A stretch of 51,351 bases of DNA from Planctomycetaceae bacterium. GTDB lineage: Bacteria; Planctomycetota; Planctomycetia; Planctomycetales; Planctomycetaceae. This document shows, one piece after another, positions 1 through 51,351 of this stretch (position 1 is the first letter of the stretch; the number at the start of each line of letters is the position of its first letter). The stretch is taken from assembly GCA_021732785.1 (NCBI GenBank), contig JAKFUG010000017.1, positions 1 through 51,351 on the forward strand, given 5' to 3'. The notes under the pieces are model-generated. The model ran no database searches and had not been told where the DNA came from. It was given only the letters and a program-made list of their open reading frames with translations. Made by a program: the position numbers and the translations under genes.

Positions 1-329
1 GCTGGGCGGATGGCACCACCTCGCGGCGGTTTTCCGGAAAGTTTTCCATCGGCCGTCACGGACCACAAATGACCGACGGGTCCGGTAATTATTCCCGCAG
101 CAGCACGATGTCCGGCAGCGGCGACCTACGCGGCGATCATCTGCGCTGGTCGGGAGTCGAGTTCAAGAACGAAGCGGACGGCAACTATCAATACCGTTTG
201 AAACTCGGCGACATCGAAGCGGAGCCCGCGGACTTCGTTATCAAAGACGGCAAACCGATCCCCGACCGCCTCGAATTCCGCATGCCGGTGACGCGCGTGG
301 AAGCCGAACGGCAAAGTCCGTCGCTTTAA
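1..329 (+). CDS. C-terminal part of an unrecognised protein (cut by window edge)
   Basis: An open frame runs from the left edge (first full codon at base 3) to the TAA at 327-329 with no stop, so the gene starts outside the window. About 108 residues are visible. They are polar and Ser/Gly/Thr-rich at first (FSGKFSIGRHG, then SGNYSRSSTMSGSG) and then turn into a more regular segment with alternating hydrophobic residues (YQYRLKLGDIEAEPADFVIKD) that could be beta-strands. Codon choice is GC-ending, as in the neighbouring genes, which supports real coding. I do not recognise a family. It converges on the PQQ-type gene, with a palindromic repeat between their stop codons. Confidence 0.55.
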   Translation, partial: WADGTTSRRFSGKFSIGRHGPQMTDGSGNYSRSSTMSGSGDLRGDHLRWSGVEFKNEADGNYQYRLKLGDIEAEPADFVIKDGKPIPDRLEFRMPVTRVEAERQSPSL

Positions 330-333
330 CGTA

Positions 334-435
334 GCCCTGTCGCTCCGCGGCAGGATCAGCCGCTGGTAAATCCCGCGCGGCTCGTTGAACCACGCTCTCA
401 CTTCGAACGGCTTTCCTGTCGCGGAGCGACAGGGC
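334..435. repeat. Palindromic REP-like element (CCTGTCGC family)
   Basis: Inverted arms at 334-354 and 415-435 share the core CCTGTCGCNCCGCG and its complement, with one mismatch in about 21 bases, around a loop of about 60 bases. It lies exactly between two converging genes, so its transcript could fold and act as a two-way terminator. No second copy was noticed in the window. Confidence 0.7.
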
Positions 436-455
436 GACTTTGGCGCAGGGCGACG

Positions 456-2093
456 TTACGGCGCGACGTCGTAACACACCGCTTCGGTGCTGTTGCGGAT
501 GAGGAGTTTGCCGTGGGCGACGGTGGGGTGGTTCCACGTGGTCCCATCGACGGCTTTGAAACGGGCGCGTTCTTCGAACTTCGTCGGTGATGCGGCGACG
601 AGCGCGACTTCGCCTTCTTCGGTGGTGCAGAGCAACGTGTCTTCATGCAACAGGATTTGACCGTACCCGTAACGGCCGCCTTTCCATTTCGTTTTGCCGT
701 TGGCGATGTCCACGCACGTCAGAATGCCGTCGTCGAGACCATACACATACCCGTCCCGCAACACGGCGTCGTTGAATTTCAGCTTGAGCTTGTTGGTCTT
801 CCAGACGGGGGGTTCGACTTTCCATGTCCCATCACTGGCGGCTTGGAGTGCCAGCCGTGCTGAACCGATGCCATAACCGTTCCCGATGAGCAGCGATTGT
901 TCGTCGAGCCGGATTGGTTGGGCGGCATTCACCAGCGGCATGTTCGTCCAGCCGAATTCCCACAGCATTTTGCCGTCGGTCAATTCGTATGCCGCGATCC
1001 CTTTGCCGTGGAAGATGAGGAGTTGCCGGACACCGCCGAGGCTTTCGACGCGCGGGCCGCAGTAGCTGGCGGGGAAGTTGCCGACGGTCCACTTGATGTC
1101 GCCGGTGAGGCGATCGTAGGCGATGACCGACTTGTTGAGGTTCTCCGCGGGATTGCCGCCGGGAATGGTGATCACGAGGTCATCGACCACCAGCGGCGTC
1201 GCGGACATGCCCCATTCGAGATTCTTCGCCGGTTTGCCCGCCGTCCCCGCGTCTTCGAGAATGTTGCGGGTCCACTTTGGAGTGCCGGTCATGGTGGCGA
1301 GGCAATTCAAGACACCGGTGCCGCCGAGAGTGTAGGTCCATTCGCCGGTGATGACGGGGGTGCAGTGCGGGCCATCGCCGCCGTTGACGACGACGATTTC
1401 CAGCCGGGCTTTGTCGCCGTGCTTCCAGACCGGTGCGCCAGTGTCGAGACGATACGCCACGACCGATTCTTCGTCGTCGCGCTGCTCCTGCGTGATGGCG
1501 AGATCGCCCAGCACCGAGAACGACGACCAGCCGAGACCGACGGGATGCCGCCACAATTCTTTCGGGGGCACTTCCGCCCAGTTTTTGCGAAAACCGGCAC
1601 CGCGCACAATGCCATCGCGCAATACGCCGCGAAAATCGGGCGCGTCATCGTCGGTGATCGCGGGAACCGTGGCAGCCGGGGCTTCGGCCGCGGGTTCATT
1701 CACGGCCGCGAGGGGGATGCTTTGTTTCTGCAGATATTCGGCGGCTTTCTCATGGGCCGACGGCGTCCAGCGATACGCCAGTTTGGGGATCATGTCCCCA
1801 TTGGAACCTTCCAGCCGGAAAACACCGAAGAAGGTCACCCCGGCGACGGCAACCAATCCCCACGCCCCGGCACGCACCCCTCCCGACCACCCCGAAAAGA
1901 CCGTCCACCAGATTGCAAAGACGAACAATGTTGCCGGCCAGACCCAGAGCACCGACATCGCGGAAAACGTGGGGTCTTCGACGTACATCCACCAGAACAG
2001 CAGTTGCAGAACCACGCCGATCAGCAAAATGCTCAAGCCGTAATGCCAGCGCATGCCGATGGGTCGCACGGCGGAAATCTCTGCGGAGGTCAT
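456..2093 (-). CDS. Membrane-anchored PQQ-like beta-propeller protein
   Basis: A 545-residue protein. Residues about 18-37, 46-66 and 71-92 form three hydrophobic helices (for example LSILLIGVVLQLLFWWMYV), followed by an Ala/Pro-rich linker to about residue 150. The remainder is a beta-propeller of the PQQ/BamB-like repeat type, with recurrent blades of the form V-A-Y-x-L-D-T-G-x-P-V-W-K and V-I-A-Y-D-R-L-T-G-D-I-K-W. Such proteins are abundant in planctomycetes and face the periplasm. The fold suggests ligand binding or scaffolding, but no PQQ-dependent catalytic set can be identified from sequence alone, so dehydrogenase activity should not be assumed. It is transcribed alone, converging on the gene at the left edge. 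Confidence 0.85.
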   Translation of the reverse strand: MTSAEISAVRPIGMRWHYGLSILLIGVVLQLLFWWMYVEDPTFSAMSVLWVWPATLFVFAIWWTVFSGWSGGVRAGAWGLVAVAGVTFFGVFRLEGSNGDMIPKLAYRWTPSAHEKAAEYLQKQSIPLAAVNEPAAEAPAATVPAITDDDAPDFRGVLRDGIVRGAGFRKNWAEVPPKELWRHPVGLGWSSFSVLGDLAITQEQRDDEESVVAYRLDTGAPVWKHGDKARLEIVVVNGGDGPHCTPVITGEWTYTLGGTGVLNCLATMTGTPKWTRNILEDAGTAGKPAKNLEWGMSATPLVVDDLVITIPGGNPAENLNKSVIAYDRLTGDIKWTVGNFPASYCGPRVESLGGVRQLLIFHGKGIAAYELTDGKMLWEFGWTNMPLVNAAQPIRLDEQSLLIGNGYGIGSARLALQAASDGTWKVEPPVWKTNKLKLKFNDAVLRDGYVYGLDDGILTCVDIANGKTKWKGGRYGYGQILLHEDTLLCTTEEGEVALVAASPTKFEERARFKAVDGTTWNHPTVAHGKLLIRNSTEAVCYDVAP

Positions 2094-2131
2094 GTAGTCG
2101 CGGTTCCAGGAAATCGAAGTGGGTCGGCGTC

Positions 2132-2220
2132 GTGTGCCAGTGGCTCTGCCACTGTCTTTGAATTCTGATCATCTCGTGATCATGTGAAAAACGAAGACAC
2201 TGGCAGAGCCAGTGGCACAC
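2132..2220. repeat. Palindromic REP-like element, CCACTGGC family, copy 1
   Basis: Arms at 2132-2156 and 2196-2220 are 25-base inverted repeats with the core GTGCCACTGGCTCTGCCAG, differing at two symmetric positions. The spacer has its own small palindrome (GATCATCTCGTGATCATG). A second copy of the same family lies at 3883-3971. It sits upstream of the PQQ-type gene and beyond the stop of the DCC-family gene. Confidence 0.85.
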
Positions 2221-2269
2221 CATCAGATTCTCTTTCTCACTACATTTTAACGTCTCCCGCAATTTCTCT

Positions 2270-2725
2270 TCATGTCAGAAAACGGGCACGTTCGTCGGGC
2301 GTCGGCAGCCGGCAGGTTTCCTTCTTGCCAAAAAGGCGGTACCGGTTGCGGGCAATCACATTGTACCCGATATCGCGAAGTGGACGCGGGATCAGCCACA
2401 AGAACGACCCCAGCACCGACCAGACCCCGCCGAGCGTCCAGCCGATTCGGACCACCGCTGCCGTTTTCCGATAGCATCCGTCCGGGGTCCAGAACACCAG
2501 CGAATGCAGGTTTTCGACATCGGCGTCGGTGAGCCGCTGCCGAGCCGTTTCGCCTTGCAGTGGGGCGAACAGGAGCCGTCGGTGATGGTCCCGTTTCATC
2601 AAAAAATCGACCCAGACGTTACAGAATCCGCAAACGCCGTCGAAAAAGACGATGTGGGCGTCGGTCGGAAGCGCCATCGGCGGCGTGACCGCTTGTCGCA
2701 TCGGTTCCAGTGTGGTGGCACTCAT
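2270..2725 (-). CDS. DCC-family thiol-disulfide oxidoreductase (DUF393)
   Basis: About 151 residues. The N-terminal segment IVFFDGVCGFCNVWVDFL carries the D-G-x-C-x-x-C motif that defines the DCC (DUF393/YuxK) family, a thioredoxin-fold group presumed to catalyse thiol-disulfide exchange. Family length (about 130-150 residues) fits. An ATG at 2743 is also open, but the ATG at 2725 has an AAGGA nine bases upstream, so I prefer it. The gene diverges from the vWA gene, and the 150 bases between them should hold both promoters. Function beyond a redox role is inference; the partner proteins are unknown. Confidence 0.85.
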   Translation of the reverse strand: MSATTLEPMRQAVTPPMALPTDAHIVFFDGVCGFCNVWVDFLMKRDHHRRLLFAPLQGETARQRLTDADVENLHSLVFWTPDGCYRKTAAVVRIGWTLGGVWSVLGSFLWLIPRPLRDIGYNVIARNRYRLFGKKETCRLPTPDERARFLT

Positions 2726-2877
2726 CGCAGGGATTCCTTCCATGGTACGAACATCATAACCGATGAGGTTTGCGACCGTTAACAGCGATTCCGAAATCGC
2801 GTGCGGACTGAGGAAAAGTTGATGCGAACTCTCAACCGATTTGGCATGATGCGGAACGGTTCTGGTGGATCGCGGAC

Positions 2878-3855
2878 ATGTTTTCCCTCGTACGAACCTG
2901 GATTAGTGACATTCGGTTGACCGGCTGGTCGGCCTGGACGACCTCGCTGTGCGCCCACGGCGTGGTATTGGGAATCGCGGCCCTTCTGGTCGTGCCGCGA
3001 AATCCGAACACCACAAACATCGCCATTGACACCACCTGGAATCCCCCGGAAACGGTGTCCGCCGAGCCGTTTCTCGTGCCGCGCGATGTGATCCCGAAGA
3101 ACCTGACGCTGTCGCCCGATGCGGGGGGATCGTCGTCCGGCGATTTTGATCCGACGCAATTCATTGCGGGATCGGCCGCGTCCCTGTCGCGGCATCTGGT
3201 CGATGCGAAAGTCAGTTCGCTGGGATTGTCGACCACGGGGACCGCCGTGGGGCTCAACCGCGGGGTGACACCGTTGCCGACGAATCGCAACACCGGCGGC
3301 ATCGGCAATGGCACGGGAACCGGGGTCGGCAACGGCAACGGTCCCGGTTTTTTCGGGATGGCACCCCCGGCGGGTCAACGGACGGTGTTCGTCGTCGACA
3401 GTTCCCGCAGCATGAATCACCCGCACGACAGCCCGTCAAAGACGCGGTTTCGTCGGCTCAAACTCGAACTGTTGAAGTGCATCACCGAGATGAAACCGGA
3501 AGACAGTTTCTTCGTGATTTTCTTTAGCAACGAAGCCAACGTGATGCCAGCCCGGTCGTTTCAGCCGAGCATTCCCGGACCGCGGGATCGTTTCCTGCAA
3601 TGGATTGGTACCGCGGAATCGGGAGGGAGTCCGACGAACCCGATTCCGGCCCTCGACATTGCCCTGCGGATGCAGCCCGATGTGATTGTTTTTCTGACTG
3701 ATGGCGAATTCGAAGTGATCGCCAACCGGCGGCTGAAATCGCTGAAGCAAGCCAACATCGTCATCCACACCTTCGCGTTTGGGGAAACGTTCGGCGAAGA
3801 AGTGTTGAAGGCCATGGCAGACAACAACCGCGGCGAATACCGGTTCATCCCGTGA
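2878..3855 (+). CDS. Membrane-anchored von Willebrand factor A domain protein
   Basis: 325 residues. A single hydrophobic segment at about 22-40 (CAHGVVLGIAALLVVP) anchors the protein. A low-complexity region then ends in a Gly/Asn/Thr-rich linker at about 138-160. The vWA domain fills the rest, and its metal-ion-dependent adhesion site is complete: D-S-S-R-S at 174-178, Thr253 in GGSPTNP, and Asp275 in VFLTDGEFE. It should therefore bind a divalent cation and a protein ligand on the outer face of the membrane. The gene stands alone between a divergent redox gene and the lipid cluster and is followed directly by a palindromic repeat. Its ligand is unknown. Confidence 0.85.
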   Translation: MFSLVRTWISDIRLTGWSAWTTSLCAHGVVLGIAALLVVPRNPNTTNIAIDTTWNPPETVSAEPFLVPRDVIPKNLTLSPDAGGSSSGDFDPTQFIAGSAASLSRHLVDAKVSSLGLSTTGTAVGLNRGVTPLPTNRNTGGIGNGTGTGVGNGNGPGFFGMAPPAGQRTVFVVDSSRSMNHPHDSPSKTRFRRLKLELLKCITEMKPEDSFFVIFFSNEANVMPARSFQPSIPGPRDRFLQWIGTAESGGSPTNPIPALDIALRMQPDVIVFLTDGEFEVIANRRLKSLKQANIVIHTFAFGETFGEEVLKAMADNNRGEYRFIP

Positions 3856-3882
3856 CAGATCGCTTGCAGGCGGAAAATGTTC

Positions 3883-3971
3883 GTGTGCCACTGGCTCTGC
3901 CAGTGTTTTTCTGATTCACCGAGACTCTTTTTGAATCGAATCCCAGGACACTGGCAGAGCCAGTGGCACAC
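3883..3971. repeat. Palindromic REP-like element, CCACTGGC family, copy 2
   Basis: Arms at 3883-3905 and 3949-3971 carry the same GTGTGCCACTGGCTCTGCC core as the copy at 2132-2220 and pair perfectly here. The loop differs from copy 1, so the arms are what is conserved. The right arm contains an in-frame GTG (3963) that would extend the next gene into the repeat; I reject that start. Confidence 0.85.
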
Positions 3972-4100
3972 GCACGTACCGACCTAAACAGGCTGCATGG
4001 CTGGAGAATTGATGCGGCGGACTGGGAAAAAGGCCTGCCATTCGCGATAACACTGGTGCGCCGCAAACCCGTTTTGAATTTGATCCTGTTTTGGTCCGCC

Positions 4101-7100
4101 ATGTCCGTTGACGATGCCCCGGATGCGCTCGATCTGGAACCGTCTCACGCCGCCCCCGTGCGTCTGCATGCCGGTGTCGGCTCGACGAGCTTTATCGCCC
4201 TGCTGATCGTGCAGTTTTGCACGGCGCTGAACGACCACACCTTTCGGTGGCTGGTGGTGCCCATCGCCAAACCGATCGTCGGCGATACGGCGGCATTATC
4301 GCTGGGGTTGGCCGGATTCACACTGCCGTTCCTCGTGCTGGCCATGCCGGCGGGGTACCTGGGTGACCGGTTTTCCAAGGCCCAGGTGATCACGTGGTGC
4401 AAACTGGCCGAAATTGTCTTGCTGGGATTGGGGCTGGCGACGCTCACCACGGGCAGCACGCTGCTGTTGTTTCTGATTGTTGCCGGAACCGGGGCGCTGG
4501 CCGCCCTGTTTGCCCCCGCGAAGGTCGGTTCGATTCCCGAACTCGTCTCCGACGGTGAACTCGCCACTGCCAACGGCATCATGGGGTTGATGAACGTCGT
4601 CCCGTGTGCCATGGGGTTTCTGATTGGAAACTGGCTTGCCACAGTCGTGCAACCGCACCGCGGCGATCCGATCACCTTTGCCCAACTCGCTCCCGCGGCG
4701 GCAATCATCATGGTGATTGCGGTGACAGGATGGTTGGCAAGCCTGTTCATCCAGCGGATTCCGTCCGCCGCTCCCGAACGACCGATTCCGTGGCGATTCC
4801 TCACGCAAACCGGACAGGCGATCAATCAACTGGCCGTCGAACCCAATCTGATGCGGGCCGCCTTGGGCATTGCCTTCTTCTGGATGATGGCGTCGCTGGC
4901 GAATATCAACATCGACGCCTTCGGGATCCACGATCTAGGTGTCGAACAGACCGACATCGGCATCCTTGGGATGATCCTCGTCATCGGTGTCGGTGCGGGG
5001 AGCCTCCTCGCCGGGTATTGGTCCGCGGGGCATATTGAACTCGGCTTCGTGCCGCTCGGGGCGCTGGGGATCAGCGTGTGCTCGTTCCTCTTGTTCTTCA
5101 CCGGAAAATTCGGGTATGTCTTTCCGAACTCGGCGTTTTATGGATCGTGCATAGCGCTGTTCGGTTTGGGGATCAGTGCGGGACTGTTCGATGTCCCGCT
5201 GGAAGCGTACCTGCAACATCGCAGTCCGCCGCAGGCCTTGGGAACGGTCCTCGCGGCGACGAATTTCCTCGTGTACTTTGGCACGCTGCTGGTGGCGGGA
5301 GTCTTTTACTTGTTGAACGAAGTGCTGGCGATCTCCGCGGGGACGATCTTTCTGCTGGTCGGACTCGGCACTGTCGCCGTGTGCGTGTTCATTGCCTGGC
5401 AACTGCCGGCGGCCGTCTTTCGGCTCATCTGGTGGATTTTCGCAAAGCTCGTCTACCGGATTCATGTGTATGGCCGCGCAAACATTCCCCGCGAAGGGGG
5501 TGTCTTGCTCGTTCCCAATCACGTCACCTGGATCGATGGCATTCTGCTTCTCGTCACCGCGCCGCGACCGATCCGCTTCATTGCCTATGCCGACTTCGTG
5601 AATCATCCGCGGCTGGCATGGCTGGCGCGGGTGTTTGAAGTGATTCCCATCAAGGCGGATAGTGGTCCGAAAGCGCTGATTCAATCGCTGCGCACGGCCC
5701 GCGAAGCCATCGAGCAGGGTTCGTGTGTCTGCATCTTCGCCGAGGGAACGCTCACGCGCACCGGGCAGGTGCAGCCGTTTCAACCGGGCTTTATGAAGAT
5801 CATTCAGGGAACCGGTGCGCCGGTGATTCCCGTTTGTTTGCACGGGCTGTGGGGAAGCATCTTCAGCTATCGCGGCGGAAAGTTTTTCTGGAAGTGGCCC
5901 CGCAAGTTGCCGTATCCGGTCTCGATTTCGTTTGGAGAACCGATCCTCAATCCCAAATCGGTCGATCAAGTCCGTTTCGCCGTCCATCAGTTGGGGAACA
6001 TCGCCGTGGAGAACGACAAAGCCCATTTGCTGAACGCCCCTCGGCAAATGATTCGCACCTGCCGGAAGCGCTGGCAAGCGACCAAAATGGTCGATTCGCT
6101 CGGCACGGAGATGACCGGCGGACGCTTGCTGACGGCGACCCTGGCGATGCGCCGCGTGTTGCTGCGGCACGTGAAGTCCGCTCAAGCCGAACCGCGGATC
6201 GGCATCTACATGCCGTCCACCGTGGGCGGGGCGCTCGCGAATCTCGCCGTGGCCTTCGCCGGGCGGGTGAGCGTGAACCTCAATTTCACGCTGCATGAAT
6301 CGGACCTGCAATTCATCGTGCGCGACGCCGGATTGCAGACGGTCATCACCAGCAAGGCGTTCATGGAGAAGAAGCCCGCCAATCTCGGCGTGCCGTTGCT
6401 GTATCTCGAAGACATGAAGACGGAAGTCACCGGGGCGGACAAAGCCTTCGCGGCAATCGGTGCGGGATTCATGCCGACGTTCATTCTGGAACGCTGGCTC
6501 GGTTTAACGAAACTCGGGCCCGATGACCCGATCACCATCATTTACACTTCGGGTTCCACCGGCGAACCGAAGGGCGTGGTGCTGTCGCATCACAACATCG
6601 TGGGCACGGTCGACGCCGTCGATCAGGTCGTCCAGATCGATGGCGACGACGCGCTGATGGGCGTGCTGCCGATCTTCCACTCGTTCGGTTATCTGGCGAC
6701 GATGTGGTTGCCGCTGATCACGGAAGCCAGGGCGGTGTTCCATCCGAATCCGCTCGATTCCCGGCAGATTGGCGAGATGGTGCAACAACACAAAGCCACC
6801 ATTCTCTTCGCGACGCCGACGTTCCTGCGTTCGTACATGAAGCGCTGCACGCCGGAGCAATTCGCGACGCTGAATCTCGTGGTTGTCGGTGCGGAAAAGT
6901 TGCCGACGGATCTCGCCGAACAGTACCGCGAGAAGTACGGCGTGCTGCCGCAGGAAGGCTATGGGGCGACCGAAACGACGGGCCCCGCGGCGGTCAACGT
7001 GCCCGATCATCGCTGCCAGATGGTGCATCAGAAGGGGACCAAGCTGGGCACCGTCGGCCGTCCGCTGCCCGGCGTGCTGGCGAAGATTCTCGACATCGAT

Positions 7101-7655
7101 TCCGGCGAAGTCCTTCCGGTCAATAAGGAAGGGCTGGTGCATCTGAAGGGACCGAACATCATGCTCGGTTACTTCAACAAGCCCGAAAAAACGGCCGAGG
7201 TACTGAAGGACGGCTGGTACAACACGGGGGATATGGGTTTCGTCGACGAAGAGGGTTTCCTGCACGTTACCGGGCGGATGAATCGCTTCTCGAAAATCGG
7301 CGGCGAGATGGTGCCGCATCTCCGCATCGAAGACGAGTTGCTGAAAATCGTCGCCCAATCCAACGGTGCTCCCGCCGAAGGACAGGGACCGTCACTCGCC
7401 GTGACATCCTTGCCCGATCCGAAGAAGGGCGAGCGCATCATTGTCCTGCATCTGCCCTTCTCACGGCCGGTGGGCGACATTGTGAATGATCTCGGCCAGG
7501 CGGGTCTCCCCAACTTGTGGCTCCCCTCGAGTGACGGTTTCTTCGCCGTCGAACAGATTCCGCTGCTGGGAACGGGCAAGCTCGATCTGCGCGGCATCAA
7601 ACAACTCGCGCAGAAATTGGCCGAACCCGCTCCCGCAACGAGCACCACGCCGTGA
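4101..7655 (+). CDS. Trifunctional MFS / PlsC acyltransferase / acyl-ACP (CoA) ligase fusion, Aas-like
   Basis: 1184 residues in three parts. Residues about 30-430 are a 12-helix MFS carrier like the lysophospholipid flippase LplT. Residues about 450-640 are a PlsC-type 1-acyl-glycerophosphate acyltransferase with the H-x4-D motif (NHVTWID, His474 and Asp479) and FAEGTLTR as the E-G-T motif. Residues about 690-1170 are an AMP-forming ligase with the P-loop YTSGSTGEPKG near 815 and YGATETTGP. In known Aas/LplT systems such parts import lysophospholipid, activate a fatty acid and re-acylate it, so membrane phospholipid repair at the inner membrane is the likely role. A GTG at 3963 is also open but lies in a repeat arm; the ATG at 4101 is preferred. 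The stop overlaps the next start as TGATG. Confidence 0.9.
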   Translation: MSVDDAPDALDLEPSHAAPVRLHAGVGSTSFIALLIVQFCTALNDHTFRWLVVPIAKPIVGDTAALSLGLAGFTLPFLVLAMPAGYLGDRFSKAQVITWCKLAEIVLLGLGLATLTTGSTLLLFLIVAGTGALAALFAPAKVGSIPELVSDGELATANGIMGLMNVVPCAMGFLIGNWLATVVQPHRGDPITFAQLAPAAAIIMVIAVTGWLASLFIQRIPSAAPERPIPWRFLTQTGQAINQLAVEPNLMRAALGIAFFWMMASLANINIDAFGIHDLGVEQTDIGILGMILVIGVGAGSLLAGYWSAGHIELGFVPLGALGISVCSFLLFFTGKFGYVFPNSAFYGSCIALFGLGISAGLFDVPLEAYLQHRSPPQALGTVLAATNFLVYFGTLLVAGVFYLLNEVLAISAGTIFLLVGLGTVAVCVFIAWQLPAAVFRLIWWIFAKLVYRIHVYGRANIPREGGVLLVPNHVTWIDGILLLVTAPRPIRFIAYADFVNHPRLAWLARVFEVIPIKADSGPKALIQSLRTAREAIEQGSCVCIFAEGTLTRTGQVQPFQPGFMKIIQGTGAPVIPVCLHGLWGSIFSYRGGKFFWKWPRKLPYPVSISFGEPILNPKSVDQVRFAVHQLGNIAVENDKAHLLNAPRQMIRTCRKRWQATKMVDSLGTEMTGGRLLTATLAMRRVLLRHVKSAQAEPRIGIYMPSTVGGALANLAVAFAGRVSVNLNFTLHESDLQFIVRDAGLQTVITSKAFMEKKPANLGVPLLYLEDMKTEVTGADKAFAAIGAGFMPTFILERWLGLTKLGPDDPITIIYTSGSTGEPKGVVLSHHNIVGTVDAVDQVVQIDGDDALMGVLPIFHSFGYLATMWLPLITEARAVFHPNPLDSRQIGEMVQQHKATILFATPTFLRSYMKRCTPEQFATLNLVVVGAEKLPTDLAEQYREKYGVLPQEGYGATETTGPAAVNVPDHRCQMVHQKGTKLGTVGRPLPGVLAKILDIDSGEVLPVNKEGLVHLKGPNIMLGYFNKPEKTAEVLKDGWYNTGDMGFVDEEGFLHVTGRMNRFSKIGGEMVPHLRIEDELLKIVAQSNGAPAEGQGPSLAVTSLPDPKKGERIIVLHLPFSRPVGDIVNDLGQAGLPNLWLPSSDGFFAVEQIPLLGTGKLDLRGIKQLAQKLAEPAPATSTTP

Positions 7656-9859
7656 TGTCGGGTCGCTACGCCTTGTTTGCGGCATCAACAACGTTGTCCG
7701 CGGTGTTGCTCTTCAGCGTGCAGCCCATGATTGCGAAAGCCCTGTTGCCTCACTTTGGCGGGGCTCCCGCAGTGTGGACGACGTGTCTCGTTTTTTTTCA
7801 AACGCTGCTGCTCGTGGGCTACATCCTCACCGATCGCTGCGCGCGATGGTGTTCGCCAAAGCGGCATGTCGCCGTACAATTTGCCGTGCTGGTGATTGCG
7901 GCGGTCTGTCTGCCGATGACCGTTCCCATGAGCGCCGCGGTCACGGGGAACCAATCGCCGCTGGGGCCGCTGCTGCTCGTGTTGTTGCGAACGGCCGGAG
8001 CACCGTTTCTGGTGTTGTCGATGATGGCCCCCGCAGTGCAGCGCTGGTTTTCCGCCGGCGAAATCCCTTCGGTCGAGAGCGAGGCTCGCGTCTACCGGTT
8101 GTACGCACTGAGCAATGCGGGCAGTCTCGTTTCGTTGCTGGCCTATCCGCTAGTGATTGAGCCGCGGTTCAGTCTCAACGAACAGCGCTGGGCATGGTTC
8201 ATTCTGTACGGTTTGTTGACCGCGTGCGTCGGACTCTGCTGGATCGTGACGAGAGAACGCACTTCGATTGAGAAAGCGACATCACCCGCCTCGCGAACGA
8301 CATTGCCGACGGCAACGGGGGGGCCATGGACGCCTCTGGTGTGGGTGGGCCTCGCATTTCTCCCGTCGACGTTGTTGTCGTCATGCACCACCTACCTGAC
8401 CGTGGAAATTCTCCCGTTTCCGTTGCTGTGGGCCGTCCCGTTGGCGCTTTATCTGGCGACGTACATCGTGGCCTTCAGCATCACGACAACGGCAACCCAG
8501 CGCCGGCTGTGGGACGTTCTCACGGCGGCGTTGCTGATTGGCAGTGCCTGGGCCGCCGCCACGCGCATCGAAATGGGTTTGGTTGAGCAATGTGCCCTCC
8601 ATCTCACCACCTTGACGGTGGCCAGTGTGAGCTGCCATCTGCACCTCGCCGCGGCACGCCCCGCCCTGGTAAGGCTGACGGAGTATTATGTCTGGATCTC
8701 CGTCGGCGGCATGCTCGGCGGGTTCTTCAATGCCATCATGGCCCCGCAATGCTTCCGTTTTGTGGCCGAGTACCCCCTGTCACTGGTGGCGTGTGCGACC
8801 ATCATCGGCGGCACGGCCTGCTCGCGACGGCGGGACTATCTGGTTGGTGTCGGCGGTGGTTTGATCGTGGGAATGGTGCTGGCAGTTGCCGCCAGTGCTG
8901 TCCTTCCCAACGCGAAAACGGCATCGTGGGGATGGGGGGTCGCTTTTCTGGCGGTGATGCCGCTGGTGGCGTGGCCCCGTCCGCTGGCTTTGTTGATGGC
9001 CCTCGGCGCGATCACCTCGGTGTGCATTGTCCGCATGGATCAGAATGAACAGCTCGTGAACCAAACGCGCTCTTTCTTCGGCGTTCACCGCGTCGTCTCG
9101 GGGACCGCGGGAAAAACGTATCGGTTGCAGCACGGCAGTACGACGCATGGGGTGCAGTTCCGCGACAGCAATCTCCGTATCCGTCGGATTCCGCTGACGT
9201 ATTATTTCCCGACCGGTCCCATCGGACAGATCTTCGTTGGTCGACAGGAGACATCCGCATATCACGTCGGTGCAGTCGGCCTGGGCATTGGCACGCTGGC
9301 GGCGTATGGCCGCCCCGGCGATCGGTTCGATTTCTTTGAGATTGACCCCGCCGTGGCCGCGATCGCCCGTGATTCCGGCGATTTCACGCAATTGCGCGAC
9401 AGCGCCGCCGAGTGTCGGATCACTTTGGGAGACGCCCGACAGACCCTCCCGTCTCAACCCGACGGAACATTCGATCTCCTCGTGCTCGATGCCTTCACCG
9501 GCGATTCCGTACCATCGCATTTGCTCACGGCCGAGGCGTTCGAATTGTATGCCTCGAAATTGAAGCCGGATGGTTTGCTGGCGATGCACATCAGCAGTCG
9601 GTATCTGAATCTGCTCCCCGTGGTGGTGGGCGGGACGCAATCGCTGGGATGGGATTCGCGAGTGCAATTCGATTCACCGATCGGCGATGACGAGTCCCGC
9701 CGTGGCAAGCTGGCGTCCTTATGGGCGGTCGGCAGTCCCGACTGGAAGCGCTGGCCGCAAGTCACGCAGCAACCCCGGTGGGAGCCGACATCGGCGGTCA
9801 CCCCGCAACCCTGGACGGACGAGCGTTCGAGCCTGTGGCCAATCCTTCGATTCCGTTGA
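7655..9859 (+). CDS. Membrane-embedded spermidine synthase-like protein
   Basis: 734 residues. The N-terminal half is very hydrophobic with a dozen or so helices, beginning TTLSAVLLFSVQPMIAKALLPHFGG, a hallmark of 'fused MFS/spermidine synthase' proteins. The C-terminal part is a Rossmann-type SAM-binding domain: GLGIGT near 542-547, the acidic E-I-D-P at 562-565 and LVLDAFTGDSVPSHL near 610-624. Related soluble enzymes transfer aminopropyl groups to putrescine, but the membrane-fused group has no settled substrate and may not make polyamines. Its start overlaps the stop of the lipid-acylation fusion by one base, which implies co-translation and hints at a membrane-lipid role (inference). Confidence 0.85.
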   Translation: MSGRYALFAASTTLSAVLLFSVQPMIAKALLPHFGGAPAVWTTCLVFFQTLLLVGYILTDRCARWCSPKRHVAVQFAVLVIAAVCLPMTVPMSAAVTGNQSPLGPLLLVLLRTAGAPFLVLSMMAPAVQRWFSAGEIPSVESEARVYRLYALSNAGSLVSLLAYPLVIEPRFSLNEQRWAWFILYGLLTACVGLCWIVTRERTSIEKATSPASRTTLPTATGGPWTPLVWVGLAFLPSTLLSSCTTYLTVEILPFPLLWAVPLALYLATYIVAFSITTTATQRRLWDVLTAALLIGSAWAAATRIEMGLVEQCALHLTTLTVASVSCHLHLAAARPALVRLTEYYVWISVGGMLGGFFNAIMAPQCFRFVAEYPLSLVACATIIGGTACSRRRDYLVGVGGGLIVGMVLAVAASAVLPNAKTASWGWGVAFLAVMPLVAWPRPLALLMALGAITSVCIVRMDQNEQLVNQTRSFFGVHRVVSGTAGKTYRLQHGSTTHGVQFRDSNLRIRRIPLTYYFPTGPIGQIFVGRQETSAYHVGAVGLGIGTLAAYGRPGDRFDFFEIDPAVAAIARDSGDFTQLRDSAAECRITLGDARQTLPSQPDGTFDLLVLDAFTGDSVPSHLLTAEAFELYASKLKPDGLLAMHISSRYLNLLPVVVGGTQSLGWDSRVQFDSPIGDDESRRGKLASLWAVGSPDWKRWPQVTQQPRWEPTSAVTPQPWTDERSSLWPILRFR

Positions 9860-9931
9860 CTCGATGTGGACAGTGGACGCTGCCCCTTCCGGGCGTTAGA
9901 ACGGATGGGGGGACTTTCGGGAGTTGGCGGG

Positions 9932-10447
9932 ATGGCGCTCTCACTCAAACAGCGGATTCGACGGCTCGATGCCGCCGAGGGGTATCTGCTTCTGAATATG
10001 ACCGATCACGCTCTCGCCGAGTTGTGGTCGATTCCCGATCCCGCCGAAGCGCAGTTTGAGTATCACCAATTGCTGGGGGAGTGTTTTCGCGCCCGGCAGG
10101 ACTGGGCCGCGGCCCTGAGCGAGTTTGAGCGCTGTTATGCGCTGCAACCCCAGGATCTCGACGTGCTGATGGCGCTGGCGTGGTGCTACAAACGGCTCGA
10201 ACGTTTGCCGCATGCGATTGCCGTAATGCAGGAAGCCTACGAATTGCACCGCGATGTGCCCGTGGTGTTGTACAACCTGTCGTGCTATTACTCGCTGTCG
10301 GGGAATAAGTCGCAGGCATTGTCGTGGCTGGGACGCGCATTGCGAATGGAACGCAAGTTATTGCAACTCATTCCCGGTGAAACGGATTTTGCACCGCTGC
10401 GCAACGACCCGGAATTCTGCCGCCTGTTGCAGCTCGCCGGTGAGTAA
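9932..10447 (+). CDS. Tetratricopeptide repeat protein
   Basis: 171 residues made mostly of helical TPR-like repeats: LGECFRARQDWAAALSEFER, ALAWCYKRLERLPHAIAVMQEA and LSCYYSLSGNKSQALSWLGR follow the W-L-G-Y-A-F-A-P spacing of the family. TPR arrays mediate protein-protein contacts. No signal peptide or membrane helix is visible, so it is probably cytoplasmic. An open GTG at 9866 and an ATG at 9905 are alternatives; I chose the ATG at 9932 because GGGAG lies eight bases upstream. It follows the spermidine-synthase-like gene on the same strand, and co-transcription is likely. The partner protein is unknown. Confidence 0.75.
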   Translation: MALSLKQRIRRLDAAEGYLLLNMTDHALAELWSIPDPAEAQFEYHQLLGECFRARQDWAAALSEFERCYALQPQDLDVLMALAWCYKRLERLPHAIAVMQEAYELHRDVPVVLYNLSCYYSLSGNKSQALSWLGRALRMERKLLQLIPGETDFAPLRNDPEFCRLLQLAGE

Positions 10448-10607
10448 CACGTTCCAACGATTCGGCGTGAATGATCCCCGCTGCGGTCTTCGACTTCACG
10501 AAGGGCCTGTCCATCCCGGATGGGGTTCCGTAGGATATCGCCGTCGGTTTTCGTGTTCGCAAGCCGGTCCCGATGGTGCTTCTGGCTGCAGATGAAGGAA
10601 TGGATTC

Positions 10608-11924
10608 GTGGAGTCTCGTCCAAACCACCCACGCGGTTTTTTCGCGCTCAATGTCACGCAGTTCTGCGGCGCGGCGAACGATAACATTCTCAAGCAACTC
10701 GTCGTGTTCGGTGTGGCCTCGAAGGGGATCTGGGCGGATCAAATGGGGGAAGGGGGACAGGCGATCGGGTCATTGTGCCTGGCCGTGCCCTTCGTCCTCT
10801 TTTCCGGCTTCGCGGGACAGTTTTCGGATCGTTACAGCAAGCGCGATGTCAGCGTGTGGGTGAAAGTGTGGGAAGTGGGCGTCGCGCTGCTGGCGATGCT
10901 GGGCTTATGGATGGTCAATCTGTGGGTGGTACTCGGGAGTTTGATCCTCATCGCCACACAGGCGGCGTTTTTCGGACCGGCGAAGTACGGCATTCTCCCG
11001 GAAATTCTCGACCGCAAGCTCTTGAGCCGGGCCAATGGCACGATCAACATGTTTACCTACGTCGCGGTCATTTTCGGCGCGGCAATTGGCGGGCCCCTCT
11101 ACGACGCCTACGCTCCCAATCTCAAAACGCATCCCGATGCCGTGCCGAATGTGTGGCTGCCGGGAATGGTCATTCTAATTGTCGCGATCGTAGGCACGGC
11201 GGCCGCGTTCGGCATCCCGCGGCTGTCGGCGAAGAATCCGTCGCTGAAAATCCGCATGAAACTGTTCGGTCCCTATTTCAACACGTGGCGCGAAATCTCG
11301 GGCACGCCGCTGGCCCATGTGATGATGGCCTGGTCGTACTTTTATTTCATCGTGGGCGGCGTGGCGATGTTGATCCTGCCGGACTACAAATCGCTGCTGG
11401 AGATCAGTGCGACGCAGGCTTCCCTCCTGATGGCCATTCTCGGCATTGCCATCGGCGTGGGAGACTTCGTGGCGGGACGCGTCTCGGGGCACGCCGTCCG
11501 ACCGGGTTTAATTCCGATCGGTGCGATTGGCACGACGGTCATGTATTTCGTGCTGGGAGTCATTCCGCTCCACTTTACGCTGGTCGCCATCTGCCTCACG
11601 ATCACCGGTTTCCTGGCCGGATTCTACATGGTTCCCATCCAAACGATGACGCAGGCACTCTCCACGGAAGAGCAACGGGGGCGCGTGCTGGGACTCTGGA
11701 ATTGCCTGTCGTTCCTCGCGATCATCCTGGGGAACGTGCTGTTCCTGATCGTCAAACGAACCGGCCTGGAATCGCACCGCGTGTTCCTCGTCTGCGGCGT
11801 TCTGGGGGTGATCTGTGTCGCCCTGTACTATCTGAAATGGAAAGCCGTCTTTGAAGCCGCCATTGCAGCGCACTCGACACCACTCCCGGCCGCAGAGACG
11901 GAAGCCGCGATGGCACCGGTGTAG
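10608..11924 (+). CDS. MFS transporter, LplT-like
   Basis: 438 residues with about 12 hydrophobic helices. The N-terminal motif FFALNVTQFCGAANDNILKQLVV matches the N-A-F-N-D-N signature of the lysophospholipid transporter (LplT) branch, and GFAGQFSDRYSKR is the loop 2-3 motif of MFS carriers. It is clearly related to the carrier part of the upstream Aas-like fusion (FCTALNDHTF, MPAGYLGDRFSK), so the window holds two paralogous carriers 3 kb apart. The start is a GTG with AAGGA about nine bases upstream; I found no good ATG in frame. Lysophospholipid flipping is the best guess for the substrate, not proven. The last few residues are Ala/Glu-rich and soluble. Confidence 0.85.
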   Translation: MESRPNHPRGFFALNVTQFCGAANDNILKQLVVFGVASKGIWADQMGEGGQAIGSLCLAVPFVLFSGFAGQFSDRYSKRDVSVWVKVWEVGVALLAMLGLWMVNLWVVLGSLILIATQAAFFGPAKYGILPEILDRKLLSRANGTINMFTYVAVIFGAAIGGPLYDAYAPNLKTHPDAVPNVWLPGMVILIVAIVGTAAAFGIPRLSAKNPSLKIRMKLFGPYFNTWREISGTPLAHVMMAWSYFYFIVGGVAMLILPDYKSLLEISATQASLLMAILGIAIGVGDFVAGRVSGHAVRPGLIPIGAIGTTVMYFVLGVIPLHFTLVAICLTITGFLAGFYMVPIQTMTQALSTEEQRGRVLGLWNCLSFLAIILGNVLFLIVKRTGLESHRVFLVCGVLGVICVALYYLKWKAVFEAAIAAHSTPLPAAETEAAMAPV

Positions 11925-12005
11925 TTTCGGCCACGCGATTTTGCAGAGCGTTTGGCCAATGTTCGTGGACGACGCGGCCGTGGCACACCATCCATCCCAA
12001 CGCGG

Positions 12006-12359
12006 CTATTCCAACTGATCGGCCATTTCCTGAGCGATCTTCCTCCGCACGTCTTTCGTCGTCGCGGTGTTCAGGCGCTGGAAGTCGGCGAGCAGTTTCT
12101 TTCCCTTTTCCGGTTCGTCTTTCATCAGCTTTTCGATACTCTCGGGAATCCCGCCGAGAGAGCTGCCGCCGTCACCGTACTTGGAAACTTCGAGCAGACG
12201 GGATTTCAATTCGGACGTCGACTTGTAGCCCATCGGCTCGTTGAGCTTCTCATCGCCCTTCGCACAACCGGCGATCGCCAGCGCGAGCAGGCCCATCGCG
12301 AGTGCCTGACATCGAGAACGATGTCGTTTCCACCAGACTGCGACCATCGTGAGATCCAT
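12006..12359 (-). CDS. Small lipoprotein downstream of a DUF1559 gene
   Basis: 117 residues. The N-terminus WWKRHRSRCQALAMGLLALAIAGCAKGDE is a textbook lipoprotein signal: basic start, hydrophobic stretch and the lipobox L-A-I-A-G-C. The mature part is about 80 residues, charged and helical (STSELKSRLLEVSKYGDGG, then RKIAQEMADQLE). The frame is open far upstream into the DUF1559 gene, but that extension is meaningless; the ATG at 12359, or the one at 12347, is the plausible start. It lies about 20 bases after the DUF1559 stop, and similar small lipoprotein genes often follow DUF1559 genes in planctomycetes, so the two probably act together at the cell surface. The mature domain is not a family I recognise. 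Confidence 0.75.
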   Translation of the reverse strand: MDLTMVAVWWKRHRSRCQALAMGLLALAIAGCAKGDEKLNEPMGYKSTSELKSRLLEVSKYGDGGSSLGGIPESIEKLMKDEPEKGKKLLADFQRLNTATTKDVRRKIAQEMADQLE

Positions 12360-12379
12360 CCTCAGATTCGGGGAGCCGA

Positions 12380-13438
12380 TTAGAATTCGCCAATGGGATT
12401 GCCGTCGGAGATCGCCCCCAGACGCTGCCAGGTATTGAGGTCGATGTTGTTGCCGACGAAGCGCACCGCGCCGTCGGCCAGCAAGCAATGCACTCCCCCG
12501 GTGTGACGGCTGCGGGCATTGATGACACTCCGCGCGTCGTACCACGAGCACCCGGCACATTCCATGCAGTCGTAGTTCGAGCTGTTCGGCGGATTCAGCG
12601 TGCAGAAAAAGGTCTGCCCGGGCATCCCGTTGATCCAGTTTTTCCCCGTGATCCCGTAATGGGTTGCCACCGCTCCCTGACAGATGGAGTGATAAGCACT
12701 CAATTGCGACTGATTCGCAAAGGTGTTCGGAAATCCGGCAGGGATATCGGCACCCCGGACCACATCGCCCAATGTGAATGTGCTGCTGTTCCCGTCCCCC
12801 ATGATGGTTTCAGACGCGGCGATCGTGTTCGATGTTCCATCGGTGATATCTGCAATTTTGATATTCCGGAACAGGTTGCAAACCCCGATCTGATCGGTGA
12901 AGGCAATCGGAGTTCCCGGCGTCCCTCCGACGCCTCCCCCGGTGACCCCCAACATCAGCAGTGAGGGTCCGCCACTCACGGCGTAATTGTTCCCGCCGCC
13001 GCCGGTGCCTCCGTCGTTCCCGTATGTTCCGTATTTCCAGCCAAAGTCGGAGGGGCAGAGCAAGGCGGTGATAATGGTCGCCTTGGCCGTGGCATTCGAG
13101 CCACCCCAGAAGGCCTGCGTGAAGTCAATCTGGTTGTAGAGCGGGGCCTGATCCATGTAAGGCAACAGCATCACATGACCGGCGAAACCTTGCCAACCGG
13201 TGGTCGAGGTCGTCACGGATGAGTAATTCGCCCGCTGGAAGCAGCGCTGCGAGTTCTCGTAGTTGTGCATCGCCAGGCCGAATTGTTTCAGATTGTTGCG
13301 GCACTGCGTCCGCCGGGCGGCCTCGCGCGCCTGTTGGACGGCGGGCAGCAGCAAGGCAATCAGGATCGCAATAATGGCGATCACGACGAGCAGTTCAATG
13401 AGAGTAAATCCGCGACGTTGAAGTTTGGCCCGCAACAT
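12380..13438 (-). CDS. DUF1559 family protein with type IV pilin-like N-terminus
   Basis: 352 residues. The N-terminus [20 protein letters not shown] is a prepilin leader, with cleavage expected after the Gly of R-R-G-F-T-L-I-E and methylation of the new Phe, followed by a 25-residue hydrophobic helix ending [15 protein letters not shown]. The body is the planctomycete-expanded DUF1559 fold, with N-N-L-K-Q-x-G-L-A-M-H-N-Y near the start and [15 protein letters not shown] near the C-terminus. The longer open frame upstream lacks support; the ATG at 13438 has AGGAG seven bases before it. These pseudopilins are thought to be processed by a type II or IV secretion-like system, but their function is unresolved. 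It is followed by a lipoprotein gene. Confidence 0.9.
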
Positions 13439-13651
13439 ACAATGACTCCTATGATCACTAGGCAGAACACCAATAGAAGAACGAGAAATGAAATGACGGG
13501 AAGCGAGGGTCGGCAAACAGGTGAAGCTTTGACGATGGACATGTTAACATTGGATGAAGGGGCACACAAAGGAAAATCGGCAAACTTGAGGGTTCGAACG
13601 AAGGGGGAAACAGGTCGCGCCAATTTCAATATCGGCTGTCTGCCAAGCTCT

Positions 13652-14764
13652 TCAACACCACGCGCCAGCGACGCCGTTCGACAATCGCGAGAGGAAGAAA
13701 CCGGTGGGTTCCTGCGGTTCTGTGGAAAGGATCACACAGAATGTACCGGCTTCGGGATCGATCCACATCACCGTCCCCGTCGCCCCCCAGTGACCGTACG
13801 TTTTTGGCCCCAGTAGATCGCCGAAATTCGCGCTGTGGGCCGGCCAATGCAGCCGCCAGCCCAGTCCCCACGGTCGGCAACGCCGTTCTTCTTCGGGGAT
13901 TTCACGCATCTCCGCGAGTTGGTTGCGCGTCGCAGCGGCAATCGTATTGGGCGACAAGACACTGCGACCGTTTGGCAGACGGCCGCCGCGCAGCAGGATC
14001 TGCGATAGGGTTGCAAGATCTTCGGCGGTGGTGAGCAGCCCGCCCCACGGTGCTCCGAGTTGCCGCCAGTACCGACCGTTCCAGTTCCAGTCGGCCCCGA
14101 TCTGGTCCGCGGGCAAGCGAATGTCCGGCACGCGCTCGATCTGACCGCCCGGTTCGAACCAGCCGTCCGGAGCACCGAGCGCGGTCTCAATCATCCCTGC
14201 CGGTTGAAAAAATTCTTCATCCAGAAACTGCGGCAAAGGGCGACCATCGAGCTGTTCGATGATCGCACCAAGGACCGCGAACCCCATGCTCTGATATTGC
14301 ACGCCGCGTCCCGGCGGAAAGCCCGGCTTCTGAAGGCAAGTTTCTTCCACGAACCTGGAACGCGGCGCATGCGCGGCTCGCAGTTCGCGATTGTTCGGCA
14401 ACATGTCGGGCAGGCCGGACGAATGCGTGAGCAGATGCCGGACTTCCGTCCCGACCTTCCCATGGCGTCCGAACGCCGGCAGAAGATCGACCACGCGATC
14501 GCTCAGCGTGAGGCGTCCCTGCTCGATCAGTCGTAGCGCCCCGAGTGCCACGATCGGCTTCGTGATGGAGGCGACAAGATAAATCGGTCGGGCGGGCAAC
14601 GGTTGCGACGCAGCCAATTTCAAACCGCCGAATGAGACGGGTCCGTGGACCCGGTCGCGCGTTCCGGTGATCACCGTGATCGCCGGGACCTTGCCGGAAG
14701 TCACCCAATCCTGTGCGAGATCGAGGGCCGTTTGCCAGCGTTGTTCGTCGAGGAGCGGCAACAT
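13652..14764 (-). CDS. Beta-lactamase-fold serine hydrolase
   Basis: 370 residues of the class C beta-lactamase / EstB-like esterase superfamily. The nucleophile motif S-x-x-K is S-I-T-K at 66-69 ([20 protein letters not shown]). The second motif is Y-Q-S at 157-159 ([13 protein letters not shown]), and the third is H-W-G in [16 protein letters not shown] near the C-terminus. [10 protein letters not shown] is also typical. No signal peptide is visible, which argues for a cytoplasmic esterase or amidase rather than a secreted penicillin-binding enzyme; the substrate is unknown. The gene lies downstream of uvrB on the same strand, with a strong hairpin repeat between them that probably separates their transcripts. 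Confidence 0.85.
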
Positions 14765-14783
14765 GAATCATTTCCAGACAACT

Positions 14784-14875
14784 CGCTTGCGCTTTGCAGG
14801 CTCCCGCAGGCCGCGATCAACTTCGCGTTTTCCGGCGATCAATCGCGGACTGCGGGAGCCTGCAAAGCGCAAGCG
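14784..14875. repeat. Palindromic REP-like element (GCAGGCTCCCGCAG family)
   Basis: Perfect 26-base inverted arms at 14784-14809 and 14850-14875 (core GCTTTGCAGGCTCCCGCAG), with a further inner pair CCGCGAT/ATCGCGG in the 40-base loop. It fills the gap between the uvrB stop and the start of the serine hydrolase. A strong hairpin in the transcript may end or stabilise the uvrB message. Confidence 0.85.
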
Positions 14876-14882
14876 ATACCGT

Positions 14883-16979
14883 TCAATGTTTCTTCTTCTT
14901 GGGCATCGTGCCTCGCGCACTATCCCGACGGCTCTTGCGTTGTCGCTTTGGCTTGGCACCCGCCCCATCGACGAAACCGGGCTCGCCATTCTCCGCGGCA
15001 ACCATCTGGCCGATCTGATTCTTCAATTGCAGAATGCGGTCCCGCAACTGGGCGGCCCGTTCAAACTCCAGTGATTCCGCCGCCGTGAGCATTTCCTGTT
15101 CGAGGGCCGCCAGATATTCCTGACTGACGAACTGCGTTTCGCTTTTGGCACCACTCACCTGTTCCACAATCCGGCGGGCTTCGACTTCTTCCTCGATGCC
15201 CCGACGAATCGCTTTCACGATGGTTTCCGGCGTGATGCCGTGCTTCGCGTTGTACGCCGCCTGCAATTTGCGCCGACGATCGGTCTCATCAATCGCCCGC
15301 TGCATGCTGTCGGTCACGCGATCCGCATACAGGACGACTTCGGCATTTACGTTTCGAGCAGACCGGCCAATCGTTTGAATCAAGCTGGTTTCACTACGGA
15401 GAAAGCCTTCCTTATCGGCATCGAGAATGGCGACCAGCGACACTTCCGGCAGATCGAGACCTTCGCGCAACAGGTTCACGCCGACGACCACATCGTACTT
15501 GTTTTCCCGCAATTCCCGCAGGATTTCGACGCGCTCGAACGCATCCAGTTCGGAGTGCAGCCACGCGCATCGCACCGCTTCTTCGCGCAGATACGCCGTT
15601 AAATCTTCCGCAAGCCGCTTGGTTAACGTCGTGACGAGAACCCGTTCGTTGCGAGCCGCGCGGATGCGAATCTGTTCGATGAGGTGCGGCACCTGCCCCC
15701 GCGCGGGATGGATCGAAATCGTCGGATCAATCAAACCCGTCGGCCGGATCACCTGTTCGACGATTTCCCCGCCGGACCGTTCCAGTTCCCAGTCGGCGGG
15801 CGTCGCGGAGACGTAGACCGCCTGCCGACTGCGCGCGTCCCATTCCTCGAATTTCAGCGGACGGTTATCGAGCGCCATTGGCAACCGGAATCCATGATCG
15901 ACCAGCGTCGTCTTGCGGGAATGGTCCCCGGCATACATCGCGCGAATCTGCGGAATCGTGACATGCGATTCATCGATGAACATTAACGCATCTTCCGGGA
16001 AGAAATCTAATAACGTATACGGCGGTTCCCCCGGTTTGCGTCCCGTGAGCGCGCGGCTGTAGTTTTCAATCCCCGGACAGAAGCCGATTTCCCGCAGCAG
16101 TTCGAGATCGTGCCGGGTGCGGGCATTGAGCCGTTGCGCTTCGATCAGCTTCCCTTCCTTGCGGAATTTCTCCAGTTGCAGCACGAGTTCGCGTTCGATT
16201 TCCTGACACGCGGAGTTGACTTTATCCTCGGGCAACACATGATGCTTGGCGGGGTAAACGTAGATTTCATCGAGCCGCTTCAGTTCGTCGCCGGTGACGG
16301 GGCTGATGATCGCGAGCTTTTCGACTTCATCGCCCCAGAACTCGATCCGGTACGCAAATTCCTCGTAGGCCGGCCAGACTTCGACGACATCACCCCGCAC
16401 ACGAAAGTGCGCCCGCGCGGGTTGATAGTCATTGCGGTTGTACTGGATGTCGCACAGTTTGCGCAAAAAAGCATCGCGGTCCTGATTGTCGCCGATCCGC
16501 AGCGGGACCATCGCTTCGAGATAATCCTTCGGCGAGCCCAAACCATAGATGCAACTGACCGACGCCACGACGACCACATCGCGGCGACTCACTAACGCAC
16601 TCGTCGCTGCCAACCGCAAGCGGTCGATTTCCTCGTTGATCGAAGCATCTTTTTCAATATAAATATCGCGCTGCGGGATATACGCTTCTGGTTGGTAGTA
16701 ATCATAATAACTGACGAAATAACTAACGGCATTGTTTGGAAAGAATTCTTTGAATTCTCCATATAACTGTGCAGCCAGAGTTTTATTGTGTGAAAGCACG
16801 AGTGCCGGACGTTGCAGTTCGGCGATGACGTTCGCCATTGTGTAGGTCTTGCCCGAACCGGTGACGCCGAGCAAAACCTGATTCGCTTTTCCTTCCTTCA
16901 CGCCGCGCACGAGGGACTCAATCGCCTTCGGCTGATCCCCGGCGGGCTGGTAGGGGCGGTGTAACTGAAACTGCGACAT
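14883..16979 (-). CDS. uvrB: Excinuclease ABC subunit B
   Basis: 698 residues, slightly longer than E. coli UvrB (673). It has Walker A GVTGSGKT at 38-45, the damage-probing beta-hairpin region YFVSYYDYYQPEAYIP, the Walker B-like MFIDESHVTIPQI and helicase motifs QTIGRSARN and ILREGLDLPEV. It ends with the UVR domain (LEQEMLTAAESLEFERAAQLRDR) that contacts UvrC. UvrB receives DNA from UvrA, verifies the lesion and recruits UvrC in nucleotide excision repair. A further upstream ATG (17003) is open, but MSQFQLH with AGGT upstream is the usual start. The C-terminus carries an extra basic tail (KPKRQRKSRRD...PKKKKH). An AT-ending codon patch at about 16650-16795 is discussed under findings. Confidence 0.97.
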   Translation of the reverse strand: MSQFQLHRPYQPAGDQPKAIESLVRGVKEGKANQVLLGVTGSGKTYTMANVIAELQRPALVLSHNKTLAAQLYGEFKEFFPNNAVSYFVSYYDYYQPEAYIPQRDIYIEKDASINEEIDRLRLAATSALVSRRDVVVVASVSCIYGLGSPKDYLEAMVPLRIGDNQDRDAFLRKLCDIQYNRNDYQPARAHFRVRGDVVEVWPAYEEFAYRIEFWGDEVEKLAIISPVTGDELKRLDEIYVYPAKHHVLPEDKVNSACQEIERELVLQLEKFRKEGKLIEAQRLNARTRHDLELLREIGFCPGIENYSRALTGRKPGEPPYTLLDFFPEDALMFIDESHVTIPQIRAMYAGDHSRKTTLVDHGFRLPMALDNRPLKFEEWDARSRQAVYVSATPADWELERSGGEIVEQVIRPTGLIDPTISIHPARGQVPHLIEQIRIRAARNERVLVTTLTKRLAEDLTAYLREEAVRCAWLHSELDAFERVEILRELRENKYDVVVGVNLLREGLDLPEVSLVAILDADKEGFLRSETSLIQTIGRSARNVNAEVVLYADRVTDSMQRAIDETDRRRKLQAAYNAKHGITPETIVKAIRRGIEEEVEARRIVEQVSGAKSETQFVSQEYLAALEQEMLTAAESLEFERAAQLRDRILQLKNQIGQMVAAENGEPGFVDGAGAKPKRQRKSRRDSARGTMPKKKKH

Positions 16980-17138
16980 ACGGCACCTGATCCTGGACGG
17001 CATCCACGCTCACCTATCGTAGCCGGTTCCCATCCTGTCGGCGAATCGCTTTCCTCCGGGGAAGACATGGCCCAGCATCACAGATTAGATTACTCTGATG
17101 CTTCGTTGTTTGGTTTTCGATGTCGGGGAACGTGCGTG

Positions 17139-20100
17139 ATGCGGAGTCTCCTCACCGGATTTTTGACCGTCGCCTGGACTGCAGGCTTCTTGTCTGCGGC
17201 GGAACCGTCTTTAGCGCACATCGACTTTAACCGCGACATCCGCCCCATCCTTTCCGATGCGTGCTTCCAATGTCACGGCCCGGATGAGAACAAACGGCAG
17301 GCGAACCTGCGGCTTGACACGAAAGACGGGGCCTTCACTGATCTCAATGGTCACGCAGCAATCATTCCCGGTGATGTGACGAAGAGCACGCTGTTGCAGC
17401 GCATCGTTTCGGACGATCCCGACGAACAGATGCCGCCGGCGAAATCGGGAAAGCAGCTCACTGCCGATCAGAAACAAAAGCTGCGGCAATGGATCGCGGA
17501 GGGGGCCCCATGGACCGGGCATTGGTCATTCATCGCCCCGAAAAGGAGTGCAATTCCGCCTGTAACCAAGCAAGAGGATGTAGCCCAACCGATCGATGCG
17601 TTTCTGCTATCCCGACTGGAACAAGCGGAAATCACACCCAATTCACCAACCGATCGCGCGACGTGGTTGCGGCGGGTCACGTTTGATCTGACCGGATTGC
17701 CACCGTCACTCGATGAGTTGGACTTGTTTCTAACCGATGAACATCCCGCGGCGTTCGAGCGTGTCGTGGATCGCCTGCTGGCATCCCCGCGTTACGGCGA
17801 ACGGATGGCGGTGCGGTGGCTGGATGCCGCGCGGTATGCCGACACCAGCGGCTACCAGAGCGATGGCGAACGGTTCATGTGGCGGTGGCGCGACTGGGTG
17901 ATCGACGCTTACAACCAGAACATGCCGTTCGATCAGTTCACCATCGAACAGCTCGCGGGGGACTTGCTGCCGAACCCCACGTTGGAGCAGCGGATCGCGA
18001 CGGGGTTTCATCGCAATCATCGTGGTAACTCGGAGGGGGGCATCGTCCCGGAAGAGTATGCCGCGGAATACGTCGTGGACCGTGTCGAGACGACGTACAC
18101 CGTCTGGATGGGGCTGACGATGGGTTGTGCGCGGTGTCACAGCCACAAGTTCGATCCGCTCACGCAGCGCGAGTTTTACCAGTCGTTCGCCTTCTTCAAC
18201 AACGTCCCGGAGTTCGGCCGCGCATTGAAGTATGGGAACTCGCCGCCGTACATCGCCGCGCCGACATCGGACCAGCAACGGGCTCTCACGCAACTCGAAG
18301 ACCGCTTGTCCGCGGGTCAACGCACCTGGAAGCAACTGGCCCCCGGCATCGAGCAAGCCATCGTGGCATGGGAGGGGACACTCGATCCCAAGACCGCCCC
18401 CGCTTGGTCCTTCACGCAAGATCGGCTGTGGACGGATCCCTTCGATGCGACACCGGAAGAAGCCCGTATTCGCTTCGTCGCCTCCGGCAAAATTGAGTCC
18501 GCTGCGCGATTCGATGGCCAGAATTTTGTCGAGGTGGGAAATGTCGGGGCGTTCGGTTTCCTCGACAAATTCAGCCTCGCCGCGTGGATTCAGCCGCAGG
18601 GCGACCGCGGCGGAACAATTCTTTCCCGGATGACCGACGTCGAACATGGCGATGGTTACGCGCTCGTTCTCGACAACGGTCGGTTGCAACTCAACCTCAT
18701 CAAACGCTGGCTGGATGATGCCCTGCGCGTCGAAACGATCGCCACCATTCCCGCTAACGAATGGCATCACATTGCTGTCACGTATGACGGCTCGCGACTG
18801 GCATCCGGCATTCGGTTTTACCTTGATGGCCAGCTCGTGCCGCATCGGGCCAATCTCGATCTGCTGAATCAAACCTTTGCCTCGAAAGAGCCGCTGCGCA
18901 TCGGCGGCGGCAATGGCCCGCAGGGACGCTTTCACGGATTGATCGACGAAGTCGCGATCTACGGCAGCGTGCTCACCTCGGACGAAGCGGCGACCGTTGC
19001 CACACCGGAGACGGTTCGCGAAATCGTGTCGATCCCGCGCGATCGACGCACCGCGGGACAACAGCGGAAGCTCCGGGCGGCGTTTCTCGAACTGGGAGCG
19101 GCGGACGACATCAAAGCCGCACAAACTCAAGTGGAAGAACTCACGAAGCAGGTCGAAATCTTCCGCGAAACGCTTCCCACGGTGATGGTGATGGAAGAGA
19201 TGCCCACACCGCGGGCCACGCATCTTCTGCTGCGTGGTGAATACGACAAACCGGGCGAGCGCGTCACCGCCGGGCTGCCGGCGTGTCTGCCCTCGATGCC
19301 GGACGACGTTCCGAAAGATCGGCTCGCATTGGCAAGATGGTTGACCGATCCCCGGCATCCTTTGACGGCACGCGTCGCTGTGAATCGCTTGTGGCAGATG
19401 GTTTTCGGCACTGGTCTTGTCAAAACCGTCGACGATTTCGGTTCGCAAGGAGAAGCGGCGAGCCACCCGGAATTGCTCGATTGGCTCGCCGTCGAATTCG
19501 CACAACCCGCTAACGGCGATGGTGCGTGGGATACCAAACGGATGCTGCGATTGATGCTCACCTCCGCGGCGTATCGACGCTCCTCGCACATCACGCCGGA
19601 ATTGTTGCGGCGCGATCCGGAAAATCGTTTGCTCGCGCGGGGACCACGGGTTCGCCTGTCCGCGGAAATGGTCCGGGATCAAGCGCTGTTCGCATCGGGA
19701 CTGCTGGTTGAAAAACTCGGTGGACCTTCAGTGAAGCCGTATCAACCCGCGGGCTTGTGGAAGGAACTCGCCGATACGGATTACGTGCAGGATCACGGCG
19801 AGAAACTGTATCGCCGCAGTCTCTACACCTTCTGGAAGCGCACGATTCCGCCGCCGACGATGTTGTCGTTCGACGCCGCCGGTCGCGAGACATGCGTGGT
19901 CCGCGAGAGCCGCACCAACACACCGCTGCAGGCCCTCATTCTGATGAATGACGTGACGTATGTCGAAGGCGCTCGCCTGCTCGCCGAACGCGCCCGACGG
20001 GAGTCATCACTGGCATTGTCGGACCGACTCACGCATGCCTTTCGTCTCGTGCTGTCACGCCCGCCGCGGTCGGAGGAACTCGCTGTTCTCACGGCCGGTT

Positions 20101-20267
20101 GGCAAGCGCAACGGACTCGTTTCGAGCACGATCCCGAAGCCGTACGTCAATTGTTATCGCAAGGAGAAAGCCCGCGCGTCACCGATGTACGGGATGCCGA
20201 CCGCGCTGTAGATACCGCGATCATGGGGTTGCTGCTCAATCTCGATGAAGCGATCACGAAGGAATGA
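17139..20267 (+). CDS. PSD1-type cytochrome c protein: DUF1549, LamG-like domain, DUF1553
   Basis: 1042 residues. A signal peptide ([23 protein letters not shown]) is followed by a PSCyt1-type haem site, C-F-Q-C-H at 42-46, with the context [24 protein letters not shown]1549 (PSCyt2) spans about 150-360. A concanavalin/LamG-like domain lies at about 440-615 ([28 protein letters not shown]), and DUF1553 (PSD1) at about 730-1000 ([26 protein letters not shown]). These proteins are secreted or periplasmic and, with DUF1501 partners, are a planctomycete speciality probably linked to oxidative attack on polysaccharides (inference from context; no reaction proven). The inserted LamG-like domain supports sugar binding. 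The DUF1501 gene follows after a 128-bp repeat. Confidence 0.92.
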
Positions 20268-20274
20268 ACGATGA

Positions 20275-20402
20275 ACTTGTTCCCACGCTCCGCGTGGGAA
20301 CACACGGCCGCGACGCTCCGCGTTGCATGAACGCTTCTCACAGACACGAAGACGACGCAGAGCGTCGAGGACCGGCATTCCCACGCGGAGCGTGGGAACG
20401 AG
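20275..20402. repeat. 128-bp palindromic element, GTTCCCACGC family, copy 1
   Basis: Outer arms at 20279-20301 and 20376-20399 are near-perfect inverted repeats of GTTCCCACGCTCCGCGTGGG, each itself palindromic. Inner arms GACGCTCCGCG and ACGCAGAGCGTC pair as well, so the unit can fold as a cruciform-like structure. A second copy of equal length lies at 25412-25539. The right edge (GGAACGAGG) supplies the Shine-Dalgarno-like GAGG for the DUF1501 gene. Confidence 0.88.
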
Positions 20403-20410
20403 GAAACACG

Positions 20411-21817
20411 ATGAACACGGAACTGAGTCGTCGCGCGTGGTTGCAACGGACCGGAATCGGCACGGCGGCGCTGGCGGCGTTGTTACCGACGACGGTTCAT
20501 GCGGCCGAGACCGTCTCCCATTTTCCGGCGCGGGCGAAGCGCGTGATTTCGCTGTTCCAATCGGGAGCACCGTCGCAGCTTGATCTGTTCGACTGGAAGC
20601 CGGGTTTGGCGAACCGCCGTGGCGAAGAATTGCCCGAGTCCATTCGTCGCGGACAACGGCTCACCGGCATGACGGCGACGCAAACGAGTTTTCCCGTCGC
20701 GCCGACGAAGTACCAGTTCGCTCAACACGGCGAGAGCGGGGCGTGGATCAGCGAACTGTTGCCGCACACCGCGAAAGTGGCCGACAAACTCTCGTTCATC
20801 AAAACGCTACACACTGAAGCGATCAATCACGACCCGGCGGTGACGTTCTTTCAAACCGGGGCCCAACTCGCGGGGCGACCGAGTCTCGGCGCCTGGCTGG
20901 CGTACGGCCTCGGCAGCGAGAATCGCGATCTGCCGACGTTCGTGGTGATGATCTCGCAAGGCTCGGGCAATCCGAACGACCAACCGCTCTACGACCGGCT
21001 GTGGGGGAGCGGCTTTTTGCCGTCGCGGTATCAGGGGGTGAAGTTCCGCAGCGTCGGCGAACCGGTGCTGTATCTGTCGAACCCGCCGGGGATTGATGGC
21101 ATCGCACGGAGGCGGTTTCTCGACGACCTCGCGAAGCTCAACCAGATGAAACTCGCCGACGCCGGTGATCCGGAAATCGCCACCCGCATCGCGCAGTATG
21201 AAATGGCGTTCCGCATGCAATCCTCGGTGCCGGAACTGACCGATCTCTCTTCGGAATCATCGCACACCTTCGAGATGTACGGTCCCGATGCGTCCAAGCC
21301 GGGCACGTTCGCTGCCAACTGTCTACTCGCGCGGCGATTGGTCGAGCGCGGCGTCCGTTGCGTGCAACTTTTTCATCGCGGGTGGGACCAGCACACGAAG
21401 TTGCCGACGCAGATCGTTGGCCAATGTCGCGACACCGATCAACCTGCGGCCGCGCTGATTCGCGATCTCGAACAACGCGGGTTGCTCGAGGACACGCTCG
21501 TCTTCTGGGGCGGCGAGTTCGGCCGGACGGTGTATTGTCAGGGCACCCTCACGGCGAACGACTATGGCCGCGATCATCATCCGCGCTGCTTTACCGCGTG
21601 GATGGCCGGCGGCGGGATCAAGCCGGGACAATCCATCGGTGTCACCGACGACTACAGCTACAACATCGCGGAACGCCCGGTCCACGTCCACGATTTCCAG
21701 GCGACGATCCTGCATTGTCTGGGGATCGATCACACGCGGCTCACGTTCCGCTCCCAGGGCCGTGATTTCCGTTTGACGGACGTGCATGGCGACGTGGTGA
21801 CGGAGTTGGTGACGTAA
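20411..21817 (+). CDS. DUF1501 protein with Tat signal
   Basis: 468 residues. The N-terminus [11 protein letters not shown] followed by [15 protein letters not shown] is a twin-arginine export signal (Arg7, Arg8), so the protein is folded and perhaps loaded with cofactor before export. The body has DUF1501 features: [61 protein letters not shown] and IDHTRLTF near the end. DUF1501 is related to alkaline phosphatase/sulfatase folds, but its reaction is not established. It pairs with the PSD1 gene just upstream, as usual in planctomycetes. An upstream in-frame ATG (20264) would add 49 residues translated from the repeat, so I use the ATG at 20411, which has GAGGA six bases before it. Confidence 0.9.
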
Positions 21818-21818
21818 A

Positions 21819-21884
21819 CGAGCCCGAAGCGCAAGCGCCGGGTTCTTCTTTTCCAAAGAACCCGGCGCTCGCGCTTCGGGCTCG
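21819..21884. terminator. Perfect hairpin between converging genes (GAGCCCGAAGC family repeat)
   Basis: Arms at 21819-21847 and 21856-21884 pair over 29 bases with at most one mismatch (core GAGCCCGAAGCGCAAGCGCC), around an eight-base loop. It lies between the DUF1501 stop and the stop of the opposing dehydrogenase gene, so it could terminate both. One arm of the same family recurs alone at 31619-31643, also between two converging genes, so this is a dispersed element used as a terminator. Confidence 0.85.
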
Positions 21885-21893
21885 TAAAGAATT

Positions 21894-24800
21894 TTACGGC
21901 GCGGCGACCGCCTGGCGTTGTTGCAGCAGGTATGACAGCAGCGCCCGCAAGTCGTCTTCCTTGAGTTGTTCCGCAAAGTTGGAGGGCATCGGCGAGAGGT
22001 TCGTCTGCCGTTGTTCGTCGATGTCGGTCATCACGACGCGGACTTCTTTGCCTTGAGCATCGCCGAGGATTACCGCGCCCCCTTCTTCGCGGAGTTTCAG
22101 GCCGGTGACGGTGACGCCGTCTTTGGTGACGATGACCGTCGCGCGAAAAGCGCCGTCGACGTTGCGGTTCGGGTCGAGGATGTCTTCGAGCAGACGTTCG
22201 ATGCCGCGGATGCCGACGCCGTCGAGTTGCGGGCCGACTTTGCCGCCTTCGTTTTGGATGCGGTGACAGGCCACGCACGACTTTTTGAAGACTGCCATGC
22301 CCGCGGCCGGGGCATTGTCGGTCGCCGTGAAGCCGCCACCGATGCGGGCGATCGTCTGCTTCAGGCGATCATCTGCCGCGGGAAGTCCGCTTGTGAGTTG
22401 TTCGATCCGCTGATCCCGGTCGGCGATGTTGACCTGCCGCAATCGTTCCAGCACCGGCTGATCCTGCAGCAACCGAGCCGAGACTTTGCCGTTGGCGATC
22501 ATCGCGAAGAGCAATTCGCTCCCTTGCGGACTGCCCGCCAGGGCCAGCGCGAACGGTTGCTGCAACGCCCCCGGGGCGGTGACGAGAGCCGCGGACAAAG
22601 CGTCACGAGTGACGGGATTGTTGAGCGCCCCGAGTCGCTGGGCCGCGACGGTCCGCAAGGCATTCGGTTCTTCCGGATCCTGCACGATCCCCACCAGAGT
22701 TTGAATGGCATCATTCCGCGCGAGTTTCAATCCGGCCGATGACGCCGCGATCCGCACGGGGGCTTCGGCGTGACGGTTCTTCAAACGATCCAGCACGGCC
22801 GTCGCGAGGTCCGTCAGATCGAGTTGTTCCGCGATCTGCACGGCAAGGATCGCGGTCGAATCCGCAAACGCGGCACCCGCGACTGGTGCGGCGACCACCG
22901 GCGGCGAGAACCGGCCCACGGCGAGCCACGCATACGCGGTCCCGGTGTCCGCATCGACCGCTTCAAACACCGCTTGCTGACCGGCCCACGGTTTCGTGTC
23001 CCACGTGTATTCCCGCGCGACATCATTCCGCGGCGGTTCCTGCTTGCGGATCACTTCGCCGCTGTCGACGAGCACCAGCCGCGCATGATTCACCGGCGGC
23101 GGGTTTGTTCCCGGCTGCCCGTTGTGGCCGCACATCCAGAACGTGAACTTCTCTGGCAGCGCGAACGGGGCGGACCGCAGCACGCCGGTGAGCGTCTCCC
23201 CGTTGGCGATGCTGTCGAAGTACAATGCATCCTTGTCACCATCGGTGGAGCCGCGCGGCTTCACACCCCACGGACTTGCAGACGCTCCGGCACCGGGGAG
23301 CAAAAAATTCTCCCACGCCGGGGCACTCTTTCGCTGCGGATCGAGCAACGTCTTCGCCAGCGCGGCTCCCCATTGGCCGACTTTGGTGTTCGCTTCCAGC
23401 TTCTGGCCGCGCTGGGTGAGACCGGCGAAGATCGACTGGAACATCGCTGCCTGTCGGAACACGTCCTGCGGGTACTGCTGCTGCACGAACTCGGCGACCT
23501 CATCCATGCGTTGCGGGCTGACGAACCGGGCCACATGCGTGAGTGACGCCTCGGCGACTTCCGGGGCGACGGTGTGCTGCCGCAGATAATCGAACGTGAA
23601 CCACGCCGCGGCTTCATTGGGCACCGCCCGCGCGATCTCGGCGACCTTCTCCAATTCGGACGGGACGAGTTTCACCGTCGCCAGTTGATCGAGAATCGCC
23701 GGGGACCGCAGTTGATTCCGCAGCGCGATCTTCGTGGCATGAATCAACTGCACGTCATCGCGATCCGTGGTGATGAGCATCGCCGCCAGCGGTTGCACAT
23801 TCGCCGCATCGGGATGCCGGCCGAGAGCTTCGACAGCAGCGCGACGGACGAAGGGGCTATCATCATTGAGTGCGTTGCTGACGATTCCTGCGATCGGCAT
23901 TGCCCATGCTTTCCGCTCACCAAGGATCCGAGCGAGATGAACGCGAACGAAATCAGAAGGATGTTTGGCCAATCGTATTGAAATCGAATCAGGCAGTCCG
24001 CCTTGTTGTTCGAGAATCCACATCGCTTGAACGCATTCGCTAGCCGACTCGGACGAAGCGCTTCCGATGATTGCAGTAACAGCATTAGCCTGAAATCCGC
24101 TGCCGAATCCGGGAATAATATCTCGCAGCAGGTATTCGTTCCTGGCAAGATTTCGCGTAGCGATATTGAGACTGCCCAGCGAATCTATCAACTGATTGAG
24201 TTTAGTCGTATGCAGATTCGGCGGTGTCGGCGCGGCCTGCTTCTTGTCGGTGCCCGTGTAGACCACGCGCCAGATGCGGCCGCGGTGACGGTCGCGGCGG
24301 GGGTGCTTCAGGTCGACTTCGTAATGACCGATGATGCTGTTGTAGAAGTCCGCAATGTACAACGCGCCGTCCGGGCCGAGCTGCATGTCGACCGGATGGT
24401 GCCACCAATCATCGCACACCAGAAAATCCTGCGGCTTCTCGATCCACGGCGACGACCCGCGCCACTGGATCACGTCGCGGTGAATCCGGTTCGTCACCAC
24501 ATTGCAGACGAACAGATTGCCCCGATATTCCGCCGGGAAATGATCGGCTTCATACACCGCGACGCCGGAGATGCCCGTCGAGCCGTGATCGTTCGAGGTC
24601 ATGATCGGCGCGAAGCCGAGGCCATCGTGCGGCTTGCCGAAGCTGTCATGATAGCTGCCGCGGAGAATCATCGTGATCGGCTTGGAATGGCAGTCCGCGG
24701 TAAACATGTCGCCGCGGGCATCGAAGCACATTCCAAAGGGGTTCACCTGTCCCCAACTGATCTGCTCGATCGCCGAGCCATCCGGCCGGAAGCGGTAGGT

Positions 24801-25571
24801 GTTGCCCGAGGTCATCTCCAGCACGACCGGCCCCTGCCCCTTGAGCTTCACCTTCGACGCATTGCGGAAGCCGTGGCAGGCGTAGACCCAGCCGTCGGGG
24901 CCGAGTCGAAACGCGTTCTGGTTGCCGTGCGTGTCGACGTAATCGAACGGTCCATACAGAATCTCGCGCTGGTCGACTTTGCCATCGCTATCGGAGTCGG
25001 TCAGCTTCCAGATGTAGGGGATCGACCACGCGATGACATCTTTTCCGTTGGGCATGGGGAGCACGCCGATGGGAATGTTCAGATCCTCGGCGAATTTGGT
25101 GATTTTCGTCGCGCGGCCGTCCGCCCCGATGCCGTCGAGAATGGTGATGCCATCCCGCGCGGGCATCCCTTCCGGCACCGCCCACGGGTACTCGATGGAG
25201 TGCGACACCCACAACCGCCCGCGGGCATCAAACGCCAGATTCATCGGCTTCTGAATGTCCGGCTCACTGGCGACCAGTTGAATCTCAAACCCCGGCGGCA
25301 GATGAAATTTTTTGATCTGTTCCGCGGGGGTGAGCGGATCGGTCTCCGCGACCGGCGGCCCGGCGATTAACGATGTCGCCATCAAGCCCATCACAACGGC
25401 CGCGTTCTGAACTCGTTCCCATGCTCCGCGTGGGAACGCACGGCCGAGACGCTCCGCGTCGACCGCAATCAACCGCTGATTGAGAAGACGACGCAGAGCG
25501 TCGCGGCCCGGCATTCCCACGCAGAGCGTGGGAACGAGGGAAAAGGGGACAAACGATAGACAACGCAACAT
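21894..25571 (-). CDS. PVC-type haem-binding membrane-bound dehydrogenase with HEAT repeats
   Basis: About 1225 residues. The first domain is a six-bladed propeller of the sugar dehydrogenase / NHL type (FHLPPGFEIQLVASEPDIQKPMNLAFDARGRLWVSHSIEYP). It is followed by HEAT-like helices (about 540-800), a middle region and a C-terminal cytochrome c domain with C-V-A-C-H at 1099-1103 (KKSCVACHRIQNEGGKVGPQLDGVG). This layout matches the planctomycete membrane-bound dehydrogenase / haem-binding family; it is presumably exported and oxidises a sugar-like substrate. The ATG at 25571 has AGGAG ten bases upstream and begins MLRCLSFVPFS. The next 43 or so residues are translated from a 128-bp repeat, and a normal hydrophobic signal core (VVMGLMATSLIAGPP) resumes after it. 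An internal start at 25391 is the main alternative. Confidence 0.88.
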   Translation of the reverse strand: MLRCLSFVPFSLVPTLCVGMPGRDALRRLLNQRLIAVDAERLGRAFPRGAWERVQNAAVVMGLMATSLIAGPPVAETDPLTPAEQIKKFHLPPGFEIQLVASEPDIQKPMNLAFDARGRLWVSHSIEYPWAVPEGMPARDGITILDGIGADGRATKITKFAEDLNIPIGVLPMPNGKDVIAWSIPYIWKLTDSDSDGKVDQREILYGPFDYVDTHGNQNAFRLGPDGWVYACHGFRNASKVKLKGQGPVVLEMTSGNTYRFRPDGSAIEQISWGQVNPFGMCFDARGDMFTADCHSKPITMILRGSYHDSFGKPHDGLGFAPIMTSNDHGSTGISGVAVYEADHFPAEYRGNLFVCNVVTNRIHRDVIQWRGSSPWIEKPQDFLVCDDWWHHPVDMQLGPDGALYIADFYNSIIGHYEVDLKHPRRDRHRGRIWRVVYTGTDKKQAAPTPPNLHTTKLNQLIDSLGSLNIATRNLARNEYLLRDIIPGFGSGFQANAVTAIIGSASSESASECVQAMWILEQQGGLPDSISIRLAKHPSDFVRVHLARILGERKAWAMPIAGIVSNALNDDSPFVRRAAVEALGRHPDAANVQPLAAMLITTDRDDVQLIHATKIALRNQLRSPAILDQLATVKLVPSELEKVAEIARAVPNEAAAWFTFDYLRQHTVAPEVAEASLTHVARFVSPQRMDEVAEFVQQQYPQDVFRQAAMFQSIFAGLTQRGQKLEANTKVGQWGAALAKTLLDPQRKSAPAWENFLLPGAGASASPWGVKPRGSTDGDKDALYFDSIANGETLTGVLRSAPFALPEKFTFWMCGHNGQPGTNPPPVNHARLVLVDSGEVIRKQEPPRNDVAREYTWDTKPWAGQQAVFEAVDADTGTAYAWLAVGRFSPPVVAAPVAGAAFADSTAILAVQIAEQLDLTDLATAVLDRLKNRHAEAPVRIAASSAGLKLARNDAIQTLVGIVQDPEEPNALRTVAAQRLGALNNPVTRDALSAALVTAPGALQQPFALALAGSPQGSELLFAMIANGKVSARLLQDQPVLERLRQVNIADRDQRIEQLTSGLPAADDRLKQTIARIGGGFTATDNAPAAGMAVFKKSCVACHRIQNEGGKVGPQLDGVGIRGIERLLEDILDPNRNVDGAFRATVIVTKDGVTVTGLKLREEGGAVILGDAQGKEVRVVMTDIDEQRQTNLSPMPSNFAEQLKEDDLRALLSYLLQQRQAVAAP
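25412..25539. repeat. 128-bp palindromic element, GTTCCCACGC family, copy 2, inside a coding region
   Basis: Same architecture and length as 20275-20402: outer arms at 25414-25438 and 25511-25538 (core CCCACGCNGAGCGTGGGAACG) and inner arms GACGCTCCGCG and ACGCAGAGCGTC. It lies within the 5' end of the haem dehydrogenase gene and is read through in frame on the minus strand, giving residues such as LVPTLCVGMPGRDALRR and [10 protein letters not shown]. The plus-strand translation of copy 1 is very similar, so the element stays open in the same frame in both places. Confidence 0.88.
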
Positions 25572-25640
25572 GGAAAAGACGCTCCTGAGAAGTCGCGTCA
25601 TCTTAACCGCTGGTTGGTCCGTGGGGGAAATGACTTCCCG

Positions 25641-25725
25641 GTAGGGTTTGCCGAGTCCGCGAGGCGAACCGAATGCGTTCGCGGTAATCCGAAATGGTTC
25701 GCCTCGAAGACTCGGCAAACCCTAC
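25641..25725. repeat. Palindromic element, GGTTTGCCGAGTC family, copy 1
   Basis: Left arm 25641-25670 (GTAGGGTTTGCCGAGTCCGC...) and right arm 25696-25725 (...GACTCGGCAAACCCTAC) pair except for two internal positions. Copies at 26370-26445 and 29197-29281 have the same asymmetry and the same orientation. It lies in the divergence-free gap between the dehydrogenase start and the stop of the small membrane protein gene. Confidence 0.88.
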
Positions 25726-25738
25726 GATTTCGGACCGA

Positions 25739-26194
25739 TTACTTGCGTTGTGAAAGTGAGCAAGACGTTGGCTCAAAATCAACAAACAACCTGGCGATGG
25801 CGGCCCTGTTTCCTGACGCCAAAAGCACTTGTAATCGGCGATCAAATTCACGCTCAGCAAGATCGCTCATGATTTGCTCGTCTGTATTTACCAGACAGGC
25901 AAATGCGATCACTGGATGCTGTACCGGCGTGTGATCGATCAACCATTCCGCAGGCGGGAAGCAATACCGCCGCAGTTCCTGCCACATCTCAAATCGGCGA
26001 ATCGCTTCCGGCGACCGCTCGGCGTACGCCGAGACGCCTCCCATCGAAAATAATTTTATACTTTCCGCATCCGACCCAACGAGCAATCGATATGCCATCG
26101 GATAGCTGGCCAGATATCCGGTCGGCAGCAGAAACAGAGCCACCGCAACGGCGATGATCCGTCCGCGCTTCGTGAGAAACGGATTCCATCTCAT
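25739..26194 (-). CDS. Small single-pass membrane protein, function unknown
   Basis: 151 residues. A basic N-terminus (RWNPFLTKRGR) is followed by one hydrophobic helix (IIAVAVALFLLPTGYLASYPMAY) and a mostly helical, charged domain (SPEAIRRFEMWQELRRYCFPPAEWLIDHTPVQHPV, then AEREFDRRLQVLLASGNRAA). No known family was recognised. The ATG at 26194 has GGAGG seven bases upstream, which is strong support for the start and for real coding; a TTG two codons earlier is also open. It lies between two palindromic elements and is transcribed towards the haem dehydrogenase, but its job there is unknown. The third-position base composition is less GC-rich than that of neighbours such as cstA. Confidence 0.65.
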   Translation of the reverse strand: MRWNPFLTKRGRIIAVAVALFLLPTGYLASYPMAYRLLVGSDAESIKLFSMGGVSAYAERSPEAIRRFEMWQELRRYCFPPAEWLIDHTPVQHPVIAFACLVNTDEQIMSDLAEREFDRRLQVLLASGNRAAIARLFVDFEPTSCSLSQRK

Positions 26195-26270
26195 GAGCAA
26201 GCCTCCGCTGGAATGATAGCAGATTCGACATCCGGCGCGAGGATCAAGTTAGAGGAGGTGAACAACAACG

Positions 26271-26341
26271 TTTAGCCGCGACCCGATAGGGGAGCGCTGC
26301 TTGCGATCCACGCCGCGCTCCCCTATCGGGTCGCGGCTAAA
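26271..26341. repeat. Palindromic REP-like element (AGCCGCGACCCGATAGG family)
   Basis: Arms at 26271-26297 and 26315-26341 are perfect 27-base inverted repeats (core TTAGCCGCGACCCGATAGG) around a 17-base loop. It is 29 bases from the third-family element at 26370-26445, so two unrelated palindromes are stacked in one intergenic gap. No second copy was noticed in the window. Confidence 0.88.
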
Positions 26342-26369
26342 CTGGGGATACTACTCACCACCCAGGCAA

Positions 26370-26445
26370 GTAGAGTTCGCCGAGTCCGCGAGGCGAACCA
26401 CTTCGATGCAAAAAAGGTTCGCCTCGCAGACTCGGCAAACCCTAC
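26370..26445. repeat. Palindromic element, GGTTTGCCGAGTC family, copy 2
   Basis: Left arm 26370-26399 and right arm 26416-26445 match the copies at 25641 and 29197, in the same orientation, with a shorter loop. It ends three bases before the stop codon of the DUF4328 gene and could serve as its terminator. Confidence 0.88.
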
Positions 26446-26448
26446 GAA

Positions 26449-27249
26449 TCAGGCTGGCGGAAAGCCCGGCAGGATGTCGGGTTCCGCGGGGCGGTCGGCA
26501 CCGCACATCGCACATCGCTCCATGTTCGCCGCGATCGGTTCACCGCACTTCTCGCAGAGGTCGTCCGCGCGATCATAGCGCTCGCCACTTTCCTGCTTGG
26601 CAAGCTGGGCTTGCGACAGTTGCCGGAGCATCACGATCGCGACACCAGACAACAGAAGATGGTTTGCCGTCATGATCATTTGTGTGATCGTCGTACCCTG
26701 AAGCTGGCCGATTGACGAATTGTTTTGCCCTGTGACCCGCAAAGCCTGTCCGAGAATGATCTGCGCGATCCACAGCGCCCACCAGAGTCCAATCAAACTG
26801 CTGCCGAGGCGGTTCGTCCAACCGCCCGATCCCTTCTGACTGACTTTCCAAATTTGCTGAACCGCCTGGTAGGGCTGAAAGAGACTGAGAATGGGCACAA
26901 AGAACGATCCGATCGTCCAGCCCGGCGTATATTCCATTCCCCTGGCACCGAAACTCCACGCATTGTGATTGAACCGTCCCAGCAGCTTGAGGAACGGAAT
27001 GGCGGCAAGAATCGTCCACCCAAGATCGACCAGATTGAGGATTTGCTCCCGCATGTCATTCGAGGAAGTTTCTGCCTCAGACCATGCGCCTTGTCCGGCC
27101 ATCCGAGAGAGAAGCTCGTACTGCATGGCTTTGGAGACCAGCGAGACGAGATCCAGCACCATCCCGCCCATCAGCATGATCAACACCACGGTGAGCAAGC
27201 CTTGGGGATCAATAAACGGACCGATCCGATAACTCACCGATTTGGACAT
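26449..27249 (-). CDS. DUF4328 membrane protein with C-terminal zinc ribbon
   Basis: 266 residues. It has about five to six hydrophobic helices. The segment WTIGSFFVPILSLFQPYQAVQQIWKVS is the characteristic core of DUF4328 proteins, a family of unknown function. The C-terminal 40 residues are soluble and contain C-E-K-C-G-E-P and C-A-M-C-G-A, a four-cysteine zinc-ribbon-like knuckle, which probably faces the cytoplasm. The ATG at 27249 has GGAGA nine bases upstream. It diverges from cstA across a 175-base gap, which should contain both promoters. Nothing in the context suggests a specific role. Confidence 0.82.
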   Translation of the reverse strand: MSKSVSYRIGPFIDPQGLLTVVLIMLMGGMVLDLVSLVSKAMQYELLSRMAGQGAWSEAETSSNDMREQILNLVDLGWTILAAIPFLKLLGRFNHNAWSFGARGMEYTPGWTIGSFFVPILSLFQPYQAVQQIWKVSQKGSGGWTNRLGSSLIGLWWALWIAQIILGQALRVTGQNNSSIGQLQGTTITQMIMTANHLLLSGVAIVMLRQLSQAQLAKQESGERYDRADDLCEKCGEPIAANMERCAMCGADRPAEPDILPGFPPA

Positions 27250-27424
27250 GACGAACGCTCTCCGAAAGGATCAAAAAACGCCTTGAGATTCGGCAGCACA
27301 GAGTAAAACGGCGGGTGACACAAAGCTATCCCGGAGATTGTGCAGGAAGATCACAATTCGCGCCGGTCTCCCTTTCGGGTTACAATCTGTGGTTCACCCG
27401 GAAAATGTGACTCGGAGCGCTGCG

Positions 27425-29182
27425 ATGTTGATGGTGGTCGTAATCTCGGCGGTGGTGTTGTCCGTCGCGTATGTCACGTATGGACCGCTGCTGGTCCGGT
27501 TGTTGAGGCTCGATCCGCACGCGCGGACACCGGCGTATGAGTATCGGGATGATGTCGACTACGCGCCGCTCGAACCGAATGCGCTGCTGAGCCAGCACTT
27601 CTCGGCGATTGCGGCGGCGGGGCCGATTGTGGGGCCGATTCTCGCCGGGGTGATGTTCGGCTGGCTGCCCGCGCTCATCTGGATTCTCGTCGGGTGCGTC
27701 TTCATCGGCGGCGTGCATGACATCACCGCCCTCACGGCATCGATCCGGCACAAGGCCCGGTCCATCGCCGAGGTCGTCCGCGAACATATGTCCCGGCGGG
27801 CGTTTGTGCTGTTTCTCAGTTTTGTGTGGCTCGCTCTGGTTTACATCATCATCGCGTTCACCGATGTCACCGGCCGGGCGTTCGTGGGGATCGTGAAACT
27901 CGAAAACGGCGAATCGGTCTCCGGGGCGGGCATCGCGTCGTCCTCGCTGATGTATCTCGCGCTGCCGATCCTCATGGCCCTGGCGATGAAATACGGAAAA
28001 CTGTCGCTGAACTGGGCGACGATCATTTTTCTGCCGCTCGTGGGCGTGTCGATCTGGGCCGGGCAGCAATTGCCGTTCGATCTGGCCCCGGTGCTGCGTT
28101 CGATCTGGCCGGATGCCAATGACGAAACCGCCCGGAAAGCGTGGGATATTCTGCTGCTTGGGTATTGCTGCATCGCGTCCGTTGTGCCGATGTGGTTGCT
28201 GCTGCAACCTCGCGGCCATCTCGGCGGATACTTCTTGTATGTCGCACTCATCGGAGGTGCCGCAGGGTTGGTGATTGCGAGTGTGACCGGGCAGGAGGCG
28301 ATTCGTTACACCGACGTGATTGCGTCGCCGTCGCAACCCATCTTCCCCGTGCTCTTCATCACGATCGCGTGCGGGGCGTGCTCGGGATTCCATTCTTTAA
28401 TTGCCTCCGGAACGACCTCGAAACAACTGCGGGTGGAAACGGACGCCAAGCTCATTGGCTATGGCGCGATGTTGCTCGAAGGGATGGTCGCGGTGCTGTC
28501 GCTGTGTTGCGTGATGCGGCTGGCTCCGACCGATCCGCTGCGGAACGCGGACCCGAATCTGGTCTACGCCTCGGGCATCGGGGCGTTTCTCAAGGTCTTC
28601 GGCATTCCGCCGCAACTCGCGGTGTCGTTCGCGCTCATGGCCTTCACCACGTTTGTGTACGACACCCTCGATGTCTGCACACGGCTCGGGCGGTTCATCA
28701 TTCAGGAACTCACCGGCTGGCAGGACGCGAAAGGCAAATGGCTCGGCACGCTCCTCACCGCCGGCGTCCCCGTGTTCTTTGTGACCCAGACGATGACCAA
28801 CGTCGACGGCAAAGTCGCTCCGCTGTGGCGCGTCTTCTGGGGCCTGTTCGGTGCGAGCAATCAACTTCTCGCCGCCCTCACATTGCTGGGCGTCACTGTC
28901 TGGTTGTGGCGCACCCGCCGTGAAACGTGGGTGTGGATCGTCACCGGCATTCCCACCGTGTGGATGTACGTGATGAGTACCTGGGCGCTCGGCCGGATGA
29001 TCGTCGCGCGGTGGTCGACGTTGAATGATGTTCCCGCTGCGTGGTTTTCCAACGTGCTGGTGCTATCGATCTCGCTGGTGCTGGTGGTTCTGGCAACCCT
29101 CATGCTGGTGGAAGCGATCGTCGCCTTGATGCCGCGCCGGCCTACGGGTGGGGAAACGAAACCGGTGCTCGTCCCGGCATAG
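27425..29182 (+). CDS. cstA: Carbon starvation protein A family carrier
   Basis: 585 residues, very hydrophobic, with around 14-16 helices. Family hallmarks are visible: EPNALLSQHFSAIAAAGPIVGPILAGVMFGWLPALIWILVGCVFIGGVHD near the start, GACSGFHSLIASGTTSKQL in the middle and WRVFWGLFGASNQLLAALTL near the end. CstA-type proteins import peptides or pyruvate into the cytoplasm, the latter shown for enterobacterial members. It is shorter than E. coli CstA (701 residues), as in the many compact homologues that lack part of the C-terminus. The ATG at 27425 begins with a membrane helix; a frame open to 27338 adds a non-hydrophobic leader and is less likely. The next gene is a secreted peptidase, so uptake of released peptides is an attractive but untested link. 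Confidence 0.9.
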   Translation: MLMVVVISAVVLSVAYVTYGPLLVRLLRLDPHARTPAYEYRDDVDYAPLEPNALLSQHFSAIAAAGPIVGPILAGVMFGWLPALIWILVGCVFIGGVHDITALTASIRHKARSIAEVVREHMSRRAFVLFLSFVWLALVYIIIAFTDVTGRAFVGIVKLENGESVSGAGIASSSLMYLALPILMALAMKYGKLSLNWATIIFLPLVGVSIWAGQQLPFDLAPVLRSIWPDANDETARKAWDILLLGYCCIASVVPMWLLLQPRGHLGGYFLYVALIGGAAGLVIASVTGQEAIRYTDVIASPSQPIFPVLFITIACGACSGFHSLIASGTTSKQLRVETDAKLIGYGAMLLEGMVAVLSLCCVMRLAPTDPLRNADPNLVYASGIGAFLKVFGIPPQLAVSFALMAFTTFVYDTLDVCTRLGRFIIQELTGWQDAKGKWLGTLLTAGVPVFFVTQTMTNVDGKVAPLWRVFWGLFGASNQLLAALTLLGVTVWLWRTRRETWVWIVTGIPTVWMYVMSTWALGRMIVARWSTLNDVPAAWFSNVLVLSISLVLVVLATLMLVEAIVALMPRRPTGGETKPVLVPA

Positions 29183-29196
29183 ACGTAGTCGTAATC

Positions 29197-29281
29197 GTAG
29201 GGTTTGCCGAGTCCGCGAGGCGAACCTGAGTTTGTCCCCACGCGAAGAAGAGGTTCGCCTCGAAGACTCGGCAAACCCTAC
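29197..29281. repeat. Palindromic element, GGTTTGCCGAGTC family, copy 3
   Basis: Left arm 29197-29226 and right arm 29252-29281 match the copies at 25641 and 26370, in the same orientation; only the loop differs. It lies between the cstA stop and the S9 peptidase start. Confidence 0.88.
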
Positions 29282-29315
29282 CTGCTCCAGTCGCGATCAT
29301 GGGAATCGGGCCAAC

Positions 29316-31610
29316 ATGAACCTGTCATTCATCGGCAAGCCATGCTTGCCCAAGGCTGCAAGCATGGCACCCTGTTGTCCCGGTTTGGTGAAGACGTGTG
29401 TCTTTGCGCTGCTGCTGTGTGCCGCATCCTCCGCGTTCGCTCAGGGTCGCCAGGCCGACTACGACCACATGCAGCGTTGGCAAACAGCGACGCGGCAACC
29501 GATCTTTCGCAACCGTGTTCAATTGCACTGGCTGCCCGAAGACCGCGGCGGCTGGTACCGCGTGGCGGTTGCTCCGAACGAGCATGAATTCGTTGTCTTT
29601 GACACCGCTACCGGCACGCGCCGCTCGGCATTTGATGCTGCGAAACTCGCAACCGAACTCGCGAAGCAATCGGGGCGTGAAGTCCAACCGCGACAGTTGC
29701 CGTTCGAGGAAATCACACTGTCCGCTGATCTGAAGACGGTCTCGTTCACATTCTTTCATCAACAGTGGACGTGGTCCGAGCGGGATGGCCAATTGACGTC
29801 AATCGCGGAGCGTCCCCCCGTACCTTCTTCACCAGAACCGGCCGACAACCCGCGGCGACGGCGACGGCCGGGGCAGGCGTCGCCGGAGGGAACGCAGACC
29901 ATCGTGCGGCGTGGTCAGAATCTCTTTGTGCGACAGGCGGGTGATGGGGCCGAGCGTGCGCTGACCACCGACGGCGTTGCTGAAAACTTCTACGAAGACC
30001 GAATGTCATGGTCGCCAGACGGCCGCTTCCTGTTGGCATGGAAAACGGTGCCTGGGGAAGACCACAAAGTCTACTTGATCGAATCGTCGCCACGCGATCA
30101 GACGCAACCGAAACTGCACAACTACGATTACCACAAGCCCGGCGACCGATTGCCCGTCTCCAAGCCCGTGCTGATCGATATCGCCGCGGGGAAGGTGACG
30201 CCGATCGCGGACGGCCTCTTTCCCAATCCGTGGAGTCTCACGCAGGAAACGTGGTCGGCGGATTCGACGCGCTGCGGGTTCCTCTACAACCAGCGGGGCC
30301 ATCAGACGCTGCGCTGGATCGAAGTCACGGCGGCAACGGGGGCCGCACGGACGATCATCGACGAGACCAGTCCGACATTTGTCGATTATGCCCACAAGCA
30401 ATATCTGCATCGTGTCGATACAACGAACGAACTCCTCTGGATGTCCGAGCGCAACGGCTGGAATCATCTCTATCTCATCGACGGCGACACGGGCAGCGTG
30501 AAGAACGCCATCACGAGCGGCCCGTGGGTGGTCCGCGCGGTGGATCGTGTCGATGAAGAGAAACGCCAGATCTGGTTCCAGGCCGGCGGCATTCGTCCTG
30601 AACAAGACCCCTATTATCTGCATCATTGCCGGGTCAATTTCGATGGCAGTGGGCTGACGATTCTCACAGAAGGCGATGGGACGCACCGCATCGAGTGGTC
30701 CCCGACCGGAGCGTTCTTCACCGATACTTATTCGCGCGTCGACATGCCGCCGGTGACGGAACTGCGACGCGAAGATGGCCGCTTCGTCTGTGAACTGGAG
30801 CGGGCCGATGTTTCGCACTTATCGAAAGTGAACTGGACAACCCCCGAACGGTTTGTTGCCAAGGGACGCGATGGAACGACCGACATCCACGGCGTGATTT
30901 ATTGGCCGACTAACTTCGATCCCAACGAAAGATATCCGGTGATCGAGTGCATCTATGCCGGGCCGCATGGGTCGCATGTGCCGAAGGAGTTTCGGACCTC
31001 GCATTACGGGCAGGATCTTGCGGAACTCGGGTTCATTGTCGTCCGGATGGATGGGATGGGGACGTCGAATCGCAGTAAGGCGTTTCACGATGTCTGCTGG
31101 AAGAACCTCGGCGATTCCGGCTTCCCCGACCGCATTCTCTGGATGAAAGCGGCCGCGGAAAAACACCCGCAGATGGATCTCACCCGCGTCGGCATCTTCG
31201 GGGGCTCGGCGGGCGGGCAAAGTGCCGTCCGCGCGCTCGAAGCCCACGGCGATTTTTACAAAGCCGCCGTCGCCGATTGCGGCTGCCACGACAACCGCAT
31301 GGATAAAGTCTGGTGGAACGAACTCTGGATGGGTTACCCCGTCGGTCCGCATTACGCCGAGCAATCGAATGTGACGAATGCCCACAAATTGCAGGGAAAA
31401 CTGCTGCTCGTGGTGGGCGAACTGGATCGCAACGTGGACCCGGCGTCGACGATGCAGGTGGCGGATGCTCTCATCCGCGCGAACAAGGATTTCGATCTGC
31501 TCGTCATGACGGGTGCGGGTCACGGTTCCGCGGAAAGCCCGTACGGACAACGCCGCCGGGCCGATTTCTTCGTACGGCACCTCTGGAACCGCGAACCCCG
31601 CGGCGAATAA
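29316..31610 (+). CDS. S9 family prolyl oligopeptidase (DPP IV-like), secreted
   Basis: 764 residues. A signal peptide (LVKTCVFALLLCAASSAFAQG) precedes an eight-bladed beta-propeller (about 60-500; FYEDRMSWSPDGRFLLAWK, NELLWMSERNGWNHLYLID) and a C-terminal alpha/beta-hydrolase. The nucleophile is Ser631 in FGGSAGGQSA, the likely acid is Asp704 in VVGELDRNVDP and the histidine is His736 in TGAGHGS, a complete S9 triad. The family cleaves short peptides after proline or alanine; here it would act outside the cytoplasmic membrane. The ATG at 29316 is taken as start; an ATG at 29364 would give a more compact signal peptide, and the residues between them are translated from a small palindrome. It follows cstA and converges on the ABC permease. 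Confidence 0.88.
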   Translation: MNLSFIGKPCLPKAASMAPCCPGLVKTCVFALLLCAASSAFAQGRQADYDHMQRWQTATRQPIFRNRVQLHWLPEDRGGWYRVAVAPNEHEFVVFDTATGTRRSAFDAAKLATELAKQSGREVQPRQLPFEEITLSADLKTVSFTFFHQQWTWSERDGQLTSIAERPPVPSSPEPADNPRRRRRPGQASPEGTQTIVRRGQNLFVRQAGDGAERALTTDGVAENFYEDRMSWSPDGRFLLAWKTVPGEDHKVYLIESSPRDQTQPKLHNYDYHKPGDRLPVSKPVLIDIAAGKVTPIADGLFPNPWSLTQETWSADSTRCGFLYNQRGHQTLRWIEVTAATGAARTIIDETSPTFVDYAHKQYLHRVDTTNELLWMSERNGWNHLYLIDGDTGSVKNAITSGPWVVRAVDRVDEEKRQIWFQAGGIRPEQDPYYLHHCRVNFDGSGLTILTEGDGTHRIEWSPTGAFFTDTYSRVDMPPVTELRREDGRFVCELERADVSHLSKVNWTTPERFVAKGRDGTTDIHGVIYWPTNFDPNERYPVIECIYAGPHGSHVPKEFRTSHYGQDLAELGFIVVRMDGMGTSNRSKAFHDVCWKNLGDSGFPDRILWMKAAAEKHPQMDLTRVGIFGGSAGGQSAVRALEAHGDFYKAAVADCGCHDNRMDKVWWNELWMGYPVGPHYAEQSNVTNAHKLQGKLLLVVGELDRNVDPASTMQVADALIRANKDFDLLVMTGAGHGSAESPYGQRRRADFFVRHLWNREPRGE
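29339..29368. repeat. Short perfect palindrome at the 5' end of the S9 peptidase gene
   Basis: GCCATGCTTGC at 29339-29349 and GCAAGCATGGC at 29358-29368 pair perfectly across an eight-base loop. The right arm contains the alternative ATG at 29364. It may be a fragment of a dispersed element or may control translation; the sequence alone does not decide. Confidence 0.55.
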
Positions 31611-31618
31611 TTTTCCGA

Positions 31619-31643
31619 CGAGCCCGAAGCGCCAGCGCCGGGT
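31619..31643. repeat. Solitary arm of the GAGCCCGAAGC family
   Basis: CGAGCCCGAAGCGCCAGCGCC and the following bases match the left arm of the hairpin at 21819-21884 with one change, but no matching right arm follows; the sequence runs straight into the stop codon of the ABC permease. It is a truncated or decayed copy between two converging genes. Confidence 0.7.
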
Positions 31644-31645
31644 CA

Positions 31646-33505
31646 TCACGCGAGTTCCAGTGCCAAATCTTCAATCGGCGCTTCGGCACGCTGCGTGGAC
31701 CTCGTCAATGCTTGCGGAGCCCGTGTTCGCAGCCAGTAAACCACGCCGCCGTAGAACAACCAGTGCAGAATCTCCGCCATCCCGGCAATCGGCATCAGCG
31801 GCGTCTCACCGCGGTAGGGGTACGGCGACGGCGTGCTGCGCGCATCAAAAAAATTACTGCATGGGAAAAGAATCTGAATCAGATGGCCGGTCCACGCAAT
31901 ATCCTCCTGGAAGGCCCGATAGGACGGATCATAATACGACATGTTCGATCCGCTATTAAAATACGGCGCAGATGCGGGCAGCAGCATGGGGAGAATGATC
32001 CGCGGCACGCCGACCAGCACCGCGAGAATCACCACGCCTAACAACATCGCCTGCGTTTGCGACTTGCAATACAGACCGCAGTAGAACCCACCCCACGCAA
32101 TCAGCGGCAGATAGATCAGCGGCTGCACGATCATGCGGACCAGTTGCCAGATGGCATCCAGCGGAGGCTGCTGGTTGTGTTGTCCGGCACCGAGCCAGAA
32201 GAGCCAGAAAATCGCCGCCGTTCCCATCGGTACCAGCAGGATCTTGATGAGGTAATGGACCCCGGCCATTTTCTGCATCACAATGTCGCGGGTCAGCATC
32301 GGCGTCGACAGAAGGACATCCAAGGTCTGCCGGGAGCGTTCGCCGGTGATGAGGGCCGTCGACTGCACCAGCAACATGAAGACCGCCAGCAGCCACACGG
32401 CCTGCAAGGCCCATTCGCCCGTCGCAAATCGACGGTTTTCGTACACCTCGCCGGTTGCCAACGGCCACAACAATGCGGCAATCAGCGGGGCTTCCGTCAG
32501 CAGCAGGAAACGGATGAGATACCGCATGGTGCCGAGCGAACGCTTGTTGAGTTCCCGCCACGCCAGCGGCCGGGCGGTCGGGAGGGGAACGTGATCGCGA
32601 AAGATGACCACGCCGCGGGTGACGACATTCTGATTGATGACGTGAAAGAACCGATCAAGCGCCCGCAGCAGCATCAGCCCCCATGATCGCGCCGTCAAAA
32701 ACGCCCGCGGCCAGAGGGCGAGGCGAGCCGCAAAGAGACAGGCAAATACGGGAAGTATCGCCCATCCGACGCACGTCGCCAGGTTTGATTCACGAAAATA
32801 TTGATTCAATGAGAGATAGACGCCAGGGCTCACAGTCCCAATCACCAACTGATCCAGCAGTCGCTCTTCACCTGTGTAAAGAACCGGGGATGCCTGTGTC
32901 ATCGAGCGAGCGTAGAGGACTCCGCAGAACTGCGTCAACCCGATGAGCAGGTACGCAGAAACGACTGCTTGCGGCGTCGTACGGAACCACGCCGAACACA
33001 ACACCGCGAGGCTGCCGACTTGCAACACGCACAGCACCAGCACCACACCGGCCTGCAACACCTGACCGTTTTCGACACCGCCGAGGCTGTACGCCACGGC
33101 GAGCAGCGGCAGCGACATCAGGATATAGAGCAGCATCGGCACGACGCGGCTGAGAAACTTTTCCAGCACGATCGTCCACGGACCGAGCTTCGTGATGAGC
33201 AGAATGCCAAGCGTGTCGCGCTCTTTCTCCGAGGTAATCGTCCCCGCGGTGATCATCGGCAGCAGCAGATAGATCGCCGCTAACTGATACTGCACGACCG
33301 CCGTGAACAACCGCCCGCCGGTGCCGAGAATGTTGAACGACAGATTATCCCACCCGCCGGACTGATTGACGAACGCCCCCAGACCCACGCCATACAGCGC
33401 GATGGCATACACCGTGCGCAGAATGAACGTCCGCCCGCGCGAAGACTGTTCGGTCAACTCTTTGGAGAGGAGCGGCAGCGAGAGTTGGGAGAGCAGCGCG
33501 TTCAT
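31646..33505 (-). CDS. ABC-2 type transporter permease
   Basis: 619 residues with a dozen or more hydrophobic helices in two similar halves. Each half contains the ABC-2 permease pattern: TSEKERDTLGILLITKLGPWTIVLEKFLSR in the first and TGERSRQTLDVLLSTPMLTRDIVMQKMAG in the second, each followed by several helices. The protein is therefore probably a fused or tandem ABC-2 permease. The substrate is unknown; relatives act in export or gliding-type complexes. The longer open frame to 33682 is repeat-derived; the ATG at 33505 (MNALLSQLSLPLLSKEL) is chosen. The ATPase gene lies 180 bases upstream on the same strand with a palindromic element in between, so the pair should form one transporter. Confidence 0.87.
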   Translation of the reverse strand: MNALLSQLSLPLLSKELTEQSSRGRTFILRTVYAIALYGVGLGAFVNQSGGWDNLSFNILGTGGRLFTAVVQYQLAAIYLLLPMITAGTITSEKERDTLGILLITKLGPWTIVLEKFLSRVVPMLLYILMSLPLLAVAYSLGGVENGQVLQAGVVLVLCVLQVGSLAVLCSAWFRTTPQAVVSAYLLIGLTQFCGVLYARSMTQASPVLYTGEERLLDQLVIGTVSPGVYLSLNQYFRESNLATCVGWAILPVFACLFAARLALWPRAFLTARSWGLMLLRALDRFFHVINQNVVTRGVVIFRDHVPLPTARPLAWRELNKRSLGTMRYLIRFLLLTEAPLIAALLWPLATGEVYENRRFATGEWALQAVWLLAVFMLLVQSTALITGERSRQTLDVLLSTPMLTRDIVMQKMAGVHYLIKILLVPMGTAAIFWLFWLGAGQHNQQPPLDAIWQLVRMIVQPLIYLPLIAWGGFYCGLYCKSQTQAMLLGVVILAVLVGVPRIILPMLLPASAPYFNSGSNMSYYDPSYRAFQEDIAWTGHLIQILFPCSNFFDARSTPSPYPYRGETPLMPIAGMAEILHWLFYGGVVYWLRTRAPQALTRSTQRAEAPIEDLALELA

Positions 33506-33533
33506 GAGCGGTTCATCTACTGGTATTCCAATA

Positions 33534-33652
33534 CAGTGCAAAGTGAGAAGTGAAAAATGCAAAGTGCAAAATGAAATACAAAGATCCCTGATTTTGAATG
33601 TCTGGTTTTCAACACTTTGCACTTTGCATTTTTCACTCTCCACTTTGCACTG
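33534..33652. repeat. AT-rich palindromic element (GTGCAAAGTG family)
   Basis: Left arm from 33534 (CAGTGCAAAGTGAGAAGTG...) and right arm to 33652 (...CTCCACTTTGCACTG) are inverted over about 40 bases and contain internal direct repeats of TGCAAAGTG. It is much richer in A+T than its surroundings, unlike the other palindromes here. It sits inside the transporter operon between ATPase and permease genes. Confidence 0.85.
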
Positions 33653-33685
33653 CTTAACTCGCTTGGCTGTACCGGAAGGCATCCC

Positions 33686-34669
33686 TCATTGAGTGGTGCC
33701 TTCCGTCAGCTTCATAAACGCCGTCTCCATATCCATCACCTCCGGCTGGAACATCCGCACGCGGCCGCCTTGATGGACGAACGCGGCGTGCAAGTCTTCG
33801 ATTTCCAACTCGCCTTCTTCGAAGCGAATCGACCACCGATCCGCGGTTTCTTCGACGTGCGTCACCCCTGGCAACGATTGCAGGTGTTCGAGCAACCCCG
33901 GCGGATCGTTCGCGAGTTGGACATGCACGATCCGCATCAATCCGAGATGCTTGTAGATTTCCGCGACCGACCCCTGCGCCACGATCTGCCCGGCTTCAAT
34001 GATGCCGATCTGCGTACACAACTGCGCGAGTTCGTGCAGAATGTGGCTGGAAATGACGATCGTTTTGCCCATTTCCTTCAGCGCTTTGAGCAATTCCCGC
34101 ATCTCGATCCGTGCGCGGGGATCGAGTCCCGATGCCGGTTCGTCGAGCAGGAGCACCGCGGGATCGTGCAGTAGCACGCGGGCTAACGACAGGCGTTGTT
34201 TCATCCCGCGCGACAAGGCATCGACCGAGAAATCGATCTTGTGCGTCAGATCGGTCAGTTGCAACACGTCATCGACCACCGACGCGCGCTTGTGGTATGG
34301 CAGGCGATACGCCGCGGCGAAGAAATGCAGGTACTCGCGAGCGGTCAGGTCTTCGTAGACGCCGAAAAAATCGGGGACGTAACCGATTTGTTCTCGCACG
34401 AGATCGGGCCGGGCTTTGACGTCCAATCCGTTGACGGCGACGTAGCCATCGAACTTGGATTGCAGCGTGGCGAGGACACGAATGGTCGACGATTTGCCGG
34501 CACCGTTCGGACCGATGAACCCGAAGACTTCGCCCGGCGGAATGGCGAGCGAGATGCCGCGGACGGCCTGAAACTTGCCGTACCGAATCCACAGTTTGTC
34601 GACGCGCACGGCCAGTTTGGGCGCTTCGTTCTCGGTCGTTGCGGTTTTGCGTCGGAGTCTCGGAAACAT
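33686..34669 (-). CDS. ABC transporter ATP-binding protein
   Basis: 327 residues. Walker A is GPNGAGKS at 53-60, the signature is L-S-R-G-M-K-Q-R at about 152-159, Walker B is VLLLDEP at 172-178 and the switch histidine lies in VISSHILHEL. At the Q-loop position there is Asp100 (IGYVPDFFGVYEDLT) instead of Gln; this variant occurs in a known subgroup of ABC-2 ATPases, so it need not mean loss of activity. The C-terminal 90 residues (about 225-327) form an extra domain after the ATPase core, common in drug or polysaccharide exporters. With the permease downstream it should build an ABC-2 exporter of unknown cargo. No kinase or sensor gene is in the same transcript unless the upstream Ser/Thr kinase reads through. 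Confidence 0.9.
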   Translation of the reverse strand: MFPRLRRKTATTENEAPKLAVRVDKLWIRYGKFQAVRGISLAIPPGEVFGFIGPNGAGKSSTIRVLATLQSKFDGYVAVNGLDVKARPDLVREQIGYVPDFFGVYEDLTAREYLHFFAAAYRLPYHKRASVVDDVLQLTDLTHKIDFSVDALSRGMKQRLSLARVLLHDPAVLLLDEPASGLDPRARIEMRELLKALKEMGKTIVISSHILHELAQLCTQIGIIEAGQIVAQGSVAEIYKHLGLMRIVHVQLANDPPGLLEHLQSLPGVTHVEETADRWSIRFEEGELEIEDLHAAFVHQGGRVRMFQPEVMDMETAFMKLTEGTTQ

Positions 34670-34766
34670 CGGCGACTCACGTTCGAGGATTCAGAATGAT
34701 TGGCTTACACGATGTCAAATCCGCATCGCACTGTCACGTCAGCCTGAATGCCAACATCGTTCGACA

Positions 34767-36581
34767 TTACCGGGGGATGTCCGCAGGGGGCCCGAGTTCT
34801 TCCAGAATGATATCACCAAACCGGGCGAAACCGCTTCCTTCGGCAGCCAGCAGAAACTCGGGAATCGTCGGCGCGGGAGGCACGGATACCGATCCGAGCA
34901 GCGCCCCATCAATAGCGATATACCAGTCCCGCTCGTGACGTTCGAGGCGCAGTTCATGATCGCGCGCGGTATCGTTTTCCAAGGCACGCTCGGCAAGGAC
35001 GGTGATCAACGGTCCGTGATCGGCATCGCGCGTGCCGAGTTGAACCCGGCCCTTCATCAACCGAATCACGTTGCGTGGTGCCGTGCTCGCTTCTTTCGTG
35101 GAAACCACACCAAACTGCAACTCGGCGGCGTCCGCGGTGTGAACATTGGCGATCGTCAGGACCTGATATCCAACCAGCGGACGACGGATGTTTCCCGCGG
35201 GACGTAGCAGCGGATAACCAATCGAACCATTGGCTCCGGTCAGCAAGCGGCCCCCTTCGCCGTCGTCCTGACCGGGGATCCAGTTTCCCTTGATGATCCG
35301 CCAGCCTTGCAGTGATGTGCCGTTGTAACACGGCACGGCCCAGTTGGTGGGTTGCCAGGCGCGCGGGCCGGGTAATACGGGGGCCTTGCGAGTCCAATCC
35401 AAAGTGCTCGCAAGGAGAACCAGCATTCCCACTGCGAGAAACGCCACGATGGGAAGCCACCATCGACGTGGCGGCCACGGTGGAATCGGTCGGGATAATT
35501 TTTCGGTGTCGATGGGAATTGGAATGACGGCGGTGATGGCGGACATTCCTGCCGGTGTTTGCCCGTCGAGGTCCGCAAGAACGGCGTCGATCCGTTGCAG
35601 GACGGTGTCGTAATCCCCGAGTCGTTGGTCCGGATCACGGTGCAGCATGTCGCGGAGCAACACCTGTGAGCCCGGCGAAAGATCATCTCGGAAATCACTC
35701 GCCAGGGGCGGATCCTGATTCAATTTCACTGCGAAGACTTGCATGATCGCTAAGCCCTCGAATGGGGCGCGATCGGTGAGCAACTGATAAGCCGTCGCAC
35801 CGAGAGCATAAATGTCGGCTCGGTGATCCACCCGTGAACCGGCGAGTTGTTCCGGGGCCATGTACTGCGGACTGCCGACCGTGGCGTTGTCGCTCGTCAG
35901 TCGCGTGCGGTTGTCGACATCTTCCGCCAAAAGCGCTAATCCGAAGTCCGCGATCTTCACCAAGGGCAAGCCCTTGGGCAGCGGAAAGCCCGCCGGCGGT
36001 TTGGTCATCAACAGGTTGGCCGGTTTGATATCGCGGTGGATCACCCCCGCAGACGCCGCATACGCTAACCCCGCCGCTGCCTGGCGGATGATGCCCCACG
36101 CGGTGGCTTCGGGAACATTCGTGTGCCGGGCGAGCCACTCCGCCCCGTTTTCGCCATCGACGAATTCCATCGCCAGGTACAGCCGCCCGTGATGACGTCC
36201 GAAGTCGTACGCGGTCACCAGATGCGGATGAACCAACCGGCCGAGCGAGCGGGCTTCCTGCTCAAAACGAGCCAGCGCCGCGCTTGAGGCGTCGGCACCC
36301 AGCAACACCGTTTTCAGGGCAATGACACGATCAAACGCCAGTTGCCGGGCCCGATAGACGACGCCCATGCCCCCGTGTCCGAGATGCGACAGTAATTCAT
36401 AACCGGGAACAATGTCCTTCGGATGGAGCAGCGATTCCACAATGTCGCGCTGGGCTGCGGTCATGATACCCGCGGACGTCAACCTGCCGGTGTCCGCTTG
36501 TGCGAATTGCGTGACGGCATCCGGGGGGACAAACCCTTCGCGAACGGCAATCGACAGGAACGCTTCGGACGGAGCAGACAT
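34767..36581 (-). CDS. Transmembrane Ser/Thr protein kinase with DUF1080/LamG-like extracytoplasmic domain
   Basis: 604 residues. After about 60 leading residues the kinase domain starts (YELLSHLGHGGMGVVYRARQ). The Gly-rich loop is at 68-73, Lys90 in VIALK is the ATP-binding lysine, HRDIKPAN at 182-189 holds the catalytic Asp184 and DFG is at 212-214; all key residues are present. SPQYMAPEQL marks the activation segment. One membrane helix (about 374-391, WWLPIVAFLAVGMLVLLAS) separates it from a C-terminal domain (414-600) that starts YNGTSLQGWRI and resembles the jelly-roll of DUF1080 (3-keto-disaccharide hydrolase) proteins. This looks like a receptor kinase that may sense a carbohydrate (inference). 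It is followed by the ABC transporter genes on the same strand. Confidence 0.88.
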   Translation of the reverse strand: MSAPSEAFLSIAVREGFVPPDAVTQFAQADTGRLTSAGIMTAAQRDIVESLLHPKDIVPGYELLSHLGHGGMGVVYRARQLAFDRVIALKTVLLGADASSAALARFEQEARSLGRLVHPHLVTAYDFGRHHGRLYLAMEFVDGENGAEWLARHTNVPEATAWGIIRQAAAGLAYAASAGVIHRDIKPANLLMTKPPAGFPLPKGLPLVKIADFGLALLAEDVDNRTRLTSDNATVGSPQYMAPEQLAGSRVDHRADIYALGATAYQLLTDRAPFEGLAIMQVFAVKLNQDPPLASDFRDDLSPGSQVLLRDMLHRDPDQRLGDYDTVLQRIDAVLADLDGQTPAGMSAITAVIPIPIDTEKLSRPIPPWPPRRWWLPIVAFLAVGMLVLLASTLDWTRKAPVLPGPRAWQPTNWAVPCYNGTSLQGWRIIKGNWIPGQDDGEGGRLLTGANGSIGYPLLRPAGNIRRPLVGYQVLTIANVHTADAAELQFGVVSTKEASTAPRNVIRLMKGRVQLGTRDADHGPLITVLAERALENDTARDHELRLERHERDWYIAIDGALLGSVSVPPAPTIPEFLLAAEGSGFARFGDIILEELGPPADIPR

Positions 36582-36650
36582 TGCGGACTCGGACCGTGAG
36601 ATTCACAACTCAAGCCGACAGCCCACCATGCCGAGCCGCGGTGCGATTGA

Positions 36651-37277
36651 TCATACCGCTTGTTCCAGCACAAAGAGCGCACTATCGGCCCGCAGATTTG
36701 CGGCCCAGGCCCGCGGCGCGGCGATCCCGCGAATGACGGGGATCTCGCTCACCACCCGCAGTCGCATCTCCTGCACCAGATCGCGGAAGTCGATCATCGA
36801 CAGGAAGTGCAGGTTCGGTGTGTTGTACCAATCGTACGGGAGCGCGGTCGTCATGGGTGCCCGACCTTGCAACAGGATTTGCAGCCGCACGCGCCAATGA
36901 CCGAAGTTGGGCACCACCACGAGCGTCTGTCGGGCCACGCGCAGCATCTGCCGCAACAGGTCCTGCGGCTTGAGAACCTGCTGCAATGTCTGGCTGAGGA
37001 CCGCGTAATCGAACGACGCATCGGGGACTTCTCCCAATCCCTCATCCAAGTCCGCCTGCAAAACCGGGACGCCTTTGCGAATGGCTTCGAGGACTTGTGT
37101 GTGATCGAGCTCGATCCCCTGAATGGAGCACTTGCGCTCATCGCGCAAGCGGCACAACAACCGACCATCGCCGCAGCCCAAGTCGAGCACGCGGCTCCCT
37201 TCGGCAACATGCGCGAGAATCAGCCGGTCAATCAAAGCCGCTTCGGGATCGGCAACGCAGTAGCGTTTTTTGGGCAT
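36651..37277 (-). CDS. metW: MetW family class I methyltransferase
   Basis: 208 residues. The SAM-binding motif I is VLDLGCGDGRLL, and the family pattern is clear: GIELD as motif II, FDYAVLSQTLQQVLKPQDLLRQMLRV and VVPNFGHWRVRLQILLQGRAPMTTALPYDWYNTPNLHFLSMIDFRDL, all typical of MetW. In other bacteria MetW partners MetX (homoserine O-acetyltransferase) in methionine biosynthesis; no metX is seen in this window, so its role here is inferred from family only. The ATG at 37277 (MPKKRYC) has GAGG six bases upstream; an upstream TTG is also open. It is on the same strand as, and upstream of, the kinase gene. Confidence 0.88.
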   Translation of the reverse strand: MPKKRYCVADPEAALIDRLILAHVAEGSRVLDLGCGDGRLLCRLRDERKCSIQGIELDHTQVLEAIRKGVPVLQADLDEGLGEVPDASFDYAVLSQTLQQVLKPQDLLRQMLRVARQTLVVVPNFGHWRVRLQILLQGRAPMTTALPYDWYNTPNLHFLSMIDFRDLVQEMRLRVVSEIPVIRGIAAPRAWAANLRADSALFVLEQAV

Positions 37278-37330
37278 CGATCGCCTCAATCCTTACAGAT
37301 TCCCGGTTCGATGAGGAATCGCGCCGCGGT

Positions 37331-38179
37331 CTACTTCAGGATTTCCGCCCGCAGACGCTGCAACAAAGCGGCCGCGGTGCCGATATCGCGTTTTTGACGG
37401 TCGCGATCATGGGCGATTTCTCGTTCGATCGTCAGCGGGCCGCGGTAACCCAAATCGAGCAAGGTCCGCAGGTACGTCTCCATGCCGACGTCCCCTTCGC
37501 CGAGCGCAACTTCGCTGCCCCATGCCGTGCCGCGGACATCGAGCGGGGCCCACTTGGCGTCTTTGCAATGCACACTGCGAACCAGGTGGCCGACTTTCTG
37601 CAGCGCTTCGATCGGGTTGCCGGTGCCGTAGAGAATCATGTTTGCCGGGTCGAAATTGATGAACAGGTTCGACCGGCCGACATCGCCGATAAATTCGAGC
37701 AGATGGTCCGCCGTTTCCTGACCGGTTTCCAGATGCACGTTCTGCCCGTTTTTGGCGACATGATCGAGCAGATCGCGCGTTCCCGTGAGCAGCGATTGAT
37801 AACTCGCCGAGCCGCGTTCCGGAACAAAGCCAATGTGCAACCCGACGGCGGGGCAACCGAGCAGCTTGGCGAAGTCGGAGATTTCCTTCATCTCCTGAAT
37901 GCGCGCCGCGCGGGTGGCCTCGGGGACCAAACCGACCGTGCGGGCCGTGGTGGCGATATCGGCGTAGCTTTCGCCTTCGAAGCCGCCGAACACGCACGTG
38001 ATGGTAATCCCGGCGTCCTGGCAACGCTTCAGAAAGGCATCCGCCGCAGCTTTCGTCCGCGTTTCCTGATGCGGGGCATGCACCTGTACGCTGGGAATGC
38101 CCAATTCTTTCGCGACATCCAAATGAACACCAAGACCAGCATCCACCGAAGCGAACACGCCAATCGACCACGGCTGCAT
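37331..38179 (-). CDS. Sugar phosphate isomerase/epimerase (xylose isomerase-like TIM barrel)
   Basis: 282 residues forming an AP endonuclease 2 / xylose isomerase-like TIM barrel. Signature strands include WSIGVFASVDAGLGVHLDVAKELGIPSVQVHAP, VGLHIGFVP, VHLETGQETADHLLEFI, LFINFDPANMILYG, VRSVHCKDAKW and GPLTIEREI. The Glu, Asp, His and Glu residues in these strands fit a divalent-metal site. Members convert sugars or inositols; the actual substrate cannot be read off the sequence. No signal peptide is visible. The ATG at 38179 has GGAG about seven bases upstream; the longer open frame is repeat-containing intergenic sequence and is discarded. It lies 50 bases upstream of metW on the same strand, but no metabolic link is evident. 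Confidence 0.87.
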   Translation of the reverse strand: MQPWSIGVFASVDAGLGVHLDVAKELGIPSVQVHAPHQETRTKAAADAFLKRCQDAGITITCVFGGFEGESYADIATTARTVGLVPEATRAARIQEMKEISDFAKLLGCPAVGLHIGFVPERGSASYQSLLTGTRDLLDHVAKNGQNVHLETGQETADHLLEFIGDVGRSNLFINFDPANMILYGTGNPIEALQKVGHLVRSVHCKDAKWAPLDVRGTAWGSEVALGEGDVGMETYLRTLLDLGYRGPLTIEREIAHDRDRQKRDIGTAAALLQRLRAEILK

Positions 38180-38330
38180 CGTCCGTCTCCTCACCAATCG
38201 GGTCACCAGATGATTTGATCGACCATGATGATACGCCACGCCTTGCCAGTGAACCAGTGATGCCGCGGAAGGTTTGTCACGGGGGCATTCGGTGTTTGGT
38301 GGGAAACATTCCTGAACAATTCCGGACTTT

Positions 38331-38547
38331 GGAGCCCCAACGGGGTGAGATTCGATAGCCCAGCCCGAGGTCTTCCGAAGGGCTGGGTTCGTGATCGCCA
38401 TGCACCCGCAACCCCACCGGGGCGTGACTCTTTCCGGATAAAGCGTTGCGCCCCCGTTGGGGCTTGGCAAGGTCCTCCAATCCGTTGACCCAGGGCTGCG
38501 CGAGGACGCTTCGCCCTGGGCTATCGAATCGCGCCCCCTTCGGGGCT
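38331..38547. repeat. Composite palindromic region in a 518-base intergenic gap
   Basis: The gap between two divergently transcribed genes (38180-38697) contains a mosaic of nested palindromes. GGAGCCCCAACGGGG (38331-38345) is followed by a hairpin CCCAGCCC/GGGCTGGG. CCCCACCGGGG and GCGCCCCCGTTGGGGC follow, then CCCAGGGC/GCCCTGGG (38489-38520). The motif ATTCGATAGCCCAG at about 38350 reappears inverted as CTGGGCTATCGAAT at 38516-38529, so the whole block is a large imperfect inverted repeat. I see no gene, tRNA or clear promoter in the remaining bases. Confidence 0.75.
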
Positions 38548-38697
38548 GTAGGCCAACCTTTCCGCGACAGCCAGTCACCGGAGGCACCCGATTGTCACTT
38601 GGGCGCGTAAGGCGGGCAGTGTTGCGAAGCCTCGTCCATCTCGGCAGCATGGTTCTGTTTCGTCACGTCCTGTTCTCGTTTGCCGTGATTGACCACT

Positions 38698-39885
38698 ATG
38701 ACCGTGCCGACATTTGCCTATCTCGCAGAAGGACGATTGTTCCTTCAATCTCCGGGGGCCGACGCGCACGAAGTCGTCAGCGCGTTCGTGCAGGATTTCG
38801 AAGAGCGCCAGGCGAAACAGCAAAAGTTGCACGGCTGGAAAGGCGAGAGCCAGGTCTGGGGCGAAATGGGGATGTCGGCCCCGCAGATGGCCCAATGGAA
38901 TCAGGCGACCGCGGGGCGACGGACCGTCAAGTTTCGCAGCCTCGACCACGGCCCGGCGGACGGCGAACTCACCTACCTCGTCGACTTCGGCAGCATGACC
39001 GGCCTGTTTCAGTACGATCCCAAAACCGAACAGGAACGCCGGCTCTTTCACCGCAACAATTTCCCCGCGCAAGACCTCTGCCGACAGCCGACACACGGCC
39101 GCATCGCCATTTCCGTTTCGCAGGAGGATGGCACGAAACGGCTCGCGATTTGTGAAGCCGACGGTTGCCGCCCGCGGGAAATCACGTTCGGCGATTCCGT
39201 TGACGAAATGCCCCGCTGGCGGCACGACGGATCAGACCAGATGGTGTTCCAGTCCGCGGGAATCGGCCGCGATGCGAATGGGTTCGCGTCGGTGCTGGGA
39301 CCGTATGCGATTCAGCGACTCGATCTGAAATCGGAAGCGGTGACCACCGTCATCGAAGACGATCAATTCGATTACCTGCAACCGACGGAACTCGCCGACG
39401 GGACGTTGTACTATCTGCGACGGCCGTATCAGCCGGGCGTTCGTCGCCAAAGCATTTGGACCGAGATGGTGGATATTCTGTTGATTCCGTACCGTCTCGC
39501 GCGGGCCGGATATTACTTTCTGAACTTCTTTTCGATGATGTTTTCCGGTCAACCGCTGCGCACCGCGGGCGGGCCGGAACGACCAGCGGATCCCAACACC
39601 CGCATGCTCTCCCTGTGGGGACAAATGATCGACACGCGCAAGCAGATGGCGAAAAGTAAAAAGACTGACGATCAAGGCCTCGTCCCGAAAGACTGGCAGC
39701 TCGTTCGCCGTTCGCCCGCGGGGACCGAAGACGTCCTCGCCTCCGGCGTGCTGACGTTTGACATCAACGTCAACGGCGAACTCCTCTACACCAACGGCCG
39801 CCAAATCTGGCTGCGAAAACCGGACGGCACAACCGAAAAACTCGGGACGGATCACTTCATCGAACGGGTGCTGATCGTCGGATGA
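38698..39885 (+). CDS. WD40-like beta-propeller protein, function unknown
   Basis: 395 residues. The repeated pattern of short strands ending D-P-K-T or D-L-K-S (GLFQYDPKTEQERRLFH, AIQRLDLKSEAVTTVIEDD, IWLRKPDGTTEKLG) and phrases such as DEMPRWRHDGSDQMVFQS resemble TolB/PD40-type propeller blades. A hydrophobic stretch at about 255-290 (VDILLIPYRLARAGYYFLNFFSMMF) interrupts the propeller and may lie on or in a membrane. There is no N-terminal signal. The ATG at 38698 is chosen over a TTG nine bases upstream. It is followed after about 100 bases by the MBOAT gene, but I see no functional link. Not assigned to any named family. Confidence 0.7.
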   Translation: MTVPTFAYLAEGRLFLQSPGADAHEVVSAFVQDFEERQAKQQKLHGWKGESQVWGEMGMSAPQMAQWNQATAGRRTVKFRSLDHGPADGELTYLVDFGSMTGLFQYDPKTEQERRLFHRNNFPAQDLCRQPTHGRIAISVSQEDGTKRLAICEADGCRPREITFGDSVDEMPRWRHDGSDQMVFQSAGIGRDANGFASVLGPYAIQRLDLKSEAVTTVIEDDQFDYLQPTELADGTLYYLRRPYQPGVRRQSIWTEMVDILLIPYRLARAGYYFLNFFSMMFSGQPLRTAGGPERPADPNTRMLSLWGQMIDTRKQMAKSKKTDDQGLVPKDWQLVRRSPAGTEDVLASGVLTFDINVNGELLYTNGRQIWLRKPDGTTEKLGTDHFIERVLIVG

Positions 39886-39981
39886 GAATCGGGCGCGAGT
39901 TCGCTTTCGGACAGGGATCGCAGACGACTGAAACCGCGCGCTCGCATCGCTTTAAGAAGCCGGGACGGAACGAGGAAGCGA

Positions 39982-41400
39982 ATGAGTTTTACGGAAATCA
40001 TTTTCGTTCCCTTTCTGCTGATCGTTTTGTGTGCGTTTGCATTCGCCCGGCATCGCCCGCAACTGCAGTTGGTCGTTCTTCTGATCGCCAGCTTTGTCTT
40101 CTATTCCTGGTGGCGTGCCGATTGTGTGATTCTGTTGCTCATGCCGGCCTTGATTGATTACGCCACCGGAAAGCTGATTTATCGTTCCGACTCAACAAAA
40201 ATTCGCCGATTCTGGCTGGGTCTCAGCCTCGTCTCCAATCTGCTGTTTCTGGGGTACTTCAAATATTTCAACTGGATGTTGAATGATTTCAATTGGCTTC
40301 TTTCCAACTTTGATGTCCTGCCGTTCGACAATCCGCCCATTGTGTTACCAGTGGGGATTTCGTTCTACACGTTCATGACGATGAGCTACACGATCGACAT
40401 CTATCGGCGCGAAATCGAACCTTGTCACTCCCTGCTGCGCTATCTGGTGTTCATCTCTTTTTTTCCGCATCTGGTGGCGGGTCCGATTCTTCGAGCCAAG
40501 GATTTGCTGCCGCAGTTACAGGGCAACCTCGCCGCGCGGAGTGACCCCTCGGGACTGTGGCTGATGCTCTACGGGTTCGTCAAGAAGCTGTTCATTGCGG
40601 ACTTTCTTGGCGCCCAAGTGGTGAATCCCACTTTCGCCGATATGGCCGCATGTTCGAAGGCGGAATTGATTTTGGCAACGTACGGGTTTGCCTTTCAGAT
40701 CTTTCTAGATTTCTCCAGTTACAGCGATATTGCAATCGGGCTGGGTCGACTGTTTGGCGTGTCGCTCCCGGTCAATTTTCGATCCCCCTACTCTTCGACC
40801 AATGCTCAGGAGTTTTGGAGGCGATGGCATATCTCGCTGAGCACCTGGTTTCGCGACTATCTATACATTCCTCTCGGTGGTGCAAGGGGTTCGCAATGGC
40901 TGCAGTTCCGGAATTTGACACTCACGATGCTCCTTGCCGGACTCTGGCACGGAGCCAATGCCACGTTTCTCGTGTGGGGCAGCCTGCATGCCTTATATCT
41001 GTGCGTGTTCCATGCGTTTCATCGCGAGCTTCAACAAGGGAAGTTTGTGTGGTGGCACTCGATTCCCCAATGGCTACGGGCTTTTTTGTTCTTTCAACTC
41101 CTCTGTCTGGCCTGGGTTTTCTTTCGGCTTCCCAGCCTTGAAGCCTGCCTGGAATACTTTCTCGCCGTCGCGAGTCACGATTGGCTCACCAGCTTCCGTC
41201 CGCTGAAATGGACGGGGCTGTTCGCGGGAGCGCTCTTCTTCACGTTCGTGCTCGAAGCCCGGCTGGACCGAATTGTAGCCACGCTCTCACGGCTGCCGCC
41301 AATTTGTTGTGCAGCGGCTTATCAGTTGCTGTTCATCAGCATTTATTGGACGGACGCCTCGCGGATCGGTCATCAAGTGTTTATCTATTTCCAGTTTTAA
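39982..41400 (+). CDS. MBOAT family O-acyltransferase, AlgI-like
   Basis: 472 residues with about 11 hydrophobic helices. MBOAT hallmarks are present: LPVGISFYTFMTMSYTIDIYR, FISFFPHLVAGPILR, FSSYSDIAIGLGRLFG, the FWRRWHISLSTWFRDYLYIPLGG motif with His283, and the active-site His323 in LAGLWHGANATFLVWGSLHA. Members such as AlgI pass acetyl groups across the membrane to partners that O-acetylate exopolysaccharides, cell-wall polymers or lipids. The SGNH-like gene starts seven bases after the stop, so the two form an O-acetylation module; the polymer acted on is unknown. Third positions look less GC-rich than in most neighbours, which may point to a different history. Confidence 0.92.
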   Translation: MSFTEIIFVPFLLIVLCAFAFARHRPQLQLVVLLIASFVFYSWWRADCVILLLMPALIDYATGKLIYRSDSTKIRRFWLGLSLVSNLLFLGYFKYFNWMLNDFNWLLSNFDVLPFDNPPIVLPVGISFYTFMTMSYTIDIYRREIEPCHSLLRYLVFISFFPHLVAGPILRAKDLLPQLQGNLAARSDPSGLWLMLYGFVKKLFIADFLGAQVVNPTFADMAACSKAELILATYGFAFQIFLDFSSYSDIAIGLGRLFGVSLPVNFRSPYSSTNAQEFWRRWHISLSTWFRDYLYIPLGGARGSQWLQFRNLTLTMLLAGLWHGANATFLVWGSLHALYLCVFHAFHRELQQGKFVWWHSIPQWLRAFLFFQLLCLAWVFFRLPSLEACLEYFLAVASHDWLTSFRPLKWTGLFAGALFFTFVLEARLDRIVATLSRLPPICCAAAYQLLFISIYWTDASRIGHQVFIYFQF

Positions 41401-41406
41401 GTAACT

Positions 41407-42438
41407 ATGATGCGATACACTATTAATACCATGTTGTATTTGGCTGCCTTATGGGGACTTTCCGCAGGCGTCTATGTCGTCGCGCCGGACCTTCGCTATT
41501 TCGGCGATATCTGGAAGTTTCGTTGGATTCAACGCGAAATGACGCAGGACCGCGGTATTCCGACGATCTTCACTCCGCCGTCGAACGGTGCGGACTACGA
41601 TTATGTGTTCAGCGGCTCGTCGCACATCTGGAACAATATCGATGCCGCTATGGCGGGGCGGGAAATCGGCGGTTCGGAACGATCGGTAGTCAGCCTCGGC
41701 TCTTATTTGTACGGTCGCGATTTACATGCGATGATCGCATTGGACTTTCTTCGGCGCAACCGAGTCCGCAACCTCGTTATTGAATGTTGGGATAAAGAAT
41801 ATGACCGCGTCCATAATCATTACTCACATTTATGCACGCCGGTTGATGTCTTTCAACACGCCCGCTACCAATCACTCTTCGCTTCCGACGGCTGGAATTT
41901 TCAAGGAGATTTCAAACAGCCCTTGTCGTTCTCCTTCGAGTGCTTCGCGATGATAGGCGTGCGGGGATATACGCTGCCGATTGCGCTGGGCACGAATTCT
42001 CATTGGGATCAGCGGGAACGCATGGAAATCTACGACCAATACCGCGGTTCATGGCCGATGGAAGACGTGCAGGCCTCGGCGGCATTTCTGCGTGATAACA
42101 CGATCTTCACAGATCCGCCTGTCCCCGTCGAAGATGACCAGTACGGCGATAGCCCGCAGCGCGACCGAACGGTTTGGCATCATGAGCTCAGTCGACTGAC
42201 AGACTACTGTCATCAGCACGGGGTTCGCGTGATCTTTGTATTCGCTCCCAGCCGAGAGAATGCCGTTCCTTCCGAAGCGTATCTGGACTACCTTCGGTCA
42301 CTTGGCGGCGAGATCATTTCCTTCCCGCGTCACCTTATGATCGACCCCGCTTATTGGCGCGATCGGGGCCATCTCAACAAAGAAGGCTGTCGGCTGATGA
42401 CGGAATACTTTATCGAGCGCGAACGCACGGCCCGGTAG
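41407..42438 (+). CDS. SGNH-hydrolase-like partner of the MBOAT acyltransferase
   Basis: 343 residues. One N-terminal hydrophobic helix (about 8-27) anchors the protein, leaving a periplasmic domain. The segment YDYVFSGSSHIWNN (Gly70-Ser-Ser-His) looks like block I of SGNH/DltD-type enzymes, with Ser71 or Ser72 as nucleophile. The C-terminal W-R-D-R-G-H-L-N (Asp319, His322) matches the D-x-x-H block V. VRVIFVFAPSRENAVPSEAYLDYLRSLGG sits where AlgJ/AlgX-type proteins have a similar strand. It therefore probably transfers acetyl groups delivered by the MBOAT protein encoded seven bases upstream. Overall similarity to a named family is weak, so the assignment rests on motifs and context. Codon use is AT-richer than usual here. 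Confidence 0.75.
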   Translation: MMRYTINTMLYLAALWGLSAGVYVVAPDLRYFGDIWKFRWIQREMTQDRGIPTIFTPPSNGADYDYVFSGSSHIWNNIDAAMAGREIGGSERSVVSLGSYLYGRDLHAMIALDFLRRNRVRNLVIECWDKEYDRVHNHYSHLCTPVDVFQHARYQSLFASDGWNFQGDFKQPLSFSFECFAMIGVRGYTLPIALGTNSHWDQRERMEIYDQYRGSWPMEDVQASAAFLRDNTIFTDPPVPVEDDQYGDSPQRDRTVWHHELSRLTDYCHQHGVRVIFVFAPSRENAVPSEAYLDYLRSLGGEIISFPRHLMIDPAYWRDRGHLNKEGCRLMTEYFIERERTAR

Positions 42439-42524
42439 CGGTCTTCGACACGAGACGGCAACGGATCATCGCGCGTAGGTCAACGCCTGTCCATTGCCGC
42501 GCATCTGACCACAACGAATGCGTA

Positions 42525-44039
42525 TCAATCGTCGTCCTGTTTCTTCTTACCTTTGCCCTTCGCTTTGGTCGTCAAAGCGGTGACATTGTTTTTTGTGGGC
42601 ATGGGAGCCTTCACTTCGGCACGCCAGGCGACGAGGCGATCGTGCATCGTCTTCGCTTTTGCAGGCATTTCCCAGGCGAGATTCCTGGACTCACTGATGT
42701 CGTCTTTAAGGTTGTAGAGTTCCAGCCGACCGTCTTCGAGAAACTCCATCAACTTCCAGTCGCCCATTTGGATCAGGCTGACGGGCGTAGTGCGCCACGT
42801 ATCCGATCCCGCACCGAGATAACCGGGGAAATGTTGAAAGATGGCCTCCCGCTGCAAAATCGCGGCGGGGTCGCGCCACAGCTTGACGAGGCTTTCCCCG
42901 TCCAGTGTCTGCTGTGGTTTCGGTCCCCCCGCGAGTTCCAGAAACGTCGGGAAAATATCGACGTGAATTGTGGGCACATTGCACGTCGTACCCGGTTTGG
43001 TCACGCCCGGCCAGCGGACGATGAACGGCTCGCGCGTGCCTCCCTCGTACAGGCTTCCCTTGCCGCTGCGGAGCGGCGCGTTGTCGGTCACATCGCCCGC
43101 CTTCTTCAGTCCTTCGCGGACATATCCCCCCACACCGCCGTTGTCGCTGGTGAAGATGAGCACCGTGTTGTCGGCTAATTGCAAGTCATCGAGCGTCTTC
43201 ATCACGCGGCCGACGCTTTCATCCACCGAATAAATCATCGCGGCATAAGTGGCATTGTTGTGGCCGCCGACTCCGGGCTTGGGCTGGAACTTGTCAATCA
43301 GATCCGGCTTGGCGTCGTGCGGGGAATGCACGCCGAAATGGGGCAGATACAGAAAGAACGGTTCGCTTTTGTGGCGGGTGATGAAGTCGACGGCTTTGTC
43401 GGTGAGGAAATCCGCGAGGTATTGCCCCTCGGGATAATCGGTTTTGGGACTCGTTGCGAAGTCGAAGTGTTTCCCCATACTGACGATCGCTTCATCGAAA
43501 CCACGCTGAGCGGGATGATATGCTCCCTGTTGACCGATATGCCATTTGCCGAACATCCCGGTGGCATAACCGGCGGCCTTCAATGGCTTCGCGATGATGT
43601 CGCGATCGAGCGGCAATTCGGTCACGTTATCAACCGGTCGCAGCGGACGCTTGCTCCAGTCAAACCGATCAATCCCACCGACGGTGTAGACGCCGGTCCG
43701 TGCGCCGTATTGACCGCTCATGAGCGCCGCCCGCGTGGGGGTACAGTTCTGGCAGTGGTGATGGCTCAGCATCTTCATCCCCTGCGTCGCCAGCCGGTCG
43801 ATGTTCGGCGTCTCATAATACCGGCTGCCAAAACAGGCGACGTCCGTGTAGCCGAGGTCGTCCGCCATGATGAACACGATATTCGGTACTCGACGCGCAT
43901 CAGCCGATTCCGCCTGGATTTCTGCGGAAAAGGACAGCATCGCCGGTGTGATAGTCAGCATGAGCGTCGCGATTCTGTGTCGCAAACGGCCGGGGAATTC
44001 GCAACGAGTAAGCTGTATTGCCATGGGAAAATCTGGCAT
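42525..44039 (-). CDS. Secreted arylsulfatase (type I, formylglycine-dependent)
   Basis: 504 residues. A leader with a hydrophobic core (IATLMLTITPAMLSFSAEIQAES) precedes the sulfatase domain. RVPNIVFIMADDLGYTDVACFG contains the metal-binding aspartates (Asp60, Asp61), and NCTPTRAALMSGQYGARTG carries the C-x-P-x-R motif (Cys99), the Cys-type site converted to formylglycine by a maturase. FFLYLPHFGVHSPHD and FTSDNGGVGGYVREG are further hallmarks. Planctomycetes use large sets of such enzymes on sulfated algal polysaccharides; the present substrate is unknown. The C-terminus ends in a Lys-rich tail (KAKGKGKKKQDDD). Starts at 44039 and 44024 are both possible; neither has a clear ribosome site. 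No maturase gene is in the window. Confidence 0.9.
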   Translation of the reverse strand: MPDFPMAIQLTRCEFPGRLRHRIATLMLTITPAMLSFSAEIQAESADARRVPNIVFIMADDLGYTDVACFGSRYYETPNIDRLATQGMKMLSHHHCQNCTPTRAALMSGQYGARTGVYTVGGIDRFDWSKRPLRPVDNVTELPLDRDIIAKPLKAAGYATGMFGKWHIGQQGAYHPAQRGFDEAIVSMGKHFDFATSPKTDYPEGQYLADFLTDKAVDFITRHKSEPFFLYLPHFGVHSPHDAKPDLIDKFQPKPGVGGHNNATYAAMIYSVDESVGRVMKTLDDLQLADNTVLIFTSDNGGVGGYVREGLKKAGDVTDNAPLRSGKGSLYEGGTREPFIVRWPGVTKPGTTCNVPTIHVDIFPTFLELAGGPKPQQTLDGESLVKLWRDPAAILQREAIFQHFPGYLGAGSDTWRTTPVSLIQMGDWKLMEFLEDGRLELYNLKDDISESRNLAWEMPAKAKTMHDRLVAWRAEVKAPMPTKNNVTALTTKAKGKGKKKQDDD

Positions 44040-44302
44040 GGAGTCGCTCTGTATCGTTCATGGGCAAGAGGTGCAAGGACAGTATCGGATCATTCGCGCC
44101 CTCCTGCAATATGACAACGACGATGGCAACGACTTCACGGTGGACCGGCGGCATCGTCCGGCCGCTTCCACTCTTTGCAACATGGAAGCCGGAAGATCTT
44201 CTGGAAGGTGGCAAAGGGATCGATTTCGAGTCGCAATCCGATCGAGTACCTGCCATCCTTGCGGCGAACCGTTAGTCGATTCAAGACAAAAAAGCCCACA
44301 GA

Positions 44303-45787
44303 ATGCGATCATCCCGTTACCCGTTACTCTATCAAATCAACACCCGCGTCTGGTTGACGGAGCTTTCCCAAAAACTGGGACGCCCCGCCACATTGGATGA
44401 CGTCCCCGACGCCGAACTCGATCGCCTGGCCCAACTGGGATTCGAGTGGATCTGGTTCCTCAGCGTGTGGCAAACGGGTCCGGAGGCGCAGTACGTTTCG
44501 CGGAACAACGCCGAGTGGCGGCGCGAATTTCAGGAGACGCTACCGGACTTGCGCGAGGAAGACATCGCCGGTTCCGGCTTTGCGATCACAGGCTACACGG
44601 TTCATCAGCATCTGGGAGGCAACGCCGCCCTGGCCCGCCTGCGCAAGCGACTCCGCACACGAGGTCTCAAACTGATGCTGGACTTCGTCCCCAATCACGT
44701 GGGGCTCGGTCATCCCTGGATCGAAGATCATCCGGAGTATTTCGTTCCAGGTACCGAATACGATTTGGCCAGCGCTCAGCAGAACTACACCCGTGTCAAA
44801 CGTCAGGGAGGCGATCTGATCTTCGCCTACGGCCGCGATCCCTACTTTCCCGGCTGGCCCGACACTCTCCAGCTCAACTATGCCGATCCGGACACGCAGG
44901 CGGCCATGATCGGCGAATTGGTCAAGATCGCCGATCAATGCGACGGTGTGCGCTGCGATATGGCCATGCTGGTCTTGCCCGAGGTTTTTGAGCGAACGTG
45001 GGGCCAGCGTGCGCCGCTCTTCTGGCCGACCGCGATTCAGCGCGTGCATGAGCGCGTTCCCGGCTTCCTGTTCCTGGCCGAAGTGTACTGGGACATGGAA
45101 TGGACGCTCCAGCAACAGGGCTTCGACTACGCCTACGACAAGCGGCTGTACGATCGTCTGCGGGAAGGCCATGCGCGACCCGTACGCGAGCATTTTCACG
45201 CGGGTCTCGATTATCAGGACAAGCTCGCACGCTTTCTGGAGAACCACGATGAACCACGGGCGGCGGCAACGTTTTCACTCGAAGTGCATCAGGCTGCCGC
45301 GGTGATCACGTTCTTGTCCCCCGGTTTGCGATTCTTTCATCAAGGACAGTTCGAGGGCCGCCGGAAACGGATCTCGCCCCATCTCGCGCGCGGACCGATG
45401 GAACCCGTCGATGAGAATCTGCAGCAGTTCTACGATCGCTTGCTGGCGGTGCTGCGGCATCCGGCCGTGCGCGAGGGGCAATGGCGATTGCTGGAATGCG
45501 CGCCCGGTTGGGAAGGCAACGGGACGAACGATGGCTTCGTCGTTTTTGCCTGGCAAGGGCAACAGCAAGAATCGTTCGTGGTCGCTGTGAACGACTCGCC
45601 CAACCAGGGCCAATGCCACGTCCGGTTGCCGTTCGCCGATCTTGTGGGCAAGAAATGGCACTTGCAGGACCAACTCCGTCCGACCAGTTACGAGTGGAAT
45701 GGCGATGATCTGCAAGGCAAAGGGCTGTTTCTGGATCTAGCTCCCTGGCAGGCTTGTGTCTTCCGGCTGATTCAGATCACGTCCTGA
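44303..45787 (+). CDS. GH13 alpha-amylase family enzyme
   Basis: 494 residues. The TIM barrel shows the GH13 conserved regions: LMLDFVPNHVG (region I), GVRCDMAML with the nucleophile Asp219 (region II), LFLAEVYWD with the acid/base Glu260 (region III) and FLENHDEPR with Asp316 (region IV). The three catalytic residues are therefore present. No signal peptide is visible, so it acts in the cytoplasm, perhaps on glycogen-derived oligosaccharides or a trehalose-like disaccharide; the exact specificity is not evident. The C-terminal about 90 residues form a beta-rich domain. It stands alone; the 263 bases upstream (44040-44302) contain no gene I can support. It converges on larC. Confidence 0.88.
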   Translation: MRSSRYPLLYQINTRVWLTELSQKLGRPATLDDVPDAELDRLAQLGFEWIWFLSVWQTGPEAQYVSRNNAEWRREFQETLPDLREEDIAGSGFAITGYTVHQHLGGNAALARLRKRLRTRGLKLMLDFVPNHVGLGHPWIEDHPEYFVPGTEYDLASAQQNYTRVKRQGGDLIFAYGRDPYFPGWPDTLQLNYADPDTQAAMIGELVKIADQCDGVRCDMAMLVLPEVFERTWGQRAPLFWPTAIQRVHERVPGFLFLAEVYWDMEWTLQQQGFDYAYDKRLYDRLREGHARPVREHFHAGLDYQDKLARFLENHDEPRAAATFSLEVHQAAAVITFLSPGLRFFHQGQFEGRRKRISPHLARGPMEPVDENLQQFYDRLLAVLRHPAVREGQWRLLECAPGWEGNGTNDGFVVFAWQGQQQESFVVAVNDSPNQGQCHVRLPFADLVGKKWHLQDQLRPTSYEWNGDDLQGKGLFLDLAPWQACVFRLIQITS

Positions 45788-45952
45788 TTGTTTGCGTGAC
45801 CACCACGATATTCGGTCGGCGAGTGGCTGCATCCGCCGCGAACAACGTGGTCTGTTCCATCATGCAGAAGGTGACGATGAGCACGACGAGCCAGTGCGTT
45901 GAAAGTCCCATCTCGCAGAAAAGCGGTTGCTTACGCTCCGGACAGTGTTGCA

Positions 45953-47365
45953 TCAATCGTTGTGGTCATGATCGTGCCGATGGTCGTGATCATGTCCATG
46001 ATCATGTCCATGATCATGTCCATGATCGTGGTCATGGCGGTGATCATGATCGTGCGAATGATCGTGGCTATGGTCGTGATTGTGATCGTGTCCATGATCA
46101 TGCTCATGGTCTTCGTCATCATCATCGTCGTGGTCACCATCGCACGGTTCGCCGTCGTGGTCGTGATCGGCTGTGAAATCTTCATCGGCGTCGGTTTGCA
46201 GCAGGAACTCGGCCTGAGCGGTGAGATACACCTCGCGGAAGGGGACTTCGTACGCTTCCGCAATGCGGGCACAGTCGTCGTATTCCGGGCTGAAAACGGC
46301 GGCTTCGCCTTCCCGCCAGCCGACTTTGCCATTGATCGGCCCCCAATCGGTTTCGACGGTCACCTTCGCCCGCTGCCGCACACTGCGCTGAATCGTTTGC
46401 TTGCGGATGCCGAGCGTGGGGGTTTCTTCGAAGAGAATCGTTTCCATGGTGGCGATGTCGTCGAGATCGCAGATCACGCTGAGGATGATGCCCGGACGAT
46501 CTTTTTTCATCTGGATCGACGTCGTGTAAACATCGAGCGCCCCCGCGGTCATCAACCGGCGTTTGGTGTAACCGATGACTTCCGGCGTGGCGTTGTCGAG
46601 ATTGGTTTCGAGCAGCGCGACGGTATCGGTCTCATAGGTGGTTTCCGTTTCCCCGAGCACGATCCGCAGGATGTTGGCCCGTTCGCGGAAATCTTTCGTC
46701 CCGGCACCGTTACCGATCCGTTCGACCGACATCGCGGGCCACCCGGAGACGAAACGGTCCACCACGGCTTTGATGATCGCGGCCCCGGTCGGTGTCGTCA
46801 GTTCGGTGTTGATCGCAACATCGACCAGTGGGATATCGCGCAGCAACTCCGCGGTGCCGGGTGTCGGGACCGCACATTCCCCGTGGGCAATGTGGACGGT
46901 GCCACGCCCCGGTGGGACCGCGCTGCAGATCACTTCATCGACATCGAGAATATCAAAGCCGACCGCCGCGCAGACAATATCGACGATGGAGTCGATCGCC
47001 CCGACTTCGTGAAAGTGGACTTTGTCGACGCTCATGCCGTGGACTTTGGCCTCGGCAGTGGCGATGGCTTCAAACATATTCAGCGCGAGAGTGCGGGTGC
47101 GCTCGGACAATTTATCGCTGCGGTCGAGCAGTTGAATGATGTCGGTGAGATGGCGATGCGCGTGCTGTTCGGGGTGTTCGACTTGGAAATGTTTCGCGCG
47201 GAAGCCGCCGCGCATCACTTCGGTCACGTGCAGTGTGACGCCGGGGATGCGGAAGGAATCGACGATTTCCCGCAGGGTGTCGATTTCGACGCCGAGGTCA
47301 ATGAGCGCGGCGACGGTCATGTCGCCGCTGATGCCGGTTGCACAATCGAGAAAGGCCACGCGCAC
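45953..47365 (-). CDS. larC: Nickel pincer cofactor biosynthesis protein LarC with His/Asp-rich tail
   Basis: 470 residues. The body (1-390) is the LarC (formerly DUF111) family: VAFLDCATGISGDMTVAALIDLG, VHFHEVGAIDSIVDIVCAAVGFD, VPTPGTAELLRDIP and ETNLDNATPEVIGY. LarC inserts nickel into the pincer cofactor of lactate racemase-type enzymes. The last 75 residues are a run of H-D, H-G and H-S pairs with about 28 histidines, a likely nickel-binding store. Lactobacillus larC needs a programmed frameshift to join its two halves; here both are in one frame. The start is a GTG with AAGGA eight bases upstream. larB and larE are not seen nearby. On the other strand the tail lies under a DNA tandem of GATCATG-like units. 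Confidence 0.93.
   Translation of the reverse strand: MRVAFLDCATGISGDMTVAALIDLGVEIDTLREIVDSFRIPGVTLHVTEVMRGGFRAKHFQVEHPEQHAHRHLTDIIQLLDRSDKLSERTRTLALNMFEAIATAEAKVHGMSVDKVHFHEVGAIDSIVDIVCAAVGFDILDVDEVICSAVPPGRGTVHIAHGECAVPTPGTAELLRDIPLVDVAINTELTTPTGAAIIKAVVDRFVSGWPAMSVERIGNGAGTKDFRERANILRIVLGETETTYETDTVALLETNLDNATPEVIGYTKRRLMTAGALDVYTTSIQMKKDRPGIILSVICDLDDIATMETILFEETPTLGIRKQTIQRSVRQRAKVTVETDWGPINGKVGWREGEAAVFSPEYDDCARIAEAYEVPFREVYLTAQAEFLLQTDADEDFTADHDHDGEPCDGDHDDDDDEDHEHDHGHDHNHDHSHDHSHDHDHRHDHDHGHDHGHDHGHDHDHRHDHDHND
45955..46160. repeat. Imperfect six-base tandem repeat coding the LarC histidine tail
   Basis: Units resembling GATCATG and its variants (CATGAT, CGTGAT, CATGGT) recur over about 200 bases near the 3' end of larC. 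The repeats code for His-Asp and His-Gly pairs on the minus strand and keep the frame throughout. Such tracts can change length by slippage in multiples of six without breaking the frame. Confidence 0.85.
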
Positions 47366-47461
47366 GATGAAAATCCTTGAAGCGGCGACGACATCGGCGA
47401 ATTCCGACGCACGTTCACCGCGACGAGATTGTAACGTCGCGGAAGTCCAGCCACCAAGGAC

Positions 47462-47540
47462 GCGCTCTTCGCTTGCGTTTAGCGGAATCCCAGGTCGGCG
47501 ATTGTGAATCCTGAGATCCGCAAAGCGGCAAGCGGAGCAT
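47462..47540. repeat. Decayed palindromic element between larC and the glycosyltransferase gene
   Basis: Arms near 47466-47490 (CGCTTGCGTTTAGCGGAATCC) and 47514-47537 (GATCCGCAAAGCGGCAAGCG) are related inverted repeats with several mismatches and a loop of about 25 bases. The core resembles the GCTTGCGCTTTGC motif of the element at 14784-14875 but is not the same. It lies in the 177-base gap that also has to carry the larC promoter. Confidence 0.55.
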
Positions 47541-47542
47541 GA

Positions 47543-48787
47543 TTACTTCGCGCGGCAGCCGCGTTTTGCCAGGGCTTCGATGGCGTCGATCACCAACTCG
47601 CTGCTGGTGGGACCGGGGCGATGCAGTTCGGCGGCCAGTTCGCGACACCGGGCCACGACGGCAGTAGACGATGTTAACCGGTCAATCGCTTTGGCGACCC
47701 ATGCGGCTTTGTAGGGCCACGCTTCCACAATTTCACCGACGCCCAGATTCTTCAGTCGGTTGCCAAAATCGCGTTGCATGGGGGCTTGTGGAACGACAAC
47801 CTGCGGGACGCCCGCATAGAGACCCGCTCCGGCGGTCCCCGCTCCGCCGTGATGAATGAACGCGCTGCCACGGTGGAGAAAGTCGTGATGGTTGGCAAAG
47901 GGAACATGCAGGATGTCGGGCGACGGGGTTTCACTCCCCGACGATCCGGTCAAGATTCCGCGCATGTTCAACTGCTTCAAGGCCCGTTCGGTTTCGCGGA
48001 AGAAATGATCGGCGGTGGCGAGCCACGAAGGTTTGCTGACCACCACCGGGGGCGGACCGTTGGCGAGGAACGCTTCCATCGCCGGAGGCACCGGTTGCGG
48101 AGCCATCGCCGTCATCGAAAATCCCGTCATGTGAAACGGGTAGGGTGGCGCTTGGAACGGCCGGGCTTTCGCGGTGAATTCGGGATACATTCCGCACGCC
48201 GCATCGACTTGCTGCTCTTCCCACTTGGCATAATCGCGGACCGGCGGCAGTCCTAATGCACTGCGAAATTGATCGAACGCCTTTTGAACGGTTCCGCCGA
48301 CGACTTTCCTGATCGACCAGTTTCGAAAACGTTCGATCCAATCGTTAGACGTGTCCAGCGTGCTCCACGGATCGAGATGATAGTGCATCACCGGCACCAT
48401 GAACTGTTCGCGGATGGTAAGCGCGGACAGGGCTCCGGGACCGTTGGGAATAAAGAGGACCGTGTCCTCGAACGGAGCGAGTTGCCGGAGGGCCTCGTAA
48501 CTCCGCTGCAGGTTCGTTTCCACCCAGAGGCGAAAGAGCCCGAAATTGCCCAGCAGACTGTTCCGGGCGATCTTTTTCTCGCCGTCTTTCGATTCCTGCA
48601 AGCTGACGATGTCGATGGTCTGCATCGCCGACCAATCCTGCATCGCGAAGTAGCGGGCGTTACCGATCGCCGCGACGTGATGGCCCCGCCGCACGGCTTC
48701 CCGACCGACCTGCCACATCGGGGCGTGATCGCCATAACTACCGAAAATCAGAATGACGATCCGCAACCGAACCTCCCTGTGGCCCAT
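47543..48787 (-). CDS. GT1-type glycosyltransferase (UDP-glucosyl/MGT-like)
   Basis: 414 residues with the GT-B architecture. The N-terminal domain begins LRIVILIFGSYGDHAPMWQVGREAVRRGHHVAAIG, typical of sterol or macrolide glucosyltransferases (G-S-x-G-D). The C-terminal nucleotide-sugar domain includes AFIHHGGAGTAGAGLYAGVPQVVVPQAPMQRDFGNRLKNLGVG, the conserved H-x-G-G-x-x-T loop that binds UDP-sugar. It therefore transfers a sugar to a small acceptor, possibly a lipid or a secondary metabolite; no biosynthetic genes flank it. The ATG at 48787 is used, though a TTG eight codons in, with GGGAGG upstream, is a real alternative. No signal peptide is visible. Confidence 0.87.
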   Translation of the reverse strand: MGHREVRLRIVILIFGSYGDHAPMWQVGREAVRRGHHVAAIGNARYFAMQDWSAMQTIDIVSLQESKDGEKKIARNSLLGNFGLFRLWVETNLQRSYEALRQLAPFEDTVLFIPNGPGALSALTIREQFMVPVMHYHLDPWSTLDTSNDWIERFRNWSIRKVVGGTVQKAFDQFRSALGLPPVRDYAKWEEQQVDAACGMYPEFTAKARPFQAPPYPFHMTGFSMTAMAPQPVPPAMEAFLANGPPPVVVSKPSWLATADHFFRETERALKQLNMRGILTGSSGSETPSPDILHVPFANHHDFLHRGSAFIHHGGAGTAGAGLYAGVPQVVVPQAPMQRDFGNRLKNLGVGEIVEAWPYKAAWVAKAIDRLTSSTAVVARCRELAAELHRPGPTSSELVIDAIEALAKRGCRAK

Positions 48788-48866
48788 TCCGAAACCGCTG
48801 GGGACTCCCGACCTCAGCGATCAAATCGCGGCGTCACGAATTCCAACGTCGGCCGCGCGACCGCGA

Positions 48867-51296
48867 TTATTCCCAACCGGGCGTCGTGGAACCATCGGAG
48901 GTAATTACCCACGGTGTCCATGCCAAAGCCAGCTTGGTGACTACAATGTCGGTCTTCTTCGGGCGGACGGCGATTTCTTCCAGTTCCAGTTCGTCTTCCG
49001 GCATGGATGCCTGAATCTTCGCCGACTCGGCTTCAAACTCGGCGTTGAGATCGTCGAACCGTTGTTGAATCGACTCGATGGTTTCTTCGGCGAGCGTGAC
49101 ATCCTGCCGTTGACCGGCGGCGCGGGTGGCGGCCCGCATTGATGTGGCCGCTTTGCCGATGTTCGACGCCGACGCCAGCTTGCGGCCGAACATCGCTCCC
49201 AGAATCGACGTGCCAAACTGGAGCGCCGCGTTGAACGTTTCCGACTTCGCCTGCGTCTTTTCCTTTTCGAGTTTCTGCTGCGCTTTGCGGAGTTGCTCCG
49301 TCACCGCGGCTAACTTTGGCTGGTATTTCACGCGGAGTTTTTCCACCGCGAGGTCGCGCTGTTCTTTCAGCAAATGCGCCAATCGCGTGCGGAAATCCCC
49401 TTCGGATTCGTTCGCCGCGGAGAGTTGCTTCATCGTCTTGCACTTCCACTGACCGATCCGTTGCGAACGGTACAGGTGCTCCTTCAAGGCGGAAGAGAGT
49501 TCGTTGTACGTCTTCACCTTCGAGAGCGCTCCCGGCAATGGACCAAACTTCGCCGCTCCTTCGGGTTTCGTGGCGATCTCCGGCGGTGATTCCTGATCGG
49601 CTCCATCGTCCCAGACCGTCGCTGACACTTCGGTGACTTCGGAAATCAGCAGGCAGACATCGCGCGATTCGTCGATCCCCGCGGACTTGTTCTCGAAGTG
49701 GACACGAGCCGTGCCGAACAAGCCGGCGCGGTACACCAGTTTGGCGTTCCCCATCAACGGCGATTGCCGCGTCAGGAAGAGTTCCACGATGTCCGGCGGC
49801 AACACGGGGTGCGAGGTCGCATCGGTGTCGGAGAACGAACTTCCCGTCGGCGCAGCGCTGGCGGCTTCGGCAATGCGGGCGGTGTTCTTCTCGTGCATCA
49901 ACCCGGAGATCTGCTCCTGCGTCAACGGGCCGCGGAGATACGACAACGCCCAGCGCGATTGAAACACCACCGGGGCGTCATCGTGGACGTTATTCATCAG
50001 GAAGACACGGTTCCCCAACCCCGAGAGAATGCGTTCCATCTCGGCCCGGTTGAACTGCGCTCCCGCAGCGGCCGATGCCCCTTCGAGGCCATCGAGCACG
50101 CGGAGTTTATCGCGCTCGGTCTGCAAGCGGCCGAGGAACCACGTCCCGCAGTTCGAGAGACCTTTGTAATCCAGGTCGACGGGATTTTGCGTCGCAAGCA
50201 CCACACCCAATCCGAACGCGCGCGCTTGTTTCAACAGCGTGAGCATCGGAATTTTCGTCGGCGGATTGGCCGTCGGCGGGAAGAAGCCGAAGACTTCATC
50301 CATGTACAACAACGCGCGCAGACTCGATGTCCCCGGCTGCTTCCGCATCCACGCGACCATCTCGTTGAGGACGATCGTGACGAAGAACATTCGCTCGGCG
50401 TCACTGAGATGCGAAATCGACAGAATCGTCAGCCGTGGCTTGCCTTCCGGCGTGTAGAGCAGCCGCTGAATATCGAGCGGTTCTCCCTGCCGCCAGACTT
50501 CAAACCCCGGCGACGCCAACAGATTGTTGAGCTGCATCGCAAACTGAAAGCGTTCGTTCGCCGGGAAGAAACTTTCGAGATCGAGCACGCCGAGGCGATC
50601 AAACGGCGGGTTTTGAATCCCGCGGATCAGCGAACCGAGATCGAGATCTTTTCCCTCGCGCCAGACGTTATCGAACAGATTCGACAATAGAATGTGTTCG
50701 CGGCTCTTGAGCGGATCGGGATCAATGCCCAACAATGCGAGCAATCCCGACACCGCGGTGGCGATCCGTTCCCGCAGCGCGACCGAATCCTTGCGCTGAG
50801 CTTCTGCCGGAGCGGTGAACGAACGCAACACCGTCAATGGCAGCCCGGCATTGCTCCCCGGCGTGTAGATCGACACCTCACACGCATCGCGAAACCGTTG
50901 GATGCGCTCTGGCGGTTGTCCCCACTGCGCGAGGCCTTCCTTCCACTGTTTCGCCGTCGCTGTGGCGAATTCGTCCGGCGTTTGGCCTTTGCGAGTGGCT
51001 TCCGCGGGGTCGACCCACGGGCGGAAATCTTCCGGCTTGAGGTTGGGGAACGTGAGCATCAGGTTGCTCAGGTCGCCCTTGGGGTCGATGCAGATCGCCG
51101 GGATGCCGTCGATCGCCGCTTCTTCCAGCAGATCGAGACACAACCCCGTCTTGCCGCTGCCGGTCATCCCCACACAGACGGCATGCGTACACAGGTCCTT
51201 CGATTCGTACAGCAGCAAATTGTCCTGCGGCTGCCGCTTGTCGAGATCGTAATATCGTCCGAGATAAAAGACGCCAAGCTTTTCGTAATCTTGCAT
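48867..51296 (-). CDS. HerA-like P-loop ATPase (DUF87/VirB4-type) with C-terminal coiled coil
   Basis: 809 residues. The N-terminal half is a HerA/FtsK-superfamily ATPase: Walker A VGMTGSGKT at 42-50, ICIDPKGDLSNLML at about 69-82, the Walker B ALLYMDEVFGFFPP near 325-338 and FGLGVVLATQNPVDLDYKGLSNCGTWFLGRLQ as a sensor-like region. The C-terminal third (about 610-800) is charged and heptad-like (LLKEQRDLAVEKLRVKYQPKLAAVTEQLRKAQQKLEKEK), interrupted by a Gly/Ala-rich hydrophobic piece, and ends in a beta-rich tail. Relatives move DNA or protein substrates, and HerA proteins usually pair with the NurA nuclease, which is absent here; the role is therefore open. An ATG at 51296 is the first good start. 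The promoter must lie in the last 55 bases of the window. Confidence 0.85.
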   Translation of the reverse strand: MQDYEKLGVFYLGRYYDLDKRQPQDNLLLYESKDLCTHAVCVGMTGSGKTGLCLDLLEEAAIDGIPAICIDPKGDLSNLMLTFPNLKPEDFRPWVDPAEATRKGQTPDEFATATAKQWKEGLAQWGQPPERIQRFRDACEVSIYTPGSNAGLPLTVLRSFTAPAEAQRKDSVALRERIATAVSGLLALLGIDPDPLKSREHILLSNLFDNVWREGKDLDLGSLIRGIQNPPFDRLGVLDLESFFPANERFQFAMQLNNLLASPGFEVWRQGEPLDIQRLLYTPEGKPRLTILSISHLSDAERMFFVTIVLNEMVAWMRKQPGTSSLRALLYMDEVFGFFPPTANPPTKIPMLTLLKQARAFGLGVVLATQNPVDLDYKGLSNCGTWFLGRLQTERDKLRVLDGLEGASAAAGAQFNRAEMERILSGLGNRVFLMNNVHDDAPVVFQSRWALSYLRGPLTQEQISGLMHEKNTARIAEAASAAPTGSSFSDTDATSHPVLPPDIVELFLTRQSPLMGNAKLVYRAGLFGTARVHFENKSAGIDESRDVCLLISEVTEVSATVWDDGADQESPPEIATKPEGAAKFGPLPGALSKVKTYNELSSALKEHLYRSQRIGQWKCKTMKQLSAANESEGDFRTRLAHLLKEQRDLAVEKLRVKYQPKLAAVTEQLRKAQQKLEKEKTQAKSETFNAALQFGTSILGAMFGRKLASASNIGKAATSMRAATRAAGQRQDVTLAEETIESIQQRFDDLNAEFEAESAKIQASMPEDELELEEIAVRPKKTDIVVTKLALAWTPWVITSDGSTTPGWE

Positions 51297-51351
51297 GATG
51301 GGGGAGCACGCATCAAAGTCGGGGAATGGCCGCGGTCATCCATTGACCTGC

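Follow-up and report, generated by a model that had tools for sequence, protein, structure and literature searches.

A palindromic repeat within the signal-peptide region of a planctomycete gene for a PVC-type haem protein

The haem protein gene and its leader

The window, that is, the whole stretch of 51,351 nucleotides that was analysed, comes from the genome assembly of a Planctomycetaceae bacterium (GCA_021732785.1, contig JAKFUG010000017.1, positions 1 to 51,351). On its minus strand lies a gene for a PVC-type haem-binding CxxCH protein, and a palindromic element lies within the leader codons of this gene. The relevant features, some of them defined by comparison with a second genome of the same genus (G002), are as follows.

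21894–25571, minus strand: gene for a PVC-type haem-binding CxxCH protein, in which the element lies; an open frame of 1,225 residues
25582–25586, minus strand: Shine-Dalgarno sequence AGGAG, common to the G002 orthologue
25569–25571, minus strand: ATG start codon, common to the G002 orthologue
25539–25571, minus strand: first 11 codons (MLRCLSFVPFS), the first seven conserved in G002
25412–25538, minus strand: palindromic element, an inverted dimer of 127 bp inside the signal-peptide codons
25513–25535, no strand assigned: terminal hairpin in the start-side arm of the element
25490–25502, no strand assigned: inner hairpin GACGCTCTGCGTC in the start-side arm, read from the sequence
25448–25460, no strand assigned: inner hairpin GACGCGGAGCGTC in the other arm, read from the sequence
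25415–25437, no strand assigned: terminal hairpin in the other arm
25352–25411, minus strand: remaining leader codons on the far side of the element, VQNAAVVMGLMATSLIAGPP, a sequence that opens with the element's final base
20276–20402, no strand assigned: the other copy of the family within the window, which is intergenic and has a G002 counterpart with a 28-bp deletion

The product of the gene passes the curated cut-offs of both TIGR02604 (236.5 bits, cut-off 122.2) and TIGR02603 (98.6 bits, cut-off 68.15), and in Pfam it matches DUF7133, HEAT_2, and Cytochrom_C. Read from the start, the protein consists of MLRCLSFVPFS, 42 element-derived residues, VQNAAVVMGLMATSLIAGPPVAETDP, and the mature protein. 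A previous sequence-only reading of this DNA had described AGGAG and a start followed by MLRCLSFVPFS, a translated repeat, and the mature protein, and this order is confirmed on the minus strand. It had also stated that the element has no stop codon in the frame used, and the frame of 1,225 residues is indeed open throughout. The repeat that it gave as 128 bp and about 43 residues is real and slightly smaller; the ends that are common to other copies set the element, which reads CTCGTTCCCACGC...GCATGGGAACGAG, at 127 bp, or 42 codons and one base. Four candidate internal starts (25394, 25391, 25385, and 25382) are found in the remainder of the leader.

A family of palindromic elements

The element belongs to a family with at least 41 full copies in the source genome (6.69 Mb in 96 contigs), a lower bound that rests on scoring 40 of 100 first-look candidates. 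We aligned the 41 full copies and set partial pieces aside (three from one listing); single arms of the element are also found in addition to full copies. The architecture consists of two conserved arms (mean majority base 0.91) around a variable centre (0.51). Across the 36 stem pairs, pairing is retained in 1448 of the 1476 cells, which is the inverted-arm arrangement of REP and REPIN sequences, and the terminal inverted repeats (CTCGTTCCC...GGGAACGAG) are of the kind expected of MITEs. Copies end in CTCG, or in the variants CTTG and CTCA, and often have an A before and a T after them. The bias is toward A at positions −1 (30 of 41) and −2 (23 of 41), and toward T at +1 (29 of 41) and +2 (27 of 41). 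The GTAG or CGTC tag found at the foot of REP palindromes is absent from all 41 copies.

The family occurs far beyond chance. In the source genome its terminal hairpin is matched 98 times in forward and 99 times in reverse orientation; the corresponding counts are 49 and 48 in G002 and two and two in G001, another genome of the genus, and a reversed-pattern control has no matches in any of the three. The 10-mer GTTCCCACGC alone, searched in the window with one mismatch, is not above chance (nine matches versus 6.3 expected). Across 99 genomes, the hairpin pattern with up to three mismatches, which is one base off for the source genome, has at least one match in 12, the source genome included.

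No stem pair is altered on both sides among the 41 copies of the source genome, and these copies therefore give no covariation. Some compensatory stem changes are present across genomes, in G003, where CCCAGGC replaces CCCACGC in all 17 listed hairpins and is matched by the partner GCCTGGG in 15 and by the wobble partner GCTTGGG in two. In an unbiased ranking of the copies, made with a view to their age, the one in the haem gene is tied at the top with six others (85 of 92). The 41 copies spread only from 79 to 85, too narrow a range to indicate the age of this copy.

As RNA, the element is predicted to form a single hairpin of −104.7 kcal/mol, compared with a mean of −53.0 (sd 4.0) for shuffled sequences, none of 200 of which was as low. 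The 231-nt leader region of the haem gene also folds well under its shuffles (z −10.1). Positions 25300–25800 have four matches in Rfam up to E = 1, all far under the gathering scores; three are microRNA precursors and one is an sRNA, as expected from a near-perfect hairpin.

A search of phages with the element gave no match, and a search of plasmids matched one record. One arm is located at L170 2501–2550 (NZ_CP020372.1 395023–395072), on a plasmid of the gammaproteobacterium Candidatus Thiodictyon syntrophicum, with 84.6% identity over 52 query bases and no gene listed beneath it. This arm is the only match to the family found outside Planctomycetes, and it suggests that the family may cross phyla. 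Similar peptides (SHAERGNE) presumably occur in hypothetical proteins of Pseudomonas. At another locus (L041) two half elements lie in the correct order about 355 bp apart, at 535–599 and 955–1012, perhaps one copy that was interrupted in its centre. A literature search that included the string GTTCCCACGC found no description of the family, which does not prove that none exists.

Genomic location and open frames

Most copies follow genes. The distance to the stop codon of a coding-like ORF, called by a codon-preference score trained on the long ORFs of the window, is 30 bp or less in 25 of 41 copies and 150 bp or less in 30, so that in location the family is extragenic and near stop codons, as REPs are. 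Where ORFs cross an element, at the 41 copies or at another 12 pieces from ten additional loci, the coding score supports one side only, and the other side never scored above 2.2. Two-sided coding support is found only at 25412–25538. By the codon-preference score alone the far side of this element is also weak (−3.1 over 61 codons), and support for the second side comes from the comparison with G002. In G010, where 19 of 20 fetched loci hold 20 element places, there is no clear coding case; one locus (L176) has a weak coding score of 15.9 on one side of the element and 1.1 on the other. The family is thus extragenic by habit, and the copy in the haem gene is the exception.

Elements of this family tend to lack stop codons. 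Of 82 arms, 82, 82, and 78 are open in the three inward frames and 80, 79, and 81 in the outward frames, where about 68–70 are expected; 23 to 35 of the 41 whole copies are open per frame, where about 20 are expected. Because the family is open in most frames, an open frame through an element is weak evidence of coding.

The second copy in the window illustrates this point. The sequence-only reading had placed it at 20275 and noted that it is open in the matching frame. The copy, which begins at 20276, is open, and as a hint of coding the observation does not hold, since the copy is intergenic. It sits 8 bp behind a stop codon and ahead of the start of the next gene, and its G002 counterpart lacks 28 bp; a coding role was therefore rejected. 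For annotation, an open frame that runs through such an element upstream of a gene is not evidence of coding.

The empty site and the history of the insertion

The orthologue in G002 has the same AGGAG, the same ATG, and the same MLRCLSF, followed by an ordinary short leader without the repeat, and reads MLRCLSFVVLSCCAITTFAGPPVAETDP. An in-frame stop is found upstream in G002, so the shared ATG is the first one there. The seven MLRCLSF codons differ between the two genomes by two changes, both of which are synonymous. BLAST detected the element in none of 29 homologous loci (L010–L038). It was likewise absent from the region of up to 600 bases before the match in 35 named loci, taken from 42 by omitting seven in which the match is inside the gene or remote; the two sets overlap in several records (for example, L088 and L010). 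The other genome of the genus, G001, has only a 51% match and is little informative.

The empty site in G002 and the absence of the element from the 29 homologous loci indicate that the element was inserted and is not native. This agrees with the earlier claim of a repeat inserted into a signal peptide. That claim had come with the suggestion of an orthologue comparison, in which a segment carried by all orthologues without the DNA repeat would be taken as native, and the orthologues compared here do not carry it. A native origin of the 43-residue segment, with no more than a likeness to the repeat, was rejected and has next to no chance of being correct. We found no point in its support, none of the 29 homologous or 35 named loci has the segment, and at least 41 DNA copies, mostly extragenic, lie elsewhere in the genome.

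Short repeats can mis-join contigs, and in an assembly fragmented into 96 contigs two loci might have been joined artificially through a copy of the repeat. Such an artefact is very improbable here, since the two flanks of the element adjoin at a single G002 locus, with 60 bp matching at 90% on the upstream side and 564 bp at 93% on the downstream side. Gene order also matches on both sides, with window positions 10630–25364 and 27411–36571 mapping in order to positions 53802–66868 and 67709–76714 of G002 contig C5.

An insertion in the lineage of the source genome would be the simplest history. The leader, however, exceeds that of G002 by 153 bp (51 codons), which is 26 bp beyond the length of the element, and the segment directly behind the element matches G002 at only 23 of 41 bases, compared with 93% over the next 564 aligned bases; the surplus and the diverged segment indicate that the history is not that of a clean insertion. 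Moreover, a length of 127 or 128 bp is not divisible by three. Exact removal of the element would consequently not restore the frame, and the earlier statement that removal would join the two parts into an ordinary signal peptide has to be dropped. The haem gene is mosaic relative to G002 elsewhere (11–15 of about 50 residues identical over residues ~450–550, and 49–50 of 50 just before), and the leader may therefore derive from a diverged allele. A donor of the diverged leader segment elsewhere in the source genome was rejected, since the 12 further matches there all have E ≥ 0.067. Within the gene, a patch at about 23856–24219 of the window is strongly diverged from G002, as if an allele had been exchanged.

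Probable start and proposed export of the leader

The sequence-only reading had offered either an extended leader or a start inside the gene, at 25391 or 25382. At 25571, the source genome and G002 have the same Shine-Dalgarno energy, −7.1 kcal/mol. Among 392 ATGs sampled from the window the median is −2.4 and the 5% quantile is −6.0. In-frame starts behind the element have energies from −1.7 to −2.5, and starts inside the element have 0. An upstream ATG at 25601 has −3.2 and is out of frame in G002, and a TTG at 25568 shares the good Shine-Dalgarno of 25571. Folding does not favour 25571, which has a mean pairing of 0.59 versus 0.53 at 25391.

The leader forms were also compared by hydropathy and charge. 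The long form carries a net charge of +5 ahead of its hydrophobic maximum (2.20); a further hydrophobic stretch, at residues 8–18 (1.89), extends into the element. In the form from 25391, no charge precedes the peak, which is lower (1.56). The orthologue in G035 likewise lacks charge ahead of its peak by this crude charge measure, so the missing charge is no decisive argument against the short form.

Given the stronger Shine-Dalgarno at 25571 and the positive charge that precedes the core only in the long form, the extended leader is favoured over the internal starts. With moderate confidence, we propose that a normally extragenic palindromic element inserted into the signal-peptide codons of this gene, and that translation still begins at the original ATG at 25571, behind the conserved Shine-Dalgarno, and reads through the element. 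The leader made by read-through would count 73 residues as far as AGPP. An n-region of about 53 residues, made up of the first residues together with the element and its charged end, would precede the hydrophobic core AAVVMGLMATSLIAG; signal peptidase would cut behind this core and leave the mature protein unchanged. A c-type haem protein with a CxxCH motif needs export for maturation. We infer the start that is used, and the export and cleavage of the long leader, from the comparisons above. Against read-through, the −104.7 kcal/mol hairpin directly behind the start could slow ribosomes or be cut.

A second possibility is that the element has cut off the old start; the same hairpin could hinder ribosomes arriving from 25571. 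Translation would then begin at 25394, 25391, or 25382, where an in-frame GTG and ATG stand directly behind the element, to give a very short leader (MGLMATSLIAGPP...), and the element would in effect be 5' untranslated sequence. The relevant passages of a survey of GTAG and CGTC REPs reach a comparable judgement, namely that in many cases a REP at a predicted N terminus is probably non-coding because translation starts downstream (PMC3733652). The internal starts, however, have a weak Shine-Dalgarno near the background median, no positive charge, and a short core, and the old Shine-Dalgarno, ATG, and first codons are intact and in frame. We regard an internal start as unlikely.

Alternatively, the hairpin may act mainly at the RNA level, by braking translation or by being cut by RNase III, with the product lowered or abolished and the gene damaged or newly controlled. 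The exceptionally low folding energies of the element and of the 231-nt leader region are consistent with such an effect. The gene body, however, carries no signs of decay, with 1,225 residues open and at least 45 of 50 residues matching G002 in 13 of 18 fifty-column blocks between residues 100 and 999, and cutting by RNase III is presumed. This possibility appears improbable. A further, improbable reading is that the element has been co-opted: its translated product would form the n-region of a very long signal peptide that works, and as a hairpin in the mRNA it would control the same gene. If true, one mobile palindrome would provide both a protein-targeting segment and an RNA switch.

With an empty site in the same genus and the same start, the gene provides a comparative case in which a mobile palindrome has entered a part of an exported protein that is among the least constrained. 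It raises the questions of whether a hairpin of about −105 kcal/mol that begins 33 bases behind the start can be read by ribosomes, and whether an n-region as long as about 53 residues is compatible with export.

Comparison with known repeats

The element family resembles REP, BIME, and REPIN sequences of the GTAG and CGTC super-families, which are short inverted-pair palindromes with many copies in extragenic positions, and its behaviour is like that of an inverted REP dimer. REPs, according to the passages of the survey that treat their location, usually lie close to the 3' end of the ORF upstream of them and rarely inside ORFs, where they are often N-terminal; the survey text also mentions that Rickettsia conorii proteins with an N-terminal RPE-1 are expressed (PMC3733652). 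Rickettsia palindromic elements (RPEs) are described, in the corresponding sections of another study, as palindromes of 105–146 bp with a long stem-loop that are fused in frame in protein genes, one fusion product being translated and active (PMC2229807). In-frame fusions of RPEs are also treated in part of a review (PMC10969869). In contrast to RPEs, which are in frame in many genes, the family described here has one clear case in 41 copies and 12 pieces, by a comparison of descriptions.

The enterobacterial elements RU-1/ERIC and RU-2/YPAL are also similar, being, in the passages that describe them, MITE-like intergenic repeats with open frames, some of them fused to genes in frame. In YPO1552, according to the same passages, the repeat itself is part of the predicted signal peptide of a protein of 144 residues (size from PMC2229807), whereas here the protein is large and conserved, and the element divides its signal peptide and presumably extends the n-region. 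The event is rare, yet its kind is already known, with REP, RPE, and RU elements described as doing similar things.

Mobility and neighbouring palindromes

A flanking direct repeat of 4 bp was found at none of the 41 copies, and at one when one end is shifted by a base; repeats of 5–8 bp or longer were found at none. At 25412–25538 only 3 bp (TTC, minus strand) can be aligned as a direct repeat, with a one-base shift, and the target-site duplication that had been suggested around 25412 and 25539 is thus not significant. The absence of target duplications argues against an ordinary DDE-type MITE. It also distinguishes the family from RU-1 and RU-2, which are listed with target duplications in the relevant part of the RU literature (PMC2229807).

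No RAYT (Y1 transposase) flanked by the same hairpin within about 1.5 kb was found at any of the nine Y1 places of the source genome or at the 27 scanned of 81 Y1 places in other genomes (36 of 90 in all). Two loci, L070 and L072, gave only an 8-base half-site and BLAST matches of 12 to 19 bases at the level of chance. The family differs from REPs in its CTCG ends, which take the place of GTAG or CGTC, and may also differ from them in the lack of such a partner. Other GC-rich hairpins lie beside RAYT-like genes at three Y1 transposase loci of the source genome (L069, L072, and L074), and these may be separate REP families.

A second palindromic family is present in the window as inverted pairs starting with GTAGGGTTTGCCGAG, at 25641–25725, 26370–26445, and 29197–29281. 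It has six matches in the window, where 0.05 are expected, and is tagged with GTAG like one of the REP super-families. One of its copies, which has no counterpart in the aligned stretch of G002, is located 70 bp upstream of the start of the haem gene.
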